64,000 bases of DNA, taken from an uncultured Roseobacter sp. Lineage in GTDB: Bacteria > Pseudomonadota > Alphaproteobacteria > Rhodobacterales > Rhodobacteraceae. The DNA is taken from the NCBI RefSeq assembly GCF_947496515.1, contig NZ_CANMDB010000002.1, positions 496,001 through 560,000 of the forward strand, written 5' to 3'. How positions within the stretch are numbered: position 1 is the stretch's first letter; every line of letters starts with the position of its first letter. Positions 1 to 64,000 of this stretch are shown one piece after another. The notes under the pieces are model-generated. The model ran no database searches, had not been told where the DNA came from, and saw only the letters and a list, made by a program, of their open reading frames with translations. Both the position numbers and the translations under genes were made by a program.

Positions 1-428
1 AGCCCTTCGACCGCACGGCGAAAGGCCTCCACCCGGTCCGAGCCGCTCTCGATGGCGGCGGCCAGTTGTTGGCGGCGCAGCTCCAGCGTGCCTTCGATGG
101 AGGCGATGCGCGCCATGGCGTCCGCACCCAGATCCCCGAAGAGACCGCGCGCGATCTGCACCAGCGCCAGCGCCTCGATGATCAGGAAGGGCAGCGCCCA
201 GGACCACAGACCGCGCGCCCCGAACCAGATGGGACCGAACAGCCCCGCCATGATGTTGAAGGTGGGGGTAAAACGGGCGGAGGCGCCGATCTTGTCGAAG
301 TTTCGGATGTAGTAATCGGGGTTCGTGCGCACGAAGGTGCGAATGTTGTCGTGCCGCTCCTTGGCATAGGTGATGGCGGCTTCGCTGTTGGGATCGTCCA
401 ACGGGTTCACTGTCCGTGCGTCCATCAT
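1..428 (-). CDS. Betaine/TMAO-type ABC transporter permease (ProW-like), N-terminal part only
   Basis: The reading frame runs off the left edge, so only about 142 N-terminal residues are present. It begins with ATGATG and overlaps the stop of the upstream ATPase gene by an ATGA junction, which fixes the start. The visible part is not the transmembrane permease core. It is an N-terminal extension with the motif NPDYYIRNFDKI, then a hydrophobic stretch around FGPIWFGARGLWSWALPF, then a helical region rich in Glu, Arg and Gln. This resembles the DUF2628-like cytosolic/membrane extension seen on long ProW permeases of roseobacters. The permease domain proper would lie beyond the window. Order on the minus strand is binding protein, ATPase, permease, as one transcription unit. 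Confidence 0.75.
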   Translation of the reverse strand, partial: MMDARTVNPLDDPNSEAAITYAKERHDNIRTFVRTNPDYYIRNFDKIGASARFTPTFNIMAGLFGPIWFGARGLWSWALPFLIIEALALVQIARGLFGDLGADAMARIASIEGTLELRRQQLAAAIESGSDRVEAFRRAVEG

Positions 429-1486
429 GATACCTCCGTCCCTTCGATCACGGTGCGCAACAGATCCGCGCGCGTGATCACGCCAATGTCGGTGCGGCCG
501 CTCTGCACAAGGATCGGATTTTCCTCGTCGATGGCCAGTGTGATCAGTTTGCTGAGCGTTTCTTCCCCGTCGACCCGCGGCACATCCGCGGGGATTGGCC
601 CTTTGCTTGCCACATAGGCGTCCACCGGTTGCATCACCGCATGGGCGTGCACGACCTTGAGCCGCGAGATCCCCGCGACGAAATCCGCCACGTAGTCATC
701 CGCGGGGTTCATCACGATATCCTCCGCGGTGCCGGTCTGCACCACCATGCCGTCGCGCATGATGGCGATCCGGTCGCCGATGCGCACGGCCTCGTCCAGA
801 TCATGCGTGATAAAGATGGTTGTCTTCTGCAGGATGGTCGACAGCCGGATGAACTCATCCTGCAACTGCCGCCGGATCAGCGGATCAAGCGCTGAGAACG
901 GCTCGTCCATCAACAGCACATCCGGGTTGGCCGCCAGCGCCCGGGCCAGCCCCACCCGCTGCTGCATCCCACCCGACAGCTCATGGGCAAACTTGGACCC
1001 CCAGGCGCCCAGCTCCACAATGTCGAGGATCGCCGCCGCCTGCCGCATCCGTTCGTTCTTGGCCACCTGACGGATCTCCAGCGGCATCGCCACGTTGTCC
1101 AGCACGGACCGGTGCGGCATCAGGGCAAAGTTCTGAAAGACCATGCTGATCTTGCGGTTGCGAAAGCCCTGTAGCTCCTTCGGCCCGAGCGCCATCACAT
1201 CGGTGCCTTCAATGGCGATCTTGCCCGCGGTAGGTTCCAGCAACCGGTTGAAATGGCGCACCAGTGTGGATTTGCCGCTGCCCGACAGCCCCATGATGCA
1301 AAAGATCTCGCCGCGGTTTACCGAGAGGCTGACATCGGCAACCCCCACCACGGCGTTGAATTCCGCCAGCACCTCTGCCTTGGTCAGCCCGCGGTCCCGA
1401 ATGGCCTGCAGCGCCACCTCGGGTTTGCGGCCGAAGATCTTCCAGACGTTGGAAATTTCGACAACACGTTCGTCACCTGACGTCAT
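425..1486 (-). CDS. Glycine betaine/proline-type ABC transporter ATP-binding protein (ProV/OpuAA-like)
   Basis: The protein has 353 residues. The N-terminal region before the nucleotide-binding domain (IFGRKPEVALQAI) is typical of ProV/OpuAA. Walker A GLSGSGKST is at about residues 66-74, the Q-loop at VFQNFALMPH (about 117-125), the signature LSGGMQQ at about 170-176 and Walker B LLMDEP at about 191-196. The C-terminal approximately 80 residues have the CBS-like regulatory form of this family, which senses ionic strength in OpuA. It energises uptake by the permease encoded immediately downstream (ATGA overlap) for the binding protein encoded 72 bp upstream. The substrate cannot be read from the ATPase; the TMAO transporter TmoXWV belongs to the same family. 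Confidence 0.9.
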   Translation of the reverse strand: MTSGDERVVEISNVWKIFGRKPEVALQAIRDRGLTKAEVLAEFNAVVGVADVSLSVNRGEIFCIMGLSGSGKSTLVRHFNRLLEPTAGKIAIEGTDVMALGPKELQGFRNRKISMVFQNFALMPHRSVLDNVAMPLEIRQVAKNERMRQAAAILDIVELGAWGSKFAHELSGGMQQRVGLARALAANPDVLLMDEPFSALDPLIRRQLQDEFIRLSTILQKTTIFITHDLDEAVRIGDRIAIMRDGMVVQTGTAEDIVMNPADDYVADFVAGISRLKVVHAHAVMQPVDAYVASKGPIPADVPRVDGEETLSKLITLAIDEENPILVQSGRTDIGVITRADLLRTVIEGTEVS

Positions 1487-1509
1487 GGATCACCTCACCG
1501 TAAGAGGGG

Positions 1510-1537
1510 TGTCGGCACGAACGAATCCGTGCCGACA
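1510..1537 (-). promoter_or_regulatory. Intergenic hairpin between binding-protein and ATPase genes
   Basis: A perfect 10-bp inverted repeat (TGTCGGCACG at 1510-1519, CGTGCCGACA at 1528-1537) with an 8-nt loop lies between the binding-protein stop and the ATPase start. There is no T-run, so it is unlikely to be a full terminator. The position is typical of mRNA-stabilising or attenuating hairpins that raise binding protein over transporter components. Confidence 0.6.
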
Positions 1538-1558
1538 GGTCAGCGTTGCGTGCGGTGC

Positions 1559-2518
1559 TCAGAGACCCAGCATCGCGTCAACACGGTCGGAATTGGCGTT
1601 CACCCAGTTCTTTGCGACCTCCGCGGCGTCCCGTCCCTGCGCGCTGATCTCAAACGCGAGGCTGCTCACATCGTCCGCGGTCAGCTCGAAATTGGCAAAG
1701 AACTCCGCAATCGCGGGCGACCGGTCGGCCAAAGACGTGGACCAGGCGATCTGCACCTCCTTGAGGTCGTCCTTGGAGGCGACCATGGATTTCTCATACC
1801 AGTCCGCATCATCAGACGGCTGCACCATCACGTATTTCGCAGGGTCAAAGGCCGGTTCAGTCAACATGGTCACGTCGAACATGTACCATACCGCATGGGG
1901 CTCGTAGCAGTAAAAGGCATAGCCCTCACCCTTGGCGATGCTGTCCTTGATCCGCGCCGTCTTGACGGCTTCTTCGGCGCGAACGGGCTCGATAAAGTCC
2001 AGCAAACCGTAGTCGCGGACTTTGACCTCGTTCACGTTGGCCGACGCCCAGCCGGGCGCACCGATCCACATCTCGCCCTTGCCATCGCCGTCACTGTCCA
2101 TCAGCCCGGCCACATCCGGACGGCCCAGGTCGGTGATATCGGTGATGTTGTTGGCTTCGGCAAAATCGTTGGAGACGCAGAAGCCCTGATTGCCCTGATA
2201 GGGGTTCTCGGACAGGGTGACCGTGCCTGCCCCATCGACATACTGCTTGGTAAAGCTCTCCTGATTGGGCAGCCATACATCCGGGTGCACATCGATGTCA
2301 CCCTCGCCCTGGTCCATCGCCTGAAAGATCGTGGCGTTGTTACCGGGGACGTATTCGACACTGCCACCGATGCGCGTTGCGACCACTTCGCCCAGCACGT
2401 GAGCGATCGCTTGGGCACCCGTCCAAGACGGCACGCCGATCTTCACCTCTTCGGCGAAGGCCGGCACGCCGATCACGCTGGCGAGGGCGGCCGCCATGAG
2501 CTTGCTCTTGAGTGTCAT
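1559..2518 (-). CDS. Periplasmic binding protein of betaine/TMAO-type ABC transporter (ProX/OpuAC family)
   Basis: The protein has 319 residues. A signal peptide (KSKLMAAALASVIGVPAFA, cut before EEVKIG) sends it to the periplasm. The fold is that of the OpuAC/ProX substrate-binding family. Several tryptophans sit where the family builds its aromatic cage for trimethylammonium groups: W32 in SWTGAQ, W82 in HPDVWLPNQ, W157 and W211. An acidic loop DSDGDGKGE (about 141-149) looks like a calcium-binding loop. That combination fits a TmoX-like (trimethylamine N-oxide) or glycine-betaine receptor; I cannot decide between them. It is the first gene of the transporter unit and lies 38 bp downstream of the cysteate-lyase-like gene on the same strand, so the two may be co-transcribed. 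Confidence 0.88.
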   Translation of the reverse strand: MTLKSKLMAAALASVIGVPAFAEEVKIGVPSWTGAQAIAHVLGEVVATRIGGSVEYVPGNNATIFQAMDQGEGDIDVHPDVWLPNQESFTKQYVDGAGTVTLSENPYQGNQGFCVSNDFAEANNITDITDLGRPDVAGLMDSDGDGKGEMWIGAPGWASANVNEVKVRDYGLLDFIEPVRAEEAVKTARIKDSIAKGEGYAFYCYEPHAVWYMFDVTMLTEPAFDPAKYVMVQPSDDADWYEKSMVASKDDLKEVQIAWSTSLADRSPAIAEFFANFELTADDVSSLAFEISAQGRDAAEVAKNWVNANSDRVDAMLGL

Positions 2519-2556
2519 GTATTATTCTCCTTGTTGGTCTCGTTTTTTTTAGTCTT

Positions 2557-3654
2557 TCAGAGTGCCGCGTATCCCGGCAAGTCAAACGTATCGGGATAGC
2601 CGAACAAAGCCGCGCTTCCGCCGGTATGAAGGAAGACGACATTCTCCATGCCGTCAAAATAATCGTTGCGGATAAGATCTATCAACCCATCCAGTCCCTT
2701 GCCGGAGTAGACGGGGTCAAAAAGCAGCCCTTCGGTTTCCGCCAGCAGTTTGAGGGCGGCGATCATCCCGTCCGTCGGCACACCGTATCCGCCGCCGACA
2801 TAATTGCAGTTTGCACGGACATCCGCGCGCGGTATCTCCACCTCGCTGCCAAGATGCGCGAGCGTCCGCTGGGCCAGATCGAACACCATGCCTTCCTGTT
2901 TTTCCTGAGGGGCGCGCACGCCGATGCCCAGCAGATGAATGTCGCTTTGCAGCGCTGCGAGACCCGCCACCAGCCCCGCCTGCGTGCCGGAACTGCCCGT
3001 TGCGTGAACCAGCGCGTCGATGTGCAGGCCCAGCCCGTTGGCCTGATCCACCAGTTCGCGCGCGCAATTGACGTAGCCAAGCGCGCCGATGGGGTTGGAA
3101 CCACCGCCGGGGATAATGTAGGGCCGCCTGCCCTGCCCGCGCAGCGTCTCCGCCAGTGTCTCCATCTCTACATTCATGTCCACGCCGCCGTCACGCTTGG
3201 AGACAGTCGCGCCGTGCAGCCGGTCCAGCAGGACGTTCCCGCTCATGATGTAGCTGGGATCGTTCGACCCGGTGCGATCTTCGAGCAGGATGTGGCAGGC
3301 GAGGCCCAGCTTGGCCGCCGCCGCTGCGGTCTGGCGCGCGTGGTTCGACTGCGTGGCCCCTTGGGTGATGATGGTATCGGCGCCCTGTGTCTGGGCATCG
3401 GCCATCAGATACTCCAGCTTTCGGGTCTTGTTGCCGCCAGAGGACAGCCCCGTGCAGTCGTCCCGCTTGACCCACAACCGCGGGCCGCCGAGATGCTCGC
3501 TCAGCCGGTCCATCGGTTCCAGCGGCGTCGGCAGATGACCCAGAGGCACCCGCGGAAATCGTGCCAGCTGAACCGCGAGCGCCTTGCATCTGCTTGCCAT
3601 CAGATCGCTGCCGTCCCGGTCCCGTTGATCAGCCGTTTCTTGCACCAAAGACAT
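2557..3654 (-). CDS. cuyA: L-cysteate sulfo-lyase-like PLP enzyme (CuyA / D-cysteine desulfhydrase family)
   Basis: A fold-type II PLP enzyme of 365 residues in the ACC deaminase/D-cysteine desulfhydrase family. The Schiff-base lysine is K76 in [11 protein letters not shown], followed by the [16 protein letters not shown] motif and the phosphate-binding [12 protein letters not shown] loop. From memory, long stretches agree well with CuyA of Ruegeria pomeroyi, which cleaves L-cysteate to pyruvate, ammonia and sulfite; D-cysteine desulfhydrase is the alternative. The ATG at 3654 is chosen because an AGGGGGA ribosome-binding site precedes it; the longer frame to 3732 has none. A divergent LysR gene (a CuyR-like position) supports the call. 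No sulfite exporter gene (cuyZ/tauZ type) is adjacent. A betaine-type ABC transporter follows instead. Confidence 0.7.
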
Positions 3655-3761
3655 GCGTCCCCCTAACTTGTTTGGCCAAAGCATGATCTGGGCGAGCCCA
3701 TAAAAACAGTGCTTTTTCCTATGGCTGCTCATACAGTTGCTTTGAGTGGAGGGGAAAACCC

Positions 3762-4661
3762 ATGCATCTGCACTGGCTTGATGACGTTCTGGTTCTGCTG
3801 GAAGAAGGCAACCTGTCGCGGGCTGCCGCCCGTCGCAACATCACGCAGCCCGCGTTTTCGCGGCGGATCCGGGGGTTTGAGGACTGGCTGGGCGTGACGG
3901 TTCTGGACAGGGGCAAGAACCGGGTCGGGATCATCGAGGCCCTGAGCTCGAACGAGGGGGAGATCCGCGCCCTGATCCGGCGGCTGCAGGAGCTGCGCAC
4001 AAGGATCGCGCAGTTCGACGCCCACCGGACCAGCCTGGGGATTGCCGCACAGCACGCGGCCACCTGTTCGACCTTTCCTGACATGGCCTTGCGGGCCAGA
4101 TCGGCCTTTCCCGGGCTCCAGTTCCGGATCCGCGCCGGCAACCTCAACGATTGTGTGTCGATGTTTCTGCGCGGCGATGTGGCCATGCTGCTGTGCTACG
4201 AGGCCGAGAGCACGGGCATGCTGCGGTTCGGGCCGGACATTCAGCGGGGCGTCTGGGGCAACGATTACCTGATCCCGGTGGTCGGTGGCGCACTGCGCTA
4301 CACGGTGCGCGACAGCGGCGAGATCGCCGCCGATACCCCCGCGGTGGTCTATCCCGATGACAGCTATTTCGGTCAGGTCCTGCGCAAGAACGACCGCGGG
4401 TTCAACGCAGCGGATGCAGGCGGCACCCCGCTGAGCGTGACCGCCTTTTCCAGCGGTACGCGGGAGTTGGTACTCAAGGGCCTCGGGGTCGGCTGGCTGC
4501 CCTTCAGCATGATCTACAAGGAGGTGGAAAACGGCACCTTGATCTCGCTTGCCAACCGCTACGGCCGCGAACCGCTGGAGGTGGTGATCTACGCCGACAC
4601 CAAGAACGACACCGCCTGCGCGCTGATGGACCTGTGGGCGCGCGACGCCGCGAGCGTCTGA
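3762..4661 (+). CDS. LysR-family transcriptional regulator, divergent from cuyA
   Basis: The protein has 299 residues. The N-terminal winged helix-turn-helix lies at about residues 8-45 ([24 protein letters not shown] is its core region), followed by a linker helix and a two-lobed effector domain. A strong GGAGGGG ribosome-binding site sits just before the ATG. It is divergent from the cuyA-like gene across a 107-bp gap, the classic LysR arrangement, so it most likely controls cuyA and the transporter behind it. The residue [10 protein letters not shown] near the C-terminus is the usual LysR C-terminal signature. The effector (cysteate or another sulfonate or amine) is inferred from context only. 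Confidence 0.88.
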
Positions 4662-4679
4662 CCGCGGCTCAAACGCCCT

Positions 4680-5702
4680 CTAGGTGGTGTCGCCGATCCG
4701 CAGCGTCGCGGGCAGTTCGATCTTGCGCGGGCCGGAGCTGTCATCGGCGGTCATCAGCCATTCCGCCGCCGCTTTTCCAATGTCAAAGCGCGGCGTGACG
4801 GTCGTGGTGATCAGCTTCGGCAATGCCGACAGAAAGCCCAGCCCGTTGAACCCCGCAAGCGCCACCTCATCCGGCATGGCAATGCCTTCTGCCAGACAAT
4901 GCATCAGCCCTCCCGCGGCCAGATCATCGTTGGCGTAATAGATTGCCCGCGGTGCATCCCGGTGCTGCAGCACCTTCTGTGTCATGGCCCGGCCCACATC
5001 CATGGCAGAGGCGCCTTGCGATGTTTCGGCCACCACCAGCTGCGCACCGGCCTGCTGAATAATGCGCCTGAAGGCCTTGAGCCGCTTGGTCGCACGCAGA
5101 TCGAGCCCACCCTGACTGCCCACGTAGGCAAAGGTCCGGTAGCCCCGCTCGATCAGGTGTCTGGCCATATCTTCGCCGGCCTTGACGTGGGAGAAGCCAA
5201 AGCACGCGGACATGGGCGCGCCGTCCGTATCCATGATCTCCGCCACCCGCACGCCGGTCTGCGCGATGATCCGTTGCAGCGGGTCGGTATGTTCCAGACC
5301 TGCGAGAATCAGGCCGCGCGGGCGCCAGGACAACAGGTCGAAAACCAGATCTTCCTCCGCGTCCAGCGAGTATTCGGAGACGCCGAAGACAGGCCGCAGC
5401 CCGCTTTCGCCCAAGGTCGCGTTGATCCCGGACAGCACTTCGGTAAAGACGCGGTTCTGCAATGTGGGCACCACCACGCCCACGATGGGATTGTCGTAAG
5501 TGGCATTGCCGCCCGCCAGCCTGTTATGCACATAGCCGATGGCACGGGCTGCTCTAACCACCTCTTTTCGCACGTCTTTCGAGATATAGCCCGTCCCGCG
5601 CATGACCCGGGAAACGGTCATCTGGCTCACCCCGGCCCGCTGCGCCACATCGTGCATCGTCGGTTGTATCCTGTCCGCCTGGGCGGAGCGCCGTTTCACC
5701 AT
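4680..5702 (-). CDS. LacI-family repressor of the tetronate operon
   Basis: The protein has 340 residues. The N-terminal LacI helix-turn-helix is explicit (MHDVAQRAGVSQMTVSRVMRG, followed by the hinge region), and the rest is a periplasmic-binding-protein-like effector domain. It is divergent from the tetronate uptake/catabolism operon, and the 136-bp intergenic region carries two near-identical perfect palindromes suited to a LacI dimer. It is therefore the likely local repressor, responding to a tetronate, its lactone or an intermediate; the ligand itself is inference. Confidence 0.9.
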   Translation of the reverse strand: MVKRRSAQADRIQPTMHDVAQRAGVSQMTVSRVMRGTGYISKDVRKEVVRAARAIGYVHNRLAGGNATYDNPIVGVVVPTLQNRVFTEVLSGINATLGESGLRPVFGVSEYSLDAEEDLVFDLLSWRPRGLILAGLEHTDPLQRIIAQTGVRVAEIMDTDGAPMSACFGFSHVKAGEDMARHLIERGYRTFAYVGSQGGLDLRATKRLKAFRRIIQQAGAQLVVAETSQGASAMDVGRAMTQKVLQHRDAPRAIYYANDDLAAGGLMHCLAEGIAMPDEVALAGFNGLGFLSALPKLITTTVTPRFDIGKAAAEWLMTADDSSGPRKIELPATLRIGDTT

Positions 5703-5734
5703 GTGGGGGCTTCTTTCATCTATGTGCTTGACGC

Positions 5735-5750
5735 ATGTTTACGTAAACAT
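5735..5750. promoter_or_regulatory. LacI-type operator 1
   Basis: A perfect 16-bp palindrome ATGTTTACGTAAACAT lies between the divergent repressor and operon. The central CG and symmetrical arms are typical of LacI-family operators. A TTGACG hexamer (5728-5733) lies immediately upstream, so the site would overlap the operon promoter. Confidence 0.85.
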
Positions 5751-5766
5751 CTACCGTAGGCGCAAT

Positions 5767-5782
5767 GTGTTTACGTAAACAT
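5767..5782. promoter_or_regulatory. LacI-type operator 2
   Basis: A second copy, GTGTTTACGTAAACAT, shares the perfect 14-bp core TGTTTACGTAAACA with operator 1. The two centres are exactly 32 bp apart, about three helical turns, so two repressor dimers could bind the same face of the DNA. Confidence 0.85.
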
Positions 5783-5838
5783 GCGCAGCACAGAAAACGC
5801 ACAGACGTGACGGCGGTCTCACCGCCCAGGGAGGAATT

Positions 5839-6918
5839 ATGAAGAAACTGCTTTTGAGCGCGGCGATTGTCACCGCATCCGCGAGCGTTGCTGGCGCCGA
5901 TACCCACCGGCCGGAATGCTTTGCACCGGCCCCCGGCACATCCAGCATTTCCTATGACGCCAAGGAAGGGCCGTTCAAGTTGGCCTTCGTGAACGGATTT
6001 GCCGGCAACGACTGGCGCATTCAGGCGATCCAGTCGGCCAAGGCCTGGGCGGCCCGTCCGGAGAATGCAGGCAAGATCGACGAATTCACCGTCGTATCGG
6101 TCGGCAACGACAGTGCGGCGCAGATCGCCGCCATCGATAACTTCATCGCGGCTGGCTACGACGCGATCACCTTCATCGCCGTGAACCCCACCGCGTTTGA
6201 GCCGGTTATCCGCCGGGCGGAGCGCGCGGGCACCGTTCTCATTCCCTTCGACAACGTTCTGGATACGGACAAGGTCGTGCAGATCAACGAAAGCCAAAAG
6301 GATCTGGGCGCACTGAAAGCGCAGACCGTGATGGACATTCTCGGCGGCGAGGCTGACAAGATCCTGATGGTCAACGGCCTGCCCGGTAACGCCACCGACC
6401 GTGACCGCCGCCTCGGGATGATGAGCGTCCTCGAAGGGGTCGAAGGCCTTGAGATCGTCGAAGTGGTCGGCAACTGGGACACCGGCACCAGCCAGAAAGT
6501 CGTTGCCGATGCGCTCGCCACCCACGGTGAGTTCGATGCCGTGGTGTCGCAGCACGGCTCTGCCGGTTCGATCAACGCCATGCAATCCGCAGGTCACCCC
6601 ATCGTACCCATGGGCGTGGACGGGGAGAACGGTGTCCGCATGCTGATGGACGAACTGGACATCCCCGGCGTCTCTGCAAGCCAAGCGCCCGCCATGTCGG
6701 CGGTGGCACTCGAAGCAGCTGTGGCCCTGCTCGAAGGCAATACGCTGCCGCAGACCGTCTTTCTGCCCATTCCGCAGGTAAAGGCCGAGGCGCTGGAGGC
6801 GGGGGTGAACTACTTCCCAGATCTGCCCAAGTCCTTCAACACCGGGACGGGATACGAGGAGTGTTTCGCCCCCTTCACCCCCGAAGAGTTGCTGGGCCAG
6901 TCGCCCGACAACACCTGA
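5839..6918 (+). CDS. CUT2 (ribose-type) ABC transporter periplasmic binding protein, tetronate operon
   Basis: The protein has 359 residues. A Sec signal peptide (MKKLLLSAAIVTASASVAGA) is followed by a periplasmic-binding-protein 4 fold of the RbsB class (FKLAFVNGFAGNDWRIQAIQ, later IDNFIAAGYDAITFIAVNP, and the hinge region VVSQHGSAGSINAMQSAG). GGGAGGAATT is a strong ribosome-binding site 6 bp before the ATG. It is the first gene of a nine-gene operon that ends with tetronate-degrading enzymes, so its ligand is probably a four-carbon sugar acid or its lactone. A large hairpin directly after its stop would favour its mRNA over that of the downstream transporter genes. Confidence 0.9.
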   Translation: MKKLLLSAAIVTASASVAGADTHRPECFAPAPGTSSISYDAKEGPFKLAFVNGFAGNDWRIQAIQSAKAWAARPENAGKIDEFTVVSVGNDSAAQIAAIDNFIAAGYDAITFIAVNPTAFEPVIRRAERAGTVLIPFDNVLDTDKVVQINESQKDLGALKAQTVMDILGGEADKILMVNGLPGNATDRDRRLGMMSVLEGVEGLEIVEVVGNWDTGTSQKVVADALATHGEFDAVVSQHGSAGSINAMQSAGHPIVPMGVDGENGVRMLMDELDIPGVSASQAPAMSAVALEAAVALLEGNTLPQTVFLPIPQVKAEALEAGVNYFPDLPKSFNTGTGYEECFAPFTPEELLGQSPDNT

Positions 6919-6935
6919 GGCAAAGGCACCGCACA

Positions 6936-6967
6936 GCGGCGGCATGATCCCCACAACATGCCGCCGC
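6936..6967 (+). promoter_or_regulatory. Intercistronic hairpin after binding-protein gene
   Basis: Perfect 11-bp arms GCGGCGGCATG (6936-6946) and CATGCCGCCGC (6957-6967) enclose a 10-nt loop. It probably stabilises the upstream binding-protein message and dampens read-through. An in-frame ATG at 6958 lies inside the 3' arm and so is a poor start codon for the next gene. Confidence 0.75.
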
Positions 6968-6987
6968 ACGCGATACGGGTGATCCCT

Positions 6988-8505
6988 ATGGCAGACAGCC
7001 CTTCCCCCTTGCTGGAGATGCAGGACATCTCCATGCACTTCGGCGCGACCAAGGCGCTGGACGGTGTTGATTTCACCTGTAACGCGGGCGAGGTTCACGC
7101 GGTGCTGGGTGAGAATGGTGCCGGAAAGTCCACACTGATGAAGCTCATCGCGGGCGTTCTGCAGCCAACCTATGGTCAGCTGCGCGTCGAGGGGCGGGAC
7201 GTCTTTCTGGGCTCGCCTAAGGCGGCGCTGGATCATGGGCTGGTCTGCATGTTCCAGGAACTGTCGCTGGTGCCCGATCTGACAGTGCGCGAGAACCTGC
7301 TGCTCGGCGCGCCGGGCGCGGGCCTCGGCTGGCTCAGGGGTCAGGGTCTGGACAAGGCTCGGGCGGTGCTGACCCGCATCGGCGGTACCGACATCCGACT
7401 GGGCGCGCGCGTCGAGGATCTGACCCTGCCCCAACGTCAGCAGGTGGAAATCGCCAAGGCGATCATGAAAAAACCCCGTCTCCTGATCCTGGATGAAGCG
7501 ACCTCGGCGCTCAGCGCCTCCGTGGTGGAAAGCGTCTTTGACCTTGTCCGTGAGGAGCGCGACAGCGGCACGGCGGTGCTCTTCATCTCACACCGGTTTC
7601 ACGAGATCGAAGCGCTGGCAGATCGCGTGTCGGTGTTTCGCAATGGCCAGCGTGTCGCAACCTTCATGAAAGGCGATCACGACTACGGCGCGATCATCAA
7701 CATGATGGTCGGTCAGAAGATCGAAGAACTGTTCCCTGAAAAACAACCCGGCGCCCATCAGAGCGATATAGTTCTCGACGTTCGCAACTTCAGCTGGGAG
7801 GATCAGGTCAAAGACGTCTCTCTCACGGTGCGGCGCGGGCAGATTGTGGGCCTCGGCGGGCTCGACGGACAGGGACAGGGAACCTTCCTGATGGGGCTGG
7901 TCGGGCTGCTGCGCAAGACCCAAGGCACCACCGCTATCGCCGGAGAACCCAGCGAGATCACCAGCCCTAAATCCGCCAAGCACCGCGACATCGGCCTGGC
8001 CTACATCCCCGAAGACCGCAAGACCGAAGGCCTGATCCTCGATCAGAGCATTCAGGAGAACCTCGAACTTGCGGCACTCGGTCGCGCGGATCTGGATGCG
8101 GGCGATCCCACACTCTATGCCGGGTCGCTGGAGCAGCTGGCGCTGAAACACGGCGGGCTTGAGCTGCCAGTGTCGTCGCTATCGGGTGGCAACCAGCAAA
8201 AAGTGGTTCTGGCCAAGTGGCTGGCGCTCGGGCCGCGCTGCCTGTTGCTGGCGGATCCGACGCGCGGCATCGACGTCAAAACCAAGACACAGATCTACAC
8301 GATCCTGCGTCAGCTCGCCGATCAGGGCACCGCAATCCTGTTGCTCAGCACGGACTACGAAGAGCTGATCCAACTGTGCGATGAGACGCACATCTTCTTC
8401 GAAGGTCGGATCGCCGCATCGCTCAGCGGCGATGACCTGACACCGCAGAACATCATCGCGGCAACCCTCAATGTCTCCGCCATACCGCAGGCCGCCCATG
8501 CTTGA
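6988..8505 (+). CDS. CUT2 ABC transporter ATP-binding protein with two nucleotide-binding domains (RbsA-like)
   Basis: From the chosen start (MADSPSPLLEMQ) the protein has 505 residues, the normal length of RbsA-type tandem ATPases. The first domain has Walker A GENGAGKST, a weakly conserved signature region (LPQRQQVEIAKAI) and Walker B LLILDEATS. The second has a degenerate Walker A (GLGGLDGQGQGT), as usual in this family, and an intact signature LSGGNQQKVVLAKWL plus ADPTRGID. An earlier in-frame ATG at 6958 is rejected because it lies within a perfect hairpin and lacks a ribosome-binding site. The gene overlaps the next permease gene by 8 bp. Confidence 0.92.
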   Translation: MADSPSPLLEMQDISMHFGATKALDGVDFTCNAGEVHAVLGENGAGKSTLMKLIAGVLQPTYGQLRVEGRDVFLGSPKAALDHGLVCMFQELSLVPDLTVRENLLLGAPGAGLGWLRGQGLDKARAVLTRIGGTDIRLGARVEDLTLPQRQQVEIAKAIMKKPRLLILDEATSALSASVVESVFDLVREERDSGTAVLFISHRFHEIEALADRVSVFRNGQRVATFMKGDHDYGAIINMMVGQKIEELFPEKQPGAHQSDIVLDVRNFSWEDQVKDVSLTVRRGQIVGLGGLDGQGQGTFLMGLVGLLRKTQGTTAIAGEPSEITSPKSAKHRDIGLAYIPEDRKTEGLILDQSIQENLELAALGRADLDAGDPTLYAGSLEQLALKHGGLELPVSSLSGGNQQKVVLAKWLALGPRCLLLADPTRGIDVKTKTQIYTILRQLADQGTAILLLSTDYEELIQLCDETHIFFEGRIAASLSGDDLTPQNIIAATLNVSAIPQAAHA

Positions 8506-9460
8506 CTATCTCAGATCCAACCGCCGCGAAGTGATCGCGGGCGTGGTGCTGATCGCCCTGCTGGCGAGCTATCTGGGCACGCATCCGCGCGGTGCCTCCA
8601 CCTATGTCCTGACGATCTGGGCCAACCAGTGCCTGATCCTCGGGTTGGCCGCCTGCGCCCAGTTCTTCGCCGTGGTCGTGCGGGGGATAGACCTGTCGGT
8701 CGGCGCGGTCATGGCGCTGACCAATTGCGTGGCCTCCTATGTGCTGGACGGCTCCGGCATCGGCATGGCCTTTGGCATGCTCGCGGTGGTCGGCGCAGGC
8801 GCGCTCTGCGGTCTGCTCAACGGGCTGATCATCGTCTACGGGCGCATTCAGCCCATTGTCGTCACGCTGGCCACCGCCTCCGTCTTCGTTGGCGCAGCCC
8901 TGCTGCTGCGCCCCACACCGGGCGGCGCGGTGAACTACGATCTGGCAGACGCCATCACGCTGGACGTCCTCGGCATCCCAACCGCGCTGATCATCACGGG
9001 CGTTGCGGTGCTGGGGTTCTGGCTGCCGTTCCGGCGCACCGGTCTTGGCCTGGGGCTCTACGCCCTTGGCTCGTCCGAGCAGGCGGCCTTTCAGTCGGGC
9101 ATCAACACCCGGCTCGTGCGTCTGGCCGCCTTTACGCTGGCGGGGCTCTTCGGCGGGCTGGCGGGCCTCTTCTACAGCTTTGTGACCACCACGGGCGACG
9201 CAGGCATCGCGTCAGGGTTCACGCTCAATTCCATCGCCGCTGTGGTCCTGGGCGGGGTATTGCTGCGCGGCGGCGTGGGCTCGCTGATCGGTGCGCTCGC
9301 AGGGGCGTTCATCCTCAAGACCATCGCCTCGCTGATGTTCTTCTCCGGCATCCCGTCGCTGGCCCAACCGCTGTTCGAGGGGATGATCCTCGCAACCGCC
9401 ATCGCCATCGGCGGCGCCGACATGCTGCGCGCCCGCAACAAGCTGGAGGTCTTTTCGTGA
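8498..9460 (+). CDS. CUT2 ABC transporter permease 1 (RbsC-like)
   Basis: The protein has 320 residues with about 8-10 hydrophobic segments and the RbsC/XylH-family signature around QFFAVVVRGIDLSVGAVMAL (the conserved GxDLSVG motif) and AGLFGGLAGLFYSF. The ATG at 8498 overlaps the ATPase stop by 8 bp, which supports this start. It forms the membrane channel together with the second, different permease encoded immediately after it; two distinct permeases are a common variant of this transporter class in alphaproteobacteria. Confidence 0.9.
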   Translation: MLDYLRSNRREVIAGVVLIALLASYLGTHPRGASTYVLTIWANQCLILGLAACAQFFAVVVRGIDLSVGAVMALTNCVASYVLDGSGIGMAFGMLAVVGAGALCGLLNGLIIVYGRIQPIVVTLATASVFVGAALLLRPTPGGAVNYDLADAITLDVLGIPTALIITGVAVLGFWLPFRRTGLGLGLYALGSSEQAAFQSGINTRLVRLAAFTLAGLFGGLAGLFYSFVTTTGDAGIASGFTLNSIAAVVLGGVLLRGGVGSLIGALAGAFILKTIASLMFFSGIPSLAQPLFEGMILATAIAIGGADMLRARNKLEVFS

Positions 9461-10404
9461 TGGGTCGCGCTCTCTCCATCGACAGTCTGATGCCCTACTT
9501 CGGGGTGGTGCTGCTGATCATCGCGGGCAGCTTTCTCTTTCCGCAGGTGCTGAGCGCGGACTACCTGACGCAGCAGCTGCAAATCGCGGCCTTCCTGGGG
9601 CTGCTCGCCACTGGCGCCACGGTTGTCATCCTGCTGGGACATATTGATCTGTCGGTGCCCTGGGTGCTGACCGGTGCCGCGATCCTCTCCACCGCACTGG
9701 TGGGCTCCGGCAACCCGGTGCTGAGCGCGCTGGCCGTACCGGCAGCGCTGGCATTCGGCGCGTTGATCGGGGTGATCAACGGCATCGGCGTGGCCATCCT
9801 GCGCATTCCGTCCATGGTCTGGACACTGGCGGTGAACTCCATGCTGCTGGGTCTGGCGGTGCTGAATACCGGCGGGTTCAACCCGCGCGGCGAATCCAGC
9901 GCGCTGATGATCACCATGGCGTCAGGCGATCTGCTGGGCCTGCCCGTCAGCTTTCTGATCTGGATCGCGGTCTCCGCAGCCCTCGCCTATTTCCTGACCC
10001 GCACGCCCTTTGGCCGCTACCTGCGCGCCATCGGGTTCAACGAAAAGGCCACTTTCCTGTCGGGCGTCTCCACGCCCTCGGTCGTGTTCGCGGCCTTCGC
10101 CATCGCGGGCATGTGCTCTGCCTTGGGCGGTGTGCTGCTGGCGGGATACGCAAACCAGGCCTACCAAAGTATGGGCGATCCGTTCCTTCTGCCCACCATC
10201 GCTGCGGTCGTGATCGGCGGCACGTCGATCCTCGGCGGGCGCGGCGGGCTTTTTGGCACCATTGGCGGTGCGCTCTTTATCACGCTGCTGACTTCGATCC
10301 TGTCGGTCATGCAGATTGACGACGCCTGGCGTAACATCATCTTTGGGGTCATCATCCTCGCGATGCTGTTGTTCCAGACCTTGCGCAAGGGGGCCGCCCC
10401 ATGA
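9460..10404 (+). CDS. CUT2 ABC transporter permease 2 (RbsC-like)
   Basis: The protein has 314 residues, all hydrophobic helices with the GHIDLSVPWVL signature of ribose-type permeases and a C-terminal GGTSILGGRGGLFGTIGGAL block, the usual cytoplasmic coupling region. The ATG at 9460 overlaps the preceding stop (TGATG), so the two permeases are translationally coupled. It is paralogous to the previous gene and presumably forms a heterodimer with it. The end overlaps the lactonase start by ATGA. Confidence 0.9.
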   Translation: MGRALSIDSLMPYFGVVLLIIAGSFLFPQVLSADYLTQQLQIAAFLGLLATGATVVILLGHIDLSVPWVLTGAAILSTALVGSGNPVLSALAVPAALAFGALIGVINGIGVAILRIPSMVWTLAVNSMLLGLAVLNTGGFNPRGESSALMITMASGDLLGLPVSFLIWIAVSAALAYFLTRTPFGRYLRAIGFNEKATFLSGVSTPSVVFAAFAIAGMCSALGGVLLAGYANQAYQSMGDPFLLPTIAAVVIGGTSILGGRGGLFGTIGGALFITLLTSILSVMQIDDAWRNIIFGVIILAMLLFQTLRKGAAP

Positions 10405-11357
10405 CTGCCGCTCATTTCATCACCGTTGATCCGCAGTTCGAGGCTTTTGTCGACACGACCCGCCCACCCGAGCAGATTGCCGATGGCTGCGTCTGGACCG
10501 AAGGGCCCGTGTGGCTGGACGGTCAGCTGTTCTTCAATGACATCCCCAACAAGCGGATGATGCGCTGGACCGAAGCCGACGGCGTTCAGGTGGCACTCGC
10601 CAACAGTGAGTTTGCCAACGGCAATACGCTCGATCTGACCGGTCAGATGGTCTCCTGTGAGCATGGCGGGCGGCGCGTGATCCGGCGGCGCGACCCGCGC
10701 GATCCGCAGACGGTCGAGGTGATCGCCGAGCACTATGAGGGAGGGCGTCTGAACTCTCCCAATGATGTGGTGGTGCGCTCGGACGGTTCGGTGTGGTTCA
10801 CGGATCCGCCCTACGGCATCAACTCCGATATCGAAGGTTACCCGGCCGAGAGCGAGCAGCGGGGATGTTTCGTCTACTGTGCAACGCTGGATGGTAGCCT
10901 GCATGCGGTGGCAACTGATTTCGACAAGCCCAACGGACTTGCGTTTTCCCCGGATGAACGGCGTCTCTACGTCGCCGATTCCGGTGCCATCAAGGGTGCG
11001 AGCTTTCCCGGCATCGACTATGATCTGCCCCACCATATCCGCGTTTTCGACGTGGATGGGATCACGCTGTCGAACCCGCGGGTCTTTGCCGTCATCGCCC
11101 CCGGCGTGCCGGATGGGTTCCGGGTTGATCACGAGGGGTTCGTCTGGACCTCCGCGCTCGACGGGATCCACTGCCTGTCGCCCCAGGGTGCGCTGATCGG
11201 AAAGATCTGGCTGCCGCAGCAAACCTCCAATATCTGTTTCGGGGGCGATACCGGCCAGACGATGTTCATCACCTCCTCGGACAAGGTCTACCGGGTCAAC
11301 AGCACCCGGCGCGATGCGTCACATGTTCTGAGAGATCCCGGAAGGAAACCGATATGA
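10401..11357 (+). CDS. SMP-30/gluconolactonase-family lactonase
   Basis: The protein has 318 residues in the six-bladed beta-propeller SMP-30 family. The expected metal-ligand regions are visible: the Glu in WTEGPVWLDG, the Asn in GRLNSPNDVVV with the following WFTDPPYGI block, and the Asp in KPNGLAFSPDERRLYVADSG. These enzymes open sugar lactones with a divalent metal. In this operon the natural substrate is likely to be a four-carbon (threono- or erythrono-) lactone taken up by the co-encoded transporter and hydrolysed to the acid oxidised by the next enzyme. No signal peptide, so cytoplasmic. Confidence 0.85.
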   Translation: MTAAHFITVDPQFEAFVDTTRPPEQIADGCVWTEGPVWLDGQLFFNDIPNKRMMRWTEADGVQVALANSEFANGNTLDLTGQMVSCEHGGRRVIRRRDPRDPQTVEVIAEHYEGGRLNSPNDVVVRSDGSVWFTDPPYGINSDIEGYPAESEQRGCFVYCATLDGSLHAVATDFDKPNGLAFSPDERRLYVADSGAIKGASFPGIDYDLPHHIRVFDVDGITLSNPRVFAVIAPGVPDGFRVDHEGFVWTSALDGIHCLSPQGALIGKIWLPQQTSNICFGGDTGQTMFITSSDKVYRVNSTRRDASHVLRDPGRKPI

Positions 11358-12253
11358 AAACCACTGTAGCGGTCTTTGGCCTGGGCTCGATGGGCTACGG
11401 CATGGCCCAGTCCTGCCTGCGCGCGGGTCTCGATGTCTACGGCTTCGACGTCGCGGCTGAGCCTGTCGCGCGGTTCGCAGCAGACGGCGGCAAGACCGGC
11501 CCCCTTGCGGAGGTGGCGCCGACGCTCGGTGCAGCCGTTGTGGTCGTGCTGAACGCAGCACAGGTGGAAAGCGTGCTCTTTGGCTCGGACGGCATCGTGC
11601 CGCATCTGCAGGCAGGCACGGTCGTCCTGGCCTGCGCCACTGTCCCGCCGGAGTTTGCCAGGGACATGGCCGCCCGCTGTGCTGCGGCAGGTGTGCTTTA
11701 CCTAGACGCGCCCATTTCCGGTGGCTCCGTCAAGGCGGCGGAGGGCAGGTTGAGCATCATGGCCTCCGGCAGCGCGGAGGCTTTCGCCGCTGCCGAAACC
11801 ATCCTGAATGCCACCTCAGAGACTGTCTTTCGCCTGGGCGATGCGGCGGGCGCGGGCTCCGCCATGAAGGCGGTGAACCAGTTGCTGGCCGGTGTCCACA
11901 TCGCCACCATGGCCGAAGCCCTGACGTTCGGCGTGACGCAAGGCATTGCGCCCGAGACCTTTGTCAATGTCATCACCAGATGCGCAGGCACCTCCTGGAT
12001 GCTGGAGAACCGCGCGCCGCATATCGTGGCGGGGGACTACACACCCCACAGCCAGGTCACCATTTGGCCCAAGGATCTGGGCATCGTGCTGGAAACGGCC
12101 AAGGCCTCCGGCTTTCAGGCGCCCATCACGGAAACAGCGCTCGCCCAATACATGCGCGCGGTGGACATGGGGCTGGGGGGCGAGGATGACGCGGCGGTGG
12201 CCAAGGTCTATGCCGAGCAGGCGGGCGTCTCCCTGCCCGAGGGCACATCATGA
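11354..12253 (+). CDS. ltnD: L-threonate (tetronate) dehydrogenase, beta-hydroxyacid dehydrogenase family
   Basis: The protein has 299 residues. The N-terminal Rossmann motif GLGSMGYGMA, the substrate motif DAPISGGSVKAAEG and the catalytic-lysine motif AMKAVNQLLAG (in the helix after GAGS) place it in the 3-hydroxyisobutyrate dehydrogenase superfamily. Members next to otnK/otnC/otnI oxidise L-threonate or D-erythronate at C2 with NAD to 2-oxo-tetronate; which stereoisomer this one uses cannot be read from sequence, so the symbol is a best guess. ATGA overlap with the lactonase and with the kinase gene shows tight coupling. Confidence 0.82.
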   Translation: MKTTVAVFGLGSMGYGMAQSCLRAGLDVYGFDVAAEPVARFAADGGKTGPLAEVAPTLGAAVVVVLNAAQVESVLFGSDGIVPHLQAGTVVLACATVPPEFARDMAARCAAAGVLYLDAPISGGSVKAAEGRLSIMASGSAEAFAAAETILNATSETVFRLGDAAGAGSAMKAVNQLLAGVHIATMAEALTFGVTQGIAPETFVNVITRCAGTSWMLENRAPHIVAGDYTPHSQVTIWPKDLGIVLETAKASGFQAPITETALAQYMRAVDMGLGGEDDAAVAKVYAEQAGVSLPEGTS

Positions 12254-13482
12254 AGCTCGGCTGTATCGGCGACGATTTCACAGGCTCCAGCGATCTGGCC
12301 AATACGCTGGCCAAACAGGGCATGCGCGTGGTGCAATATAGCGGCATCCCCTCTCAACCGGCGGCCGCGGATGTGGAGGCGGGCGTTGTCTCGCTCAAGT
12401 CCCGCTCCATCAACCCCGCCGACGCGGTAGCACAGTCACTGGAGGCGCTGGCGTGGCTCAGGGCGCAGGGCTGCACACAGTTCTTTTTCAAATACTGCTC
12501 CACCTTCGATTCCACACCCGCGGGCAACATCGGCCCGGTTGCGGATGCGCTGGCAGAGGCGCTTGGCGCGGACAGGGTGATCGTCTGCCCCGCCTTTCCG
12601 GGCACGGGGCGGTCGGTCTATCAGGGGCATCTGTTTGTAAACGACACGCTGCTCAATGAAAGCGGGATGGAGAACCACCCGCTGACGCCCATGACAGACG
12701 CGGATCTACGGCGGTGGATAAGCTATCAGAGCAAGCACGAAATCGGCCATGTACCCGCGCAGACGGTCTTTGCCGGGTCGGACGCCATTGCCGCCGCTCT
12801 GGACGCACAGCACGCCGCGGGCAAGACACATATCGTCGTGGATGCCATTCGCGACGAAGATCTGATGCAGATCGGGGCCGCCGCAAAGAACCTTGCGTTG
12901 ATCACCGGCGGCTCCGGTATCGCGCTTGGCCTGCCCGCGAATTTCGGCTGCAGCCCGCAGACGCCCGACTGGCGGGAACAGCCGGGTCCGGCGCTGGCAC
13001 TCTCCGGCTCCTGCTCCACCGCGACGCGCGGTCAGGTCGCCCGGCACGCCGCATCCCATCCGGCCCGCGAGCTCTCCGCCGCAGAGATCATCGAGGCGCG
13101 CGTCACCCCGGCAGAGGTGCTCGACTGGGCGATGGCGGCAGGCGGCGTGCCACTTGTCTACAGTTCCGCCGACCCGGACGTGGTGAAATCCGTTCAGGAC
13201 CGCTTTGGCCGCGAGACCGCCGCAGCCGCGATCGAGACGTTCTTTGCTGATCTCGCCCGTCTCGCAACCGCCGCAGGCGTCACCCGGATCATCACCGCAG
13301 GCGGCGAAACCTCCGGCGCGGTGGTGGAAGCGCTGGATCTTGAGGAGCTGATCATCGGGCCCGAGATCGACCCGGGCGTGCCCGCCCTGCGCGCTGGCGC
13401 AGAGCTGGTCGTGGCACTCAAATCCGGCAACTTCGGAGCAGAGGATTTCTTTGAAAAAGCAGCCCGGGTTCTGGGCGGATGA
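12250..13482 (+). CDS. otnK: Four-carbon acid sugar kinase (OtnK, DUF1537 family)
   Basis: The protein has 410 residues. The DUF1537 family was shown to be ATP-dependent tetronate kinases. The N-terminal domain starts with the characteristic GCIGDDFTGSSDLANTLA motif, and the nucleotide-binding C-terminal domain includes LALSGSCSTATRGQV and the glycine-rich RIITAGGETSGAVVEAL. It phosphorylates 3-oxo-tetronate at C4. It sits between the dehydrogenase and the aldolase/decarboxylase with ATGA overlaps on both sides, exactly the gene set of the threonate/erythronate pathways. Confidence 0.93.
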   Translation: MKLGCIGDDFTGSSDLANTLAKQGMRVVQYSGIPSQPAAADVEAGVVSLKSRSINPADAVAQSLEALAWLRAQGCTQFFFKYCSTFDSTPAGNIGPVADALAEALGADRVIVCPAFPGTGRSVYQGHLFVNDTLLNESGMENHPLTPMTDADLRRWISYQSKHEIGHVPAQTVFAGSDAIAAALDAQHAAGKTHIVVDAIRDEDLMQIGAAAKNLALITGGSGIALGLPANFGCSPQTPDWREQPGPALALSGSCSTATRGQVARHAASHPARELSAAEIIEARVTPAEVLDWAMAAGGVPLVYSSADPDVVKSVQDRFGRETAAAAIETFFADLARLATAAGVTRIITAGGETSGAVVEALDLEELIIGPEIDPGVPALRAGAELVVALKSGNFGAEDFFEKAARVLGG

Positions 13483-14126
13483 GCGAGGCGAAGCTGCGCG
13501 AAAGCATCTGCCTGCTGGCGCGCTCGCTCTATGACCGGGGGCTGACCCACGGCTCCACCGGCAATATCTCCTCGCGGACGGAGGACGGCGGGCTGCTGGT
13601 CTCGCCCACGGGGACCAGCTTTGGCCGTCTGGATCCCGCACGGCTCAGCCGGTTCGACGCCGAAGGCCGGTTGATCAACGGCGACCCGCCCACCAAGGAG
13701 ATGCCGCTTCATTCAGCGTTTTACGATACGCGCAGCACGGCGGGCGCGGTCGTGCACCTGCATTCCTGCCACTCGGTTGCGCTGTCCCTGCTCCCCGACA
13801 ATGACGAGGACAGCTTTCTGCCGCCGCTGACACCCTATGCGGTGATGCAGCTGGGCCGGGTCAAGCTACTGCCCTTCTTCGTTCCGGGCGATCCCGCGAT
13901 GGGGGATGCGGTGCGCGGGCTGGCGGGCAAACGGGCGGCGGTGATGCTCGCCAATCACGGCCCCGTGGTTGCGGGAAAAACAATCGAGGCCGCCTGCAAT
14001 GCCATCGAAGAGCTGGAGGCCACCGCGCGGCTCGCGTTGATGATGCGCGGTCTCCCGGCTCAGGCGCTGTCACCGGCGCAGATCTCTCAGGTGGTGACGA
14101 AATTTGATGTGGAGTGGGATACATGA
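13479..14126 (+). CDS. otnC: 3-oxo-tetronate 4-phosphate decarboxylase (OtnC, class II aldolase family)
   Basis: The protein has 215 residues in the class II aldolase/adducin family. Motifs are THGSTGNIS near the N-terminus, the catalytic Glu in KEMPLHSAFY, the zinc histidines in VVHLHSCHS and a third His in ANHGPVVAG. In this operon type the enzyme decarboxylates 3-oxo-tetronate 4-phosphate to dihydroxyacetone phosphate and carbon dioxide, delivering carbon to central metabolism. It overlaps the kinase and isomerase genes by ATGA junctions. Confidence 0.92.
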   Translation: MSEAKLRESICLLARSLYDRGLTHGSTGNISSRTEDGGLLVSPTGTSFGRLDPARLSRFDAEGRLINGDPPTKEMPLHSAFYDTRSTAGAVVHLHSCHSVALSLLPDNDEDSFLPPLTPYAVMQLGRVKLLPFFVPGDPAMGDAVRGLAGKRAAVMLANHGPVVAGKTIEAACNAIEELEATARLALMMRGLPAQALSPAQISQVVTKFDVEWDT

Positions 14127-14869
14127 CCCGATTTTCAGCCAACCTGGGCTTTTTGTGGAACGACCGACCGCTGCCCGAGGCGATCCGGGCCGCGCATGCC
14201 GCAGGTTTCGCCGCCGTAGAATGTCACTGGCCCTACGCAACACCCGCCGAGGAGGTCCGCGCCACGCTGGAGGCCACGGGCCTGCCCATGCTCGGGCTCA
14301 ACACCCTGCGCGGCAAGCCGGGCGAAAACGGGCTCGCCGCCCTTCCCGGGCGCGAGGCCGAAGCGCGCGCGGCGATAGATCAGGCCATCGACTATGCGAA
14401 TGCGACGGACACTGGCGCGATCCACGTCATGGCCGGTTTTGCCCAGGGTGAAGAGGCGCGGCATTGCTTTGAAGCGAACCTTGCCTATGCCGCAGAGCGC
14501 ACGGAGCGGATGATCCTGATAGAGCCGCTCAATCGCCACGACGCCCCTGGATACTTCCTGCAGACCACCGATCAGGCCCGCGAGATCATCGGCACCGTCG
14601 ACGCGCCCAATCTCAAGCTGATGTTCGATTGCTATCACGTTGGCCGGACCGAAGGCGACGTGATGACCCGGCTCAGCGATCTGCTGTCGGTGATCGGCCA
14701 TATCCAGTTTGCCGCGGTGCCCGACCGCGGTGTGCCGGACCATGGCGAGCTGAACTACGCCGAGATATTCGCCCACATCGCGACGCTCGGATGGGACACG
14801 CCGCTTGGTGCGGAGTTCAAGCCCGCTGCGCCCGAGGACATCACCGGTTGGATTGCCTCCGTCACGTGA
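14123..14869 (+). CDS. otnI: 2-oxo-tetronate isomerase (OtnI, hydroxypyruvate isomerase family)
   Basis: The protein has 248 residues in the xylose-isomerase-like TIM-barrel family. Signatures include RFSANLGFLWNDRPLPEAI at the N-terminus, the metal/catalytic Glu in ILIEPLNRHDAPGYFL, and KLMFDCYHVGRTEGD, GHIQFAAVPDRG and the C-terminal GAEFKP. It interconverts 2-oxo- and 3-oxo-tetronate between the dehydrogenase and kinase steps. The ATG at 14123 is chosen for its ATGA overlap with otnC; an in-frame ATG 9 bp earlier is less likely. Last gene of the operon. Confidence 0.9.
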   Translation: MTRFSANLGFLWNDRPLPEAIRAAHAAGFAAVECHWPYATPAEEVRATLEATGLPMLGLNTLRGKPGENGLAALPGREAEARAAIDQAIDYANATDTGAIHVMAGFAQGEEARHCFEANLAYAAERTERMILIEPLNRHDAPGYFLQTTDQAREIIGTVDAPNLKLMFDCYHVGRTEGDVMTRLSDLLSVIGHIQFAAVPDRGVPDHGELNYAEIFAHIATLGWDTPLGAEFKPAAPEDITGWIASVT

Positions 14870-14935
14870 CGCCGAACCGGCACGCCGACCAGTAATAATC
14901 TTTGCAGCTTTGCCGGTGTCGCGCAGGACACCTCA

Positions 14936-14959
14936 GCATTGCCTCCTCAGAGGCAATGC
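14936..14959 (+). terminator. Hairpin after the tetronate operon
   Basis: A perfect 10-bp stem (GCATTGCCTC / GAGGCAATGC) with a 4-nt loop lies 66 bp after the otnI stop. There is no T-run, so it is either a weak intrinsic terminator or a 3'-end protecting hairpin. The rest of 14870-15186 holds no gene; its last part contains the candidate MarR operator and an AT-rich promoter-like stretch. Confidence 0.55.
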
Positions 14960-15154
14960 CCAACCGCACGACCCTATCCGAGACACAGTAGAACGCACCG
15001 CCACAGCGCAGCAGCCAATACCGCTGTCACCCGACCGGTTTCGGCTCTTTGCTCAACAATCTGGCGCTGGTCGAGCTGATCTAAAAATCACCCGGAGCGG
15101 ACCGCCCGTGCCGCACCAAGAAGTGTTGACAGAAAATTAAATTCGCTCATATCA

Positions 15155-15166
15155 TTCGTATACAAA
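15155..15166. promoter_or_regulatory. Candidate MarR operator upstream of the molybdenum-hydroxylase operon
   Basis: TTCGTATACAAA is a near-palindrome centred on GTATAC, 20 bp upstream of the first gene's start. A copy with one base changed, TTCGTATGCAAA, stands 20 bp upstream of the divergent enamidase gene at 23951-23962. The MarR gene between them is the obvious candidate binder. Confidence 0.55.
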
Positions 15167-15186
15167 CAAAACTGGCCGGAGGACGT

Positions 15187-16017
15187 GTGAGCTTTTACAG
15201 ACCTGATCATTTGTCCGATGCGCTGGAGATCGCCGCGCAGGGCCCCGGGAAGATCGTCGCAGGCGGGACCGACCTCTACCCCTCCGCCAAGCAGGGTCAG
15301 CGACCGGAGTTTTATCTGGACATCACGGCCGTTCAGGAACTGCGCAGGGTCCGTTTCACGCAAACAGGGACGCATATCGGTGCTGGTGTGACGTGGAGCG
15401 CGCTGGTCGCTGCCGACCTGCCGCCCGCCTTCGACGCGCTGAAAGCGGCGGCGCTGGAGATCGGCAGCGTGCAGATCCAGAACGCAGGCACCGTTGTCGG
15501 CAATCTCTGCAACGCCTCGCCCGCCGCAGACGGTGTACCCGCGCTGCTGGCGCTCGATGCGGCGGTGGAAATCCTCAGCACCGCGCGGGGGACCCGCATC
15601 GTCCCGCTTGATCGCTTCATCACCAATGTCCGGCAGACGGATCTGGCCGGGGACGAAATCGTCACCGGAATCCGGATCCCGCCACAACCCGGCAACATGC
15701 GGTCCGCCTTTGAGAAGCTGGGCAGCCGTCGCTATCTGGTGATCTCGATCTGCATGACGGCGGCGAACATCGCCTGCGATGATCAGGGCTGCATCGAGGA
15801 GGCGCGCATCGCCGTAGGCGCATGTTCCCCGGTCGCGCAGCGGTTGAGCACGCTGGAAGGGCGCCTGATCGGGCAGCGGCCCGCCGACATCGAGGTCACG
15901 CCCGAGGACCTGGCCCCGCTCTGCCCCATCAACGACGTGCGCGGCAGCGCTGCCTACCGGATGGATGTGGTCGCAGAACAGGTGGCGCGCGCCGTGCGAA
16001 AGGCAGCAGTGTCATGA
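15187..16017 (+). CDS. Molybdenum hydroxylase FAD-binding (medium) subunit
   Basis: The protein has 276 residues of the CoxM/XdhB type. FAD-binding motifs are IVAGGTDLYPSAK (about residues 22-34) and IQNAGTVVGNLCNASPAADG (about 98-117), and the CO-dehydrogenase flavoprotein C-terminal domain follows. It accepts electrons from the iron-sulfur clusters of the partner encoded next (ATGA overlap). The GTG start at 15187 is supported by GGAGG seven bases upstream. Context suggests a nicotinate-type ring hydroxylase, but the substrate cannot be told from this subunit. Confidence 0.9.
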   Translation: MSFYRPDHLSDALEIAAQGPGKIVAGGTDLYPSAKQGQRPEFYLDITAVQELRRVRFTQTGTHIGAGVTWSALVAADLPPAFDALKAAALEIGSVQIQNAGTVVGNLCNASPAADGVPALLALDAAVEILSTARGTRIVPLDRFITNVRQTDLAGDEIVTGIRIPPQPGNMRSAFEKLGSRRYLVISICMTAANIACDDQGCIEEARIAVGACSPVAQRLSTLEGRLIGQRPADIEVTPEDLAPLCPINDVRGSAAYRMDVVAEQVARAVRKAAVS

Positions 16018-18752
16018 ACAAGCAGTTTGACCACGCCGCCGCGCTGTCGTTCCGCTTGAACGATACCACCGTCTCGGCCGCGCCCTATCCCGGCCAGCGG
16101 CTCTCTGATCTGCTGCGCGAGGGCCTCGGCTCGCGCGACGTCAAAGTCGGCTGCGATGCCGGTGACTGCGGCGCCTGCACGGTACTCCTTGATGGCGACC
16201 CCGTCTGCGCGTGCCTGACGCCAGCGCATCAGGTGCAGGGCCGGAGGGTGGAAACGCTTGCCGGTCTTTACGAAAGCGACGCGCAGGCACAGGCCTTGGC
16301 CCAACGCTTCCTGGATCATGGTGCTGCGCAATGCGGCATCTGTACGCCCGGCATGATCGTCTCCGCCGTGGCCTTGCTGCGCCGCGATCCGTCACCGGCT
16401 GACGACGACGTCAAGACCGCTCTGGGCGGTGTGCTCTGCCGCTGTACCGGATACCGCAAGATCATCGATGCGGTGATCAATGCACCGGGGACGGCTCAGA
16501 GTGGCGACGGCACAGTCGGCAGCTCCGTCCCCCATCTCGATGGCATGCCCAAGGTCACAGGCGCCATGGCTTACGGCGATGACATCGCACCGCAGGGTTG
16601 TCTTGAGATCCTGGTGATCCGGTCGCCCTTCGCCCGCGCGTCCTTTGTTCTGGGAGACATGGACAGCCTCACGGACCAACCGGGTGTCGCTGCGGTTCTG
16701 ACGGCGGCTGACATCCCCGGCCAGAACGCCTTTGGTGTGATCCCGCAGTTCATAGACCAGCCCGTCTTTGCCGAAGGCAAGGTGCGTTTTCGCGGGGAAG
16801 CCGTGGCGGCCATCGTGGCGGAGCCTGCGTTTCTGGCGGCGTTCGATCCGAAGCGGTTTCCCGTGACCTGGACCGAGCTGCCCGCGTCGTCGGATGTCAC
16901 CGCCGCACAGCAGGAAGGCGCGCCCGAGCTTCACCCGGGACGCACGCACAACGTGATGTGCGGTGGTTTCGTCAGCCGCGGCGATCCGCAGACAACGCTG
17001 GCACGGGCCGCGGTCACCGTCGAAGGCCGTTTTCAGAGCGGCTTTGTGGAGCATGGCTATATCGAGCCCGAAGCAGGCTTTGCCGAAATGACAGGGGGGC
17101 GTCTGGTGCTGCATGCCTGCACCCAGGCGCCCGTCATGGACCTGGAGGGGTTGGCGGGCATCCTCGCCATGGACCGCTCCGAGATCCGGGTCGTTCCCAC
17201 GGCGGTCGGCGGCGGCTTTGGCTCCAAGCTGGATCTGACGGTGCAACCCTACCTCGCGCTCGGCGCGCTCAAGACGGGTCGACCGGTGCGCATGCGCTAT
17301 TCGCGCACGGAATCGATGCAAAGCTCCACCAAGCGCCACCCCTCCGACATCACGCTGAGGATCGGCGCCGATGCGCAGGGGCGGATCTGTGGTTTCGACT
17401 TCCACGGCACCTTCGACACCGGCGCCTACGCCAGCTGGGGACCGACCGTTGCCAACCGGGTGCCGGTGCATGCGTCCGGGCCCTACAAGGTGGCGGACTA
17501 CCGGGCGGCATCCAAAGGCGTGCATACAAACAACCCGCCCGCGGGCGCCTTTCGCGGCTTTGGCGTGCCGCAATCAGCCATCGCACAGGAGAGCCTGTTT
17601 GACGAACTGGCGGAGAAACTGGGCATGGACGCGCTGGAATTCCGCATCCTCAACGCGCTGGAGAATGGCGCGCCCACGGTCTGCGGTCAGGTCTTCGATC
17701 AGGGGGTGGGGATCAAACCCTGCCTTGAGGCCCTGCGCCCCGCCTGGGCGGCAGAGCGGGCGGCTGCTGCGGCCTTCAACGACAGCAACGGGGTGCGCAG
17801 GCGGGGCGTCGGCGTGGCGGGTGGCTGGTACGGCTGCGGCAATACCTCGCTGCCCAATCCCTCGACCATCAAGTCCGGCATCCGCGCCGACGGCACCATC
17901 GTGCTGCATCAGGGTGCGGTGGACATCGGGCAAGGATCGAACACCGTGATCACCCAGATCTTTGCCGAGGCACTCGGCGTGCCGGTGGGCGCGATCACGC
18001 GGGTCGGCGGCGATACAGATGTCACCCCGGACGCGGGCAAGACCTCCGCCTCGCGCCAGACCTATGTGTCGGGCAATGCCGCGCGGCTCTCGGGGGAAGC
18101 ACTCCGAGCACAGATCCTGGAGAAGATCAACGTCGGCATCGACGCCCGCCTGACAATCGACGGGCCTGAGATCACCGCTGAGGATAGCGCCGGGCTCCAC
18201 ACGCTGAGCCTCGCGGGCCTCGCCGCGGATGAAGACGGTTTCGTGCTGCACGCCTGCGAAAGCTACGACCCCCCAACCAAACCGCTCGACGCGCAAGGTC
18301 AGGGCGCGCCCTACGCGCAGTTCGGCTACGCCGCGCATCTGGCGGTGGTGGAGGTCGATACCGCCATGGGCACGGTCACGCCCGTGAAATTCGTGGCCGC
18401 CCATGACGTGGGCAAAGCCATCAACCCCATGCTCGTCGAAGGGCAGGTGCACGGCGGCATCGCCCAGGGCCTCGGCATGGCGCTGATGGAGGAATACTTG
18501 CCCGGGCGGACCGAGAACCTGCACGACTACCTGATCCCCACCATCGGGGACATTCCGCCGATCGAGACGATCATCATAGAGGAGCCCGACGCCCACGGAC
18601 CGCACGGCGCCAAGGGTCTGGGCGAGCATGTGCTGATCCCGACGGCTCCCGCGCTGCTCAACGCCATCAAGGCAGCGACCGGCGTGCGCCACCGCCAAGT
18701 GCCCGCAACCCCTGCCCGGGTGCGCACCGAAATTCTGAAGGCGCAGCCGTGA
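16014..18752 (+). CDS. Fused [2Fe-2S]/molybdopterin subunit of molybdenum hydroxylase (nicotinate dehydrogenase-like)
   Basis: The protein has 912 residues combining two normally separate subunits. Residues 1 to about 155 are the CoxS-type iron-sulfur protein with cluster motifs CDAGDCGAC (C47, C52, C55), a further Cys near 65, CGIC (C107, C110) and CRC (C142, C144). The rest is the xanthine-dehydrogenase-family Mo subunit with GGGFGSK, AFRGFG, IGQGSNT and the C-terminal GAKGLGEH, whose Glu is the usual catalytic base. It probably hydroxylates an N-heteroaromatic ring (nicotinate to 6-hydroxynicotinate, by context), using water as oxygen donor and passing electrons to the FAD subunit encoded upstream. 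The XDH form with FAD fused is not seen here. Confidence 0.88.
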   Translation: MNKQFDHAAALSFRLNDTTVSAAPYPGQRLSDLLREGLGSRDVKVGCDAGDCGACTVLLDGDPVCACLTPAHQVQGRRVETLAGLYESDAQAQALAQRFLDHGAAQCGICTPGMIVSAVALLRRDPSPADDDVKTALGGVLCRCTGYRKIIDAVINAPGTAQSGDGTVGSSVPHLDGMPKVTGAMAYGDDIAPQGCLEILVIRSPFARASFVLGDMDSLTDQPGVAAVLTAADIPGQNAFGVIPQFIDQPVFAEGKVRFRGEAVAAIVAEPAFLAAFDPKRFPVTWTELPASSDVTAAQQEGAPELHPGRTHNVMCGGFVSRGDPQTTLARAAVTVEGRFQSGFVEHGYIEPEAGFAEMTGGRLVLHACTQAPVMDLEGLAGILAMDRSEIRVVPTAVGGGFGSKLDLTVQPYLALGALKTGRPVRMRYSRTESMQSSTKRHPSDITLRIGADAQGRICGFDFHGTFDTGAYASWGPTVANRVPVHASGPYKVADYRAASKGVHTNNPPAGAFRGFGVPQSAIAQESLFDELAEKLGMDALEFRILNALENGAPTVCGQVFDQGVGIKPCLEALRPAWAAERAAAAAFNDSNGVRRRGVGVAGGWYGCGNTSLPNPSTIKSGIRADGTIVLHQGAVDIGQGSNTVITQIFAEALGVPVGAITRVGGDTDVTPDAGKTSASRQTYVSGNAARLSGEALRAQILEKINVGIDARLTIDGPEITAEDSAGLHTLSLAGLAADEDGFVLHACESYDPPTKPLDAQGQGAPYAQFGYAAHLAVVEVDTAMGTVTPVKFVAAHDVGKAINPMLVEGQVHGGIAQGLGMALMEEYLPGRTENLHDYLIPTIGDIPPIETIIIEEPDAHGPHGAKGLGEHVLIPTAPALLNAIKAATGVRHRQVPATPARVRTEILKAQP

Positions 18753-20236
18753 AAGACGACATCAAACCCGAAAAGATCCGCTGCGACGCCTGCCCCGTCA
18801 TGTGCTACATCGCCGAGGGGAAATCAGGGGCCTGTGACCGCTACGCCAATCACGCAGGGGAACTCATCCGGCTCGACCCGCTGACCATCATCGAAGGCGG
18901 GCAGCAGCAGGTCGTCCCCTTCCTGCCCGGCGGCGGGACCGACAATTGGGACGGCGACATCATCAAGGGCAGCCGCCCCTTCGTGACCGCGGTGGGGGCC
19001 GGTACCACCTATCCGGACTATAAACCCGCCCCCTTTATCGTCAGCCAGGACATCGACGGCGTGGATATGGTGACGGTCGTGACCGAAGGGATCTTCAGCT
19101 ACTGCGGCGTCAAGGTAAAGATCGACACGGACCGGCACATCGGCCACGAACGCGACGTGGTCCGCGTGGAGGGTGAGCCCATCGGCCACGTCATGACGTC
19201 TGAGTACGGCTCCAAGATGCTGTCGCTGGGCGGGGTCGAACATCTGACCGGCGGGTCCAAGAAAGAGGGTCGCGTCACCTGCGACGCGCTCATGCGGCTC
19301 TGCAACCGGGAGCCTGTCACCATGGTGATCGGCGAAGAGGACGCGCACCCGACCGAAGTGGTTTTGGAAGCAGGCAAACCGCCCATCATCAACGGCGTGA
19401 CCGAGCGGCTGATGCGCGTGGGCTGCGGCTCCGCCACCATCGGGATGTTTCCCAAGAAATGGCTGGGCCACGCGGATGAGGTGGTCGTGGTCGATGACCA
19501 TATCACTGGTGTCCTGTCGGAACATGAGACCGGCAAGCAGCTCGATGTCCCCCCCACGGGTATCAAGATCATCGGGCGACGCTCGACGCCAGGGCGCTAT
19601 TTTCAGGTGGCTAACCCCGGCACCGGCTGGGGCGGCACGGATATCGAGGATCCGCTGACCATTCTGGGACCCTTCAACCCAAAGATCGCGTGGGAAGGTC
19701 TGCGCCTGCTGATGGTCTCCACCACCGGCGAGCAATACGCCTATTTCGAGCTGGACACGGATCTCACGCCCCAGCCGCACCCCGTGCCGGAGGCATTGCG
19801 CGCCTCGGCTGATCTGATCGCCGAGAACTGCGAGCCGTCGGTCTGTTCGGTGCTCTTCATGGCGGGGGCGGGCGGCAGCTTGCGGGCGGGCGTGACGGAA
19901 AACCCCGTGCGGCTCACCCGGTCGGTCAAGGACAGCCTGACCCATGTCTCCTGCGGTGGGGCGGATGCCTATGTCTGGCCCGGCGGCGGCATCACCGTCA
20001 TGGTCGATGTGCTGGACATGCCCACGCAATCCTTTGGCTACGTGCCCACGCCTGCGCTGGTCGCCCCCATCGAATTCACCCTGCGCGCCAGCGACTACCG
20101 GACGCTGGGCGGGCATGTGGATCAGATCAAGTCGGTGGATCAGATCAATCAGGCCGAAGCGCGCAAGGTCGCGCGCAACGAGCGCGATCACGATCCGGTG
20201 GCGCAGGGCAATTTCCGCTGGGCCCGGAAACCGTGA
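18749..20236 (+). CDS. hnr: 6-hydroxynicotinate reductase homologue
   Basis: The protein has 495 residues. The N-terminus has cysteines C12, C15, C19 and C29 (CDACPVMC then AC), consistent with an iron-sulfur cluster. The remainder contains glycine-rich stretches and shows no transmembrane segments. The family is known from Hnr of Eubacterium barkeri, which reduces 6-hydroxynicotinate to 1,4,5,6-tetrahydro-6-oxonicotinate with reduced ferredoxin. The identification rests on my recall of the family and on its place between a molybdenum hydroxylase and an enamidase, which are the flanking steps of that pathway. Starts with an ATGA overlap and ends with a GTGA overlap. Confidence 0.72.
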   Translation: MKDDIKPEKIRCDACPVMCYIAEGKSGACDRYANHAGELIRLDPLTIIEGGQQQVVPFLPGGGTDNWDGDIIKGSRPFVTAVGAGTTYPDYKPAPFIVSQDIDGVDMVTVVTEGIFSYCGVKVKIDTDRHIGHERDVVRVEGEPIGHVMTSEYGSKMLSLGGVEHLTGGSKKEGRVTCDALMRLCNREPVTMVIGEEDAHPTEVVLEAGKPPIINGVTERLMRVGCGSATIGMFPKKWLGHADEVVVVDDHITGVLSEHETGKQLDVPPTGIKIIGRRSTPGRYFQVANPGTGWGGTDIEDPLTILGPFNPKIAWEGLRLLMVSTTGEQYAYFELDTDLTPQPHPVPEALRASADLIAENCEPSVCSVLFMAGAGGSLRAGVTENPVRLTRSVKDSLTHVSCGGADAYVWPGGGITVMVDVLDMPTQSFGYVPTPALVAPIEFTLRASDYRTLGGHVDQIKSVDQINQAEARKVARNERDHDPVAQGNFRWARKP

Positions 20237-21102
20237 ACCACACGGGCCCCACCGCGAATATACTGCCCTGCGGGCAGCGGCTGCACCTGCAGCACGGGCC
20301 CATTGATTTGGTGATCGGCGCCGATGGCCAGCGGCAACGCGCCTTTGAGGCCGCCGTGGCCCGGTTTTCAACCGTGCTGGCCGAGCTGGTCGAAGAGCTG
20401 CCCGCGCTCCGCACCCCGCTCGGCGCGCGCACGCCGCGACCCACTGGGGAGGTCGCGCGCCGGATGCACGCCGCCGCCCTGCCCTTCCGGCCCTCGGGGT
20501 TCCTGACCCGCATGGCCGCGGTGGCGGGCGCGGTCGCGGATGAGATCCTGGCCGCCATGTGTGCGGCAGCGGTGCTCGAGCGTGCCTATGTGAACAACGG
20601 CGGGGACATCGCCTTGCATCTGACCGGTGCCGCCACCTTCACCACGGCGATGACCGATCACCGCGGCCAGATGCTGGGCCGGATCACCCTGACGGCCCGC
20701 GACGGTGTCGGCGGGATCGCCACCAGCGGCCGCCACGGGCGCAGCCACTCCTTGGGCATCGCCGACAGCGTGACCGTGCTGGCCCGGACCGCCGCGACCG
20801 CCGATGTGGCCGCGACCCTCGTTGCCAATGCGGTCGATCTGCCCGGGCACCCCGCCATCACCCGCCGCGCCGCCTCCGCTCTGGACGAAAACGCTGACCT
20901 CGGTGACCGGCCTGTCGTCACAGGCTGCGGCGCGCTTGCGGCACCCGACTGCCACTGCGCCCTCGCCCGCGGCAAGGACCGTGCCGCGGGTTTCACCAAA
21001 GCCCCCCTGATCCACAGCGCGGCACTGTTTCTTCAGGAGCACGCCTGTGTCACTGATCACAACGCCTTCGCGCTGCACCACCCCGAGGATGCCTATGCCT
21101 GA
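20233..21102 (+). CDS. UPF0280 family protein (ApbE-like fold)
   Basis: The protein has 289 residues. The GTG start overlaps the reductase stop (GTGA). The blocks VNNGGDIALHL and GGIATSGRHGRSHSLGIADSVTVLA parallel the conserved core of ApbE FAD:protein FMN transferases, to which UPF0280 is distantly related; the histidine/proline HxxDPRTG block of true ApbE is replaced. The function of UPF0280 is not established. Its fixed place behind the reductase suggests a maturation role, for example flavin attachment or cofactor delivery, but this is inference. No signal peptide is present, unlike periplasmic ApbE. Confidence 0.75.
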   Translation: MNHTGPTANILPCGQRLHLQHGPIDLVIGADGQRQRAFEAAVARFSTVLAELVEELPALRTPLGARTPRPTGEVARRMHAAALPFRPSGFLTRMAAVAGAVADEILAAMCAAAVLERAYVNNGGDIALHLTGAATFTTAMTDHRGQMLGRITLTARDGVGGIATSGRHGRSHSLGIADSVTVLARTAATADVAATLVANAVDLPGHPAITRRAASALDENADLGDRPVVTGCGALAAPDCHCALARGKDRAAGFTKAPLIHSAALFLQEHACVTDHNAFALHHPEDAYA

Positions 21103-21676
21103 GCCAACGATCCGAAAAACCGCCTATTCCGTGGAAGAGATCTTTCACGAAGGCGGTCCTGCACCCGCCCAGAGCCTCAAACGCGCCTCCGGTATGGCGG
21201 TGATCGAGAACCCCTTTGCCGGGCGGTACGAGCCCGACATTGCGTGGTTCATGGAGGATCTCAAACCGCTCGGCCTGCAGATCGCGCAAAAGCTGGCGGA
21301 TCTGCTCGGCGGCGCGGCCAACGTCCAAGGCTACGGCAAGGGCGCGCTCGTGGGTGAGGCAGGAGAGCTTGAGCACGGCGCGCTCTGGCACGTGCCGGGC
21401 GGCTACGCCATGCGCGAACTGCTCGACAATTCCAACGCGATTGTGCCCTCCACCAAGAAGGTCTGCGGCCCGGGGGGGCGGCTCGACGTGCCCCTCACCC
21501 ATATCAACGCCTCCTACGTGCGCAGCCATTTCGACGCCATGGAAGTGGGGCTGAGCGACGCCCCCCGCGCCCGTGAAATGGCCCTCGTTCTGGTCATGAG
21601 CACCGGCGCACGCATCCACGACCGCGTCGGCGGGCTGGCGGCAAAGGACATCGTTGGAAAGGACGGGCTGAGATGA
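21095..21676 (+). CDS. DUF1185 (amino-acid-synthesis family) protein, copy 1
   Basis: The protein has 193 residues and belongs to Pfam AA_synth/DUF1185, small cytosolic proteins with a chorismate-mutase-like fold and unknown reaction. Family hallmarks are MAVIENPFAGRYEPD, YGKGALVGEAGELEHGA, VPSTKKV and DVPLTHINASYVRSHFDAMEV. The start at 21095 is chosen because GAGG lies seven bases upstream; it overlaps the UPF0280 gene by 8 bp. It is paralogous to the next gene. Their co-occurrence with ring reductase and enamidase genes suggests they act on the ring-opened or reduced intermediate. Confidence 0.85.
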   Translation: MPEPTIRKTAYSVEEIFHEGGPAPAQSLKRASGMAVIENPFAGRYEPDIAWFMEDLKPLGLQIAQKLADLLGGAANVQGYGKGALVGEAGELEHGALWHVPGGYAMRELLDNSNAIVPSTKKVCGPGGRLDVPLTHINASYVRSHFDAMEVGLSDAPRAREMALVLVMSTGARIHDRVGGLAAKDIVGKDGLR

Positions 21677-22257
21677 GTGCCAAGATCCGGAAAATCGCCG
21701 TCACCATCGAGGAAACCCACATCGAGATGGGCAAGCCGATCGACCCCGCCACCCGCAAGGCCGTCGCGGTGGCGGTCATCGAAAACCCCTTTGCGGGCAA
21801 CTATCAAGAGGATCTGTCAGACCTGATGGAGATTGGCGCAGAACTGGGCGCGCTGCTCGGCAAAAAATGCGTGGAGGCCCTGGGCATCTCCCCGGATCAG
21901 GCGGAAAGCTACGGCAAATCAGCGATGGTCGGCGAGAACGGCGAGCTGGAACACGCGGCTGCCATCCTCCACCCCAAGCTGGGCGCACCGCTGCGCGCCG
22001 AGGTTGAGCGGGGCGCGGCCCTCGTCCCCTCGTCGAAAAAGATAGGCAGCCCGGGTCAGGTACTCGACGTACCGCTGGGCCACAAGGACGCCGCCTACGT
22101 GCGCAGCCACTTTGACGGGATCGAGGTACAGCTGAACGACGCACCCCGCGCGGGCGAGATCATGGTGGCCGTCGCGGTGACGGACAGCGGCAGGCCCCTG
22201 CCCCGCGTCGGTGGTCTGACCCATGACGCAGCCGAAGGCAACGACGGGCTGAGGTAG
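21673..22257 (+). CDS. DUF1185 (amino-acid-synthesis family) protein, copy 2
   Basis: The protein has 194 residues and shares with the preceding gene the blocks VAVIENPFAGNYQED, YGKSAMVGENGELEHAA, VPSSKK and DVPLGHKDAAYVRSHFDGIEV. The ATGA overlap with copy 1 indicates equal co-translation, so the products may form a hetero-oligomer. Sequence divergence outside these blocks shows an old duplication, not a recent one. Function unknown. Confidence 0.85.
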   Translation: MSAKIRKIAVTIEETHIEMGKPIDPATRKAVAVAVIENPFAGNYQEDLSDLMEIGAELGALLGKKCVEALGISPDQAESYGKSAMVGENGELEHAAAILHPKLGAPLRAEVERGAALVPSSKKIGSPGQVLDVPLGHKDAAYVRSHFDGIEVQLNDAPRAGEIMVAVAVTDSGRPLPRVGGLTHDAAEGNDGLR

Positions 22258-22302
22258 GCTTTGGCCCTTGTTCACACGCCTGCCTTGGCGGTAGGAACGG
22301 CT

Positions 22303-22746
22303 ATGGATGCCTCGGACGCGGATGCGGCAAAACTCTCTGACTACCGGCTGGATGAACAGGTCGGCTATTTGCTGCGGCTTGCCAACCAGCGACACGCAAC
22401 GATTTTCCAGCGGCTGATCTCGGAGGAGCTGACCCCCACCCAGTTCTCGACCCTGATCCGCGTGGCAGAGCAGGGGCAGGTCTCGCAGAACCATCTGGGG
22501 CGGCTCGCGGCGATGGATGTGGCAACCACCAAGGGCGTGGTGGACAGGCTCAAGGCAAAAGGGCTGATCGTCGCGCACCCCGACCCCAACGACAAACGCC
22601 GCTCCAATATCTCGCTGTCAGCCAGCGGGGCCAGGATGGTCGACGTGCTCGTGCGGGACGGTCAGGACATCACGCAGGAGACGCTCAAACCCCTGACGCA
22701 GGCAGAGCGTAACCGGCTGCTGGAGCTGCTGCAGAAACTCAGCTGA
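22303..22746 (+). CDS. MarR-family regulator of the heteroaromatic cluster
   Basis: The protein has 147 residues with the MarR winged-helix core: LTPTQFSTLIRVAEQG, the recognition helix region NHLGRLAAMDVATTKGVVDRLKAKGL, and the wing HPDPNDKRRSNISLS. The ATG at 22303 is chosen over a TTG at 22261 because GGAAC precedes it and the family alignment begins there. It is the last gene on the plus strand of the cluster, 45 bp after the second DUF1185 gene, and faces the enamidase gene tail to tail. It probably binds the shared TTCGTATRCAAA sites upstream of both transcription units. Confidence 0.88.
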   Translation: MDASDADAAKLSDYRLDEQVGYLLRLANQRHATIFQRLISEELTPTQFSTLIRVAEQGQVSQNHLGRLAAMDVATTKGVVDRLKAKGLIVAHPDPNDKRRSNISLSASGARMVDVLVRDGQDITQETLKPLTQAERNRLLELLQKLS

Positions 22747-22767
22747 CGCGGTGACACGGGCGACGGC

Positions 22768-23931
22768 TCACGTGATCCGCTCGGGAAACCGGTTCGCGGG
22801 CGGCGTGTTGCGGGAGCGTTCGGTGCGCACGATCCCGTCGATGATCGTCATGCCGACACCCGGCAGATTACCCTGTGCCACGCTCTCCAGCATCGTCTTG
22901 CCGGGGGAGTGCTGCGCCTGATCCAGCAGCACGAAATCCGCACTATACCCCTTTTCGATCAGACCCACATCGAGACCACGCTGACGGGCGGTATTGCCGT
23001 TGCCAAAGCAAAAGGCCTGCTCCGCCGGAACATTGCCAAAGGCCGACAGCATCGCGATCATCCGCAGGATCCCCAAGGGCTGCACCCCCGATCCCGCCGG
23101 GCCATCCGTCCCGAGTATCACCTGATCGAGCTTACCGAGCTCCCGCGCGGTATTGACCGTCAGCACCGCCGCGCGCTCGTTGCCGTTGTGCACGATCTCA
23201 AAGGCCGACTGGCAGGTCTCGCACAGGCAGATGATCTGATCGTCCGGCAAGGCGGAATGCCCGCCGTTGATATGACCGATCACATCCGTCCCCGTCTCGA
23301 TCACCATATCCGCATCAATGAGCCCCGATCCGGGGATCGACGGACCGCCCGTATGGATCGTCGATTGCATCCCGTATTTGCGCGCCCAGCTGACCATCTG
23401 CCCTGCGGTCTTGCCGTCCTTGACGGTGCCCAGACCCACCTCACCCAGATACCTGACGCCCGCCCGCGCCATTTCGGCAAAGTCCTCCTCCACCATGCCC
23501 TGTTCGATCACCGGCGCACCTGCATGCACCTTGACCCCCGAGGGGCGAAAGTTCTCGTACCAGCGCTGCGCGGCAATCGACATCGCCTTGAGACCGACGA
23601 TGTCCTTGGGCCTGCCCGGCATATGCACCTCCCCGGCAGAGATCATCGTGGTGACCCCACCGTGCAAGGTGCTGTCGATCCAGTGCAACTGCTGCTGCCG
23701 GGGGGTGTAGTCACCGACCACGGGGTGCACATGGCTGTCGATCAACCCCGGTGCCAGCGTGACACCCTTGGCATCCACCTGCTCGGTTGCACCCTCACAA
23801 TCCAGATCCCGTTCGGCCCCCCAGTCATGGATGCGCCCGTCGATGGCCACGAGGCAATCCCCGTCAAAGATCGGATCCTCGAACTTGCCGGACAGGATCT
23901 GACCGATGTTGCGAATGACCAGCTTGCTCAT
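22768..23931 (-). CDS. ena: Enamidase (tetrahydro-6-oxonicotinate amidohydrolase) homologue
   Basis: The protein has 387 residues, an amidohydrolase-superfamily enzyme. Expected metal ligands are H67 and H69 (SHVHP), E164 (GEVGLGT), H193 (IHTGG), H220 (GHINGG) and D276 (GTDGPAG). From memory it agrees closely with Eubacterium barkeri enamidase in blocks such as DYTPRQ, LHGGVTTMISAG, PGRPKD, EVGLGT, TGGPSIPGS and the C-terminal SRNTPPA. That enzyme hydrolyses 1,4,5,6-tetrahydro-6-oxonicotinate to 2-formylglutarate plus ammonia. The ATG at 23931 is preceded by a GGGGG ribosome-binding site; a longer frame to 24069 is rejected. It is convergent with the MarR gene. Confidence 0.82.
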   Translation of the reverse strand: MSKLVIRNIGQILSGKFEDPIFDGDCLVAIDGRIHDWGAERDLDCEGATEQVDAKGVTLAPGLIDSHVHPVVGDYTPRQQQLHWIDSTLHGGVTTMISAGEVHMPGRPKDIVGLKAMSIAAQRWYENFRPSGVKVHAGAPVIEQGMVEEDFAEMARAGVRYLGEVGLGTVKDGKTAGQMVSWARKYGMQSTIHTGGPSIPGSGLIDADMVIETGTDVIGHINGGHSALPDDQIICLCETCQSAFEIVHNGNERAAVLTVNTARELGKLDQVILGTDGPAGSGVQPLGILRMIAMLSAFGNVPAEQAFCFGNGNTARQRGLDVGLIEKGYSADFVLLDQAQHSPGKTMLESVAQGNLPGVGMTIIDGIVRTERSRNTPPANRFPERIT

Positions 23932-23950
23932 GGTACGCCCCCAAAATTTG

Positions 23951-23962
23951 TTCGTATGCAAA
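23951..23962. promoter_or_regulatory. Candidate MarR operator upstream of the enamidase gene
   Basis: TTCGTATGCAAA differs at one base from the site at 15155-15166 and stands at the same distance from the start codon. The remainder of 23970-24279 holds no gene or motif that I can support. Confidence 0.55.
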
Positions 23963-24279
23963 TGTAAAAGCGCCCCACCTGTCAAGCTGGAATGGCGGGA
24001 TCCGCCACGAGCGGTAACGCTCGGATCGTCGGGCAACGCGTGCCGGCATCGCCCCGACCAAAACACCAACGGCAGATCCGTCGTCCCGCGGCGACCATGC
24101 TGACAACGACAGGGCGAAACCCGCTCGCCAGCGACGGCCTGCTACCAAGCGGGCAGCCACGTCCCCCGGACGCCAACCAGCCGCTCAACCGCACCGAATA
24201 GGACAGCATCTCCAAGGCCCTGGGCCCAGATCCCCCTTGAACACCTCACCGGGCGCTGCCACGGGACATAGCTGAACAC

Positions 24280-24355
24280 CCCGCTCTTTCATCTTGCCAG
24301 ATAAACTCCGGGGGACGGCCGCAGGCCGGGGGGCAGAGCCCCCAATAACCCCGGA
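24280..24355 (-). repeat. Dispersed 3' element, copy 1: 29-nt conserved block plus branched hairpin
   Basis: The 29-nt block at 24280-24308 (containing TCTTTCATCTTGCCAGATAA) differs at one base from the block at 29361-29389. Next to it lies a nested structure: an outer 7-bp stem (24307-24313 with 24349-24355) holding two inner hairpins, GGCC-GCA-GGCC at 24317-24327 and a G-run/C-run stem at about 24328-24343. Read on the minus strand it follows the stop of the metalloprotease gene, hairpin first and conserved tail second, as a terminator or 3'-UTR element would. Confidence 0.7.
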
Positions 24356-24419
24356 TCGCACTTCACTTACCGACAGCCGCCGCGCAAGACGACACCCCGG
24401 CAACAGGTGCCACGCCCCG

Positions 24420-26972
24420 CTAGATCAGCGCCGTCTCCTCAAAGATCAGACCTTCGGACAGCGCCAGATACCCTGCCGTTTCCGTCACGTGACGCACCTC
24501 ACTGTCCTCCGAAGCTTCCTCTTCGGCGAAGAGCGCCACACCATTCGCGCTCAGCGCGTTCATGCGTACCGTCGCGGTATCCCGACCATCAAAGCTCTGC
24601 ATGTCGGCCAGAACAACCGGCGCATCATCAAAGGCGGCATTGAACACGAACCAATCCGCAGTGTCGGTCAGCTGATCGCCGGTCAGGACCGCATCGCGCC
24701 CGTCCGCCGCCCCGGCCTCGACCGCAATCCACGACACGGTTTCCGCCACATGCGAGCCGAGCGCTTCTTCTTCCTGCAAGCGCAGCTCAAAACCGCTCTG
24801 ATCCACATTCCTGATCCGGGTGGTGACCGCATCATCCTCGTTCACGGAGGCCACCTCCGCAAAGACCACCGCATCGTCCAGGGCTTCGCCAAAGCTGACA
24901 TCCGCAAACCGGGTGCCGACGTCTTGGGTGCCGGCCACGATTGTCTGGCCACCGGACAAGGTGTGCGACCCCTCGGAGATCGCCAGCCACCCGACCGTTT
25001 CCTGAATATGCGCCCCGTCCAGATAGTTCCATTCGTCAATCTGGAACTGGAACCCCGTGTCCGACACATCGCGGACCCGCGTCGTCGCCTGCTCGACACC
25101 GTTCAGCGTGATGGGTCCCATGACGACCACCGCGTTCTCGATCACACTTTCGAAGGTCACCGTATGCCATTGCGCGGCATTGTCCTGAACCACCGTGGCT
25201 TTGCCGCTCTGCCCGATGGGATTTTGCGAAACGTCATCCACACCGCTGACCGTGACAGCAACCGCCGCCGTGTCGGATCCGCCACTGCCGTCGACCACCG
25301 TGTACTCGAATGTCTCCGTCGCTGTCTGCCCGGCGGTCAGGGACACAAAGGCGCCGTTTTGCGCGTAGCTCAGCGTGCCGTTCGCATTCAACGTGACCGC
25401 GGCCCCCGAGGCCAGCGACACCGATCCGCCCACCGCAACGGCCTGACCGTTGATCTGGGTGATGGCCAGCGCATCCCCGTCCGCGTCGGTGTCATTCCCC
25501 AGCACGTCCAGGGACAGGGCGGCCCCTTCGGCCACGCTCGCGTCATCGTTGCGCGCGACGGGTGCCGCGTTGGTGTTGCTGAAAAGATCAGCAATCGCGT
25601 CGTAGCTGTAGGTGATATCCGAAAAGCGGAAACTTTCGACCGTATCAAACACCCGGTCGATGCCCTCGCCAATCACCTCGATCGCATTGATAAAGAGCGA
25701 GAACGTATAGCTCGCAAAGGCCGAATTATAGAGCACCGTGTCAAACCCGGCCTCACCGATGAATGTGTCATTGCCCTCCCGGCCCAGAAAGGTGTCATCC
25801 CCCGCGCCACCGCGCAGGACATTGTCCGCCGCGTTGCCGATCAGCGCATCATTGCCGGACCCGCCGATCGCATTCTCGATCACGGTGCCTACCGCAAGCG
25901 TCAGGTTGCCCTCTCGACCGCCGATATCAGAGCTATTCTGCACCGTCTGATCCGCGGTCTGGATCGTCAGGTCGATCTTCTGCGCGTTGCTGTAGCCACT
26001 GAAGTCCAGCGTATCGATCCCGCCTCCGTCAACGATGGTCGAGGCCGTGCGATCCGCAAAAGACGCATAGCTGTTCCAGATCTCGCTCTGGCCCGCCGAG
26101 ATCGTGGTGTTGAACCCGTAGGTCGTATCGCCCGTGAAGGCATTCGACACCCCATAGCCAAAGCGACCGTAGATCTGGTCCAGCGCCAGCCAATCCACCG
26201 CCATGGGGGTCTGCAGAAACTCACGGTCCGCCGTGATGGCGGTGTTTTCGCTCTGCGAGAAATACGACATCATGGACGCCTGCCAGCTATCCAGTTCATA
26301 GATCGCATCATTCGCGTAGCGTGCGCTGCCATTGTAGGGACCCTGATGGCCAAGACCCAGGGCATGACCGATCTCGTGCAGGATTGTCTGCAGCGTGTAG
26401 TCGTCATAGGTCGAGGTGCCCCCCGACCAGCCAGCGGCCAGATTGATGTAGGAATAGAAAATCGTCCCGTCGCCAAAACGCGTGGACCCCGCATAGGCTC
26501 CGCTGTCATTGTCGGAAAAGAAGAAATCGACAAAGCTGTCATCGGTGCTGGTCGTTTCCACGAACTCGATGCCCAGCACCGCCTCGTAGATGTCAAAGGC
26601 ATCGCGGATCAACTCGGCCCGCGCGGCAGAAACGCCATTGCTGTCCACATTTCCGCCGTAGCGCAGCGAACTGTAGCCGCTCACATTATAATGCAGCACA
26701 CCGTTGTTCGGGTCGCTCCCGGTCGAGCCCACATTGTGGCGCAACCCGTTGGTGTTGTTCCAGTACCCGGTTTCCAGAAAGTCGGACATTTGCTGAAGGG
26801 TGGCCTGCGCCGCCGCCGATGCCACGCCACCATCGGTCGGCACATCCGCGCGCTCGACATCATCCTTGAACCTGTCGTCAGCCATGCAGGCACTGCACAT
26901 GCAGGTGGACAGATGCTCCGACAGCGGCAAATCAACCGCATCCTGATCAGATGACGTCGACTGTATAGACAT
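24420..26972 (-). CDS. Secreted serralysin-type (M10) metalloprotease with RTX, Ig-like and repeated lectin-like C-terminal domains
   Basis: The protein has 850 residues. The zinc site HEIGHALGLGH is at residues 199-209, with the Met-turn SMMSY near 233-237, as in serralysins. RTX nonapeptides (GGSGNDALIG, GGAGDDTFLG, GREGNDTF) at about 365-405 bind calcium. A VCBS/cadherin-like domain follows (DTDADGDALAITQINGQ, TFEYTVVDGSGGSDTAAVAVTVSG). The last approximately 260 residues hold three approximately 85-residue repeats of the pattern V.F...DDAVVFA...TRIR.V...GF.L, resembling H-type lectin domains. There is no N-terminal signal peptide, consistent with type I secretion, though no T1SS genes are in the window. 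A CMCSACM cluster near residue 24 is unexplained. Confidence 0.88.
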   Translation of the reverse strand: MSIQSTSSDQDAVDLPLSEHLSTCMCSACMADDRFKDDVERADVPTDGGVASAAAQATLQQMSDFLETGYWNNTNGLRHNVGSTGSDPNNGVLHYNVSGYSSLRYGGNVDSNGVSAARAELIRDAFDIYEAVLGIEFVETTSTDDSFVDFFFSDNDSGAYAGSTRFGDGTIFYSYINLAAGWSGGTSTYDDYTLQTILHEIGHALGLGHQGPYNGSARYANDAIYELDSWQASMMSYFSQSENTAITADREFLQTPMAVDWLALDQIYGRFGYGVSNAFTGDTTYGFNTTISAGQSEIWNSYASFADRTASTIVDGGGIDTLDFSGYSNAQKIDLTIQTADQTVQNSSDIGGREGNLTLAVGTVIENAIGGSGNDALIGNAADNVLRGGAGDDTFLGREGNDTFIGEAGFDTVLYNSAFASYTFSLFINAIEVIGEGIDRVFDTVESFRFSDITYSYDAIADLFSNTNAAPVARNDDASVAEGAALSLDVLGNDTDADGDALAITQINGQAVAVGGSVSLASGAAVTLNANGTLSYAQNGAFVSLTAGQTATETFEYTVVDGSGGSDTAAVAVTVSGVDDVSQNPIGQSGKATVVQDNAAQWHTVTFESVIENAVVVMGPITLNGVEQATTRVRDVSDTGFQFQIDEWNYLDGAHIQETVGWLAISEGSHTLSGGQTIVAGTQDVGTRFADVSFGEALDDAVVFAEVASVNEDDAVTTRIRNVDQSGFELRLQEEEALGSHVAETVSWIAVEAGAADGRDAVLTGDQLTDTADWFVFNAAFDDAPVVLADMQSFDGRDTATVRMNALSANGVALFAEEEASEDSEVRHVTETAGYLALSEGLIFEETALI

Positions 26973-27853
26973 GGCCGTACCCTTTTGTTGCCCTTGGCTT
27001 TTTCCTTCTGTCTAACCAGAGTGAATTGAGATGGGAACCCTGCGGACCCGGGTAAATTTTTACCTCAGACCCCGGAAATTTAATGCAATATTTACCACTC
27101 TGAGGGCGTCGCTTTTCACCCGGACCGACCCCGCTGGCCGCGAACCGCCTCCCGGCAACGACCGCCTCGCGCCTCTCACACTGCAGTGACAGCCGATCGG
27201 CCACCCGCACCGAGGTCCGTTCTCGACGGCTTGATCTCCTTGCCTCGGATGATCCCACCAGCCCCTTGAAGGGAAACGAATAATGGCCGCGAAAGGCACC
27301 GGGGATACGTCCTTCTCTGGCAGCGGGGCAGCCCCGTGAGCAGCGACCGAGACAACCGCTGGGCAATCACTCCCGCATCGCCAGTCTTATGGCGCGCCAA
27401 AAGCATCTCTTCCTGTTCCCGCGCGGGCGGCGCTTGCGTGCCCTTGGTGTCCTTGCCGCTCCAGCTTGACGTCGTGTGGCAAAGCGAAAAACCGCCGTCG
27501 GCGGTTCTAAGCCGCTGCGATGATCAACGGGTGGTTGAAGACCCACCAGAGCCGAACAGCCGCAGGGTGATCACGCCATTCACCTCAGGACGTTTCTCCG
27601 ACACGCTCTCTCGCGCCTTCCCTTGGATCACATGAACCGCCATCCCCCGATCAATGGCACCAACCGGGATGGCCTCTCCGTCAGCCAGCGATCTCTCCCT
27701 CCGCAAAGCCTGCAGCAAAAGCGACCGTCCCGACGATCCGTATCGCCCGGGGGTATAGGCCTCCAACGCGGGAGAAACCCGTATCTAAGTCTCGATACAC
27801 GAGGGGGTCCCCTTCCTCTAAACTGAGGCGCATAACCACCCGGGGAGGCAACG
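26973..27853. other. 881-bp gap without a supported gene
   Basis: Both strands contain only short frames with no recognisable domain and atypical composition. One perfect 7-bp-stem hairpin (AACCGCC at 27490-27496 with GGCGGTT at 27500-27506) is present without a T-run. The promoter of the metalloprotease gene should lie just after 26973 and that of the SnoaL-like gene just before 27854. Confidence 0.5.
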
Positions 27854-28267
27854 ATGTCAGACTTCGAAACCGCAAAGGCATTTTTCGACGCCTGTGAAAC
27901 CGGCAAAGGCTGGGCAGGGTGCGCACAGTACTGTGCACCGGATGCCGGCTTTTCCTGTCAGGCAGACGCGCTCGCCCAGACAGTGACACTGGCTGACTAC
28001 TGCGACTGGATGAAAGGGCTGCTGACACCGGTACCGGATGGCCGCTACGTGCTGAAGTCCTTCGCCATGGACGAAGAACGCGGCACCGCCGTGGCAGCGG
28101 CGACGTTTCACGGCACCCAGACGGGCGAAGGCGGGCCGGTGCCCCCCACAGGCAAGGAGGTCGCGTCGGACTATACCTATGTCATGCAGTTCGACGGTGG
28201 AAAGATCTCGCATATGACCAAGATCTGGAATGATGTGCAGGCGGTGCGCCAGCTCGGCTGGGCCTGA
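27854..28267 (+). CDS. SnoaL-like / NTF2-fold protein
   Basis: The protein has 137 residues of the NTF2-like superfamily: an N-terminal helix FETAKAFFDACETGKGW, the CAPDAGFSCQAD strand and the C-terminal block SDYTYVMQFDGGKISHMTKIWND, which is the usual SnoaL/ester-cyclase ending. A GGGAGG ribosome-binding site precedes the ATG. Such proteins are small cavity-forming enzymes or carriers; the actual function here is unknown. It stands alone, with no operon partner. Confidence 0.75.
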   Translation: MSDFETAKAFFDACETGKGWAGCAQYCAPDAGFSCQADALAQTVTLADYCDWMKGLLTPVPDGRYVLKSFAMDEERGTAVAAATFHGTQTGEGGPVPPTGKEVASDYTYVMQFDGGKISHMTKIWNDVQAVRQLGWA

Positions 28268-28374
28268 CGGGTGAACAGCCCGTTCGGGCGACGCCGCAGC
28301 TACCGCGGCGGGCTGAAATGCCACAGTAGCAAGGGTTTCCGCTCATGACAGGGTGACGCGCGCATCCCGCTGGT

Positions 28375-28551
28375 CTATTTTACAGCGGTGCTTCCCTGAC
28401 GCAGCGCGTATTCAAGCGAAGGTTGCGCGGCGCTTTCAGTGGCTTCCTGGATCAATAACCGCCCCTCTTCGCGAGCACCCCTAATGTCCGATAATCCAAA
28501 CACCTCCTGCGGCATAGGATCGACGCTGCCCTTTGTATGAATGATCGTCAC
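28375..28551 (-). CDS. Possible 58-residue hypothetical protein
   Basis: A GTG-started frame (GAGG three to four bases upstream) encodes 58 residues ending GSTAVK; an ATG start at 28515 would give 46. The acidic and alanine-rich helical composition (LSDIRGAREEGRLLIQEATE) looks protein-like, but I recognise no family. It lies just downstream of the VapC gene on the same strand and could be read from the same transcript. It may equally be the remnant of a larger gene. Confidence 0.3.
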   Translation of the reverse strand: MTIIHTKGSVDPMPQEVFGLSDIRGAREEGRLLIQEATESAAQPSLEYALRQGSTAVK

Positions 28552-28562
28552 TCCTCACTGGC

Positions 28563-28931
28563 TCAGGCGATCAGATCCAGATCATAGGCCGCAAACTTGG
28601 CGTCGGAACTGGCCAGCCTCAGACCCTCGCAGCGCGCCTGCGCGATCAGCATCCGGTCAAAGGGATCGCCATGGTGCATCGGCAAATCGGCCGCCGCCTG
28701 GGCATGTGTCCAGGAAATCGGCAAAGGACGACAGCCCGCCTCCACCGCGATCTCAAAAACCTCCGGCGGCACATCCAGCTTGCCAAGGGCGCGCTTGATC
28801 CCGATCTCCCAGACACTGGCAGAGGACAGATAGATCTCACCGTCGGAGATCGCGGCAGCCTGCGCCTTCGAGAGCCTCGGGTCATTCAAGACCGCCCACA
28901 GCATCACATGCGTGTCCAGCAGGATGCGCAC
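28563..28931 (-). CDS. vapC: PIN-domain ribonuclease toxin (VapC-like)
   Basis: The protein has 122 residues. The PIN-domain acidic residues are visible: LLDTHVMLW at the N-terminus, the conserved Glu in SSASVWEIGIKRALGK, HHGDPFDRMLIAQA and the final LASSDAKFAAYDLDLI. The GTG start immediately follows the antitoxin stop (TGAGTG), so the two are co-translated. It cleaves RNA when freed of the antitoxin; the specific target is unknown. Toxin-antitoxin pairs of this kind often help stabilise plasmids, which fits the replicon. Confidence 0.88.
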   Translation of the reverse strand: MRILLDTHVMLWAVLNDPRLSKAQAAAISDGEIYLSSASVWEIGIKRALGKLDVPPEVFEIAVEAGCRPLPISWTHAQAAADLPMHHGDPFDRMLIAQARCEGLRLASSDAKFAAYDLDLIA

Positions 28932-29171
28932 TCAATGCCCGGCGCTTTTGCCAAACATCTCCGCGATCTCTTGGTCGCCGTCGGACATGTCATCCGGCAG
29001 CGTAAACGCCCCCTCCATCGCGCCGATCAGCGGACGGCCAACGCGCCGATCCGCGGCCACGATCCGCGCAACCGGGCGACCGTACCGGGTCAGCTCAATG
29101 GCCTCGCCCGCTTCGGCACGGCGGATCAACTCGGCAAACTGGGCCTTGGCTTCGGCAATGGCGATCTGCAT
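28932..29171 (-). CDS. Phd/YefM-type antitoxin
   Basis: The protein has 79 residues. The N-terminal DNA-binding domain reads MQIAIAEAKAQFAELIRRAEAGEAIELTRYGRPVARI, a standard Phd/YefM signature, and the C-terminal acidic tail would wrap the toxin. The ATG at 29171 has a near-perfect AAGGAGA ribosome-binding site; upstream in-frame ATGs to 29207 lack one. It probably autoregulates the pair. Confidence 0.88.
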   Translation of the reverse strand: MQIAIAEAKAQFAELIRRAEAGEAIELTRYGRPVARIVAADRRVGRPLIGAMEGAFTLPDDMSDGDQEIAEMFGKSAGH

Positions 29172-29360
29172 GGCGTCTCCTTCCATCCTGACCAACATAT
29201 AGGTCACCTTCGCGCCCGATACAAGCGATCCGCCGAAATCACCCCATCAACGAAGCTGCCCGACCCCGACACCAAGGTCCGCCGCGCACGCCACACGCCG
29301 CTGCCGCTGTTTCCCAGCCCAACTCAGAGGCCGGGCACCACCCAATGGCATCTCGCGCAG

Positions 29361-29413
29361 CCCGCTCTTTCATCTTGCCAAATAAACTCACCGGCGTGAC
29401 AGACCGGTCACGC
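29361..29413 (-). repeat. Dispersed 3' element, copy 2: 29-nt conserved block plus hairpin
   Basis: The conserved block at 29361-29389 matches the one at 24280-24308 at 28 of 29 positions. A perfect 7-bp stem (GCGTGAC at 29394-29400, GTCACGC at 29407-29413) lies beside it. On the minus strand it follows the glyA stop by about 33 bp, in the same order (hairpin, then conserved tail) as copy 1. Confidence 0.7.
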
Positions 29414-29445
29414 GTCCGCGCGGGGCAGTGTTGAAACGGGCCGGA

Positions 29446-30732
29446 TCAGTAGATCGGGAACCGCGCACAAAGCGCCATGACCTCATCCCTGACCCGCGCT
29501 TCGACAGCACCGTTGCCCTCCGGACCATTGGCCTGCAACCCGTCGACCACATCCACGATCCAGGCGCCGATCTGTTCAAACTCCACCTCCGTGAAGCCCC
29601 GCGTGGTCCCCGCGGGCGAGCCCAGCCGCAGTCCGGAGGTGACCATCGGTTTTTCCGTATCAAAGGGAATGCCGTTCTTGTTGCAGGTGATATTGGCCCG
29701 CCCCAGAGCCGTCTCCGCCGCGTTGCCCTTCACACCCTTGGGCCGCAGATCCACCAGCATCAAATGCGTGTCCGTGCCGTCGGTCACGACCTCCAGCCCG
29801 CCTTTCTGCAGCCGTGCCGCCAGCGCCTGCGCGTTGCGGATCACCTGGGTCTGGTAGTCCTTGAAGCCCGGCTCCAGCGCCTCGCCAAAGGCCACCGCCT
29901 TGGCGGCGATCACATGCATCAGCGGCCCGCCCTGAATGCCCGGAAAGATGGCGGAGTTGAACTTCTTCGCCAGCGCCTCGTCATTGGTCAGGATCAGCCC
30001 GCCGCGCGGGCCGCGGAGCGTCTTGTGGGTGGTGGTGGTCGCCACATCCACATGCGGGAAGGGCGAGGGGTAAACACCCGCCGCGATGAGCCCCGCAAAA
30101 TGCGCCACATCCGCCAGCAGCCAAGCGCCGACCTTATCGGCAATCGCCCGGAACCGCGCGAAATCGAGCTTCCGCGGGATCGCAGAGCCACCGGCGATGA
30201 TCATCTTCGGCTTATGCTCCAGCGCCAGCGCCTCGATCTGATCGTAATCCACATCGAGCGTGTCCTTGCGCACCCCGTAGTGCACCGCATTGAACCACTT
30301 GCCCGACTGGTTCGGTCGCGCCCCGTGGGTTAGATGCCCGCCTGCATCGAGGCTCATGCCAAGGATCGTATCGCCGGGCTGCAAAAGCGCCTGAAACACC
30401 CCCTGGTTCGCTTGACTGCCGGAGTTCGGCTGCACATTGGCAAAGCCGCAGTCAAAGAGCTGACAGGCCCGCTCAATCGCCAGCGTCTCCGCCACATCCA
30501 CATACTGGCACCCGCCGTAATACCGCCGCCCGGCATAACCTTCGGCGTATTTGTTGGTCATCACCGACCCCTGCGCCTGCAGCACCGCCTTCGAGACGAT
30601 GTTTTCGCTCGCGATCAACTCGATCTCGTCGCGCTGCCGGCCCATCTCGCTCTCGATGGCACCAAAGAGCGCCGGATCCCGCTCCGCCAGATCCGTTGTG
30701 AAAAACCCGGCATCCCGTGTGGCTACATTCAT
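29446..30732 (-). CDS. glyA: Serine hydroxymethyltransferase
   Basis: The protein has 428 residues, full length for bacterial SHMT. Signatures are [42 protein letters not shown] and the PLP-lysine motif [17 protein letters not shown], plus [12 protein letters not shown] near the C-terminus. It joins glycine with methylene-tetrahydrofolate to give serine, the C1 entry step of the serine cycle. It is the last gene of a five-gene minus-strand operon with hprA, mtkB, mtkA and sgaA, which argues for a dedicated assimilatory copy in addition to a housekeeping one. Confidence 0.95.
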
Positions 30733-30744
30733 CTCATCTCTCCT

Positions 30745-31719
30745 TCAGGCCACGCGGTCGCGCGGCTCATTTCCGTCAAAAAAGTCGCGCAGGTTGTCCA
30801 GCACACGGAACCCCATGGCCGCCCGCGCCTCGCGCGTCGCACTGCCCAAATGCGGCAACATCACCAGATTGCGCGTGCATTGCGCCAGCATCGGGTGAAT
30901 GGCAGGCTCCCGCTCGAACACATCAAGCGCCGCCCCACCGATGGTCTCGAACATCAGCGATTGCGCCAGCGCCGCCTCATCGACCACCTCGCCCCGTGCG
31001 GTGTTGATCAGGAACGCATCCGGCTTCATCAGATCAAGCCTGCGCGCGTTGATCAGCCGCCGCGTCTCCACCCCGCCGGGGCAGTGGAGCGAGACGAAAT
31101 CACACTCCGGCAACAGCGTATCCACCTCGCTCACCTGCACCGCATCGAACCGCGCCAGAACCTCCGCGTCCACGGGCGAGCGGTTGAAGACCACGATCTT
31201 CATGCCAAACCCGAAATGCGCCCGCCGCGCCACTTCCTGCCCGATGCGACCAAACCCGATGATCCCCAGCGTCTTGCCCGACACCTTGGTGCCCACCAGA
31301 TGCGTTGGGCACCAGCCATCCCACTGCCCTGCCCTCAGCTCCCGCTCACCCTCGCCCGCGCGGCGCGCCACCATCAGCATCAGCGTCATGGTCAGATCCG
31401 CCGTGCAATCAGACAGCACATCCGGCGTATTGGTAATCGCCATCCCGTGGTGCCGGGCGGTCTCCACGTCGATATGGCTATAGCCTACCCCGTAATTGGC
31501 AAGGATCCGGGTCTGCGCCTGCGGCACGTCGAGCGCCTCCGCACCGATCCTGTCTGTCACCGTGGGCAGCACCGCGTCGTATTTGGCAAAGGCCTCGCGC
31601 AGCTCGCGCGGGCTGAGCGGTTTGTCGCTCCGGTTCAGCACCACCTCATAATCAGAGGCCAGTTGTTGTTCCACCGCAGCGGGCCACCGCCGGGTCACGA
31701 GCACAGATGGTTTCACCAT
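30745..31719 (-). CDS. hprA: Hydroxypyruvate reductase / glycerate dehydrogenase
   Basis: The protein has 324 residues in the D-2-hydroxyacid dehydrogenase family. The NAD motif GIIGFGRIGQEVA is in the middle, the catalytic Arg in INTARGEVVDE, then the Glu in DVFEREP and the His in MLPHLGSAT. It reduces hydroxypyruvate, formed from serine by the sgaA product, to D-glycerate. The ATG at 31719 overlaps the mtkB stop (TGATG); a GTG three bases earlier is possible. The operon context makes the serine-cycle assignment more likely than formate or phosphoglycerate dehydrogenase. Confidence 0.88.
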   Translation of the reverse strand: MVKPSVLVTRRWPAAVEQQLASDYEVVLNRSDKPLSPRELREAFAKYDAVLPTVTDRIGAEALDVPQAQTRILANYGVGYSHIDVETARHHGMAITNTPDVLSDCTADLTMTLMLMVARRAGEGERELRAGQWDGWCPTHLVGTKVSGKTLGIIGFGRIGQEVARRAHFGFGMKIVVFNRSPVDAEVLARFDAVQVSEVDTLLPECDFVSLHCPGGVETRRLINARRLDLMKPDAFLINTARGEVVDEAALAQSLMFETIGGAALDVFEREPAIHPMLAQCTRNLVMLPHLGSATREARAAMGFRVLDNLRDFFDGNEPRDRVA

Positions 31720-32606
31720 CACGCAGCCTCCATCACAGTTGCAATTGTGGCACCGATCACGGCCGGGTTCTCCGCCACCGTGACACCCGCGGCAGAGAGG
31801 ATCTCGACCTTCTCCGACGCGCTCTCCCCAAAGGCGGAGATGATCGCACCCGCGTGCCCCATGGTCCGCCCCTTGGGCGCCGTCAGCCCGGCCACATAGG
31901 CCACGACAGGCTTCGTCACATAATCGCGAATGTACTCGGCGGCCTCCGCCTCCTGCGGCCCGCCGATCTCGCCAATGAGCGCGATCACATGGGTCTCGGG
32001 ATCGTTCTCGAACCGCTCCAGAATGTCCCGGAAAGACGAGCCATTGATCGGGTCGCCCCCGATACCCACGGAGGTCGACACCCCGATCCCGCGTTCCTTC
32101 AACTGGCTCGCGGCCTCATAGCCCAGCGTTCCCGAACGGCCCACGATGCCCACATGCCCTTTGAGATAGATATGACCCGGCATGATACCCAGAAGCGCCT
32201 TGCCCGGGCTGATGGTGCCCGCACAGTTCGGTCCCGTCAGCACCATGCGGCGGTCCTTTGGATAGCGCCACATATAGCGTTTCACGCGGATCATATCCTG
32301 CGCGGGGATGCCGTCGGTGATGCAGACGCAATAGGAAATGCCCGCATCCGCCGCCTCCATGATGCTATCCGCGGCAAAGGGCGGCGGCACAAAGACGAGG
32401 CTGGCCTCGGCCCCCGTGGCGCGCACGGCCTCTTCCACCGTGTCAAAGACGGGCAAGCCCTCGACGGTCTCACCGCCCTTCCCGGGCACGACGCCGCCCA
32501 CTACGTTGGTGCCGTAGTCCAGCATGTCGCGCGTGTGAAACCGCGCCATCTTGCCGGTGATGCCCTGCACGATCACGCGGGTTGTGCTGTCGAGTAAAAT
32601 GCTCAT
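31719..32606 (-). CDS. mtkB: Malate-CoA ligase alpha subunit
   Basis: The protein has 295 residues in the SucD-like CoA ligase alpha family: [18 protein letters not shown], the CoA-site [26 protein letters not shown] and the phosphohistidine loop [13 protein letters not shown]. The ATG at 32606 overlaps the mtkA stop by ATGA. Succinyl-CoA synthetase is the close relative, but the operon (sgaA, mtkA, mtkB, hprA, glyA) and a nearby malyl-CoA lyase point to malate-CoA ligase, which activates malate for cleavage to acetyl-CoA and glyoxylate. Confidence 0.88.
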
Positions 32607-33802
32607 GACGCAGCCCTCATCTTGACGCCCTGGGCGCGGTCGTTCTGCCATGCTTGCACGGCGCGCTCCGCGGCCTGGTTGAGCGTGCTCGCCCGGATGA
32701 TCGGCAGGCCGGAGGCGGCGAGGATCTTCTGCCCCGCCTCCACATTCGTACCCGCCAGCCGCACGATCACGGGCACATCCACCGGATTGTCACGCAGCAC
32801 CTGAACGACACCTTCGGCCACCCAGTCACAACGGTTGATGCCGGCAAAGATGTTGACCAACACCGCCTGCACCTTCTTGTCCGACAGCACCAGCCGGAAC
32901 GCCTTGGCGACCCGCTCTGGTGTGGCCCCGCCCCCGATGTCGAGGAAGTTGGCAGGCTCGCCACCGGCGAGCTTGATCGTATCCATCGTGGCCATCGCCA
33001 GCCCGGCCCCGTTGACGATGCAGCCGATATTGCCGTCGAGGCCGACATAGTTCAGACCACGATCCGCCGCACGGCTCTCCCGCGGGTCTTCCTGGCTCTT
33101 GTCGCGCAACTCGCTGATCTGCGGGTGGCGGAAAAGCGCGTTGTCATCGAATGTCATCTTCGCATCGAGCGCGATCACCCGCGCATCCTCGGTGATCACC
33201 AGCGGGTTGATCTCCACCATCGTCGCATCCAGCTCTGTGAACGCCCGGTAGCAGCCCTGCAGCGTCCGCACCATCTGCTGCACCTGCCCTGCCTCCACGC
33301 CCAGCTTGAAGGCGATCTGACGGCACTGGAATTCCCGCAGCCCCACCGCAGGCTCCACCGTGGCGCGGACGATGCTGTCGGGCTTCTGGGCCGAGATATC
33401 CTCGATCTCCATCCCCCCTTCGGAGGACGCCACGATCATCACCCGCTGCGAGGTCCGGTCGAGTACGAAACCGATGTAGATCTCCCGCGCGATCGGCACG
33501 GCAGCCTCCACATAGACCCGGTAGACGCCCAGACCCTCGGGCCCGGTCTGGTGCGTGACCAGCTTCATGCCGAACATGGTCTCACAGCGCTCGTGGATCT
33601 CCACATCGCTGTTGCAGACATGCACGCCACCGGCCTTACCGCGCCCGCCTGCATGCACCTGCGCCTTGACGACCCACCGCTCGCCGCCCAGCTCCCGCGC
33701 CCGGTAGGCCGCCTGCTCCGGGCTATAGGCCAGCGCGCCCTCGGGCACCGTGACCCCAAAGCTCGCCAGCACTTCCTTGGCCTGATATTCGTGAATGTCC
33801 AT
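32603..33802 (-). CDS. mtkA: Malate-CoA ligase beta subunit
   Basis: The protein has 399 residues in the SucC-like ATP-grasp family. It opens [17 protein letters not shown] and continues with [18 protein letters not shown], the ATP-grasp block and the C-terminal domain [20 protein letters not shown] and [16 protein letters not shown]. It pairs with the alpha subunit encoded next. As with mtkB, assignment to malate instead of succinate rests on operon context. The start follows a GGGGAGGG ribosome-binding site. Confidence 0.88.
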
Positions 33803-33829
33803 CTCTCGCCCCTCCCCTGGCCTGTTGAG

Positions 33830-35077
33830 TTACTCCGCCGCCATCGCCCGCCGGTAATGCTGCGCCAGCGCCGTATCGACCGCCGCACTGTCCACCGTGC
33901 CGCCCAGATCCCGCAGCGCCACCGCAAACCGCTGGACAATGTCCCGGATGGCCCCTTCGTTCAGCAGGTTCAGGATGCCGATCCGCACCTGCACCGGCTC
34001 CGACAGCGTGGGCCAGATGCCAAAGTTCTGCGCGCGGCAGTGCTGCACCAACTCCATCTCGCGGCCCGCCAGATCACCCGGCAGGTTCAGCACCACCAGC
34101 GACGGCATGTTGGAGGTCACCTCGCAGCCCATGGCCGTCACAGCGGCGCGCAGCGCGCTCTCGTGGAACGTATAATCCGCCGCGCGCTGCGCTATGGTCT
34201 GCTGCAAGCAGATCCGTAGCGCCTCGTGGAAGGCAGAGACCGCATAGGCCGAATGGGTCCGGTGATAGGTCCCCTTCTCCACATCCTTGCCGTCGATCAC
34301 CCCCCAGTGCCGCGCCTCAAGGATCGGGTGGTGGCAGAACGTCCGCGTTCCGGTCGCCTTCAGCGTCTCGATATACCGATCAGTGAAAGACACCGGCGCA
34401 TAGGTCAGCGGCAGACAGCAGATGCCCTTCTGCGGGCAAGAGGCCCAGCCATGCACGCCCGGATAGTCGTCAATGCGGAAATCGCCGACCCCAAGGCTCG
34501 ACACCGCATCCACCAGCCCCATCGCACCGTGCTTTTCACAGGCCGCGCTGAACCCTTCGATGTCATTGACCCGGCCCGATCCCGTCTCCCAATGCGCCAT
34601 CGCGGCCCATTTGGGCTTGTGCACGGCCAGCGCCGCTTCCACGATCTCGCCCGTCACGCTCTGCCCATGCGGCACCTCGATGGTGATCACACTCGCGGCC
34701 TGCGGGTCCAGCGAATTGGCCGCGAGTTCTTCCTCCGTCGCCGCCTTCATCCGCACCGTCAGACCGTCAATGCCGGAGAATGTCCCGTTGACGAACATCA
34801 CCACCTTGTCGCCGGGCATCACCCCCGCGAACATCATGTCCAGCCCGCTCCACCCGGTGCCCGCCACGCCAAAGGTATAGGTGTTCTCGGTCCCCATCAC
34901 CGCGCGCAGCATCTCCTTGCACTCCACCATGCCCCGCAACACGTCGCTGTGCATGTGATCGGCCAGCCCCGCGCCTGCATACCGCGCCAGCACCCGCGCA
35001 TCCGTATTGCCCGGCCCGGGGCCTGCGGCGATGGTTTCGGGGATCTCAAGCTGAGGGAATGGGATGATGTTGGTCAT
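33830..35077 (-). CDS. sgaA: Serine-glyoxylate aminotransferase
   Basis: The protein has 415 residues, a class V PLP aminotransferase of the alanine/serine-glyoxylate type. Motifs are GPGNTDARVLARYAG near the N-terminus, TENTYTFGVAGTGWSGLDMMF, VDAVSSLGVGDF (PLP-binding Asp) and CPQKGICCLP with the Schiff-base lysine. The ATG at 35077 has a strong AAGGAGG ribosome-binding site, so the longer frame to 35140 is rejected. It converts serine plus glyoxylate to hydroxypyruvate plus glycine. First gene of the serine-cycle operon. Confidence 0.85.
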   Translation of the reverse strand: MTNIIPFPQLEIPETIAAGPGPGNTDARVLARYAGAGLADHMHSDVLRGMVECKEMLRAVMGTENTYTFGVAGTGWSGLDMMFAGVMPGDKVVMFVNGTFSGIDGLTVRMKAATEEELAANSLDPQAASVITIEVPHGQSVTGEIVEAALAVHKPKWAAMAHWETGSGRVNDIEGFSAACEKHGAMGLVDAVSSLGVGDFRIDDYPGVHGWASCPQKGICCLPLTYAPVSFTDRYIETLKATGTRTFCHHPILEARHWGVIDGKDVEKGTYHRTHSAYAVSAFHEALRICLQQTIAQRAADYTFHESALRAAVTAMGCEVTSNMPSLVVLNLPGDLAGREMELVQHCRAQNFGIWPTLSEPVQVRIGILNLLNEGAIRDIVQRFAVALRDLGGTVDSAAVDTALAQHYRRAMAAE

Positions 35078-35181
35078 AGGTCCTCCTTGGTGCGCTGACG
35101 CGGCTTTATTCATTGGCGGGTGACCAGCACCTCGCCCCATGGTAGAGATTTAACGAACCCTTAAGAAATAAAAACGCCCTC

Positions 35182-35276
35182 CTGCCCACTTTTGGGTAGC
35201 TAAAGGAATAGGACTTTCCCTATACTTTCGGATTGAATACCGCCGTATACCAATTTTACACTGCCTGAATGGGTAG
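35182..35276. promoter_or_regulatory. Paired inverted-repeat motifs in the divergent sgaA / luxR promoter region
   Basis: Two related motifs stand 79 bp apart: CTGCCCACTTTTGGGTAG (35182-35199) and CTGCCTGAATGGGTAG (35261-35276). Each pairs CTGCC with GGGTAG. They lie in the AT-richer gap between sgaA and the response-regulator gene and could be its binding sites. Confidence 0.35.
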
Positions 35277-35296
35277 TTTTTCGGGGAAAAGCCGCC

Positions 35297-35959
35297 ATGA
35301 CCCAGCCGATTGCCCAGGATGCAGCCCCCATCGACATCATGCTCGCGGACAGCAACCCCCTTGTGCTGAGCGCCCTGTCAGAGATCATCGACCGTGATCC
35401 GCGCTTTTCCCTCGTGGCCTCCGCCGCCACCGCCGAAGGGTTCCTGGGCACCGTCATGCGCGTCCCTGTGCAGGTCGGCGTGATCGACTGGAACCTGCCC
35501 GCCCTGGGCGGCGCCAAGCTGATCGAGGTGCTGCGCGAGCAGGCGGGCGCCCCGCGCATCGTCGTCTACGCCGAGGACAGCGGCGACCTGCCGCGCCTGT
35601 GCATGTCTGCCGGCGCCGCCGCCTTCGCGCCGCGCTCCAGCGATCCGGCGACGCTGCTGGATACCTGCGCTGATGTGGCCGCGGGCAAGATGGTCTTCCC
35701 CTTCCTTGATGTGCGCGAACTGCGCAACGATCCGATCCATCAGTTGTCGCGCAAGGAACGCGCCATGCTCGATGCGCTCTCCAAGGGGCTCACCAACCGC
35801 GAACTCTCTACCGAACTTGGCGTCACCATCAACACCGTGAAATTCCACCTCTCCAATCTCTACGAAAAGCTGCAGGTGAAAAACCGCGCCCAGGCCATCG
35901 CCTTCTACTACGCCTCCCGGCTCGAACCGGACCGGGGCGGCGACAGTATACATAAGTAG
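35297..35959 (+). CDS. LuxR/NarL-type response regulator beside the serine-cycle genes
   Basis: The protein has 220 residues. The N-terminal receiver-like domain has IMLADSNPLVLSAL and a candidate phospho-acceptor in VGVIDWNLPALGG, followed by RIVVYAED. The C-terminal LuxR helix-turn-helix is LSRKERAMLDALSKGLTNRELSTELGVTINTVKFHLSNLYEKL. The receiver lacks the usual double acidic pair just before the domain's first helix (ADSN in place of DDH), so phosphorylation may be altered. It lies divergent from sgaA and 79 bp upstream of mcl, so it likely controls the serine cycle. No kinase gene is adjacent. Confidence 0.85.
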   Translation: MTQPIAQDAAPIDIMLADSNPLVLSALSEIIDRDPRFSLVASAATAEGFLGTVMRVPVQVGVIDWNLPALGGAKLIEVLREQAGAPRIVVYAEDSGDLPRLCMSAGAAAFAPRSSDPATLLDTCADVAAGKMVFPFLDVRELRNDPIHQLSRKERAMLDALSKGLTNRELSTELGVTINTVKFHLSNLYEKLQVKNRAQAIAFYYASRLEPDRGGDSIHK

Positions 35960-36038
35960 ACCGGGCGCGGGGCTTGACATTATCCTGCGCGACTGACCTC
36001 TCTCGCGAAATATTATATCTGACAGAAAGGTCGATCCG

Positions 36039-37016
36039 ATGTCATTCCATCCCGTCCAGCAGGCCCCCGGCCGTCTCAACCGATCCGAGCTTGCGGTGCC
36101 CGGCAGCCAGCCGCAGATGTTTGAAAAGGCGGCACAATCCGACGTCGATGTGATCTTTCTGGATCTGGAGGATGCCGTCGCCCCGGACGAGAAGGAACAG
36201 GCCCGCAAGAACATCATCAAGGGCCTGAACGAGATCGACTGGAACACCAAATCCATGTCCGTGCGCATCAACGGGCTCGACACCCATTACATGTACCGCG
36301 ATGTGGTGGATGTGGTGGAACAGGCGGGTGAACGGCTCGATCTGATCATGATACCCAAAGTCGGCACCGCCGCGGATGTCTACGCGGTGGATATGATGGT
36401 CACCCAGATCGAAGACGCCAAGGGGTACAGCAAACGCATCGGCTTCGAGCACATTATCGAAACCGCTCTGGGCATGCAGAACATCACCGAGATTGCCGGC
36501 GCCTCCAAACGCAACGAGAGCCTGCATTTCGGGGTGGCCGACTACGCCGCCTCGACCCGCGCACGCACCACCATCATCGGCGGCGTGAACGAGGATTATG
36601 CGGTCCTGACAGACCCTGATACGGACGGAAACCGCGAAACCCACTGGGGCGATATGTGGCACTACGCTCTGGCCCGCATGGTGGTCGCCGCCCGCGCAAA
36701 CGGCCTCCGCCCTATCGACGGTCCCTTTGGCGACTTCAAGGACCCCGACGGCTACAAGGCCGCCGCCTACCGTGCCGCTGTTCTGGGCTGCGAGGGCAAA
36801 TGGGCGATCCATCCAAGCCAGATCGCGCTGGCCAATGAAGTCATGAGCCCGTCAGAGGCCGAGATCACCAAGGCACAGCGCATCCTGGAGGCGATGGCCG
36901 AGGCCGAAGCCGCCGGCAAAGGCGCGGTCAGCCTGGACGGTCGCCTCATCGACTACGCGTCCATCCGACAGGCCGAGGTTCTGGTGGAGAAAGCCAAACA
37001 GATCTCCGGCGGTTGA
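36039..37016 (+). CDS. mcl: L-malyl-CoA / beta-methylmalyl-CoA lyase
   Basis: The protein has 325 residues in the CitE/HpcH family. Signatures include RSELAVPGSQPQMFEKA, the metal-site FLDLEDAVAPDEK, MIPKVGTAADVY, the Glu in IGFEHIIETALGMQNI, and GKWAIHPSQIALAN. It splits malyl-CoA made by MtkAB into acetyl-CoA and glyoxylate, closing the serine cycle; the same enzyme serves the ethylmalonyl-CoA pathway in Rhodobacterales. It stands alone on the plus strand, after the regulator gene. Confidence 0.92.
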   Translation: MSFHPVQQAPGRLNRSELAVPGSQPQMFEKAAQSDVDVIFLDLEDAVAPDEKEQARKNIIKGLNEIDWNTKSMSVRINGLDTHYMYRDVVDVVEQAGERLDLIMIPKVGTAADVYAVDMMVTQIEDAKGYSKRIGFEHIIETALGMQNITEIAGASKRNESLHFGVADYAASTRARTTIIGGVNEDYAVLTDPDTDGNRETHWGDMWHYALARMVVAARANGLRPIDGPFGDFKDPDGYKAAAYRAAVLGCEGKWAIHPSQIALANEVMSPSEAEITKAQRILEAMAEAEAAGKGAVSLDGRLIDYASIRQAEVLVEKAKQISGG

Positions 37017-37024
37017 TCCGGCCC

Positions 37025-37078
37025 GGGGGCCATCTGGCCCCCGCCCCAAAACAGTCTCTAAAAAGGGCTTTTTTGGGG
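37025..37078 (+). terminator. Double hairpin after mcl
   Basis: GGGGGCC (37025-37031) pairs with GGCCCCC (37036-37042) around a 4-nt loop. A second inverted repeat CCCCAAAA (37044-37051) / TTTTGGGG (37071-37078) follows, with a T6 run inside. This is a good candidate bidirectional terminator, nine bases after the mcl stop. Confidence 0.65.
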
Positions 37079-37200
37079 TCGCGTGCAGCGTCTGCCGAAA
37101 TGCTTGAAATGTCACACAGCACGTAACGCTCAAGGTCCTCGGTTTCAGGCAGCGTTGCGTGCTCCAGTTCGTCGCGTGAAGTTCCAAATCCGCCCGATCT

Positions 37201-37893
37201 TCAGACCTCAAATAAAACCTTCTCTACGGGCCCCAGCTCTCTTTCCGCCACGCGGACGAGCAAACCCATATGGTGCATCTCCACGTAGCGCTGGATAAAG
37301 CTGCTCGGCGTCTTCAGTCTCAGGACCCCGTGTGTGCAGCTTTGAAACGTCAGCCGCGCAAACCACGCCCCGTAGAGATGCGGATGCTCCGCTGCCAGAA
37401 TGGCCATGACACCCGCCCAGGTGCCCGGCTGCGGCGGGCCCTCATCGGGTGCAGCCTCCGAAAGATACCTCTCTAACTTGATGATTTTCGTCTCTACGGG
37501 TCGGTATCGCGCCCGCATGCGCTGCTCGAAATCAGGCCCTACAAGGGGCCAGCAGGGCTCCGACAGTCGCGCAATCTCGGTATAATTGAGCCGGTAGGCC
37601 CCTACCCTGCCCCGCACACCGGCACGCTTACAGATCACGATGCTGGCCTCCACCAGCCGCTTGATCTCCCGCTTGACGGTCCGCTCGTTGACCGACCACA
37701 TCCGTGCCATGTCGCGTTGACCCACACAGAACTCATCGGTACGCCAGTTGTACCGCGCAGTCACCAGCGCCACCAAGCGCAGCACCGACATCTGAAACGT
37801 CGCGGTACCATTGAGCCCTGCGACGGACAGCGCTGTCAGCAAATCATACTTCAACACACCGGCCTCGGGGCCGGTTAGTTTCTGGGGTTCCAT
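37201..37893 (-). CDS. DnaA-like plasmid replication initiator
   Basis: The protein has 230 residues. The N-terminal half has a winged-helix character (GQRDMARMWSVNERTVKREIKRLVEASIVICKRAGVRG). The C-terminal part (MAILAAEHPHLYGAWFARL to FIQRYVEMHHMGLL) resembles a DnaA domain-I/KH-like segment, as described for the DnaA-like replicases of Rhodobacterales plasmids. It is divergent from parA across a 396-bp region that contains a DnaA box. Which compatibility group it belongs to would need comparison with sequenced DnaA-like replicons. It is not a RepC, RepA or RepB. Confidence 0.75.
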   Translation of the reverse strand: MEPQKLTGPEAGVLKYDLLTALSVAGLNGTATFQMSVLRLVALVTARYNWRTDEFCVGQRDMARMWSVNERTVKREIKRLVEASIVICKRAGVRGRVGAYRLNYTEIARLSEPCWPLVGPDFEQRMRARYRPVETKIIKLERYLSEAAPDEGPPQPGTWAGVMAILAAEHPHLYGAWFARLTFQSCTHGVLRLKTPSSFIQRYVEMHHMGLLVRVAERELGPVEKVLFEV

Positions 37894-38289
37894 CTGACCT
37901 GGAGTCCTGTTTTCTTCATGTCTGCCACCTCTCGGACCGATCTCTTGTGGATCGATTCCGTTCTGGCCTTAGCAAACTCCGAAATCCCGTACTCTGTCAA
38001 CTGTTTGTGAATAACGGGATCTCAAGCGCGCTTTTTGAAAATCAAAAGAAAACCAAGGTAATAGGATAAGGGGGACAGATAGCTGACACCCTATTGTGGG
38101 TCTCGTGTCACCATATCTGTGCCTCCACCCGGATCACTGTCACCAAATATCGCTGCGGGCCCGCAAGACCACCTATTGCATGCTACATTCGCCTAAATGC
38201 GCCGTTTCTGCAAATGGGAGAATTACTTTTTGCCCAAACTGTAAAATCCCGTTATTCGTTTTGCATCAGGAAAAAACAAGAGCAGTGCG
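37894..38289. other. Candidate replication origin / parA control region
   Basis: The gap between the replicase and parA holds a perfect DnaA box, TTATTCACA on the minus strand (38006-38014). The 12-mer ATCCCGTTATTC overlaps it on the minus strand (38009-38020) and recurs on the plus strand at 38246-38257, 33 bp before parA. A shorter copy ATCCCGT is at 37984-37990, inverted to ACGGGAT at 38014-38020. An AT-rich, purine-biased stretch lies at about 38029-38075. A weaker DnaA-like site (TGTGGATCG) is at 37946-37954. These features fit an origin with initiator or partition-operator sites. Confidence 0.6.
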
Positions 38290-39600
38290 ATGAGAGATCA
38301 CAATGACCTTCTGACCATGAACGAACGCAGCCTCGCGCAGCAGGCCGCGGTACGGCGGGCGACCTTCTCTCCCGGAGAGGTAAAAGAGCTGCGCCCCTTC
38401 TCCATCTGGGAGATCAGCCAGTTCATGTTCGACGTCCCCGCCGACACGTTGCGCAAGAAGCTGGCGGAGGATCCCTCCCTGCCGCAGGGGCTGACGGAGG
38501 AGGACGGTCGCCAGCGCTGGTTCACTCTCCAGGAGATCAACGAGCTGCGTCGCCGGATGCGATTTCGAGGTCGCAGCCTGCAGCCGGACCGGCCCAAGGG
38601 GCGCGCCATGCGCGTTGCCGTGTCGAACTTCAAGGGGGGTGTGGGCAAGACTGTCGTCGCCCAGCACCTCGCCAATGCCGCCGCCTTGGATGGCTACCGC
38701 GTGCTCTGCGTTGATTTCGACCCACAAGCAACCCTCACCCACTCCATGGGCATTACCGAGGTCAAGGAGTGGAATACCGTCTGGGGCATCATGTGCCGCG
38801 ATCTCTGCCGGGAGGCGGACCGGATCATGGGCAGCTATGACGACCCGGACGACTGCCCCTACCCCGCGTCCGATGAGCTGCCGGAGGACGTGCGGTCCAT
38901 CGGCTCGCAGCGGTTTCAGGATTTCATTCAGCGAACCTGCTGGCCCACGATCGACATCATTCCCTCCTGCGCCAACGCCGCCTTCGTGGAGTTCGCCAGC
39001 GCTCAGTACCGCTCGCTGCACAAGGCATGGAGCTTTTTCGGCTGCGTCGCGCGCTATCTCGATGAGCTGCCAGACGACCAGTACGACATCATCATCTTCG
39101 ACTGCCCGCCCGCCATCGGGTACCAGTCGCTGAACGCGGCCTTCGCGGCAGACATCCTCTATATCCCGTCGGGCCCCGGCTACTGGGAATACGACAGCAC
39201 CACCAGCTACCTCGGCCAGTTGGGCGACGCCATGGCCGACATCTCCGACGGGTTCGCGGCGGTGGCAGCGGACGCGGGCATTACGCTGCCGAAACGCTTT
39301 TCCGATATCCGTCTGCTGATGACCCGGTTCGAAGCCGCCAACCCGCTGCATGCCGCGATGATGGAGGCGTTTCGCAACGTGTTCGGTGCGGATGTCTGCG
39401 CCAACCCCATCGAGATGACCCGCGCGGTGGAGCAGTCGGGGCGGTTCCAGATGTCGGTCTACGAGCAGGACTACCGGCAGATGACGCGCGAGACATGGAA
39501 GCGCGCGCGCCAGAGTTTCGACCGGGCCTACGGTGAGTTCATCGCGACGGTGATGACCGCCTGGAAAGAGAATGACAGCCGCAAGGAGGCCGCGGAATGA
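38290..39600 (+). CDS. parA: Plasmid partition ATPase ParA (type Ia)
   Basis: The protein has 436 residues. About 105 N-terminal residues form a DNA-binding region (FSIWEISQFMFDVPADTLRKKL), followed by the ParA/MinD ATPase domain with deviant Walker A KGGVGKT at about 115-121, CVDFDPQATLTHSMG and IIFDCPPAIGYQS. The N-terminal extension marks it as a type Ia ParA that can also repress its own operon. It overlaps parB by ATGA and is divergent from the replicase gene. Confidence 0.93.
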   Translation: MRDHNDLLTMNERSLAQQAAVRRATFSPGEVKELRPFSIWEISQFMFDVPADTLRKKLAEDPSLPQGLTEEDGRQRWFTLQEINELRRRMRFRGRSLQPDRPKGRAMRVAVSNFKGGVGKTVVAQHLANAAALDGYRVLCVDFDPQATLTHSMGITEVKEWNTVWGIMCRDLCREADRIMGSYDDPDDCPYPASDELPEDVRSIGSQRFQDFIQRTCWPTIDIIPSCANAAFVEFASAQYRSLHKAWSFFGCVARYLDELPDDQYDIIIFDCPPAIGYQSLNAAFAADILYIPSGPGYWEYDSTTSYLGQLGDAMADISDGFAAVAADAGITLPKRFSDIRLLMTRFEAANPLHAAMMEAFRNVFGADVCANPIEMTRAVEQSGRFQMSVYEQDYRQMTRETWKRARQSFDRAYGEFIATVMTAWKENDSRKEAAE

Positions 39601-40661
39601 GCAGTAAGAACAAGTTCGGCTTCGAGCCGCTGGAGACGAAATCGGTGACGCCCCGCCGCGACAGGGCGCCGGGGCCGATGGGCGCTGCGGTGCGCGATGT
39701 GGCCGAGACCCTGCAGGAGACGACCGAAGCCAAAGTGGCGCAGCGCCGACAGAACGCGGAGGACGCCAAGGCGTTTCGCGCAGCGCAGGGCGAGGGCAGG
39801 GTGCTGGTGCATATTCCGCTGGAAGAGATCGCCACCGATGATCTGCCGCGCGACCGTCTGGCGCTGGAGGCGGTGGCGGCATCCGAGGAGATGGAAGAGC
39901 TTAAGGCCTCCATTCGGGAGCGGGGGCAGAAGGAGCCGGTCGAGGTCTACATCGGGCCCAGCGGCGGCTACCAGTTGAAGAAGGGCTGGCGGCGGTTCAC
40001 GGCGCTGAGCCAGTTGCTGAGCGAGACGGGTGAGGCGGCCTTTGCCACGATCATCGCCCGGGTGGAGACGCAACCGGCGGAGCGGATCGCGCGCTACATC
40101 GACATGGTCGAAGAGAACGTGGTGCGAGAGGATCTGACCTTTGCCGAAATGGCGCAGGTGGCCATCGCCGCTGCGGCCGATGAGGGGATCGAGGAGACGG
40201 ATCCGGCGGAGCTGGTCAACCGGCTCTACGGCGCGCTGCACAAGACCAAACGCTCCTACATCCGGCAGTTCGTCTTTCTGCTGACGGTGCTGGGTGACGC
40301 GCTGCAGTGGCCCAAGGAGGTGGCGCGGAACCAGGGCGTGGACGTGGCGCGCGCGATCAAGAGCGAAGAGCAGGTCGAGGCGCTGCGCGCGCGGCTGGCG
40401 GAGTGCGGCGGGCCGGAGGCACAGGTCCGGGTGTTGAACGGGTTTCTGGAGAGTGAAAAGAGCGGGGAGAGCGCTGTGCGGGAAGCGGTGGCACCCAAGC
40501 AGAAGTTCGAGTTCTTCCTGGGTAAGACCAAGGTGACCGCGCGCGATGGCGAATGCCGGATCGTGAGCGAGCGCGACTTCGCGACCATCCCCAAGGGGCG
40601 GCTCGAAGAGGCGGTGAAAGCCTTTGAAGAGGCGCTGCAGGGCGGTCCACGGATCCGCTGA
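39597..40661 (+). CDS. parB: Plasmid partition protein ParB
   Basis: The protein has 354 residues. The ParB N-terminal nuclease-like/CTPase domain contains LVHIPLEEIATDDLPRDRLAL, SIRERGQKEPVEVY and GYQLKKGWRRFTAL; the helix-turn-helix region starts with VEENVVREDLTFAEMAQVA. Seven copies of an 18-bp palindrome begin only 12 bp after its stop and are its probable binding sites. Partner of ParA in segregation of the replicon. Confidence 0.92.
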   Translation: MSSKNKFGFEPLETKSVTPRRDRAPGPMGAAVRDVAETLQETTEAKVAQRRQNAEDAKAFRAAQGEGRVLVHIPLEEIATDDLPRDRLALEAVAASEEMEELKASIRERGQKEPVEVYIGPSGGYQLKKGWRRFTALSQLLSETGEAAFATIIARVETQPAERIARYIDMVEENVVREDLTFAEMAQVAIAAAADEGIEETDPAELVNRLYGALHKTKRSYIRQFVFLLTVLGDALQWPKEVARNQGVDVARAIKSEEQVEALRARLAECGGPEAQVRVLNGFLESEKSGESAVREAVAPKQKFEFFLGKTKVTARDGECRIVSERDFATIPKGRLEEAVKAFEEALQGGPRIR

Positions 40662-40673
40662 GGAGGGTAGGGC

Positions 40674-41033
40674 GGTTACCCATGGGTAACCGCTGTGCGC
40701 CGGAGATGGTTACCCATGGGTAACCGCAGTGCATCTGGCAGACCACGACAAGCACCCCGGAGTTACCCACGGGTAACCAGCCGCCGTAAGGTTACCCACG
40801 GGTAACCCGGTTCTTGTGCGGGGCAGTTGGGGTTACCCATGGGTAACCATTGGGCACAATCACGTTTAGATGGAAGTGGCGGTCAAGCATGAGCGGTTAC
40901 CCATGGGTAACCGCTCATGCCTTGAGATTGAAGTCAGCGGAGGATGCCACATGCCGCGGACATTCCGGGCGCATTCAGAGGTCGTCGCCCGTTTTGAGGA
41001 TCGTGAGATAGAAGCGGTTACCCATGGGTAACC
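40674..41033. repeat. Centromere (parS) cluster: seven copies of an 18-bp palindrome
   Basis: The unit is GGTTACCCATGGGTAACC. Copies: 40674-40691, 40708-40725, 40761-40778 (first base A, centre CG), 40790-40807 (centre CG), 40831-40848, 40895-40912 and 41016-41033. Five are identical. Start-to-start spacing is irregular (34, 53, 29, 41, 64, 121 bp), which argues against a CRISPR array. The first copy extends to a 22-bp palindrome (40672-40693) and the sixth to a perfect 34-bp one (40887-40920). The unit differs from the chromosomal parS consensus TGTTTCACGTGAAACA. Position directly behind parB makes ParB binding the natural explanation. Confidence 0.88.
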
Positions 41034-41349
41034 CTGTTGGTGGCTCTTGGTCTTGGTGCGTCACATATTCCCTAGATAAAAGCGTTTTTTTTCAGTATGT
41101 TACGTGTTTTTCTGACCGATTTGGATGAGCGAGCCGTTCATTCAGCAGGTCAGCGCGCTTCTGCGGGACCGGATCCGGTTCTCATCTGCCTTATGGCGGC
41201 CAACATCGGGCGACAGTCGTATCTATCAAAGCCAATATGTGTCTATAAACAATGGTTCAGAGACTGTTTTACAGGCTGCTGGAAAACCGGTCTGCTTGCG
41301 CTTGGCTATAGGGTGCTGCCAGTTTTGAGTTTGGTTTGGGCGGCTTAGC
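41034..41349. other. 316-bp gap without a supported gene
   Basis: Between the last palindrome and the transposase remnant I see only short frames with no recognisable features and an AT-rich patch near 41080-41100. No further copy of the parS palindrome is present. Confidence 0.5.
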
Positions 41350-42190
41350 CTAGCCCCTGGCTGTGGTTGTGCACGACCGTTGCTTCAGTTCTGTCCCGCG
41401 CAACAATAGCTTGGGCAACCTCGCCAAATTGTTTGCCGCCCTTGTCACTGTGAATCTGGCGCGCCCTTTTTCGATCCCGCGATGTACCGTTTGGGCCGTA
41501 CCACCGACGGTCTTGGCCCCGCCAAATGGCTCGTCGATCTTCTTTCGGCGCTTCTGCGAGACAGCGTAGCCGGGATGCCCGGTTGTCGGACTGTTGATGA
41601 CGGAATGGCGGGCCTTCCGGGCGATATGTGGTGTCACGCAGGCCTGCCTCGGATCGGATACGAAGTCAGCGCTGTCGTATCCCTTGTCGGCGCCCGGCGG
41701 CTGACGCGGATCATGTCGCGCGCGGCCTTGCGTTCGGCGCGCCTGTCCGCATGGGTGAGGTCGGCCTGAACGATGAGACCATTGCGGTTCTCCATCAGGG
41801 TATGTCCGATGAAGCCAGCATCGCGCCCGCGCCTGACGATTTCTGGTAGAGCCGGGCGTCCCGGTCGGTGACGGATGTCTGGGTCGCAGTCAAATGCTTC
41901 TGGCCCTTGAAACCGACGTCGGGGCTGCGGGATTTGTGTTGCATCGGCGGGGTTTCGGTCGTTTCAGGCTGGCCCGGGCGGTGTCTGATCGGTGGATGGT
42001 CGTGGCGGGCCGTCCGCATCGTCATCCCCCGGCAGCACCCTTGGCTGGAAACTCTTCATCAAGGGCCGGACCTTGATCAGCGTGCCGTCGACGGAGAAGT
42101 GATCGTCCGGAAAGCAGCGGCCCGACCTCAGGATGCGTCATGATTGCGGCCATGACCTCGCGCGACATATCGGTGGTCAGCAGCCTGTCA
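41350..42190 (-). pseudogene. Decayed IS5-family transposase
   Basis: Three minus-strand frames give consecutive pieces of one transposase. The N-proximal piece (RLLTTDMSREVMAAIMTHPE, about 42190-42080) corresponds to the region before the first catalytic block. The middle piece (GFKGQKHLTATQTSVTDRDARLY, within 41795-42025) and the sequence after it (LMENRNGLI) match the inner conserved region. The C-terminal piece (QKRRKKIDEPFGGAKTVGG, then RLPKLLLRG, 41350-41637) is the DDE glutamate block. Frameshifts separate them, and about 100 N-terminal residues are missing where the element meets pqqE. No intact terminal inverted repeats were found by eye. Confidence 0.78.
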
Positions 42191-42230
42191 GATCTTGGCA
42201 GCGATGTTACTCCGCCGGTTCCGCGGCCTT

Positions 42231-43313
42231 TCAGGGTGCGGTGCGGTAGACGAGCGGTGCGTCGTCCTGTGCGGCATGGGTGTCTGCCTGCACCTGCAGT
42301 GCGCCTTGATGCGGGGATTTGATGCATACCGGGTCGGTGGCGGCGGCATCGCCGACAATGGCCATGGCCTGACAGCGGCAGCCGCCGAAGTCGACGGTCT
42401 TGCGGTCGCAGCTGCGGCACGGCTCGGCCATCCAGTCTGTCCCGCGGTAGGCATTGAAGGCATCGCCCTTGTACCAGATGTCATGCAGGTTGCGGTCCTG
42501 CACCCGGTCGAAGGTCAGATGCGGAATGGATTCGGCAGCGTGGCAGGGCAGGACCTTGCCGTTGGGCATGACGTTCAGACCGGAGGTGCCCCAGCCGCCC
42601 ATGCAGCGCTTGGGGTAGTCCTCGTGGTAGTCGGCGGGCACGTAGTCGATGACCAGCGCGCCCTTGAGCGCTGTGCGGGCCTCTGTGACGATGCGGGTGG
42701 CTTCGGCTGCTTGCGTGCGCGTGGGCATCAGCGCGTCGCGGTTCCGGAGAGCCCAGCCGTGGAACTGTACGGTAGCTACCTCGATGCGGCGGGCGCCCAT
42801 CTCCTGCGCGATCTCCAGCGCGCGGGGCAGCTGGTGCAGGTTACGCCGGTGCAGCACCGCGTTGAGCGTGAGCGGAAAGCCGATCTCGCCGATCCACTGG
42901 GCCACCTGCATCTTGCGGGCAAAGCCGCCTTTGTAGCCGCCGATCTCGTCGGCCATCTCGGGCGTGGTGCCCTGTAGCGACAACTGGATGTGGTCGAGCC
43001 CCGCGGCATCCAGATCCGCCAGCCGACGCTGGCTCAGACCGATGCCGGAGGTGATGAGGTTGGTGTAGAGCCCGGCCTCGCGGGCGGCGGTGACAAGCTC
43101 GGTCAGGTCCCGGCGCGAGGCAGGCTCGCCGCCCGACAGATGCAGTTGCAGCACCCCGAGCTCGGCGGCTTCGCGGAAGACCCGGGCCCAGGCCTCGGTG
43201 CTGAGCTCCTGATCCTGGCGCGTCATCTCCACCGGGTTGGAGCAATAGGGGCAGGCGAGCGGGCAGCGGTGCGTCAGCTCCGCCAGCATGGCGATGGGGG
43301 GCGGGACGCTCAT
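42231..43313 (-). CDS. pqqE: PqqE, radical SAM enzyme of PQQ biosynthesis
   Basis: The protein has 360 residues. The radical-SAM cluster motif is CPLACPYC (CxxxCxxC) near residue 17, followed by LHLSGGEPASRRDL. The C-terminal SPASM-type cysteines appear in CRSCDRKTVDFGGCRC. It crosslinks the Glu and Tyr side chains of PqqA bound to PqqD. The C-terminus (DPVCIKSPHQ onward) is of full family length although a transposase remnant begins about 40 bp after the stop. ATGA overlap with pqqD. Confidence 0.94.
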   Translation of the reverse strand: MSVPPPIAMLAELTHRCPLACPYCSNPVEMTRQDQELSTEAWARVFREAAELGVLQLHLSGGEPASRRDLTELVTAAREAGLYTNLITSGIGLSQRRLADLDAAGLDHIQLSLQGTTPEMADEIGGYKGGFARKMQVAQWIGEIGFPLTLNAVLHRRNLHQLPRALEIAQEMGARRIEVATVQFHGWALRNRDALMPTRTQAAEATRIVTEARTALKGALVIDYVPADYHEDYPKRCMGGWGTSGLNVMPNGKVLPCHAAESIPHLTFDRVQDRNLHDIWYKGDAFNAYRGTDWMAEPCRSCDRKTVDFGGCRCQAMAIVGDAAATDPVCIKSPHQGALQVQADTHAAQDDAPLVYRTAP

Positions 43314-43585
43314 GGTGTGACGTCGAGAAAGCGGCGATTGCGCAGGGCGCCCAGAAACTCGGCGCTGTCCTTGCGGATCTCATCCACCGGCGCGCTGTAG
43401 CGATCGGCGAGGGCCGAGGTAATCTCGCCAAAGCTGCGGGTGCCGTCCACTTCGCTGAGGATGGCGTGGCCCACCTGATCGAGCGTGACAGCGCGTTCGG
43501 GGGCCAGCAGCACCCAGGCGCTGCGCACCCGGTCGTGGTGGAGCCGCACGCCGCGGGGCAGGGCGGGGATGTCGGTTATTTCCAT
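43310..43585 (-). CDS. pqqD: PqqD, peptide chaperone of PQQ biosynthesis
   Basis: The protein has 91 residues. The RiPP-recognition-element fold is recognisable: PALPRGVRLHHDRVRSAWVLLAPERAVTLDQVGHAILSEVDGTRSFGEI. It binds the PqqA precursor and presents it to PqqE. It lies between pqqC (1-bp gap) and pqqE (ATGA overlap), in the standard order. Confidence 0.92.
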   Translation of the reverse strand: MEITDIPALPRGVRLHHDRVRSAWVLLAPERAVTLDQVGHAILSEVDGTRSFGEITSALADRYSAPVDEIRKDSAEFLGALRNRRFLDVTP

Positions 43586-43586
43586 G

Positions 43587-44336
43587 TCAGGAGGCCTTTT
43601 TCAGCAAGAGGCCCTGATGGGGCTGCCAGGCCCCCGGCGGGATGCGGGCGGGGGTGACATAGGCGCTGGACAGGGCGTCGAGCTGGGACCACAGCACGTC
43701 CGTCTTGAAGATGAGTGCCTCCGCTGCGGCATCCTGTTTCTCGGCCGTGTCGGCGTGATCGAGCACCCAGGCGAGGCCAAAGGCCACGTCCTTGGGCGCT
43801 TCCTTGAGGCGGTTCTTGAAATAGCTGAGCGAGCTGTCATCGGCAAAGTCGTAGTTCTTGAGCAGCCCCTGGATGCGGTTGGCGTGGATCTTGGGCGCGA
43901 AAAGCTCCGTGAGCGAGGCGGCGACGGCTTCCAGCAGGGTCTGTTCGCGGACAAAGCGCACGTAGGCGTCCACCGCAAAGCGCGTGGCGGGCAACACGCC
44001 CTGCCGTGAGGCGACATAGTCGGGGTCCAGCCCCACCGCTTCAGCCAGCCGCAGCCAGCGGCGGATGCCGCCTTCGTTCTCGGCGGTGCCGTCGTGATCC
44101 TCGATCCGCGAGCGCCAGGCGCGGCGCAGGGCGGGCTCCTCTACCCGGGACATGAAGGCCGCATCCTTCATCGGGATCGAATGCTGGTAGTAGTAGCGGT
44201 TGATCACCCAGGCGCGCACCTGATCGGGGCTGCAGTCGCCGCCGTGCAGCCTGTCGTGAAAGGGGTGCAGGTCATGGTAGCGCTCCGCGCCGATCTGGCG
44301 GAGGCGGGCCTCGAAGGCGTCACGGCTCTGGGTCAT
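43587..44336 (-). CDS. pqqC: PqqC, pyrroloquinoline-quinone synthase
   Basis: The protein has 249 residues in the TENA/heme-oxygenase-like fold. Motifs include YHDLHPFHDRLHGGDCSPDQVRAWVINRYYYQHSIPMKDA near the N-terminus, RWLRLAEAVGLD and RFAVDAYVRFV, with the family's conserved histidines. It carries out the final cyclisation and oxidation to PQQ. The gene that normally precedes it, pqqB, is not between it and pqqA. Confidence 0.94.
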   Translation of the reverse strand: MTQSRDAFEARLRQIGAERYHDLHPFHDRLHGGDCSPDQVRAWVINRYYYQHSIPMKDAAFMSRVEEPALRRAWRSRIEDHDGTAENEGGIRRWLRLAEAVGLDPDYVASRQGVLPATRFAVDAYVRFVREQTLLEAVAASLTELFAPKIHANRIQGLLKNYDFADDSSLSYFKNRLKEAPKDVAFGLAWVLDHADTAEKQDAAAEALIFKTDVLWSQLDALSSAYVTPARIPPGAWQPHQGLLLKKAS

Positions 44337-44562
44337 GGTCAGGCTCTCCTGTCGGTCGGGCGCGCGCAGTGGTGTCGCAGTCTAGCGGCAGCCCGGGTCG
44401 CGGTTCAAGATGCGGAGGAGGGGGTGGCGACGCAGACCAAAGTATTGGAGAGAGATCGTCTGCGACGCCGGAGAGGGAGCGCCGCGGAGCGATGCTGCGC
44501 GGCGGAGAGGAAGCAGTGTCGGCGATGAAAGGGGGCCTGTGGCCGTCTATCGCCTGTCGGGT

Positions 44563-44575
44563 GGCCCGGCGGGCC
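44563..44575 (-). terminator. Short hairpin after pqqA
   Basis: GGCCCG-G-CGGGCC forms a GC-only inverted repeat just downstream of the pqqA stop. It could attenuate transcription into pqqCDE so that the precursor peptide is made in excess. The rest of 44337-44578 holds no gene and is far too short for pqqB. Confidence 0.4.
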
Positions 44576-44578
44576 GGA

Positions 44579-44677
44579 TCAGAACAGGACTTCGCGCTCT
44601 TCGTCGCTGTCGGGTCCGTACATGTTAATTTCCATGCCGCATTCGATTTCGCGGATGATCGGTTTGGTCCAGGCCAT
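44579..44677 (-). CDS. pqqA: PqqA, PQQ precursor peptide
   Basis: This 32-residue frame begins MAWTKPIIREIECGMEINMY. The Glu and Tyr that become PQQ are in EINMY, the required E-x3-Y spacing (residues 16 and 20). The N-terminal MxWxKP and the glycine-methionine before the motif match the family. A GGAG ribosome-binding site precedes the ATG. It is the first gene of the minus-strand pqq operon, 76 bp after the end of the response-regulator gene on the same strand. Confidence 0.93.
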   Translation of the reverse strand: MAWTKPIIREIECGMEINMYGPDSDEEREVLF

Positions 44678-44753
44678 GGGGCACTCCTTGGTGAGATGGA
44701 TTTATCCTGTGCAGACCGTGGCAGAGCTTGGGCCGCCGGGCTATTCTTAATTT

Positions 44754-45461
44754 TTAAGAGGAGGGGGGGCCATCGGGGCCTGAGGTGTCGGTCAGGACCG
44801 GAATTTGCCCGGTGACGCAAAAGCCCTTGTTCCGTACCGTCTTGATTTCGAATGCGAAATCAGACTGGCTCAGTTTGCGGCGCAGGTAGCCGATGTAGAC
44901 GTCCACCACGTTTTCGTTACCGGAGCCTTCGCTGGCCCAGAGTGTGTCGAAGATCTCTATCCGGGACAGGGGGGTGTCGGGGTCGCGCATCAGGAGCGCG
45001 AGCAGCTCGAATTCGCGTTCGGTGAGATGGATGGAGGTGGTTGCTGTCTCCAATGTGCGGTGTTGCGAGTTGAGCCGCGCAGGCGCGGGGCGTTGTGCGC
45101 TGGCGCGATGCTCCTGCACGCGCAGGCGCGCCACCAGCTCGTCAAAGCTGAAGGGTTTGACCACGTAGTCGTCGGCACCGGCATCGAGCCCCGCCATGCG
45201 GTGTTCGACCTCCGACAGGGCAGAGAGCATGAGGATCGGCAGCGTGGCACCGGTGGCGCGGGCCTCGCGCACAAGGTCGATGCCGCTGTCGGCCCCCAGC
45301 ATCACGTCCACAATGGCACCGCTGTGGGCGCCGCTTTGCAGCCGGTCGAGCGCGCGGTCGGCACGGTTCTCCGTCTCTGTCTGGTAGCCGTGCAGCGCCA
45401 GCCCGCGGGCCAGCGCCGAGGTGATCTCGGGGTCGTCGTCGATGATCAGCAGCTTGGTCAC
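44754..45461 (-). CDS. OmpR-type response regulator upstream of the pqq operon
   Basis: The protein has 235 residues. The receiver has LLIIDDDPE, phospho-acceptor Asp in AIVDVMLG and KPFSFDELVARL; the winged-helix domain includes LTEREFELLALLMRDPD and NVVDVYIGYLRRKL with KTVRNKGF. It follows the histidine kinase gene by 9 bp and precedes pqqA, all on the minus strand. A role in controlling PQQ and methanol-oxidation genes, like MxbDM or MxcQE of Methylobacterium, is plausible but inferred from position only. Confidence 0.9.
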   Translation of the reverse strand: MTKLLIIDDDPEITSALARGLALHGYQTETENRADRALDRLQSGAHSGAIVDVMLGADSGIDLVREARATGATLPILMLSALSEVEHRMAGLDAGADDYVVKPFSFDELVARLRVQEHRASAQRPAPARLNSQHRTLETATTSIHLTEREFELLALLMRDPDTPLSRIEIFDTLWASEGSGNENVVDVYIGYLRRKLSQSDFAFEIKTVRNKGFCVTGQIPVLTDTSGPDGPPSS

Positions 45462-45470
45462 GGGCGCAGG

Positions 45471-47039
45471 TTACCGCGGTTTGACCGGCAAGCGAACCGC
45501 GATCTTGGTCCCCGGTGCGGGGCCCAGGGCCTCGGCGCGGGGCAGGGGGCTTTGCAGGGAAATCTCGCCGTCCTGAGCCTCGATCACCCATTTGGCCAGG
45601 GCCAGTCCGACGCCGAAGCCCTCACCGGCGGTGGCGGAGCCGCCCTGAGCGAAGCGGTCGAAGATGCGGGCCTGGGCGTCGGGTGGGACACCGGGGCCAT
45701 TGTCGGTGACCGAGAGCGCTGCACCGCGGGCGTCAGCGCGGGCGGAGAGGCGGAGACGCCCGCCTGCGCGGGCGTGCCGGATCGCGTTGCGGATCAGGCT
45801 GACGATCACCTGCCGCACCCAGTTACGATCGCAGTGCAGGGTAACGGAGGGTATGTCGGTGATCTCCATCTCCATCCCGGCGCTGTCGATCTCTGCCTCG
45901 ATCTCTTGTGCGGCTTCTGTGACTAGCTCCGGCAGCGAGACCTCTGCGACATCCAGTGCCAGCTCGCCCGTGTCGGAGCGCGCGAGCCGCAGCAGATCGT
46001 CGATGCGGCGGTTGAGCCTTTGGGCGCGGGCCTCGATGGTGGCAAAGGCCTCCTGCGCGCCGCTGTGGGCGGTCTTGCCGATCTGCGCCTCCATCAGGAT
46101 GACCGTGAGGGGTGTGCGCAGCTCGTGGCTGATGTCAGCAAAGAACCGGCGACGCTTGTCGTCCGTCTCCGCCAGGGCGGCGTTGGCGGCGCGCAGCTCT
46201 TCGGTGCGGGCGGCGATGGTGTCGTTGAGGCGCGTCCATTCCGCCTCCACCTCCCGGTGCCGGGTCAGCAGGGCACCGGCCATGCGGTTGGTTTCATGCG
46301 CCAGCTGTCCGATTTCATCGGCGCGGGTGACCGGCAGGTGGATCGTGAAATCCCCCTGACCGATGCGGTGGGCGGCGCTGCGCAGATTGGTGAGCCGGGC
46401 AAACTGGGGGCGGATCAGGCCGAAGTAGAAGGCCGCCACCGCCAGCAGGGTGGCCGCGGCAATGGCCAGTGCGATGCGCGTCAGGCGCTGGCGCAGATCC
46501 TCGATGCCTGCGAGCACGTTGTTGCGAAAGAGTACTTCGGTATTGACCGCCTGGCTGAGCAGCGGATCGAACCGGGCGGCGAAACTGTCCAGATGGGCGC
46601 GCAGGGCGGCGGTGTCGTCCTCGCCGCTCAGCCCGCGGGTGGCGCCGTCGAGCGCTGCCTGCATCCGCGCCAGCCCCAGCGACTGGGTGCCATAGCGTGA
46701 CTGCGCGTCCAGCCCGAGGGACCGGGCGGCGGCGACGGCGGTTTCCACATCGCTGTGCAGCTGCACGAAGGTGCGTTCCATCTGTTGCGTGACGGGGGCG
46801 AGGCGGTCCATGCGGATCTCGCGGGACTGGCCGGTCTGCACGCTTTCGGTGGCGACCACGAGAAAGGTCGAGGCTTGGGTGGAGAGGGTGGAATAGCGGG
46901 CCATGCGCGTCTCGGCGGCGAGGGCCGCATCCAGTCTGCGCGCGACCTCTCCCAGACCGGACGACAGGATCAGGGCGGTGACGATGGTGCCCGCGGCGAG
47001 CAGGCTGGCCCCGAGGGCCAGCCGCAGCCTGAGCGACAT
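45471..47039 (-). CDS. Sensor histidine kinase paired with the OmpR-type regulator
   Basis: From the chosen start (MSLRLRLALGAS) the protein has 522 residues: transmembrane segment 1 near residues 8-28, a helical periplasmic domain, transmembrane segment 2 around LALAIAAATLLAVAAFYFGLI, a HAMP domain (LTNLRSAAHRIGQGDF), HisKA with FFADISHELRTPLTVI, and a HATPase with NAIRHARAGG, VTDNGPGVPPDAQ and GVGLALAKW. A longer version starting at 47111 adds a proline-rich tail and has no clear ribosome-binding site. It is upstream of its regulator in the same operon. The signal is unknown. Confidence 0.9.
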   Translation of the reverse strand: MSLRLRLALGASLLAAGTIVTALILSSGLGEVARRLDAALAAETRMARYSTLSTQASTFLVVATESVQTGQSREIRMDRLAPVTQQMERTFVQLHSDVETAVAAARSLGLDAQSRYGTQSLGLARMQAALDGATRGLSGEDDTAALRAHLDSFAARFDPLLSQAVNTEVLFRNNVLAGIEDLRQRLTRIALAIAAATLLAVAAFYFGLIRPQFARLTNLRSAAHRIGQGDFTIHLPVTRADEIGQLAHETNRMAGALLTRHREVEAEWTRLNDTIAARTEELRAANAALAETDDKRRRFFADISHELRTPLTVILMEAQIGKTAHSGAQEAFATIEARAQRLNRRIDDLLRLARSDTGELALDVAEVSLPELVTEAAQEIEAEIDSAGMEMEITDIPSVTLHCDRNWVRQVIVSLIRNAIRHARAGGRLRLSARADARGAALSVTDNGPGVPPDAQARIFDRFAQGGSATAGEGFGVGLALAKWVIEAQDGEISLQSPLPRAEALGPAPGTKIAVRLPVKPR

Positions 47040-47263
47040 GGCGCGGCCCGGCACGGGCGGGGGCGTCGTGGTCGGGGGCGTGATGGACGGATGCGTCACG
47101 GGTGGTGCCATAATGCGGGCACGGGGCCAGGATTGTGGTGAAAAGAGCGGCAGTTGGGCGCGTCAGCGAGCAGCGGAGGGCCGATTAAGCCAACCTTTAC
47201 CGACTTAAGTCTATGGTCCGGCCGTGCGCAGGAGCAGAAACCAAGAGCCGGAGAGCTAGGACC

Positions 47264-47467
47264 ATGATTGAACTGTTGTTTGTCGCCTGCGTCGCGACCG
47301 CACCGGATGAGTGCCGCGAACGCAGCCTGATCTTTACCGATATTTCGCCCATGCAGTGCATGATGGGGGCCCAGCCGGAACTGGCGAAATGGGCGGCCTC
47401 TCACCCCAATATGGAGGTGAAGAGCTGGCGGTGTCAGACCGTTTCCTTTGCCGAGCGGGAAGCCTGA
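47264..47467 (+). CDS. Small cysteine-containing hypothetical protein
   Basis: The protein has 67 residues. It begins MIELLFVACVATAPDECRER and has four cysteines with an MQCMMGAQPELAKWAA helix and a KSWRCQ ending; the spacing suggests a secreted disulfide-bonded protein or a short anchored one. GGAGAG lies upstream of the ATG. I do not recognise a characterised family. It is divergent from the kinase gene and convergent with the ABC permease gene. Confidence 0.6.
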   Translation: MIELLFVACVATAPDECRERSLIFTDISPMQCMMGAQPELAKWAASHPNMEVKSWRCQTVSFAEREA

Positions 47468-47479
47468 GCGCATCTGACC

Positions 47480-48271
47480 TCAGCCCTTGCGCTTCATCAG
47501 CCCGCGGGCGGGATCGTAGCCCCAGACGGCGATCAGCCCCAGCACCAGCGTGCTGATCGCCACCCAGGCGAGGGCCTGCCAGTTGATCTGCAGGTAGAGC
47601 AGGAAGCGGATGAGCTCGACCACGTAGGTAAAGGGGTTGAGGGCGCAGATGTCGCGCAGAAGCGGCGAGCTTTCGGCCATTTTCCATAAGGGGTAGAGGG
47701 CTGAGGACAGAAAGAACATCGGGAAGATGACGAAGTTCATCACGCCGGCGAAATTCTCCAGCTGGGTGATGAAGCTCGACAGGACCAGACCCAGGGCGCC
47801 CAGCATCAGCCCGCCGAGAATGAGCCCCGGCAGCACGGTGACATAGCCCCAGCCGGGCATGGTGATGCCAAAGAGCGCGGCGATGCCCAGAAAGGCGTAG
47901 ACCTGCAGGATGGAGATCGCCGTGGCGCCGAAGAGCCTGCAAAAGAGCAGCCACCAGCGCGGAAAGGGCGAGGTCAGCAGCAGGCGCATGGAGCCCATTT
48001 CGCGGTCGTAGACGAGGCTGAGCGAGCTTTGCATGCCGTTGAAGAGCAGCACCATCGCGCAGAGCCCGGGCACGATGTAGGTCTCGTAGGTGATGTAGGT
48101 CTGGTAGGGCGGGATGATCGACAGGCCGAGGGCGGCGCGAAACCCGGCGGCGAAGATCAGGAGCCACACGAGCGGGCGGACGAGGGCGGCGACAAAGCGT
48201 TCGCGCTGGTGAATGAACCGCAGGAATTCGCGGCCCACGATGGCCCGGGTGACGCCCCAGAACCCGCTCAT
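47480..48271 (-). CDS. ABC-2 type transporter permease of a PQQ-dependent alcohol oxidation system
   Basis: The protein has 263 residues and six hydrophobic segments. The ABC-2 domain features include FIHQRERFVAALVRPLVWLLIF at the N-terminus and FVIFPMFFLSSALYPLWKM. ATGA overlap with the ATPase gene shows a two-gene unit. Similar pairs regularly accompany PQQ-dependent alcohol dehydrogenase gene sets; the exported substrate is not known. Confidence 0.82.
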   Translation of the reverse strand: MSGFWGVTRAIVGREFLRFIHQRERFVAALVRPLVWLLIFAAGFRAALGLSIIPPYQTYITYETYIVPGLCAMVLLFNGMQSSLSLVYDREMGSMRLLLTSPFPRWWLLFCRLFGATAISILQVYAFLGIAALFGITMPGWGYVTVLPGLILGGLMLGALGLVLSSFITQLENFAGVMNFVIFPMFFLSSALYPLWKMAESSPLLRDICALNPFTYVVELIRFLLYLQINWQALAWVAISTLVLGLIAVWGYDPARGLMKRKG

Positions 48272-49011
48272 GCGGGGACGGGCCCGGTGCGAGCGAGAAA
48301 CCAGTCCTTGAGCGATGTCTCGCCCCGGATCTCGCCTGCGGTGCCGTCGGCGATGATCTCGCCCTGGTGCAGGACCAGCAGCGCATCGGCGTCGCGGACT
48401 TCGTCCGTCAGATGCGTGGTCCAGAGCACGCAGAGCCCCTGGTCGGCCAGATCGTGCACATGGGCTGTGATCGCCTGACGGGCCGCGGCATCGAGGCCGA
48501 CGGTCGGTTCATCCAGCAGCAGCACGGCGGGGTCGTGCAGCAGGGCGCGGGCAAGCTCCATCCGGCGGCGGTGCCCGCCGTTGAGATTGCGCGCACGTTC
48601 ATCGCCGCGCGCGCGCATGTCGAGCCGGTCGAGGGCGGCGTCGATGCGGCCCGGCACCTCGCTGCGGGGCAGGCCGTGGAGCGCGGCGAAATAGCTCATG
48701 TTCTGCCGGACGGTCAGGTTGAGATCCAGCGTGGGCTGCTGAAAGACGACACCCAGTTTGCCGAGCGCGCGGCGCGAGCGGGTGCGCAGGTCGTGCCCGG
48801 CGATGTGGATGTCGCCTGCAGGGGCGACGAGCAGCCGGGTCAGCAGCGACACGAGCGTGGATTTGCCCGCGCCATTGGGCCCCAGCAGCGCGCAGAACCG
48901 ACCCGCGGGCACGGTGAGCGAGATATCCCTCAGCGCGGTCTTGGCGCCGTAGGTAAACCCCAGATTGCGCACGGCCAGCCCGCCTTTGGCGTGTTGTTCG
49001 GATGTGCCCAC
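48268..49011 (-). CDS. ABC transporter ATPase of a PQQ-dependent alcohol oxidation system
   Basis: The protein has 247 residues. Walker A GPNGAGKST, Q-loop VVFQQPTLDLNLTVRQN, signature-equivalent LNGGHRRRMELARALL and Walker B VLLLDEPTVGLD. The signature LNGGHRRR instead of LSGGQ is characteristic of the ABC-2 exporters linked to PQQ alcohol dehydrogenases. The GTG at 49011, with GGGGAGGGG just upstream, is preferred to an ATG at 49071. It forms an exporter with the permease encoded next. Confidence 0.85.
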   Translation of the reverse strand: MGTSEQHAKGGLAVRNLGFTYGAKTALRDISLTVPAGRFCALLGPNGAGKSTLVSLLTRLLVAPAGDIHIAGHDLRTRSRRALGKLGVVFQQPTLDLNLTVRQNMSYFAALHGLPRSEVPGRIDAALDRLDMRARGDERARNLNGGHRRRMELARALLHDPAVLLLDEPTVGLDAAARQAITAHVHDLADQGLCVLWTTHLTDEVRDADALLVLHQGEIIADGTAGEIRGETSLKDWFLARTGPVPA

Positions 49012-49183
49012 GTCCCCTCCCCAAGGTGCTGCAAGTCGGGTCAGCTTGCCCCGAAAGCCCAAGGGCCACAAGCGCCTGCGCGGATCCTTTGGTCGCGGGC
49101 GCGTGCGACGTCACGAAGTTTTCATTGCCGGAAATGGTCCGGCTCGCGTAGCGTTGGGCGGGATAATGGAGGAGGACGGACCC

Positions 49184-49609
49184 GTGGAGGTCACACGACG
49201 CGGCACGCTCATGTCAGGCGCATCCCTGCTGCTGGCGCTCGGCCTGCCGGGTGCGCTGCGTGCGCAGGACGTGACCGCAGAGCAGGCGGTGGCGGCCTTT
49301 GCGGGCGGTGCACCGCTGGTGCCGGGCGGCGTGAGCCTGCGCCTCGATCCGGTGGCCGAGGACGGCTTCAAGGTGCCCGTGGTCGTGGCGGCGGAAGGGG
49401 CGGAGGCACTGATGATCGTGGCGCCCCGCAACCCTGTTCCGGTCATTGCGCTGGCGCGGTTCGGGCCGCTGGCGGTGGCGCCGATGCTCTCCACCCGGAT
49501 GCGGCTTGCGCGCACCCAGGAGGTGATGGCGCTGGCGCGGATGGCGGATGGCACGGTGCGGCAGGTCGCACAGCGCGTCGAGGTGATCGTCGGCGGTTGC
49601 GGCGCGTGA
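49184..49609 (+). CDS. soxY: SoxY-like sulfur carrier subunit
   Basis: The protein has 141 residues. A twin-arginine signal (TRRGTLMSGASLLLALGLPGALRA) directs it to the periplasm folded. The C-terminus ends VGGCGA, close to the GGCGG carrier arm of SoxY, whose cysteine carries the sulfur substrate. The GTG at 49184 is preferred because GGAGGAGGA stands eight bases upstream. It is next to soxZ, a cytochrome c and a flavocytochrome c flavoprotein. In PQQ regions SoxYZ-like carriers are often found near quinoprotein dehydrogenases, so a role outside thiosulfate oxidation is possible. Confidence 0.82.
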   Translation: MEVTRRGTLMSGASLLLALGLPGALRAQDVTAEQAVAAFAGGAPLVPGGVSLRLDPVAEDGFKVPVVVAAEGAEALMIVAPRNPVPVIALARFGPLAVAPMLSTRMRLARTQEVMALARMADGTVRQVAQRVEVIVGGCGA

Positions 49610-49619
49610 GGGGGGGAGC

Positions 49620-49949
49620 ATGGCAAGCGGCGTGAAATCCCGGGTGAAGCTGCCCAGGCGCGTGACGGCGGGCGAGGTGATCCCCATCAAGACGCTGATC
49701 ACCCACCGGATGGAGAGCGGGCAGCGCGTGGATGAGGCCGGTGCGGTGATCCCCCGCGCGATCATCCACCGCTTCACCTGTCATTTCGAGGACGAGGCGG
49801 TCGTGGACATCGAGGTACATCCCGGCATCGCCACCAATCCCTTCTTTGAGTTTCGCGCCCGCGTGCCGCGGTCCGGCGTGTTCCGCTTTGCCTGGTACGA
49901 CGATGACGGTGCTGTCTACACGGACAGTCAGGCGGTCGAGGTGGTTTGA
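49620..49949 (+). CDS. soxZ: SoxZ-like sulfur carrier subunit
   Basis: The protein has 109 residues: KSRVKLPRRVTAGEVIPIKTLITHRMESGQR at the N-terminus and NPFFEFRARVPRSGVFRFAWYDDDG near the C-terminus, a clear SoxZ. It has no signal peptide; SoxZ normally crosses with SoxY through the Tat system. The start is 11 bp after the soxY stop. Confidence 0.88.
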   Translation: MASGVKSRVKLPRRVTAGEVIPIKTLITHRMESGQRVDEAGAVIPRAIIHRFTCHFEDEAVVDIEVHPGIATNPFFEFRARVPRSGVFRFAWYDDDGAVYTDSQAVEVV

Positions 49950-50038
49950 GCCCTGCGTCGTCGAGCCCGGGCGCGCGCCGCAGACGCCGACCAAAGTGGG
50001 CCTGTGCCCGCGGCAGGGGCTGCGGGATACTGACCGCC

Positions 50039-50377
50039 ATGGCAGAGGGAAAGCGGCTCATATGCGGCGGGCTGGTTGCGGTGCTCTGCGGTGGTGCCGC
50101 GGCGGCCGACGCGCTGTGTTCCGACCCGGTGTTGCCCGCGGGGGACGCGGCCTACGGTGCCTATCTGGCGGGGTCCTGTCGCAGTTGCCACGGGGCCGGT
50201 GATCCGGGGGCGATCCCGGCGATTGCCGGTATGACACGGGAGGATTTCGCAGCGGCGCTGATCGGCTATCGCTGTGGCCGCCGGACCCATGCGGGGATGC
50301 AGGGGGTGGCGCGCAGCCTCGGGCCGCGGGAGATTGCAGCGCTCGCGGCCTATTTCGCGACAGGGGCCGAGGACTGA
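50039..50377 (+). CDS. Small c-type cytochrome
   Basis: The protein has 112 residues. A signal peptide (LICGGLVAVLCGGAAAADA) is followed by the heme motif CRSCH in a class I cytochrome c and a possible axial Met late in the sequence (MQGVARSLGPREIAALAAYF). It is followed 17 bp later by a flavocytochrome c flavoprotein, so it is probably its electron-accepting cytochrome subunit (FccA/SoxE type). Confidence 0.85.
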   Translation: MAEGKRLICGGLVAVLCGGAAAADALCSDPVLPAGDAAYGAYLAGSCRSCHGAGDPGAIPAIAGMTREDFAAALIGYRCGRRTHAGMQGVARSLGPREIAALAAYFATGAED

Positions 50378-50394
50378 TCCGGGGAGGGATCGAG

Positions 50395-51663
50395 ATGGCG
50401 TTGAACAGACGAGGGTTTCTGGGGGCCGGGGCAGGCGTGCTCGCCGCCCCTGCCGTATTGGCGGAGGGGCATGCGCGGCCCCGTGTGCTGGTGATCGGCG
50501 GCGGGGCAGGGGGGGCCACGGCGGCGCGCTACCTCGCCCGGGACGGTGCGGGCGCTGTGGCGGTGACGCTGGTGGAGCCTTCGCGCGTCTATGTGTCGTG
50601 CTTTTTCTCCAACCTTTATCTGGGCGGGCTGAAAAGGATCGAGGAGATCGGGCACAGCTACGGCGGGCTGGCGCGCGGCGGGGTCAATGTGGTGCACGAC
50701 TGGGCGGTGGCGGTGGACCGTGCGGCGCGGGTCGTAACGCTCGCCGGGGGCGGGGAGCTGGGCTATGACAGGCTGATCCTGAGCCCCGGGATTGATTTCG
50801 TGGAGGGCGCTGTGCCGGGCTGGTCGCTGGCCGCGCAGAACGCGATGCCGCATGCCTACAAGGCCGGATCGCAGACGGAGCTGTTGCGCGCGCAGGTGGC
50901 GGCGATGCCTCAGGGCGGCATCTTTGCCATGGTCGCGCCGCCCAATCCCTACCGCTGCCCGCCGGGCCCCTATGAGCGGGTGTCGATGGTGGCGCATGTG
51001 CTGAAAGAGACGAACCCCACGGCCAAGATCCTCATTGCCGATCCCAAGCCCAAATTCTCCAAGATGTCGCTCTTCGAGGAAGGCTGGGCGGAGCATTACC
51101 CCGGCATGATCGACTGGGTGGGCGAGGATTTCGGCGGCGGTGTGGTGCGCGTGGATCCGGATGCCATGACGCTGAGCATCGACGGGGAAGCGACGCGCGT
51201 GGACGTCTGCAACGTGATCCCGGCCATGAAGGCGGGCCGCATCGCGCAGATCGCGGGCGTGACAGAGGGCAACTGGGCCCCGGTGCACGCCGCCGATATG
51301 AGCAGCCGGGTCGATCCCGACATCCATGTGCTGGGCGATGCGGCGGCCCAGGGTGATATGCCCAAATCGGGCTTTGCCGCCAACAGCCAGGCCAAGGTCT
51401 GTGCCAATGCGGTGCTGGCGGCGCTGACCGGATCGGCGCAGTTTCCGCCGCGCTATGCCAATACCTGCTGGTCGCTGATTGCTCCGCAGGACGGGGTAAA
51501 GGTCGGGGCCACCTATGAGGCGACAGCGGAAAAGATCGCCCGCGTGGACGGTTTCATCTCGCAGCCCGGAGAGACAGCGGCGCTGCGGCGCGAGACCTAT
51601 GGGGAATCCGAAGACTGGTATGCGGCGATGACGGCGGACATGTTTGGCGCGCCGGTGACCTGA
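50395..51663 (+). CDS. Flavocytochrome c sulfide dehydrogenase-type flavoprotein (FccB/SoxF-like)
   Basis: The protein has 422 residues. Tat signal NRRGFLGAGAGVLAAPAVLA, then the Rossmann motif VLVIGGGAGGATAARYL. The Cys that binds FAD covalently in this family is in RVYVSCFFSNLYLGG, and the two redox-active cysteines are in PYRCPPGPYERV and NTCWSLIAP. It oxidises a sulfur compound, sulfide in characterised relatives, in the periplasm and passes electrons to the adjacent cytochrome. With SoxYZ it could supply or clear carrier-bound sulfur. Confidence 0.88.
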   Translation: MALNRRGFLGAGAGVLAAPAVLAEGHARPRVLVIGGGAGGATAARYLARDGAGAVAVTLVEPSRVYVSCFFSNLYLGGLKRIEEIGHSYGGLARGGVNVVHDWAVAVDRAARVVTLAGGGELGYDRLILSPGIDFVEGAVPGWSLAAQNAMPHAYKAGSQTELLRAQVAAMPQGGIFAMVAPPNPYRCPPGPYERVSMVAHVLKETNPTAKILIADPKPKFSKMSLFEEGWAEHYPGMIDWVGEDFGGGVVRVDPDAMTLSIDGEATRVDVCNVIPAMKAGRIAQIAGVTEGNWAPVHAADMSSRVDPDIHVLGDAAAQGDMPKSGFAANSQAKVCANAVLAALTGSAQFPPRYANTCWSLIAPQDGVKVGATYEATAEKIARVDGFISQPGETAALRRETYGESEDWYAAMTADMFGAPVT

Positions 51664-51718
51664 GCGCTGCGTGACAATTCCGTGGACGGGCAGGGGGCGG
51701 CGACCTAGCTTTGCGCTC

Positions 51719-52636
51719 ATGCGATGTCTGATCGTTCTTTTTGCCTGCCTTTGGGTTCAGGCGTTGCCCGCGCTGGCGGACCGCACAGCCTATCTGGATC
51801 TGGCGCGGAAGGGATGGAACTATCAGCTGCGCACCACGATGATCGGACGCGATCTGTCCATTCCGGTGCATATCAACGGGCGCGATCTGGCGGGGGCGAG
51901 CCTGTGTCTGGTGGGCGAGCGGCCGCATGCCAACTCGCTCGAGGTGATCAATGCGTTTCGGGATCTGGCGGCCCATGTGTTCGGCAAGCCGGTGACCATG
52001 CGCTATGCGGGCGGCGAGGCGGCGCTGTGCGGATCGGGGCGCACGGTGGTGCTGAGGCTCTATTCCGGGCATCCGCCCAATCAGGCGCTGTCGGCGGATC
52101 TGAGCTGGATGAACGGCATTTACGATCTAGGGCTGCCCGCGCGGCGGTTCTTTGTTGCGACCTCGCCTGCCATGGCGCAGACGTTTTTCGGGCGTCGCGG
52201 TCAGGGCACCCATATCATGGTCAAGCAGCCGCGGCCTGGCCAGGTGGGCGGGCTGGAGCGGTCGTTCTACAGATCCATTCTGGTGGAGGAGCTGTTTCAG
52301 TCCTTCACCTTCGGGATGGACATTCTGCTGTTTGACCGGGCAGCGGCGTTTCAGTCCAAGCTGCAGGAGCGGCCCATGGTGCTGGACCGGCTGCCGTGGG
52401 AATCGCGTGATTTCATGCGGGCGCTTTTGCGGTCGAACCCCGCGGGGCTCTGTGCGTTTGATCTCTTCATGATGCACGCGGTGGCCGAAGCACCGGTGGA
52501 TCAGACCGTTGAGCCCGCGTTCATCGAGTATATCGACCGTGAGTATGACGCGCTGCTGCGGCGGGCCGAGGAGACGATGGCGGATGGTCGGTTCGCGCCG
52601 CTGGTGGCCCCCGGCTGTCAGCGCGCCCCGGGTTGA
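51719..52636 (+). CDS. Secreted hypothetical protein
   Basis: The protein has 305 residues. A signal peptide (MRCLIVLFACLWVQALPALA) is followed by an alpha/beta protein with no transmembrane segments. The central block RSILVEELFQSFTFGMDILLFDRAAAF is vaguely reminiscent of DUF2927-type secreted proteins, but I would not assign it. The start at 51719 is chosen for the signal peptide; its ribosome-binding site is poor. Same orientation as the sox-like and moxR operons, 56 bp after the flavoprotein gene. Confidence 0.7.
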   Translation: MRCLIVLFACLWVQALPALADRTAYLDLARKGWNYQLRTTMIGRDLSIPVHINGRDLAGASLCLVGERPHANSLEVINAFRDLAAHVFGKPVTMRYAGGEAALCGSGRTVVLRLYSGHPPNQALSADLSWMNGIYDLGLPARRFFVATSPAMAQTFFGRRGQGTHIMVKQPRPGQVGGLERSFYRSILVEELFQSFTFGMDILLFDRAAAFQSKLQERPMVLDRLPWESRDFMRALLRSNPAGLCAFDLFMMHAVAEAPVDQTVEPAFIEYIDREYDALLRRAEETMADGRFAPLVAPGCQRAPG

Positions 52637-52765
52637 GGGCCGGGCGCGCGGGGTAGATGCCGCCCGCGTCAGGGTCGCGGGTAATACTTTCGGGTGTCTT
52701 TGCGGAAGATGCGGGCGCGGCTACCGTGGAGATCTCAGGCCTGTCGGGCCGCGGGGGGAGAGCGC

Positions 52766-53722
52766 ATGGACACACGACCTGACCCGGCCCAGCCCGGGGT
52801 GGCGGCACTGGCGTCCTATCTTGGCAAGGGATTGGTCGGGCACGATGTTCTGGTGGAGCGGCTGCTGGTGGCATTGCTCGCGGACGGTCATCTGCTGGTG
52901 GAAGGTGCGCCGGGGCTCGCCAAGACACGGGCGGTCAAGCGGCTGTCGGACGCGGTGGAGGGGCGGTTTGCGCGGATCCAGTGCACGCCCGATCTGATGC
53001 CGTCTGACCTGACGGGCACGCCGGTTTACAAACCGCAGGACGGGACGTTTGAATTCGTGCCGGGGCCGGTCTTCAACAATCTGGTGCTGGTGGATGAGAT
53101 CAACCGCGCCCCGCCCAAGGTGCAATCGGCGCTGCTGGAGGCGATGGCGGAGCATCAGGTGACCGCCGGTACGACTACGCACCCGCTGCCTGATCCGTTT
53201 CTGGTGGTCGCGACGCAGAACCCCATCGAACATGACGGGACCTTTCCGCTGCCCGAAGCACAGCTGGACCGGTTTTTGCTGCATGTGGTGCTGGCGCTGC
53301 CGGGGCTGGAGACCGAGCGGCAGATCCTCGATCTGGTGGAGGCGGAGGCGCAGGGCGCGCCCGCGCCGCAGCAGGCGCTGACGCTGACGGAGCTGGGCGC
53401 GGCCCGGGCGGCGGTGCGCGCCGTGCATCTGGCGCCGGAGTTGCGGGATTTCATCGTGCGGCTGGTACTCGCGACCCGGCAGGGCGAACTGGCAGCCGAC
53501 ATCGAACACGCCGTGTCGCCGCGCGGGTCGCTCGCGCTGGCTGCGGCCGCCAAGGCACGGGCCTATCTGCAGGGGCGCGACTATGCCATGCCGGAGGATG
53601 TCGCGGCTCTCGCCGGTGATGCGCTGGCGCACCGGATGGTGCTGAGCTGGCGGGCGGTGGCCGACGGGCGCAGGCCGCGCGATGTGGTGGCGGAGATCCT
53701 GGCCGCCACGCCCCCGTTGTGA
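52766..53722 (+). CDS. moxR: MoxR-family AAA ATPase (MxaR-like)
   Basis: The protein has 318 residues. Walker A GAPGLAKT, Walker B VLVDEINRAPPKVQSALLEAM, sensor 1 VVATQNPIEHDGTFPLPEAQLDRFL and a C-terminal lid. The start at 52766 is chosen because GGGGGGAG stands just before it. MoxR ATPases remodel or insert cofactors into large enzymes; with the following DUF58 and vWA genes it forms the module that in methylotrophs matures methanol dehydrogenase (mxaRSACKLD). It overlaps the DUF58 gene by four bases. Confidence 0.92.
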   Translation: MDTRPDPAQPGVAALASYLGKGLVGHDVLVERLLVALLADGHLLVEGAPGLAKTRAVKRLSDAVEGRFARIQCTPDLMPSDLTGTPVYKPQDGTFEFVPGPVFNNLVLVDEINRAPPKVQSALLEAMAEHQVTAGTTTHPLPDPFLVVATQNPIEHDGTFPLPEAQLDRFLLHVVLALPGLETERQILDLVEAEAQGAPAPQQALTLTELGAARAAVRAVHLAPELRDFIVRLVLATRQGELAADIEHAVSPRGSLALAAAAKARAYLQGRDYAMPEDVAALAGDALAHRMVLSWRAVADGRRPRDVVAEILAATPPL

Positions 53723-54621
53723 GTGCGGCGCTGGAGGCACCGGGGGTCGCGCTTGGTGCCGCGGCGCTGATCGCCCTGCGCCGGGTGGCGCTGACGGCGC
53801 AGGCGGATCCGGTGCTGGCAGCCCTGCCCGGCGGCTTTGCCACGCGGCGCAAGGGCCACGGGCTGGAGGTCGCGGATATGCGCGAATACGTGGCCGGTGA
53901 CGATCTGCGCCATCTGGACCGCGGCACGACGGCGCGCACGGGCCGGTTGCACGTGCGGCAGTTTCAGGAGGAGCGGGACCGGGTGAGCCTGCTGGTCGCG
54001 GATTTCCGGCCATCGATGTTCTGGGGATTGCGCCGGGCCTTTCGCTCGGTGGCGGCGGCCGAAGCGCTGAGCCTTCTTGGCTGGCGCATCGTCGAAGGCG
54101 GGGGCCGGGTCGGGCTGCTCGCGCTGAGTGCGGCGGGGACGGTGATCGTGCCGCCGCGGGGGCGCAGCCGGGGGATGCTGGACGTGATCGGCGGGCTGGT
54201 GCAGGCGCATCGCGACGGTCTGGCGGCGATGGTCTCCGGCGATGGCAAGGAGCCACCGCTGGACACGGTTCTGCCGCGGGCCGGGCGGCTGGTGCCGCCG
54301 GGCTCGGAGATCGTGATCGCCTCCGGCTTCGATGCGCCGGGGGCTGGCCTTGGTGATGCTCTGACGGCGCTGGCGCGGCGGCGCAGCCCGCGGCTGGTGC
54401 TGGTGACGGATGCGCAAACGACGGCGATGCCGCGGGGCCGGTATCCGGTGCGGCTGGCCGATGGTCGGCGGTTGCGGTTGCGGCTGGGGGGCGCGCCGCC
54501 AGCGCAGGACCGCTTTGCCCCGATTGCCGGACGCGACGCGCTGATCCTCGACGCAGGCGAGACGGTGGAGCAGACCGCGCGGCGGCTGGTGGCGGGCTTC
54601 GCGGAGGCCGGGGCCCCGTGA
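53719..54621 (+). CDS. DUF58 protein (MxaS-like)
   Basis: The protein has 300 residues with the DUF58 signature YVAGDDLRHLDRGTTARTGRLHVRQFQEERDR. A GTG start overlaps the moxR stop. DUF58 proteins accompany MoxR ATPases and are thought to act with the vWA proteins encoded downstream; the biochemical role is not known. Equivalent to mxaS by position. Confidence 0.88.
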   Translation: MSAALEAPGVALGAAALIALRRVALTAQADPVLAALPGGFATRRKGHGLEVADMREYVAGDDLRHLDRGTTARTGRLHVRQFQEERDRVSLLVADFRPSMFWGLRRAFRSVAAAEALSLLGWRIVEGGGRVGLLALSAAGTVIVPPRGRSRGMLDVIGGLVQAHRDGLAAMVSGDGKEPPLDTVLPRAGRLVPPGSEIVIASGFDAPGAGLGDALTALARRRSPRLVLVTDAQTTAMPRGRYPVRLADGRRLRLRLGGAPPAQDRFAPIAGRDALILDAGETVEQTARRLVAGFAEAGAP

Positions 54622-54986
54622 CCGACCGCGCCATCAGCGAAGCGGCCATGCTGGCCAGCCTGCGCGACATCCGACTGCCGGAGATAGCGGCGGGCGGCAC
54701 GCTGGCCGAGGTCGCAGCAGTCATCGGGCTGGCGAGTGTTGCGGCATTGCTGCTCGTGGGGGTGATCCGGCTGTTGAGCCGCGAGAAGCAGCCGCAGGCC
54801 ACCGGGTCGGAGACGGGGCTGGCGGCCCTGGCGCATCTGACCGGGGCGGAGCGGCGCGTCGCCTTGCTGCACCTGCTCCGCGCGCGGGCGCCGGAGCGGT
54901 TTGCGGCCATCAAAGGCGAGATCTACACCCCCGGCGGCGGTATCGATCTGGAGACGCTGGAGCATGAGGTGCGGCGCTGTGCTTGA
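54618..54986 (+). CDS. DUF4381 membrane protein
   Basis: The protein has 122 residues with one transmembrane helix (AAVIGLASVAALLLVGVIRLL) after an N-terminal LRDIRLPEIAAGGTLA, the DUF4381 layout, and a cytosolic C-terminal domain (EIYTPGGGIDLETLEHEVRR). GTG start overlapping DUF58. It holds the place of mxaA in the methylotroph cluster but is much shorter than MxaA. Confidence 0.78.
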   Translation: MTDRAISEAAMLASLRDIRLPEIAAGGTLAEVAAVIGLASVAALLLVGVIRLLSREKQPQATGSETGLAALAHLTGAERRVALLHLLRARAPERFAAIKGEIYTPGGGIDLETLEHEVRRCA

Positions 54987-55941
54987 GCTGGCCGATCCCT
55001 GGGTGCTGTTGCTGTTGCCGCTGCCGTTTTTGGCGCGCCATCTGCTGAGCCCGGATCAGCTGACCGGTGGTGCGATGCGCGTGCCGGACCGGATCGGGGC
55101 TGTCTTGCTCGCAGGCGGGCAGGGGCCCTCGGCCAGTGCGGGGGCCGGTGCTACCCGCGGGTTGCTCTGGGCGGTCTGGGCGCTGCTGCTGCTGGCGGCT
55201 GCCGGGCCGCGCGATCTGGCCCCGGTGTCGGCGCTGAAAGTGACGGGGCGCGATCTGGCCATCGTGCTGGATCTGTCGGGGTCGATGGTGCGCGATGATT
55301 TCGACCTCGACGACCGCCAGATCAGCCGGCTGGAGGCGGTGACCACCGTGGGCGCGGATTTCGCCCGGCGGCGCGGCGGGGACAGGGTGGCGCTGATCGT
55401 CTTTGGCTCGGAAGCCTATTACGCGGCCCCCTTTACCTTTGACGTGGAAGCCGTGGCCCGGCGGATCGAAGGCGCGACCATTGGTATCTCGGGGCGGGCC
55501 ACCAATATCTCCGACGGTCTGGGGCTTGCCATCAAGCGGATGACGCAGAGTGCGGCGGCCAGCCGGGTGGTGATCCTGCTGTCCGATGGCATCAACAACG
55601 CGGGTGCGACGAACCCGCGCGGGGTGGCGGAGCTGGCCGCGCGCGAAGGGATCCGGGTGCATACCATTGCGCTCGGGCCGAAGGATCTGACCACGGCGGA
55701 GGCGGGCGAGCGCGGGGTGGTAGATGCGGCCACGCTGCAGGCCATTTCCGAGATCTCGGGAGGCGAGAGTTTCCGGGTGCGGACGACCGATGATCTGGTG
55801 GCAGTGTCCGAGGCGCTGGACCGGCTGGAAGCCACCGACAGCGACGGTCTGGCGGCGGAGGTCTTTCGCGACTACTGGTTCTGGCCCGCGGCGCTGGCGG
55901 CGGGTCTGGGTCTGTGGCTGGGCTGGAGGGAGCTGACATGA
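54979..55941 (+). CDS. von Willebrand A domain membrane protein 1 (BatA/MxaC-like)
   Basis: The protein has 320 residues. It starts VLELADPWVLLLLPLPFLAR with GTG at 54979, overlapping the previous stop by 8 bp. The vWA MIDAS residues are DLSGSM, the Thr in RATNISDGLG and LLSDGINN. Transmembrane helices flank the vWA domain. It probably binds a divalent metal, and in the mxa context such proteins serve calcium or lanthanide insertion into methanol dehydrogenase. Confidence 0.88.
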   Translation: MLELADPWVLLLLPLPFLARHLLSPDQLTGGAMRVPDRIGAVLLAGGQGPSASAGAGATRGLLWAVWALLLLAAAGPRDLAPVSALKVTGRDLAIVLDLSGSMVRDDFDLDDRQISRLEAVTTVGADFARRRGGDRVALIVFGSEAYYAAPFTFDVEAVARRIEGATIGISGRATNISDGLGLAIKRMTQSAAASRVVILLSDGINNAGATNPRGVAELAAREGIRVHTIALGPKDLTTAEAGERGVVDAATLQAISEISGGESFRVRTTDDLVAVSEALDRLEATDSDGLAAEVFRDYWFWPAALAAGLGLWLGWRELT

Positions 55942-56837
55942 GCGCGGCCGATGTCACCCTGCTGCGGCCCGGATGGTTGCTCGCGCTGCCCGCGCTGGCG
56001 CTGGTGGGCTGGTGGCTGTGGCAGCGGCGCGGCGGTCTGGGTGATTGGCAGCGCGCGAGCGATCCTGCGTTGCTGCGCGCCATGGCAGCCCTCGGCCGGG
56101 TGGATCAGGGTGCGAGCCGGGCGCCGCTGGTGGCGATGCTGGCGGCACTTGGGCTGATCATCCTGGGGCTTGCCGGTCCGGCGGTGGAGCGGCGCGATAC
56201 GCTGTCCTACCGCAACCTCGACGGTGTGCTTTTTGTCATCGACGCCTCGCCCAGTGTGACGACACACGCCCGCTGGTCGCAGTTGCAGGCCATGGGGCGG
56301 TTCGGTCTGGCCGCCCTCGGCACCCGGCCCGGGGGGCTGATTGTGTTTGCGGGCGATGCTTATGTGGCGACGGATATGACGCGCGATCATCTGCAGCTGG
56401 GGCAGACCCTGTCGCTGATCGGGCCTGAGACGGTGCCCGACCCCGGGTCGCGCCCCGAACGGGCGCTGGCGCTGGCCGAGACGGTGCTGGCCGAGGCCGG
56501 TGTGCTGGCGGGGGATGTGGTGGTAATGACCGATGGAGCCGGGCTGGGGCCATCGTCGCTGCAGGCCACGGGGGCTATCGCCGCGCGCGGCGCGCGGGTC
56601 TCGCTGGTGGCGCTGGAGGGGCTGACGCCCGCCTTCGAGACCCACGCCGCGGTGGGGCAGGGCCGGGTGTTCACGCTGGGCGAGACCGGCGCGCTGACCG
56701 ACTGGCTGACCGAGGCGGCGCGCAGCCGGTTGGAACGGCAGCAGACGCCGCTGCTCTTTTGGACGGATCTGGGGCGGTATCTGCTGCTGCTCGCGCTGGT
56801 GCCGTTGCTGACCCTGTTCCGGCGGTCGGCGGTATGA
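55938..56837 (+). CDS. von Willebrand A domain membrane protein 2 (BatB/MxaL-like)
   Basis: The protein has 299 residues. Transmembrane helices occur at LLALPALALVGWWLW and MLAALGLIILGLA, then a vWA domain with MIDAS-like DASPSV and VMTDGAG, and a final transmembrane segment LLLLALVPLLTLF. ATGA overlap with the previous gene. Paralogue of the preceding protein and probably its partner. Confidence 0.87.
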   Translation: MSAADVTLLRPGWLLALPALALVGWWLWQRRGGLGDWQRASDPALLRAMAALGRVDQGASRAPLVAMLAALGLIILGLAGPAVERRDTLSYRNLDGVLFVIDASPSVTTHARWSQLQAMGRFGLAALGTRPGGLIVFAGDAYVATDMTRDHLQLGQTLSLIGPETVPDPGSRPERALALAETVLAEAGVLAGDVVVMTDGAGLGPSSLQATGAIAARGARVSLVALEGLTPAFETHAAVGQGRVFTLGETGALTDWLTEAARSRLERQQTPLLFWTDLGRYLLLLALVPLLTLFRRSAV

Positions 56838-57508
56838 GGGCGCTGGCGGTGATCGCCGTGGCCGCGCTTGGGCTGGCGGTGGCTTTGGGCGGTGCGGCCC
56901 CCTTTGGCCGGGTGCTGCTGGCCGCCGGGTTGCCGGCGTTGGCGGAGCGGTTTTTTGCGGATCCCGGCTGGCGCGGTGTCGCGCGCTACCGCGCCGCAGA
57001 CCCGGAGGCAGCGGCAGCGCATTTCGCCGACGCTGGCGCGCTCTTCAACCTTGGCAACGCGGAGGCGCAGGCAGGGCGCCATGCCGCAGCACTGGAGGCG
57101 TTTGACCGGGCGCGGGCGGGCGGGGACGCGGATGCGCAGGCCAATTTCGACGTGGTGGCGGCCTACTACGCGGGGCTGGGGATCGACCCGGAGGCTCTGG
57201 GGCTTTTCCCCGAGCGCAAGGAGGGACCGACGGAGGAGAGCTTTGTCGCGCGGGGCAACGGACGGGCGGCGGGCACCGGCAGCGATGTGACCAACACCAA
57301 CACCATGCTGGGGCTGGCGGAGCTGCAAAGCCGCGGGACGCTGGGGGTGCGGCGGATCTTTGACGATCGGTTCATGGTCGCGGACGCGCGCTGGTTGCAG
57401 CAACTGTCGGACGTTCCGGGCGACTACATGGCCGCGCGGATCGCGCAGGAACACAAGCGCCGGGTCAAGCTGGGACTGGCGCCGCCCGATCCGGAGGATC
57501 CGCGATGA
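56834..57508 (+). CDS. TPR-containing membrane-anchored protein (BatC/MxaK-like)
   Basis: The protein has 224 residues. The N-terminal hydrophobic helix (ALAVIAVAALGLAVALGGAA) is followed by a TPR-like block GALFNLGNAEAQAGRHAAALEAFDRA and a low-complexity linker. The BatC type usually has the same single TPR. ATGA overlaps on both sides. Confidence 0.78.
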   Translation: MRALAVIAVAALGLAVALGGAAPFGRVLLAAGLPALAERFFADPGWRGVARYRAADPEAAAAHFADAGALFNLGNAEAQAGRHAAALEAFDRARAGGDADAQANFDVVAAYYAGLGIDPEALGLFPERKEGPTEESFVARGNGRAAGTGSDVTNTNTMLGLAELQSRGTLGVRRIFDDRFMVADARWLQQLSDVPGDYMAARIAQEHKRRVKLGLAPPDPEDPR

Positions 57509-58686
57509 GGTGGGTTGCGCTGGTGCTGTGTCTGCTGATCCCGGCCGCGCCCGCGGCGCAGACCCGCAGCGTGGCGCCGAGCGACGCGGTGATCTGGGTC
57601 GAGGTCGAGGAGACCGAGCACATACCGCTGGTCAAGGAGATGGTGCTGATCACCATCCGCGGCATCTACCGTCGCCACATCACCCGTGAAAAGCTGGTGC
57701 AGCCGTCGTTCGACGGGTTCAGCTGGACCCAGCTGGGCGATGATACCTGGCGCGAGGAACGGCTGGAGGGTGCTCTGGTCAAGACCTTCACCCGGCGGAT
57801 GGCGATCTATCCCGACCGGGCGGGCACGCTGGAGATCGGCGCGTTTGCCCATAACCTGACCCTGACGGACGAGCGCGACAACTGGTTCGAGCATGCGGTC
57901 AGCTCCGCGCCGGTGCGGATCGAGGTCGCCCCGGCACCCGACGGGCCGGACTGGTGGTTCCCGGTCCGGCAACTGCGGATTTCCGATCAGTGGTCCAACG
58001 CGCCCGACCAGCTGACCCGAGGCGAGGGGGTGCTGCGGGTGGTGCGTATCGAGGCTCTGGGCGTGACGCCGGAGATGCTGCCGCCCATGCCGGAGCTGAC
58101 CTCGCCCTCGGGCAGGATCTTTGCGCACCCCGAGCAGCGGTTTGTGGAATTGTCACCCTGGGGGCCGCAGTCCTTTGCGTTCTGGCGCTGGACCATCCAG
58201 CCGGGCAACGACACGTCGACCATCGTGGAGCCCATGGGGTTCGACTATTTTGACACAGTGAACCGGGTGGCGCGCAGCGTCACGATTTCCGCGCAGCGCG
58301 TGGCCTACGGGAGCGTCGTGCCGCAGGGCGCGCCGGTGCCCGAGCCGGTCTCTTCTGCGGTGCTGCCCGGCTGGTCACTGGCGGTTCTGGGCGGGCTGAT
58401 CTGCATCGGGGGAACCCTGTGGGGCTGTCTGGGGCGGCGGTTGAAGGGCTGTGAAGCGCTGTCGCGTTTTGGTCCGCTGGACCCTTTGACGCGGGGTTTG
58501 CGGCGGGCGGCCCGGCAGGGCGGTGCATCGGATCTGCGCCGGGCGGCCACGGCGCTGATGCGGCGCGATGGGCCCTCCGCGCGCCGCATGGATCTGCTGA
58601 AAACGCTGGATCGGTCGGTTTTCGCGCCGGGCGCGGCGCGGCTTGACCTGCGGCATTTCGCGCGGGAATTTCTCAAGTCTGGGTGA
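57505..58686 (+). CDS. BatD-like membrane protein
   Basis: The protein has 393 residues. A signal peptide (WVALVLCLLIPAAPAAA) is followed by a periplasmic beta-rich region (AVIWVEVEETEHIPLVKEMVLITIRGIYRRH, FDGFSWTQLGDDTW), a transmembrane helix near GWSLAVLGGLICIGGTLWG and a cytosolic C-terminal tail. This is the BatD/oxygen-tolerance layout. Last gene of the seven-gene ATGA-linked moxR operon. Confidence 0.78.
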   Translation: MRWVALVLCLLIPAAPAAQTRSVAPSDAVIWVEVEETEHIPLVKEMVLITIRGIYRRHITREKLVQPSFDGFSWTQLGDDTWREERLEGALVKTFTRRMAIYPDRAGTLEIGAFAHNLTLTDERDNWFEHAVSSAPVRIEVAPAPDGPDWWFPVRQLRISDQWSNAPDQLTRGEGVLRVVRIEALGVTPEMLPPMPELTSPSGRIFAHPEQRFVELSPWGPQSFAFWRWTIQPGNDTSTIVEPMGFDYFDTVNRVARSVTISAQRVAYGSVVPQGAPVPEPVSSAVLPGWSLAVLGGLICIGGTLWGCLGRRLKGCEALSRFGPLDPLTRGLRRAARQGGASDLRRAATALMRRDGPSARRMDLLKTLDRSVFAPGAARLDLRHFAREFLKSG

Positions 58687-58784
58687 GATCTACTGGCCGC
58701 CCCACAGCGCCGCGGACCGGATGATTTGTACTAGCAGTTGAAAATGAGACCAGTCCGGGTACCATGCACCCGGGAGGAATTGGA

Positions 58785-59495
58785 ATGGAACACTCAAGTG
58801 CGCTTGTTAATCAGGATGCTGTCTCCGACATCCTGATTGTTGACGATCACCCTTTGTACAGCGACGCTCTGGAGCAGGCGTTGGAACTGGTTTTCTCCGA
58901 GGCCCACATTCGAAAGGCCCGAACGCTCGGGGCCGCGCTGCAGGAAGTGGACGACGGTTTTGCCCCTGAGCTGGTGATGTTTGATCTGAAACTGCCCGAT
59001 GTCAGCGGCATCTCCGGTTTTGTGAGTCTGCGGCAGAAACTGCCCCACGCCAAGATCCTTGTGGTATCCTCGCTGGCCTCTTTTGATCTGGTGCAGTCAC
59101 TGCTGAAGGAAGGCGCCTGCGGGTTCCTGCCCAAGGATACCTCGGCCCGGGGGCTGCGAGCGGTGCTGGCCGATATCGTCGCGGGGCGCACCTATGTGCC
59201 CAAGGATTTCCAGACGCCGGAGGACTGCGAGACCGAACAGGTTTTTGACCATCCCAAGCTGGCGGACCTGACACCGCAGCAGAAACGGATCATGCAGCTG
59301 ATTTGCCGGGGCAAGCCGAACAAGCAGATCGCCTATGAGCTGTCGCTGGCCGAGGCCACGGTCAAGGCGCATATCACGGCGCTGCTGCGCCGGTTGGGGG
59401 TCCGGAACCGGACGCAGGCGGTTGTCATGGTGGAAGGTGTGATCGCCTCGCAGCGCGGGGCCGAGCCGGAGGCCCGCGCCTTTCTGATGCACTGA
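58785..59495 (+). CDS. LuxR-type response regulator (AgmR/MxaB-like)
   Basis: The protein has 236 residues. Receiver domain with LIVDDHPLYSDALEQAL, phospho-acceptor in VMFDLKLPDVSG and LPKDTSARGL; LuxR-type helix-turn-helix LTPQQKRIMQLICRGKPNKQIAYELSLAEATVKAHITALLRRL. Start fixed by GGAGGAATT. With the next two genes it resembles AgmR (ErbR) plus the FIST protein and hybrid kinase of the Pseudomonas aeruginosa ethanol-oxidation regulatory region; MxaB in methylotrophs is the same type. Probable activator of quinoprotein alcohol oxidation genes. Confidence 0.88.
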   Translation: MEHSSALVNQDAVSDILIVDDHPLYSDALEQALELVFSEAHIRKARTLGAALQEVDDGFAPELVMFDLKLPDVSGISGFVSLRQKLPHAKILVVSSLASFDLVQSLLKEGACGFLPKDTSARGLRAVLADIVAGRTYVPKDFQTPEDCETEQVFDHPKLADLTPQQKRIMQLICRGKPNKQIAYELSLAEATVKAHITALLRRLGVRNRTQAVVMVEGVIASQRGAEPEARAFLMH

Positions 59496-59546
59496 TGGCA
59501 CCTCAGCGAGACGGCGGAGCCTTGCGGAGGCGCCGGGGGCCGAGCG

Positions 59547-60704
59547 ATGCTGGATGACCGCACGAGCCCCGGGCATGTCGCGGTCGCGGTATCGCGCGCC
59601 GGTGACGAACGGGCAGCCGCGCGCGAGGTGGCGGCCCAGATCAACCAGCGGGCAACCTGTTTTCTGCTGGCCTTCGTGCCGGGGCGGTTCAGTGGCGCGC
59701 GTATGGCCGCAGCCCTCGAAGAGACGCTGGAGGGTGTGCCGGTCTTTGGCTGCTCCACCGCGGGGCAGATCACACCGCAGGGCTACGAAACCGACGCGCT
59801 GCTGCTGCTGGCCTTTCCCAAGGCGCATTTTCGCTGTTCCTCGATCCTGTTCGAGCCGCTGACGCCCCTGTCCAGCACGACGATTGCCACAGCCGCGCAG
59901 CGGCATGAGAAGACATTCTCGCACACCGCCGGTTGGCAGCGTCTGGGTCTGCTGTTTGCCGATGGTCTGTCAAAACAGGAAGACGTGCTGATCTCCATGC
60001 TGGAGACGGTGCTGGCGGATCTGCCGCTCTTTGGAGGGTCGGCGGGCGATGCGCTGCGGTTCGAGCAGACCTACGTGATGCATCAGGGTCACTGTTTCAG
60101 CAACGCGGCACTCTTGTTGCTGCTGGAGACGGATCTGCCGTTTCAGGGGGTGGGGTTCGATCACTTCCTGCCAGGCGAGACGCAGCTGGTCATTACCGAT
60201 GCGGACCCTGATGAGCGCAAGGTGTTCGAGATCAATGGCGCGCCAGCGGCACCGGAATACGCGCGGCTGGTGGGCTGCGCCGTCGAGGATCTGTCGCCTC
60301 AGATCTTCGCCGAGAATCCGATGCTGATCGAGTATAAGGGCCAACATTATGTGCGGGCCATCTGGGGCGCGGACGACACGGGTGCGCTGTCGTTCCTCGC
60401 GGCCATCGACGACGGGCTGATCATGCGGCTGGGTCGCGGTCAGGAGATCGTGCGCACCCTGCGCAGTGGTCTCGACATCCACGATGCCGCCGGTCGCAGC
60501 CCCGATTTCATCCTCGGGTTCGACTGTGTGCTGCGCAAACTGGAGATCGAGCAGAAGCAGCTGAGCGACAGCGTCTCTGAGGTGCTGGCGGGCGCGCGGG
60601 TCTTCGGGTTCAACACCTACGGCGAGCAGCACTGCGGTGTGCATATGAACCAGACGCTGGTGGGGGTGGCGTTTTTCGCCCCGGATCAGAGGAAGCTCTG
60701 GTGA
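59547..60704 (+). CDS. FIST-domain sensor protein (NosP-like)
   Basis: The protein has 385 residues. The FIST N domain (FLLAFVPGRFSGARMAAALEETLEGVPVFGCSTAGQITPQGY) and the FIST C domain (EYARLVGC to VFGFNTYGEQHCGVHMNQTLVGVAFF) are both present. FIST proteins bind small ligands, and NosP of Pseudomonas binds heme and senses nitric oxide; the C-terminal QHCGVHMNQT carries candidate histidines. It is followed directly by a hybrid histidine kinase, the pairing found for NosP and NahK. No signal peptide or transmembrane segment: cytosolic. Confidence 0.86.
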   Translation: MLDDRTSPGHVAVAVSRAGDERAAAREVAAQINQRATCFLLAFVPGRFSGARMAAALEETLEGVPVFGCSTAGQITPQGYETDALLLLAFPKAHFRCSSILFEPLTPLSSTTIATAAQRHEKTFSHTAGWQRLGLLFADGLSKQEDVLISMLETVLADLPLFGGSAGDALRFEQTYVMHQGHCFSNAALLLLLETDLPFQGVGFDHFLPGETQLVITDADPDERKVFEINGAPAAPEYARLVGCAVEDLSPQIFAENPMLIEYKGQHYVRAIWGADDTGALSFLAAIDDGLIMRLGRGQEIVRTLRSGLDIHDAAGRSPDFILGFDCVLRKLEIEQKQLSDSVSEVLAGARVFGFNTYGEQHCGVHMNQTLVGVAFFAPDQRKLW

Positions 60705-62932
60705 GCATGATTGATCCAGAAGACCCGCTGGCGGTGCAGGTGACCAAGCAGGCGCGGATCATTGATGCGCTGATCCGCCGGGCTAACCGGCAGGAGGATG
60801 TGGGGCCGTCCGCGTATCGTGCGTTTCAGTCTGCTATTGACCTGCAACAGACCGTGGCCGAGCAGACCATCGAGCTGGAAAGCGTGCGCTACGAGCGTGA
60901 ACGCACCCGCAAGACCCTGGCCGAGGCGCTGGCCAGCATGGAGGAAGGGCTGGCGCTGTTCTCCGATGGCAGTCTGGAGATCTGCAACGATCTGTTCCGC
61001 GGGCTGTTGCCGGATGTGTCGGACAAGATCGTGCCCGGGCTGACGCTGGACCGGTATTTTCAGCTGATGGGGCGCAGTGCCTATCTTGTGTCCACTGACC
61101 GGAAACTCTCCAAGATGCGGCGTCACCTGCACAACCGGCGCGCGGCGGGATCGGTCGTGTCGCTGGTGGCGGAGGTGCCGCGCGACCGCTGGTACCAGTT
61201 GAGCGCGCAGCAGACCTCGCCCGAGAACACGGTGCTGCTGCTGACCGAGATCACCACGCTGGTGCGGCACAACCGGCGCGAAAAAGAGCATCTGATCGAC
61301 CGGCAGTCGGACTATCTGCAGGCGGTATTCCAGAACATGAGCGCGGGCGTGTGCACTTTCTCGGCGGCGGGCGAGATGATGATGCACAACGGGCGCTTTC
61401 GCGATCTGCTGGGGGTGCCCTTGTCGCGGGTACAGCCAGGGACGCCCTTGCTTGACTTGCTGGATTTCATGCGCTCGCGCGGTCTGATCGATGCGGCGTT
61501 GCTGGCCAAGGTGGAGCCGTGGCGCGAGAAGCTGATGCGCCGCGGATCGCTCACCAGCCGGGTGCCTCACGGGGTGGACCGGGTGCTTGACGTTCAGGTC
61601 AACGTGCTGCCCGACGGCGGGTTTCTGGTGGAGCTCAAGGATGTGACGCTGGAGACACGCTCCACCGAGATGCTGGAGAACCGGGTGATGGCGCGCACGG
61701 CGCAGCTGACCCGGGCCAACGAGCGTCTGACAGAGCAATACGAGGAAAAGGCGCGCGTGGAGGAAGAGCTCCGCCTTGCCAAGGAGCGGGCGGAGGCGGC
61801 GGTCTCCTCCAAGACGCGGTTTCTGGCCGCGGCGAGCCATGATCTGTTGCAGCCCATCAACGCGGCCAAGCTGATGATCTCGTCGCTGCAGGAGACCACC
61901 CACGACACCCGGTTCCGGCCCATGGTCGACCGGCTGGGCGGCGCGTTTGCCTCGGTGGAGTATCTGCTGCATTCGCTGCTGGACATCTCGCGGCTGGAGA
62001 GTGCCGATCCCGATACGGTGACCGAAACGGACGTGGGTCTGCGCGGTCTGATGGAGGGCGTCCGGGCGGATCTGGGCGTGCTGGCCGCCGAGAAGGGCGT
62101 GCAGCTCGATGTGGTGCCCTGCAGTGTGATCGTGCGGTCGGATCCGGTCTATCTGCTGCGGTCGATCCAGAACCTGGTGGTCAATGCGATCCAGTACACT
62201 GACGCGGGCGGGCGGGTGCTGCTGGGCTGTCGCAGGCGGGCGGGCCGGGTGCTGCTGGAGGTCTGGGACACCGGCATCGGGATCTCGTCGCGCGACCAGC
62301 TGCGCATTTTCGACGAGTTCACCCGGGCAGAGAATGTGCCCATCGGCTCCGGCGTGGGGCTGGGGCTGTCGGTGGTGGACCGGGCCTGCCGTCTGCTGGA
62401 TCATACGCTGACGGTGCGGTCAGCGCCGGGGCGCGGCTCGATCTTTCGCATCGGGATGCAGGTCGTGGACCGGGAAACCGCCCATCCCCAGCGGCCCGAG
62501 CCCGTTCATGAGAGCGTCAACGGGACGCTGGATTGCATCGCGCTGGTGATCGAGAACGATGCGGATGTGCTCTATGGGGCCACGCAATGGCTGGAGCTGC
62601 ACGGCGCGAGCGTGCTGGCCGCGCGTTCGGCGGGCGAGGCGCTGACCCATGTGGCGGATATGGGGATCCCGCCGGATATCATCCTGGCGGATTACCAGCT
62701 TGACGGGGATGAAACCGGGGTGCAGGCGACGCTCGATATTCGCGCGGCCACGCAGACGGCGGTGCCGGCGATCCTGATCACGGCGGACCGCAGTGAGACC
62801 GTGCGGCGGCTGGGCGTGCAGAACGACATGTCGGTGCTGACCAAACCGGCGGAGTTGACCAAGCTGCGCCCGCTCATTGACTGGAAGATCCGCAGGGGCG
62901 CCAATGGAGACACAGACAAAAGTCGGCAGTGA
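60701..62932 (+). CDS. Hybrid sensor histidine kinase (NahK/ErcS'-like)
   Basis: The protein has 743 residues without transmembrane helices. A coiled-coil N-terminus (AIDLQQTVAEQTIELESVRYE), two PAS-like regions (ASMEEGLALFSDGSLEICND and NMSAGVCTFSAAGEMMMHNGRF), HisKA with SHDLLQPINAAKLMISSL, HATPase with VNAIQYTDAGG, WDTGIGISSRDQ and GVGLGLSVVDR, and a C-terminal receiver (VIENDADVLYGA, ILADYQLDGDE). The SHDLLQP kinase motif is that of NahK/ErcS'. GTG start overlaps the FIST gene; it is the likely signalling partner of the FIST protein and the LuxR regulator. Confidence 0.88.
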   Translation: MSMIDPEDPLAVQVTKQARIIDALIRRANRQEDVGPSAYRAFQSAIDLQQTVAEQTIELESVRYERERTRKTLAEALASMEEGLALFSDGSLEICNDLFRGLLPDVSDKIVPGLTLDRYFQLMGRSAYLVSTDRKLSKMRRHLHNRRAAGSVVSLVAEVPRDRWYQLSAQQTSPENTVLLLTEITTLVRHNRREKEHLIDRQSDYLQAVFQNMSAGVCTFSAAGEMMMHNGRFRDLLGVPLSRVQPGTPLLDLLDFMRSRGLIDAALLAKVEPWREKLMRRGSLTSRVPHGVDRVLDVQVNVLPDGGFLVELKDVTLETRSTEMLENRVMARTAQLTRANERLTEQYEEKARVEEELRLAKERAEAAVSSKTRFLAAASHDLLQPINAAKLMISSLQETTHDTRFRPMVDRLGGAFASVEYLLHSLLDISRLESADPDTVTETDVGLRGLMEGVRADLGVLAAEKGVQLDVVPCSVIVRSDPVYLLRSIQNLVVNAIQYTDAGGRVLLGCRRRAGRVLLEVWDTGIGISSRDQLRIFDEFTRAENVPIGSGVGLGLSVVDRACRLLDHTLTVRSAPGRGSIFRIGMQVVDRETAHPQRPEPVHESVNGTLDCIALVIENDADVLYGATQWLELHGASVLAARSAGEALTHVADMGIPPDIILADYQLDGDETGVQATLDIRAATQTAVPAILITADRSETVRRLGVQNDMSVLTKPAELTKLRPLIDWKIRRGANGDTDKSRQ

Positions 62933-62979
62933 CTGCCCGGGCAGCGCGCCGCAGACTTGGCCTTCGGGAGGAGACGGGA

Positions 62980-63639
62980 ATGATCAGATTTTCTGCGCTA
63001 GGATTGATTTTGGCTCTGGTGGCGGGCGCTGCCTGGGCGAACCCGCTGTCGGGAGAAAAAACCTATGACCTGCTGTTCCGCATCGGAACCCTGGACCGGA
63101 TCGACCGGGGGTCGGAACTGGTCTACCGCCGCGACGTGCGCAATGCGCTGAAACCAGAGGCGGCGGACCGGGACAGCGGGCAGATCGCGCTCAGCTTTCG
63201 CGATGGCGAGGCCAGGGTGGCGCTGCTGCAGTTCCGCAAGGATGAGAAGTACCGCGCGCTTGGCTCCTTTCCGGCCAGTGTGGGCAACCCGATGATCATG
63301 TATTTCTATGAGACCGTGGTGCGTGACATGGCCGAGGCCGCGGGCGGCAGCCCATACTATATCCGCAACCGGGTGAAGGATGCGCTGATCCAGAACGCTG
63401 AGATCGAGGAGGGCGAGGCGGTGCTGGGCGGCAAGACAATTACAACCCAGACCATCCGGTTGTATCCCTTTGAGGGCGATCCCAACGGTGCGCGCATGCA
63501 GGGGTTCGGGGATCTGGAGTTGCGGGTGACCATGTCCGACGCGGTGCCGGGCTGGTACATGAGCCTGGTGGCGGAGGCATCGGGGGGTGATGTCTACCGT
63601 TCCGAGCTGATGTTCGACCGGGTGGATGCGGCGCAATGA
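62980..63639 (+). CDS. Secreted hypothetical protein
   Basis: The protein has 219 residues. A signal peptide (FSALGLILALVAGAAWA) is followed by a beta-strand-rich domain of LolA-like length and pattern (VYRRDVRNALKP, LYPFEGDPNGARMQGFGDLELRVTM). No characterised family recognised. Start at 62980 fixed by GGGAGGAGA. Co-transcribed with the next gene, ATGA overlap. Confidence 0.72.
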   Translation: MIRFSALGLILALVAGAAWANPLSGEKTYDLLFRIGTLDRIDRGSELVYRRDVRNALKPEAADRDSGQIALSFRDGEARVALLQFRKDEKYRALGSFPASVGNPMIMYFYETVVRDMAEAAGGSPYYIRNRVKDALIQNAEIEEGEAVLGGKTITTQTIRLYPFEGDPNGARMQGFGDLELRVTMSDAVPGWYMSLVAEASGGDVYRSELMFDRVDAAQ

Positions 63640-63983
63640 GGCGCCTGCTGGCCATGCTCGGCCTGATCTGTGCCGGTCCCGTGGCCGCGCAATCGGTGGC
63701 CGAGCAGTTGAATGACTATCCGACGGCTGCGCGGGCGGATTATGTCTTTGCCTGCATGGTGACGAACGGGCAGTCGCGCGAGATGCTGGACCGCTGTGCG
63801 TGCTCCATCGACGAGATCGCCTCGATCCTGCCGTACGAGCGGTATCTGGAGGCGGAAACCGTGCTGTCCATGCGTCGGGTCGGTGGCGAACGCATGTCGT
63901 TTTTCCAGAGTGCGGCGATGGCGGAGAACATGGTCTCCGATCTGCGCCGGGCACAGGCGGAGGCGGAGATCATCTGTTTCTGA
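63636..63983 (+). CDS. Small secreted cysteine-containing protein
   Basis: The protein has 115 residues. A signal peptide (LLAMLGLICAGPVAAQ) is followed by a helical domain with YVFACMVTNGQSREMLDRCACSIDEIASILPYERY. The C-x-n-C-x-C pattern is that of small periplasmic proteins often found beside quinoprotein or cytochrome genes; function unknown. The operon probably continues beyond the window. Confidence 0.72.
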   Translation: MRRLLAMLGLICAGPVAAQSVAEQLNDYPTAARADYVFACMVTNGQSREMLDRCACSIDEIASILPYERYLEAETVLSMRRVGGERMSFFQSAAMAENMVSDLRRAQAEAEIICF

Positions 63984-64000
63984 AGGTCCCGTGGGCGGCA

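Follow-up and report, generated by a model that had tools for sequence, protein, structure and literature searches.

A putative nicotinate-type reductive cluster in a marine Roseobacter, with a ring reductase homologue strictly paired to UPF0280

The window analyzed here (64,000 nucleotides from an uncultured Roseobacter sp.) encodes, between positions 15187 and 23931, a molybdenum hydroxylase, a homologue of 6-hydroxynicotinate reductase (HNR), a UPF0280 protein, two DUF1185 proteins, a MarR-family regulator, and an enamidase homologue. The cluster probably serves nicotinate-type catabolism through tetrahydro-oxonicotinate (THON), running from nicotinate to 6-hydroxynicotinate, THON, and 2-formylglutarate. 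This reading draws on gene content, homology, linkage, and a common motif, all of which were observed; from these we infer the substrate, the reactions and activities, the electron route, and the roles of the UPF0280, DUF1185, and MarR proteins. The cluster is laid out as follows:

15126-15131 and 15150-15155, plus strand: promoter-like TTGACA and TATCAT, 18-base spacer, upstream of the main operon (read by eye)
15155-15166: candidate MarR operator, TTCGTATACAAA, which overlaps the -10 region
15187-16017, plus strand: molybdenum hydroxylase FAD subunit (Pfam FAD_binding_5, 3.6e-41; CO_deh_flav_C, 1.7e-10)
16011-18752 (start approximate), plus strand: fused [2Fe-2S]/Mo-cofactor subunit of the molybdenum hydroxylase (Pfam Fer2_2, MoCoBD_1, MoCoBD_2)
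18749-20236, plus strand: HNR homologue
20233-21102, plus strand: UPF0280, a distant ApbE relative and putative HNR maturation factor (NF003322, 9.4e-107)
21095-21676, plus strand: DUF1185a (Pfam PF06684, AA_synth)
21673-22257, plus strand: DUF1185b (Pfam PF06684; near PDB 2QTP, E = 1.3e-105, which we take to be SPO0826)
22303-22746, plus strand: MarR-family regulator (named by 64% identity to a MarR-annotated gene in L070)
22768-23931, minus strand: enamidase homologue (PDB 2VUN, E = 2.9e-106, covering 2VUN residues 1-382 of 386)
23951-23962: putative operator, second copy (TTTGCATACGAA), upstream of the enamidase gene
23985-23980, minus strand: TTGACA, upstream of the enamidase gene

The first-pass annotation had placed hydroxylase, HNR, and enamidase homologues together. 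The coordinates held and homology to Eubacterium barkeri was found, including in the alignments which that annotation had proposed: the enamidase was identical to that of E. barkeri at 172/381 positions (45%), and HNR shared 41% identity over 456 amino acids with the HNR encoded in the E. barkeri genome. The UPF0280 and MarR genes were missing from the earlier gene list. At the E. barkeri locus (L059), all of the window set except MarR was present, with UPF0280 (34%) directly after hnr, dehydrogenase subunits, and a DUF1185 gene directly after ena. E. barkeri differs in that its Mo subunits are split, its HNR carries a ferredoxin domain, a single DUF1185 gene lies in the stretch read, and it has the mutase branch, of which Mgm and Hmd were counted absent from the window genome. 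Across 30 aligned enamidases (the window, 19 of the 23 enamidase-type loci described below, and 10 E. barkeri-type loci), H67, H69, E164, H193, H220, and D276 were invariant (30/30); by comparison with amidohydrolases in general, we take these residues to be metal ligands.

The hydroxylase FAD subunit and its E. barkeri counterpart shared 34% identity over 235 amino acids, and the Mo subunit scored 249, 201, and 133 bits against chains A, B, and D of E. barkeri nicotinate dehydrogenase (3HRD); its best single PDB chain was aldehyde oxidoreductase (1DGJ; 403 bits), not nicotinate dehydrogenase. Because related hydroxylases use many rings, a substituted pyridine could be the substrate.

In the proposed pathway, the molybdenum hydroxylase would hydroxylate nicotinate at C6, HNR would carry out a two-electron reduction of 6-hydroxynicotinate to THON, and the enamidase would hydrolyze THON to 2-formylglutarate and ammonia. 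Further conversion of 2-formylglutarate, probably through glutarate, would fall to enzymes encoded elsewhere. A TTYGYATACRAA operator would place the main operon as well as the enamidase gene under the control of MarR. This motif occurred without mismatch upstream of both transcription units. With at most 1 mismatch, it was found upstream of xdhB in 15/21 enamidase-type, 8/15 HyuAB-type, and 14/27 other loci, and upstream of the enamidase gene in 7/19 enamidase-type relatives (versus 0.3% of shuffled enamidase upstreams); the remaining 12/19 had 2 or more mismatches. One operator-like motif is thus common to the main operon and the enamidase upstream region, and MarR control is putative.

HNR itself matched no Pfam or NCBIfam family at E up to 0.001, nor any PDB sequence meaningfully (one chance match, E = 1.1), and an AlphaFold model built from 10 sequences (pLDDT 70, pTM 0.63) matched no PDB structure at the same threshold of 0.001. 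Its Fe-S-type motif (Cys12, 15, 19, and 29) and two further cysteines, Cys226 and Cys361, were invariant in 41/41 sequences. T230, within the conserved GCGSAT stretch, was considered as a flavin acceptor and rejected, since it is Ala in L072. The N-terminal two-cluster ferredoxin domain of the E. barkeri type was missing from the window HNR and from all HNRs in the 71 neighborhoods compared (0/71); a separate protein would therefore be expected to act as electron donor. Electrons may come from NADPH via ferredoxin-NADP reductase, for which a gene lay near HNR in 9/23 enamidase-type, 2/19 HyuAB-type, and 0/29 other neighborhoods (11/71 in all). One such reductase is encoded elsewhere in the window genome and shares 65% identity with its counterpart in the Sulfitobacter cluster.

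HNR and UPF0280, which we equate with COG2122, were strictly paired. UPF0280 was encoded in 44/44 HNR genomes of the class sample, with four weak, below-cut-off matches among the 245 others, and it stood beside HNR in 71/71 neighborhoods, 69 of them within 300 bp. DUF39 was found in 0/4 alphaproteobacterial genomes that had a weak UPF0280 match but lacked HNR. By hhalign, UPF0280 matched the FAD:protein FMN transferase ApbE (97.1% probability; E = 4.8e-11) across the C-terminal half, with an Asp-Thr pair (D191, T195) invariant in 81/81 members, whereas the N-terminal half was unaligned. Pfam ApbE was touched by 14/19 members (the window member reached E = 0.13, short of the Pfam cut-off). The ApbE H-x-I-D-P segment was present in only 1/81 UPF0280 proteins and lost in the other 80, compared to 9/11 ApbE controls when the pattern was relaxed slightly, and the ApbE target motif D-x-x-[ST]-G-A-[ST] occurred in 0/77 HNRs. 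A poor AlphaFold model of UPF0280 (pLDDT 56, pTM 0.55) matched only both 2O34 chains significantly; ApbE structures were at E = 0.48 and worse.

UPF0280 would act as a dedicated maturation factor for HNR, possibly in flavin attachment, but what it does admits two readings. One of these, at a little under an even chance, is that UPF0280/COG2122 is not a flavin transferase but a sulfur or persulfide factor, a role that has been proposed for the DUF39 homocysteine pathway; this is a rival for the one step alone. The scarcity of H-x-I-D-P and of the ApbE target motif fits that reading, while the profile match to the ApbE C-terminal half, the invariant D191/T195 pair, and the covalent flavin that E. 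barkeri HNR reportedly carries (Alhapel 2006) argue against it. A sulfur role is also in line with the requirement for both COG2122 and DUF39 in homocysteine synthesis in Desulfovibrio, likewise part of a reductive system (DUF39, NIL-ferredoxin, and COG2122) that needs a COG2122 protein, according to the portion of PMC5764234 covered.

Flavin attachment by UPF0280 is possible, but the ApbE motifs are missing. We tentatively suggest, as a reading less likely than not, that UPF0280/COG2122 represents a reduced, cytosolic form of ApbE relative and attaches the covalent flavin of HNR at a site unlike the ApbE motif, with HNR and DUF39 as two clients of one cofactor-attachment system. If this were true, the same chemistry would explain why DUF39-dependent homocysteine synthesis needs COG2122. 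A short HNR motif, VDMVTVVTEGIFSYCG, resembles VDVVTTGTFGPMCSSG of DUF39, in line with common clients but not significant. Homology between HNR and DUF39 was not supported, with hhalign probabilities of 0.2% (77 HNRs) and 1.1% (10 HNRs). With the 10-sequence HNR profile, 1/60 column-shuffled DUF39 profiles outscored real DUF39; with the 77-sequence profile, the score was the same as the mean of the shuffles, and reversing the profile gave a higher one. For ungapped windows spanning 12, 16, 20, and 24 columns, the observed score was reached by 30, 81, 100, and 24 of 300 shuffles, respectively. A search of the PDB for a DUF39 structure found none. In the literature covered, we found no mention of UPF0280 by name and no link between COG2122 and HNR; this search was partial, and such a link may exist beyond it.

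The 71 HNR neighborhoods comprised 23 enamidase-type, 19 HyuAB-type, and 29 other loci, and enamidase and HyuAB never occurred in the same one (0/71). The genes for hydroxylase, transporter, and ring opener differ from one HNR neighborhood to another, and HNR subclades track the ring opener (6 changes, versus a mean of 14.4 and a minimum of 10 in 200 shuffles). These patterns would suit the same chemistry acting on another substrate, such as a substituted or N-methylated pyridine or other N-heterocyclic carboxylate, with nicotinate not the natural substrate; a Rieske oxygenase gene near HNR in 11/71 neighborhoods could demethylate such a precursor. For the window we consider this unlikely: it carries the gene set seen in E. 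barkeri, its enamidase keeps the ligand residues, the rows nearest its HNR in the tree are enamidase-type, and no Rieske gene was seen among the translated genes around the cluster. An earlier HNR tree of 39 rows, labeled by enamidase anywhere in the genome and lacking a shuffle control, also gave 6 changes.

Nicotinate-type catabolism of this kind has been described in aerobes. The first-pass annotation had called a ferredoxin-dependent ring reduction unusual in a largely aerobic marine bacterium; this was not supported, as a reductive nicotinate cluster was published in 2012 for Azorhizobium and Bradyrhizobiaceae (PMC3511419), and HNR was present in 79/198 sampled genomes of the window's family and 44/289 of its class. 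A close enamidase was missing from 26 of those 44, indicating that HNR is not tied to this branch. The closest published clusters are those of Azorhizobium caulinodans ORS571, Bradyrhizobium japonicum USDA110, Rhodopseudomonas palustris HaA2, and strain SG-6C (PMC3511419); at a guess, their proteins without a named role may be UPF0280 or DUF1185. The window cluster is another, marine member of this known aerobic route. The published clusters include a putative nicotinate ABC transporter (PMC3511419), whereas the genes translated around the window cluster (13479-26972) showed no transporter next to it, in contrast to many relatives. A nicotinate ABC transporter is not an essential feature of the reductive (THON) cluster.

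Downstream of 2-formylglutarate, the earlier claim that the later fermentation enzymes are absent was upheld for the mutase: across the whole genome, the 2-methyleneglutarate mutase Mgm gave weak matches to residues 445-570 only (best E = 1.6e-7) and was counted absent. The serine-dehydratase-like hydroxymethylglutarate dehydratase Hmd, with one weak 103-residue match (E = 2.4e-6), was also counted absent. The aerobic continuation via glutarate put forward in that annotation is indeed cited for Azorhizobium in the covered part of PMC3511419. An LtnD-like gene (11354-12253), 35% identical to the E. barkeri homologue, was considered as a 2-(hydroxymethyl)glutarate dehydrogenase and rejected for its tetronate context; it stands with genes that match 3-oxo-tetronate 4-phosphate decarboxylase, passing the cut-off, and 2-oxo-tetronate isomerase, falling short of it, making a tetronate operon more likely. 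That operon appears to take in the sugar-type ABC genes lying farther upstream (the names of the LtnD, OtnK, ABC, and gluconolactonase-like genes were assigned by eye).

The two DUF1185 proteins differ in their relation to the E. barkeri protein beside ena: DUF1185b is 51% identical and the nearer of the two, also in an unrooted tree, and DUF1185a (44%) belongs to a proteobacterial group whose separation there has support 100/99. DUF1185b was present in 23/23 enamidase loci but in 5/19 HyuAB and 11/29 other loci; it follows the enamidase, which indicates a common early step, and it may be a partner of the enamidase, perhaps acting on the enamine or enol product. It is therefore very improbable that DUF1185 proteins process 2-formylglutarate in place of the missing fermentation steps, as had been suggested: two DUF1185 genes in the operon and a family without assigned function (PMC2954203, in part) leave room for it, yet E. 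barkeri has DUF1185 alongside its fermentation genes. Since the tree is unrooted, DUF1185a, or DUF1185b as a co-orthologue whose role has changed, may still act in this way.

The useful part of the cluster is that UPF0280/COG2122 and HNR are strictly paired, which makes HNR a simple client with which to test COG2122, a protein whose biochemical role is described as unsettled in the covered text of PMC5764234. From the split between enamidase and HyuAB, two modes of ring opening after reduction are predicted. For the family, the cluster would be a marine addition to a nicotinate route that is common among its members.

The first-pass annotation had noticed molybdenum hydroxylase, 6-hydroxynicotinate reductase (HNR), and enamidase homologues encoded together at positions 15187 to 23931, and this was confirmed. 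The hydroxylase subunits are of the xanthine dehydrogenase type, and the cluster and its flanks comprise the following features:

6958-14869: likely threonate/erythronate (tetronate) catabolic operon, upstream and apparently separate (from matches and naming by eye)
15187-22746, + strand: genes for FAD subunit, fused [2Fe-2S]/Mo subunit, HNR homologue, UPF0280, DUF1185a, DUF1185b, and MarR
22768-23931, - strand: enamidase gene, convergent with the MarR gene
24420-26972, - strand: serralysin-like metalloprotease (850 aa; RTX repeats, cadherin/Ig-like domains), downstream

Upstream genes matched 3-oxo-tetronate 4-phosphate decarboxylase and 2-oxo-tetronate isomerase; ABC sugar-transporter-like, gluconolactonase-like, LtnD-like, and OtnK-like genes there were named by eye.

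We located the Eubacterium barkeri VPI 5359 genome record with the 2VUN sequence and compared 21 kb (locus L059). Surrounding ena are homologues of the window FAD, Fe-S, and Mo subunits, HNR, UPF0280, enamidase, and one DUF1185 protein. The alignment to the E. barkeri proteins proposed beforehand gave 41% identity for HNR and 45% for the enamidase (172 of 381 aligned positions). In E. barkeri, hnr is immediately followed by UPF0280 (34% to window UPF0280), and ena by the DUF1185 gene, whose product is 51% identical to DUF1185b and 44% to DUF1185a; UPF0280 and a DUF1185 therefore belong to a gene set common across phyla. Enamidase residues H67, H69, E164, H193, H220, and D276, which we take to be metal ligands as in other amidohydrolases, were invariant in 30/30 aligned sequences (the window, 19 of 23 enamidase-type loci, and 10 E. 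barkeri-type loci). For the window Mo hydroxylase, the chains of 3HRD (E. barkeri nicotinate dehydrogenase) jointly gave the most bits (249 + 201 + 133), and aldehyde oxidoreductase was the best single chain (403 bits). Judged from sequence, the nicotinate-type pathway reading is likely right. L059 additionally carries the dehydrogenase Hgd and fermentation genes. The absence of the mutase, claimed at first reading, was borne out across the whole window genome, where E. barkeri 2-methyleneglutarate mutase (Mgm) matched weakly and over residues 445 to 570 only (best E = 1.6 × 10−7); the serine-dehydratase-like Hmd gave a single weak 103-residue match. With these two enzymes counted as absent, the window cluster is not taken to belong to an E. 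barkeri-type fermentation. For Azorhizobium, a route onward via glutarate is cited (PMC3511419, in excerpt).

The cluster is not new as a system. Excerpts of the same 2012 paper describe it for Azorhizobium, Bradyrhizobium, Rhodopseudomonas, and strain SG-6C (PMC3511419), and, counting the window genome, HNR occurs in 44/289 class genomes, 79/198 family genomes (one per genus), and 9/19 genus genomes; the window is thus a further member. Among 72,556 plasmid records, 26 carry HNR, and in 17 of these the gene is already annotated as 6-hydroxynicotinate reductase. Across whole genomes, a close enamidase (≥64% identity) was present in 18/44 HNR genomes versus 1/245 others.

We read 71 HNR neighborhoods besides the window (19/44 class, 4/26 plasmid, 8 other genus, and 40/79 family matches), scored by self-set identity and coverage thresholds. 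The Mo subunit was present in 65, DUF1185a in 57, MarR in 54, DUF1185b in 39, enamidase in 23, and HyuA/HyuB (hydantoinase/oxoprolinase) in 19, the last without L144, where an extra HyuA fragment at the locus edge fell below threshold. Enamidase and HyuAB never co-occurred (0/71; Fisher P = 1.5 × 10−4, uncorrected for relatedness), and 29 loci had neither, some being cut by contig ends or having the enamidase elsewhere in the genome. HyuAB replaces enamidase in L044, L046, L049, L050, L053, L056, L057, L071, L073, L134, L136, L137, and L145-L151; ring opening after the reduction could be ATP-dependent there, or the target of HyuAB may be a different product. In a tree of 77 HNR rows built by a quick method, 6 changes of opener were counted, whereas 200 shuffles gave 14.4 on average and never fewer than 10, so HNR subclades favor one opener. 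Both openers are found across proteobacterial HNRs, and the rows nearest the window HNR are enamidase type.

A conserved ~470- to 490-aa protein is encoded at L070:6146-7555 and L073:4737-6200 and by similar ORFs in L042, L050, L109-L111, L113, L138, L145, L146, L148, L149, and L151, in most of these clusters near LivK-type transporter genes; the two members scanned had no Pfam match. A Rieske oxygenase gene lies near HNR in L040, L043, L051, L055, L071, L104, L106, L118, L125, L137, and L144 (VanA type in L071, the one scanned); its product might remove a methyl group from a precursor, for example trigonelline.

DUF1185b accompanied 23/23 enamidase loci, 5/19 HyuAB loci (60 to 65% identity), and 11/29 others. 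In the DUF1185 tree, 15 rows form a proteobacterial a-group, set apart with support 100/99 from 21 rows that combine the b-types with all nine proteins of the E. barkeri type, and DUF1185b is the more similar of the window pair to the E. barkeri protein; because the tree was drawn from its midpoint, the two may still be co-orthologues of that protein. DUF1185b is close to PDB 2QTP, presumably with the chorismate-mutase-like fold common to Rid enamine deaminases. Since opening of tetrahydro-oxonicotinate yields an enamine, DUF1185b could speed the hydrolysis or tautomerization of that product. We take 2QTP to be SPO0826. The neighboring SPO0822-0825 are branched-chain ABC genes (PMC2954203, in excerpt).

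Two putative operators were found:

TTCGTATACAAA: at the main operon, overlapping its -10 region
TTTGCATACGAA: in front of the enamidase gene

With ≤1 mismatch, the pattern had five matches in the window (the two sites above on both strands plus one other) versus 0.52 expected, and ≥5 in 1/100 shuffles; this count is not independent because the pattern was drawn from the same two sites, making relatives the better test. Among enamidase-type loci, 15/21 xdhB upstreams and 7/19 enamidase upstreams matched (versus 0.3% of shuffled enamidase upstreams), as did xdhB upstreams in 8/15 HyuAB-type and 14/27 other loci. The site is thus a general feature of the HNR operon, and we infer that MarR would bind it.

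Cys12, Cys15, Cys19, and Cys29 of HNR, forming one Fe-S-type motif, are invariant (n = 41), as are Cys226 and Cys361. A two-cluster ferredoxin domain is present on the HNR of 8/8 enamidase-search relatives with a readable N terminus (L061 has its start cut off; L066 was excluded as internally rearranged, although the domain begins it), and Pfam detects it in 8/10 members of the same alignment. In the L066 frame (L066:11218-12579, Anaerotruncus colihominis JM4-15), one conserved stretch is missing and another duplicated, through assembly error or genuine rearrangement. The ferredoxin motif was found in frame upstream of 0/71 alpha- and betaproteobacterial HNRs and 0/33 in an overlapping set; because the window HNR also lacks the domain, its electron donor is expected to be a distinct protein. 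Genes for a ferredoxin-NADP reductase lie near HNR in 11/71 loci (9/23 enamidase, 2/19 HyuAB, 0/29 others); the window genome encodes such a reductase outside the cluster, with 65% identity to its Sulfitobacter cluster counterpart.

UPF0280, which we take to be COG2122, was present in 71/71 neighborhoods (≤300 bp from HNR in 69) and, among the 289 class genomes, in 44/44 with HNR versus 4/245 without, the latter matches being weak and below cut-off (best E = 4.6 × 10−7). Alhapel reportedly described a covalent flavin on E. barkeri HNR in 2006. In profile comparison, the C-terminal half of ApbE is the part that aligns with UPF0280 (97.1%, E = 4.8 × 10−11; 96.4%, E = 1.3 × 10−9 with an 81-sequence profile), the Asp-Thr pair of UPF0280 is invariant in 81/81, and 14/19 members touch Pfam ApbE (best 7.7 × 10−7; window protein 0.13, below cut-off). 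Counting against flavin transfer, the H-x-I-D-P segment is missing from 80/81 UPF0280 proteins, and the ApbE target motif (as given in an excerpt of PMC12052999) occurs in 0/77 HNRs. The window protein resembles the solved structure 2O34 (DVU1097; E = 6.5 × 10−8), and Desulfovibrio homocysteine synthesis requires COG2122 (PMC5764234, in excerpt). Flavin attachment and another maturation role are about equally likely for UPF0280. HNR and DUF39 are both partners of COG2122; HNR residues 105 to 120 (window 19061-19108) show a short motif resemblance to DUF39 (L153-L185), nonsignificant in profile tests. The UPF0280-HNR pair is the point worth pursuing in this cluster.
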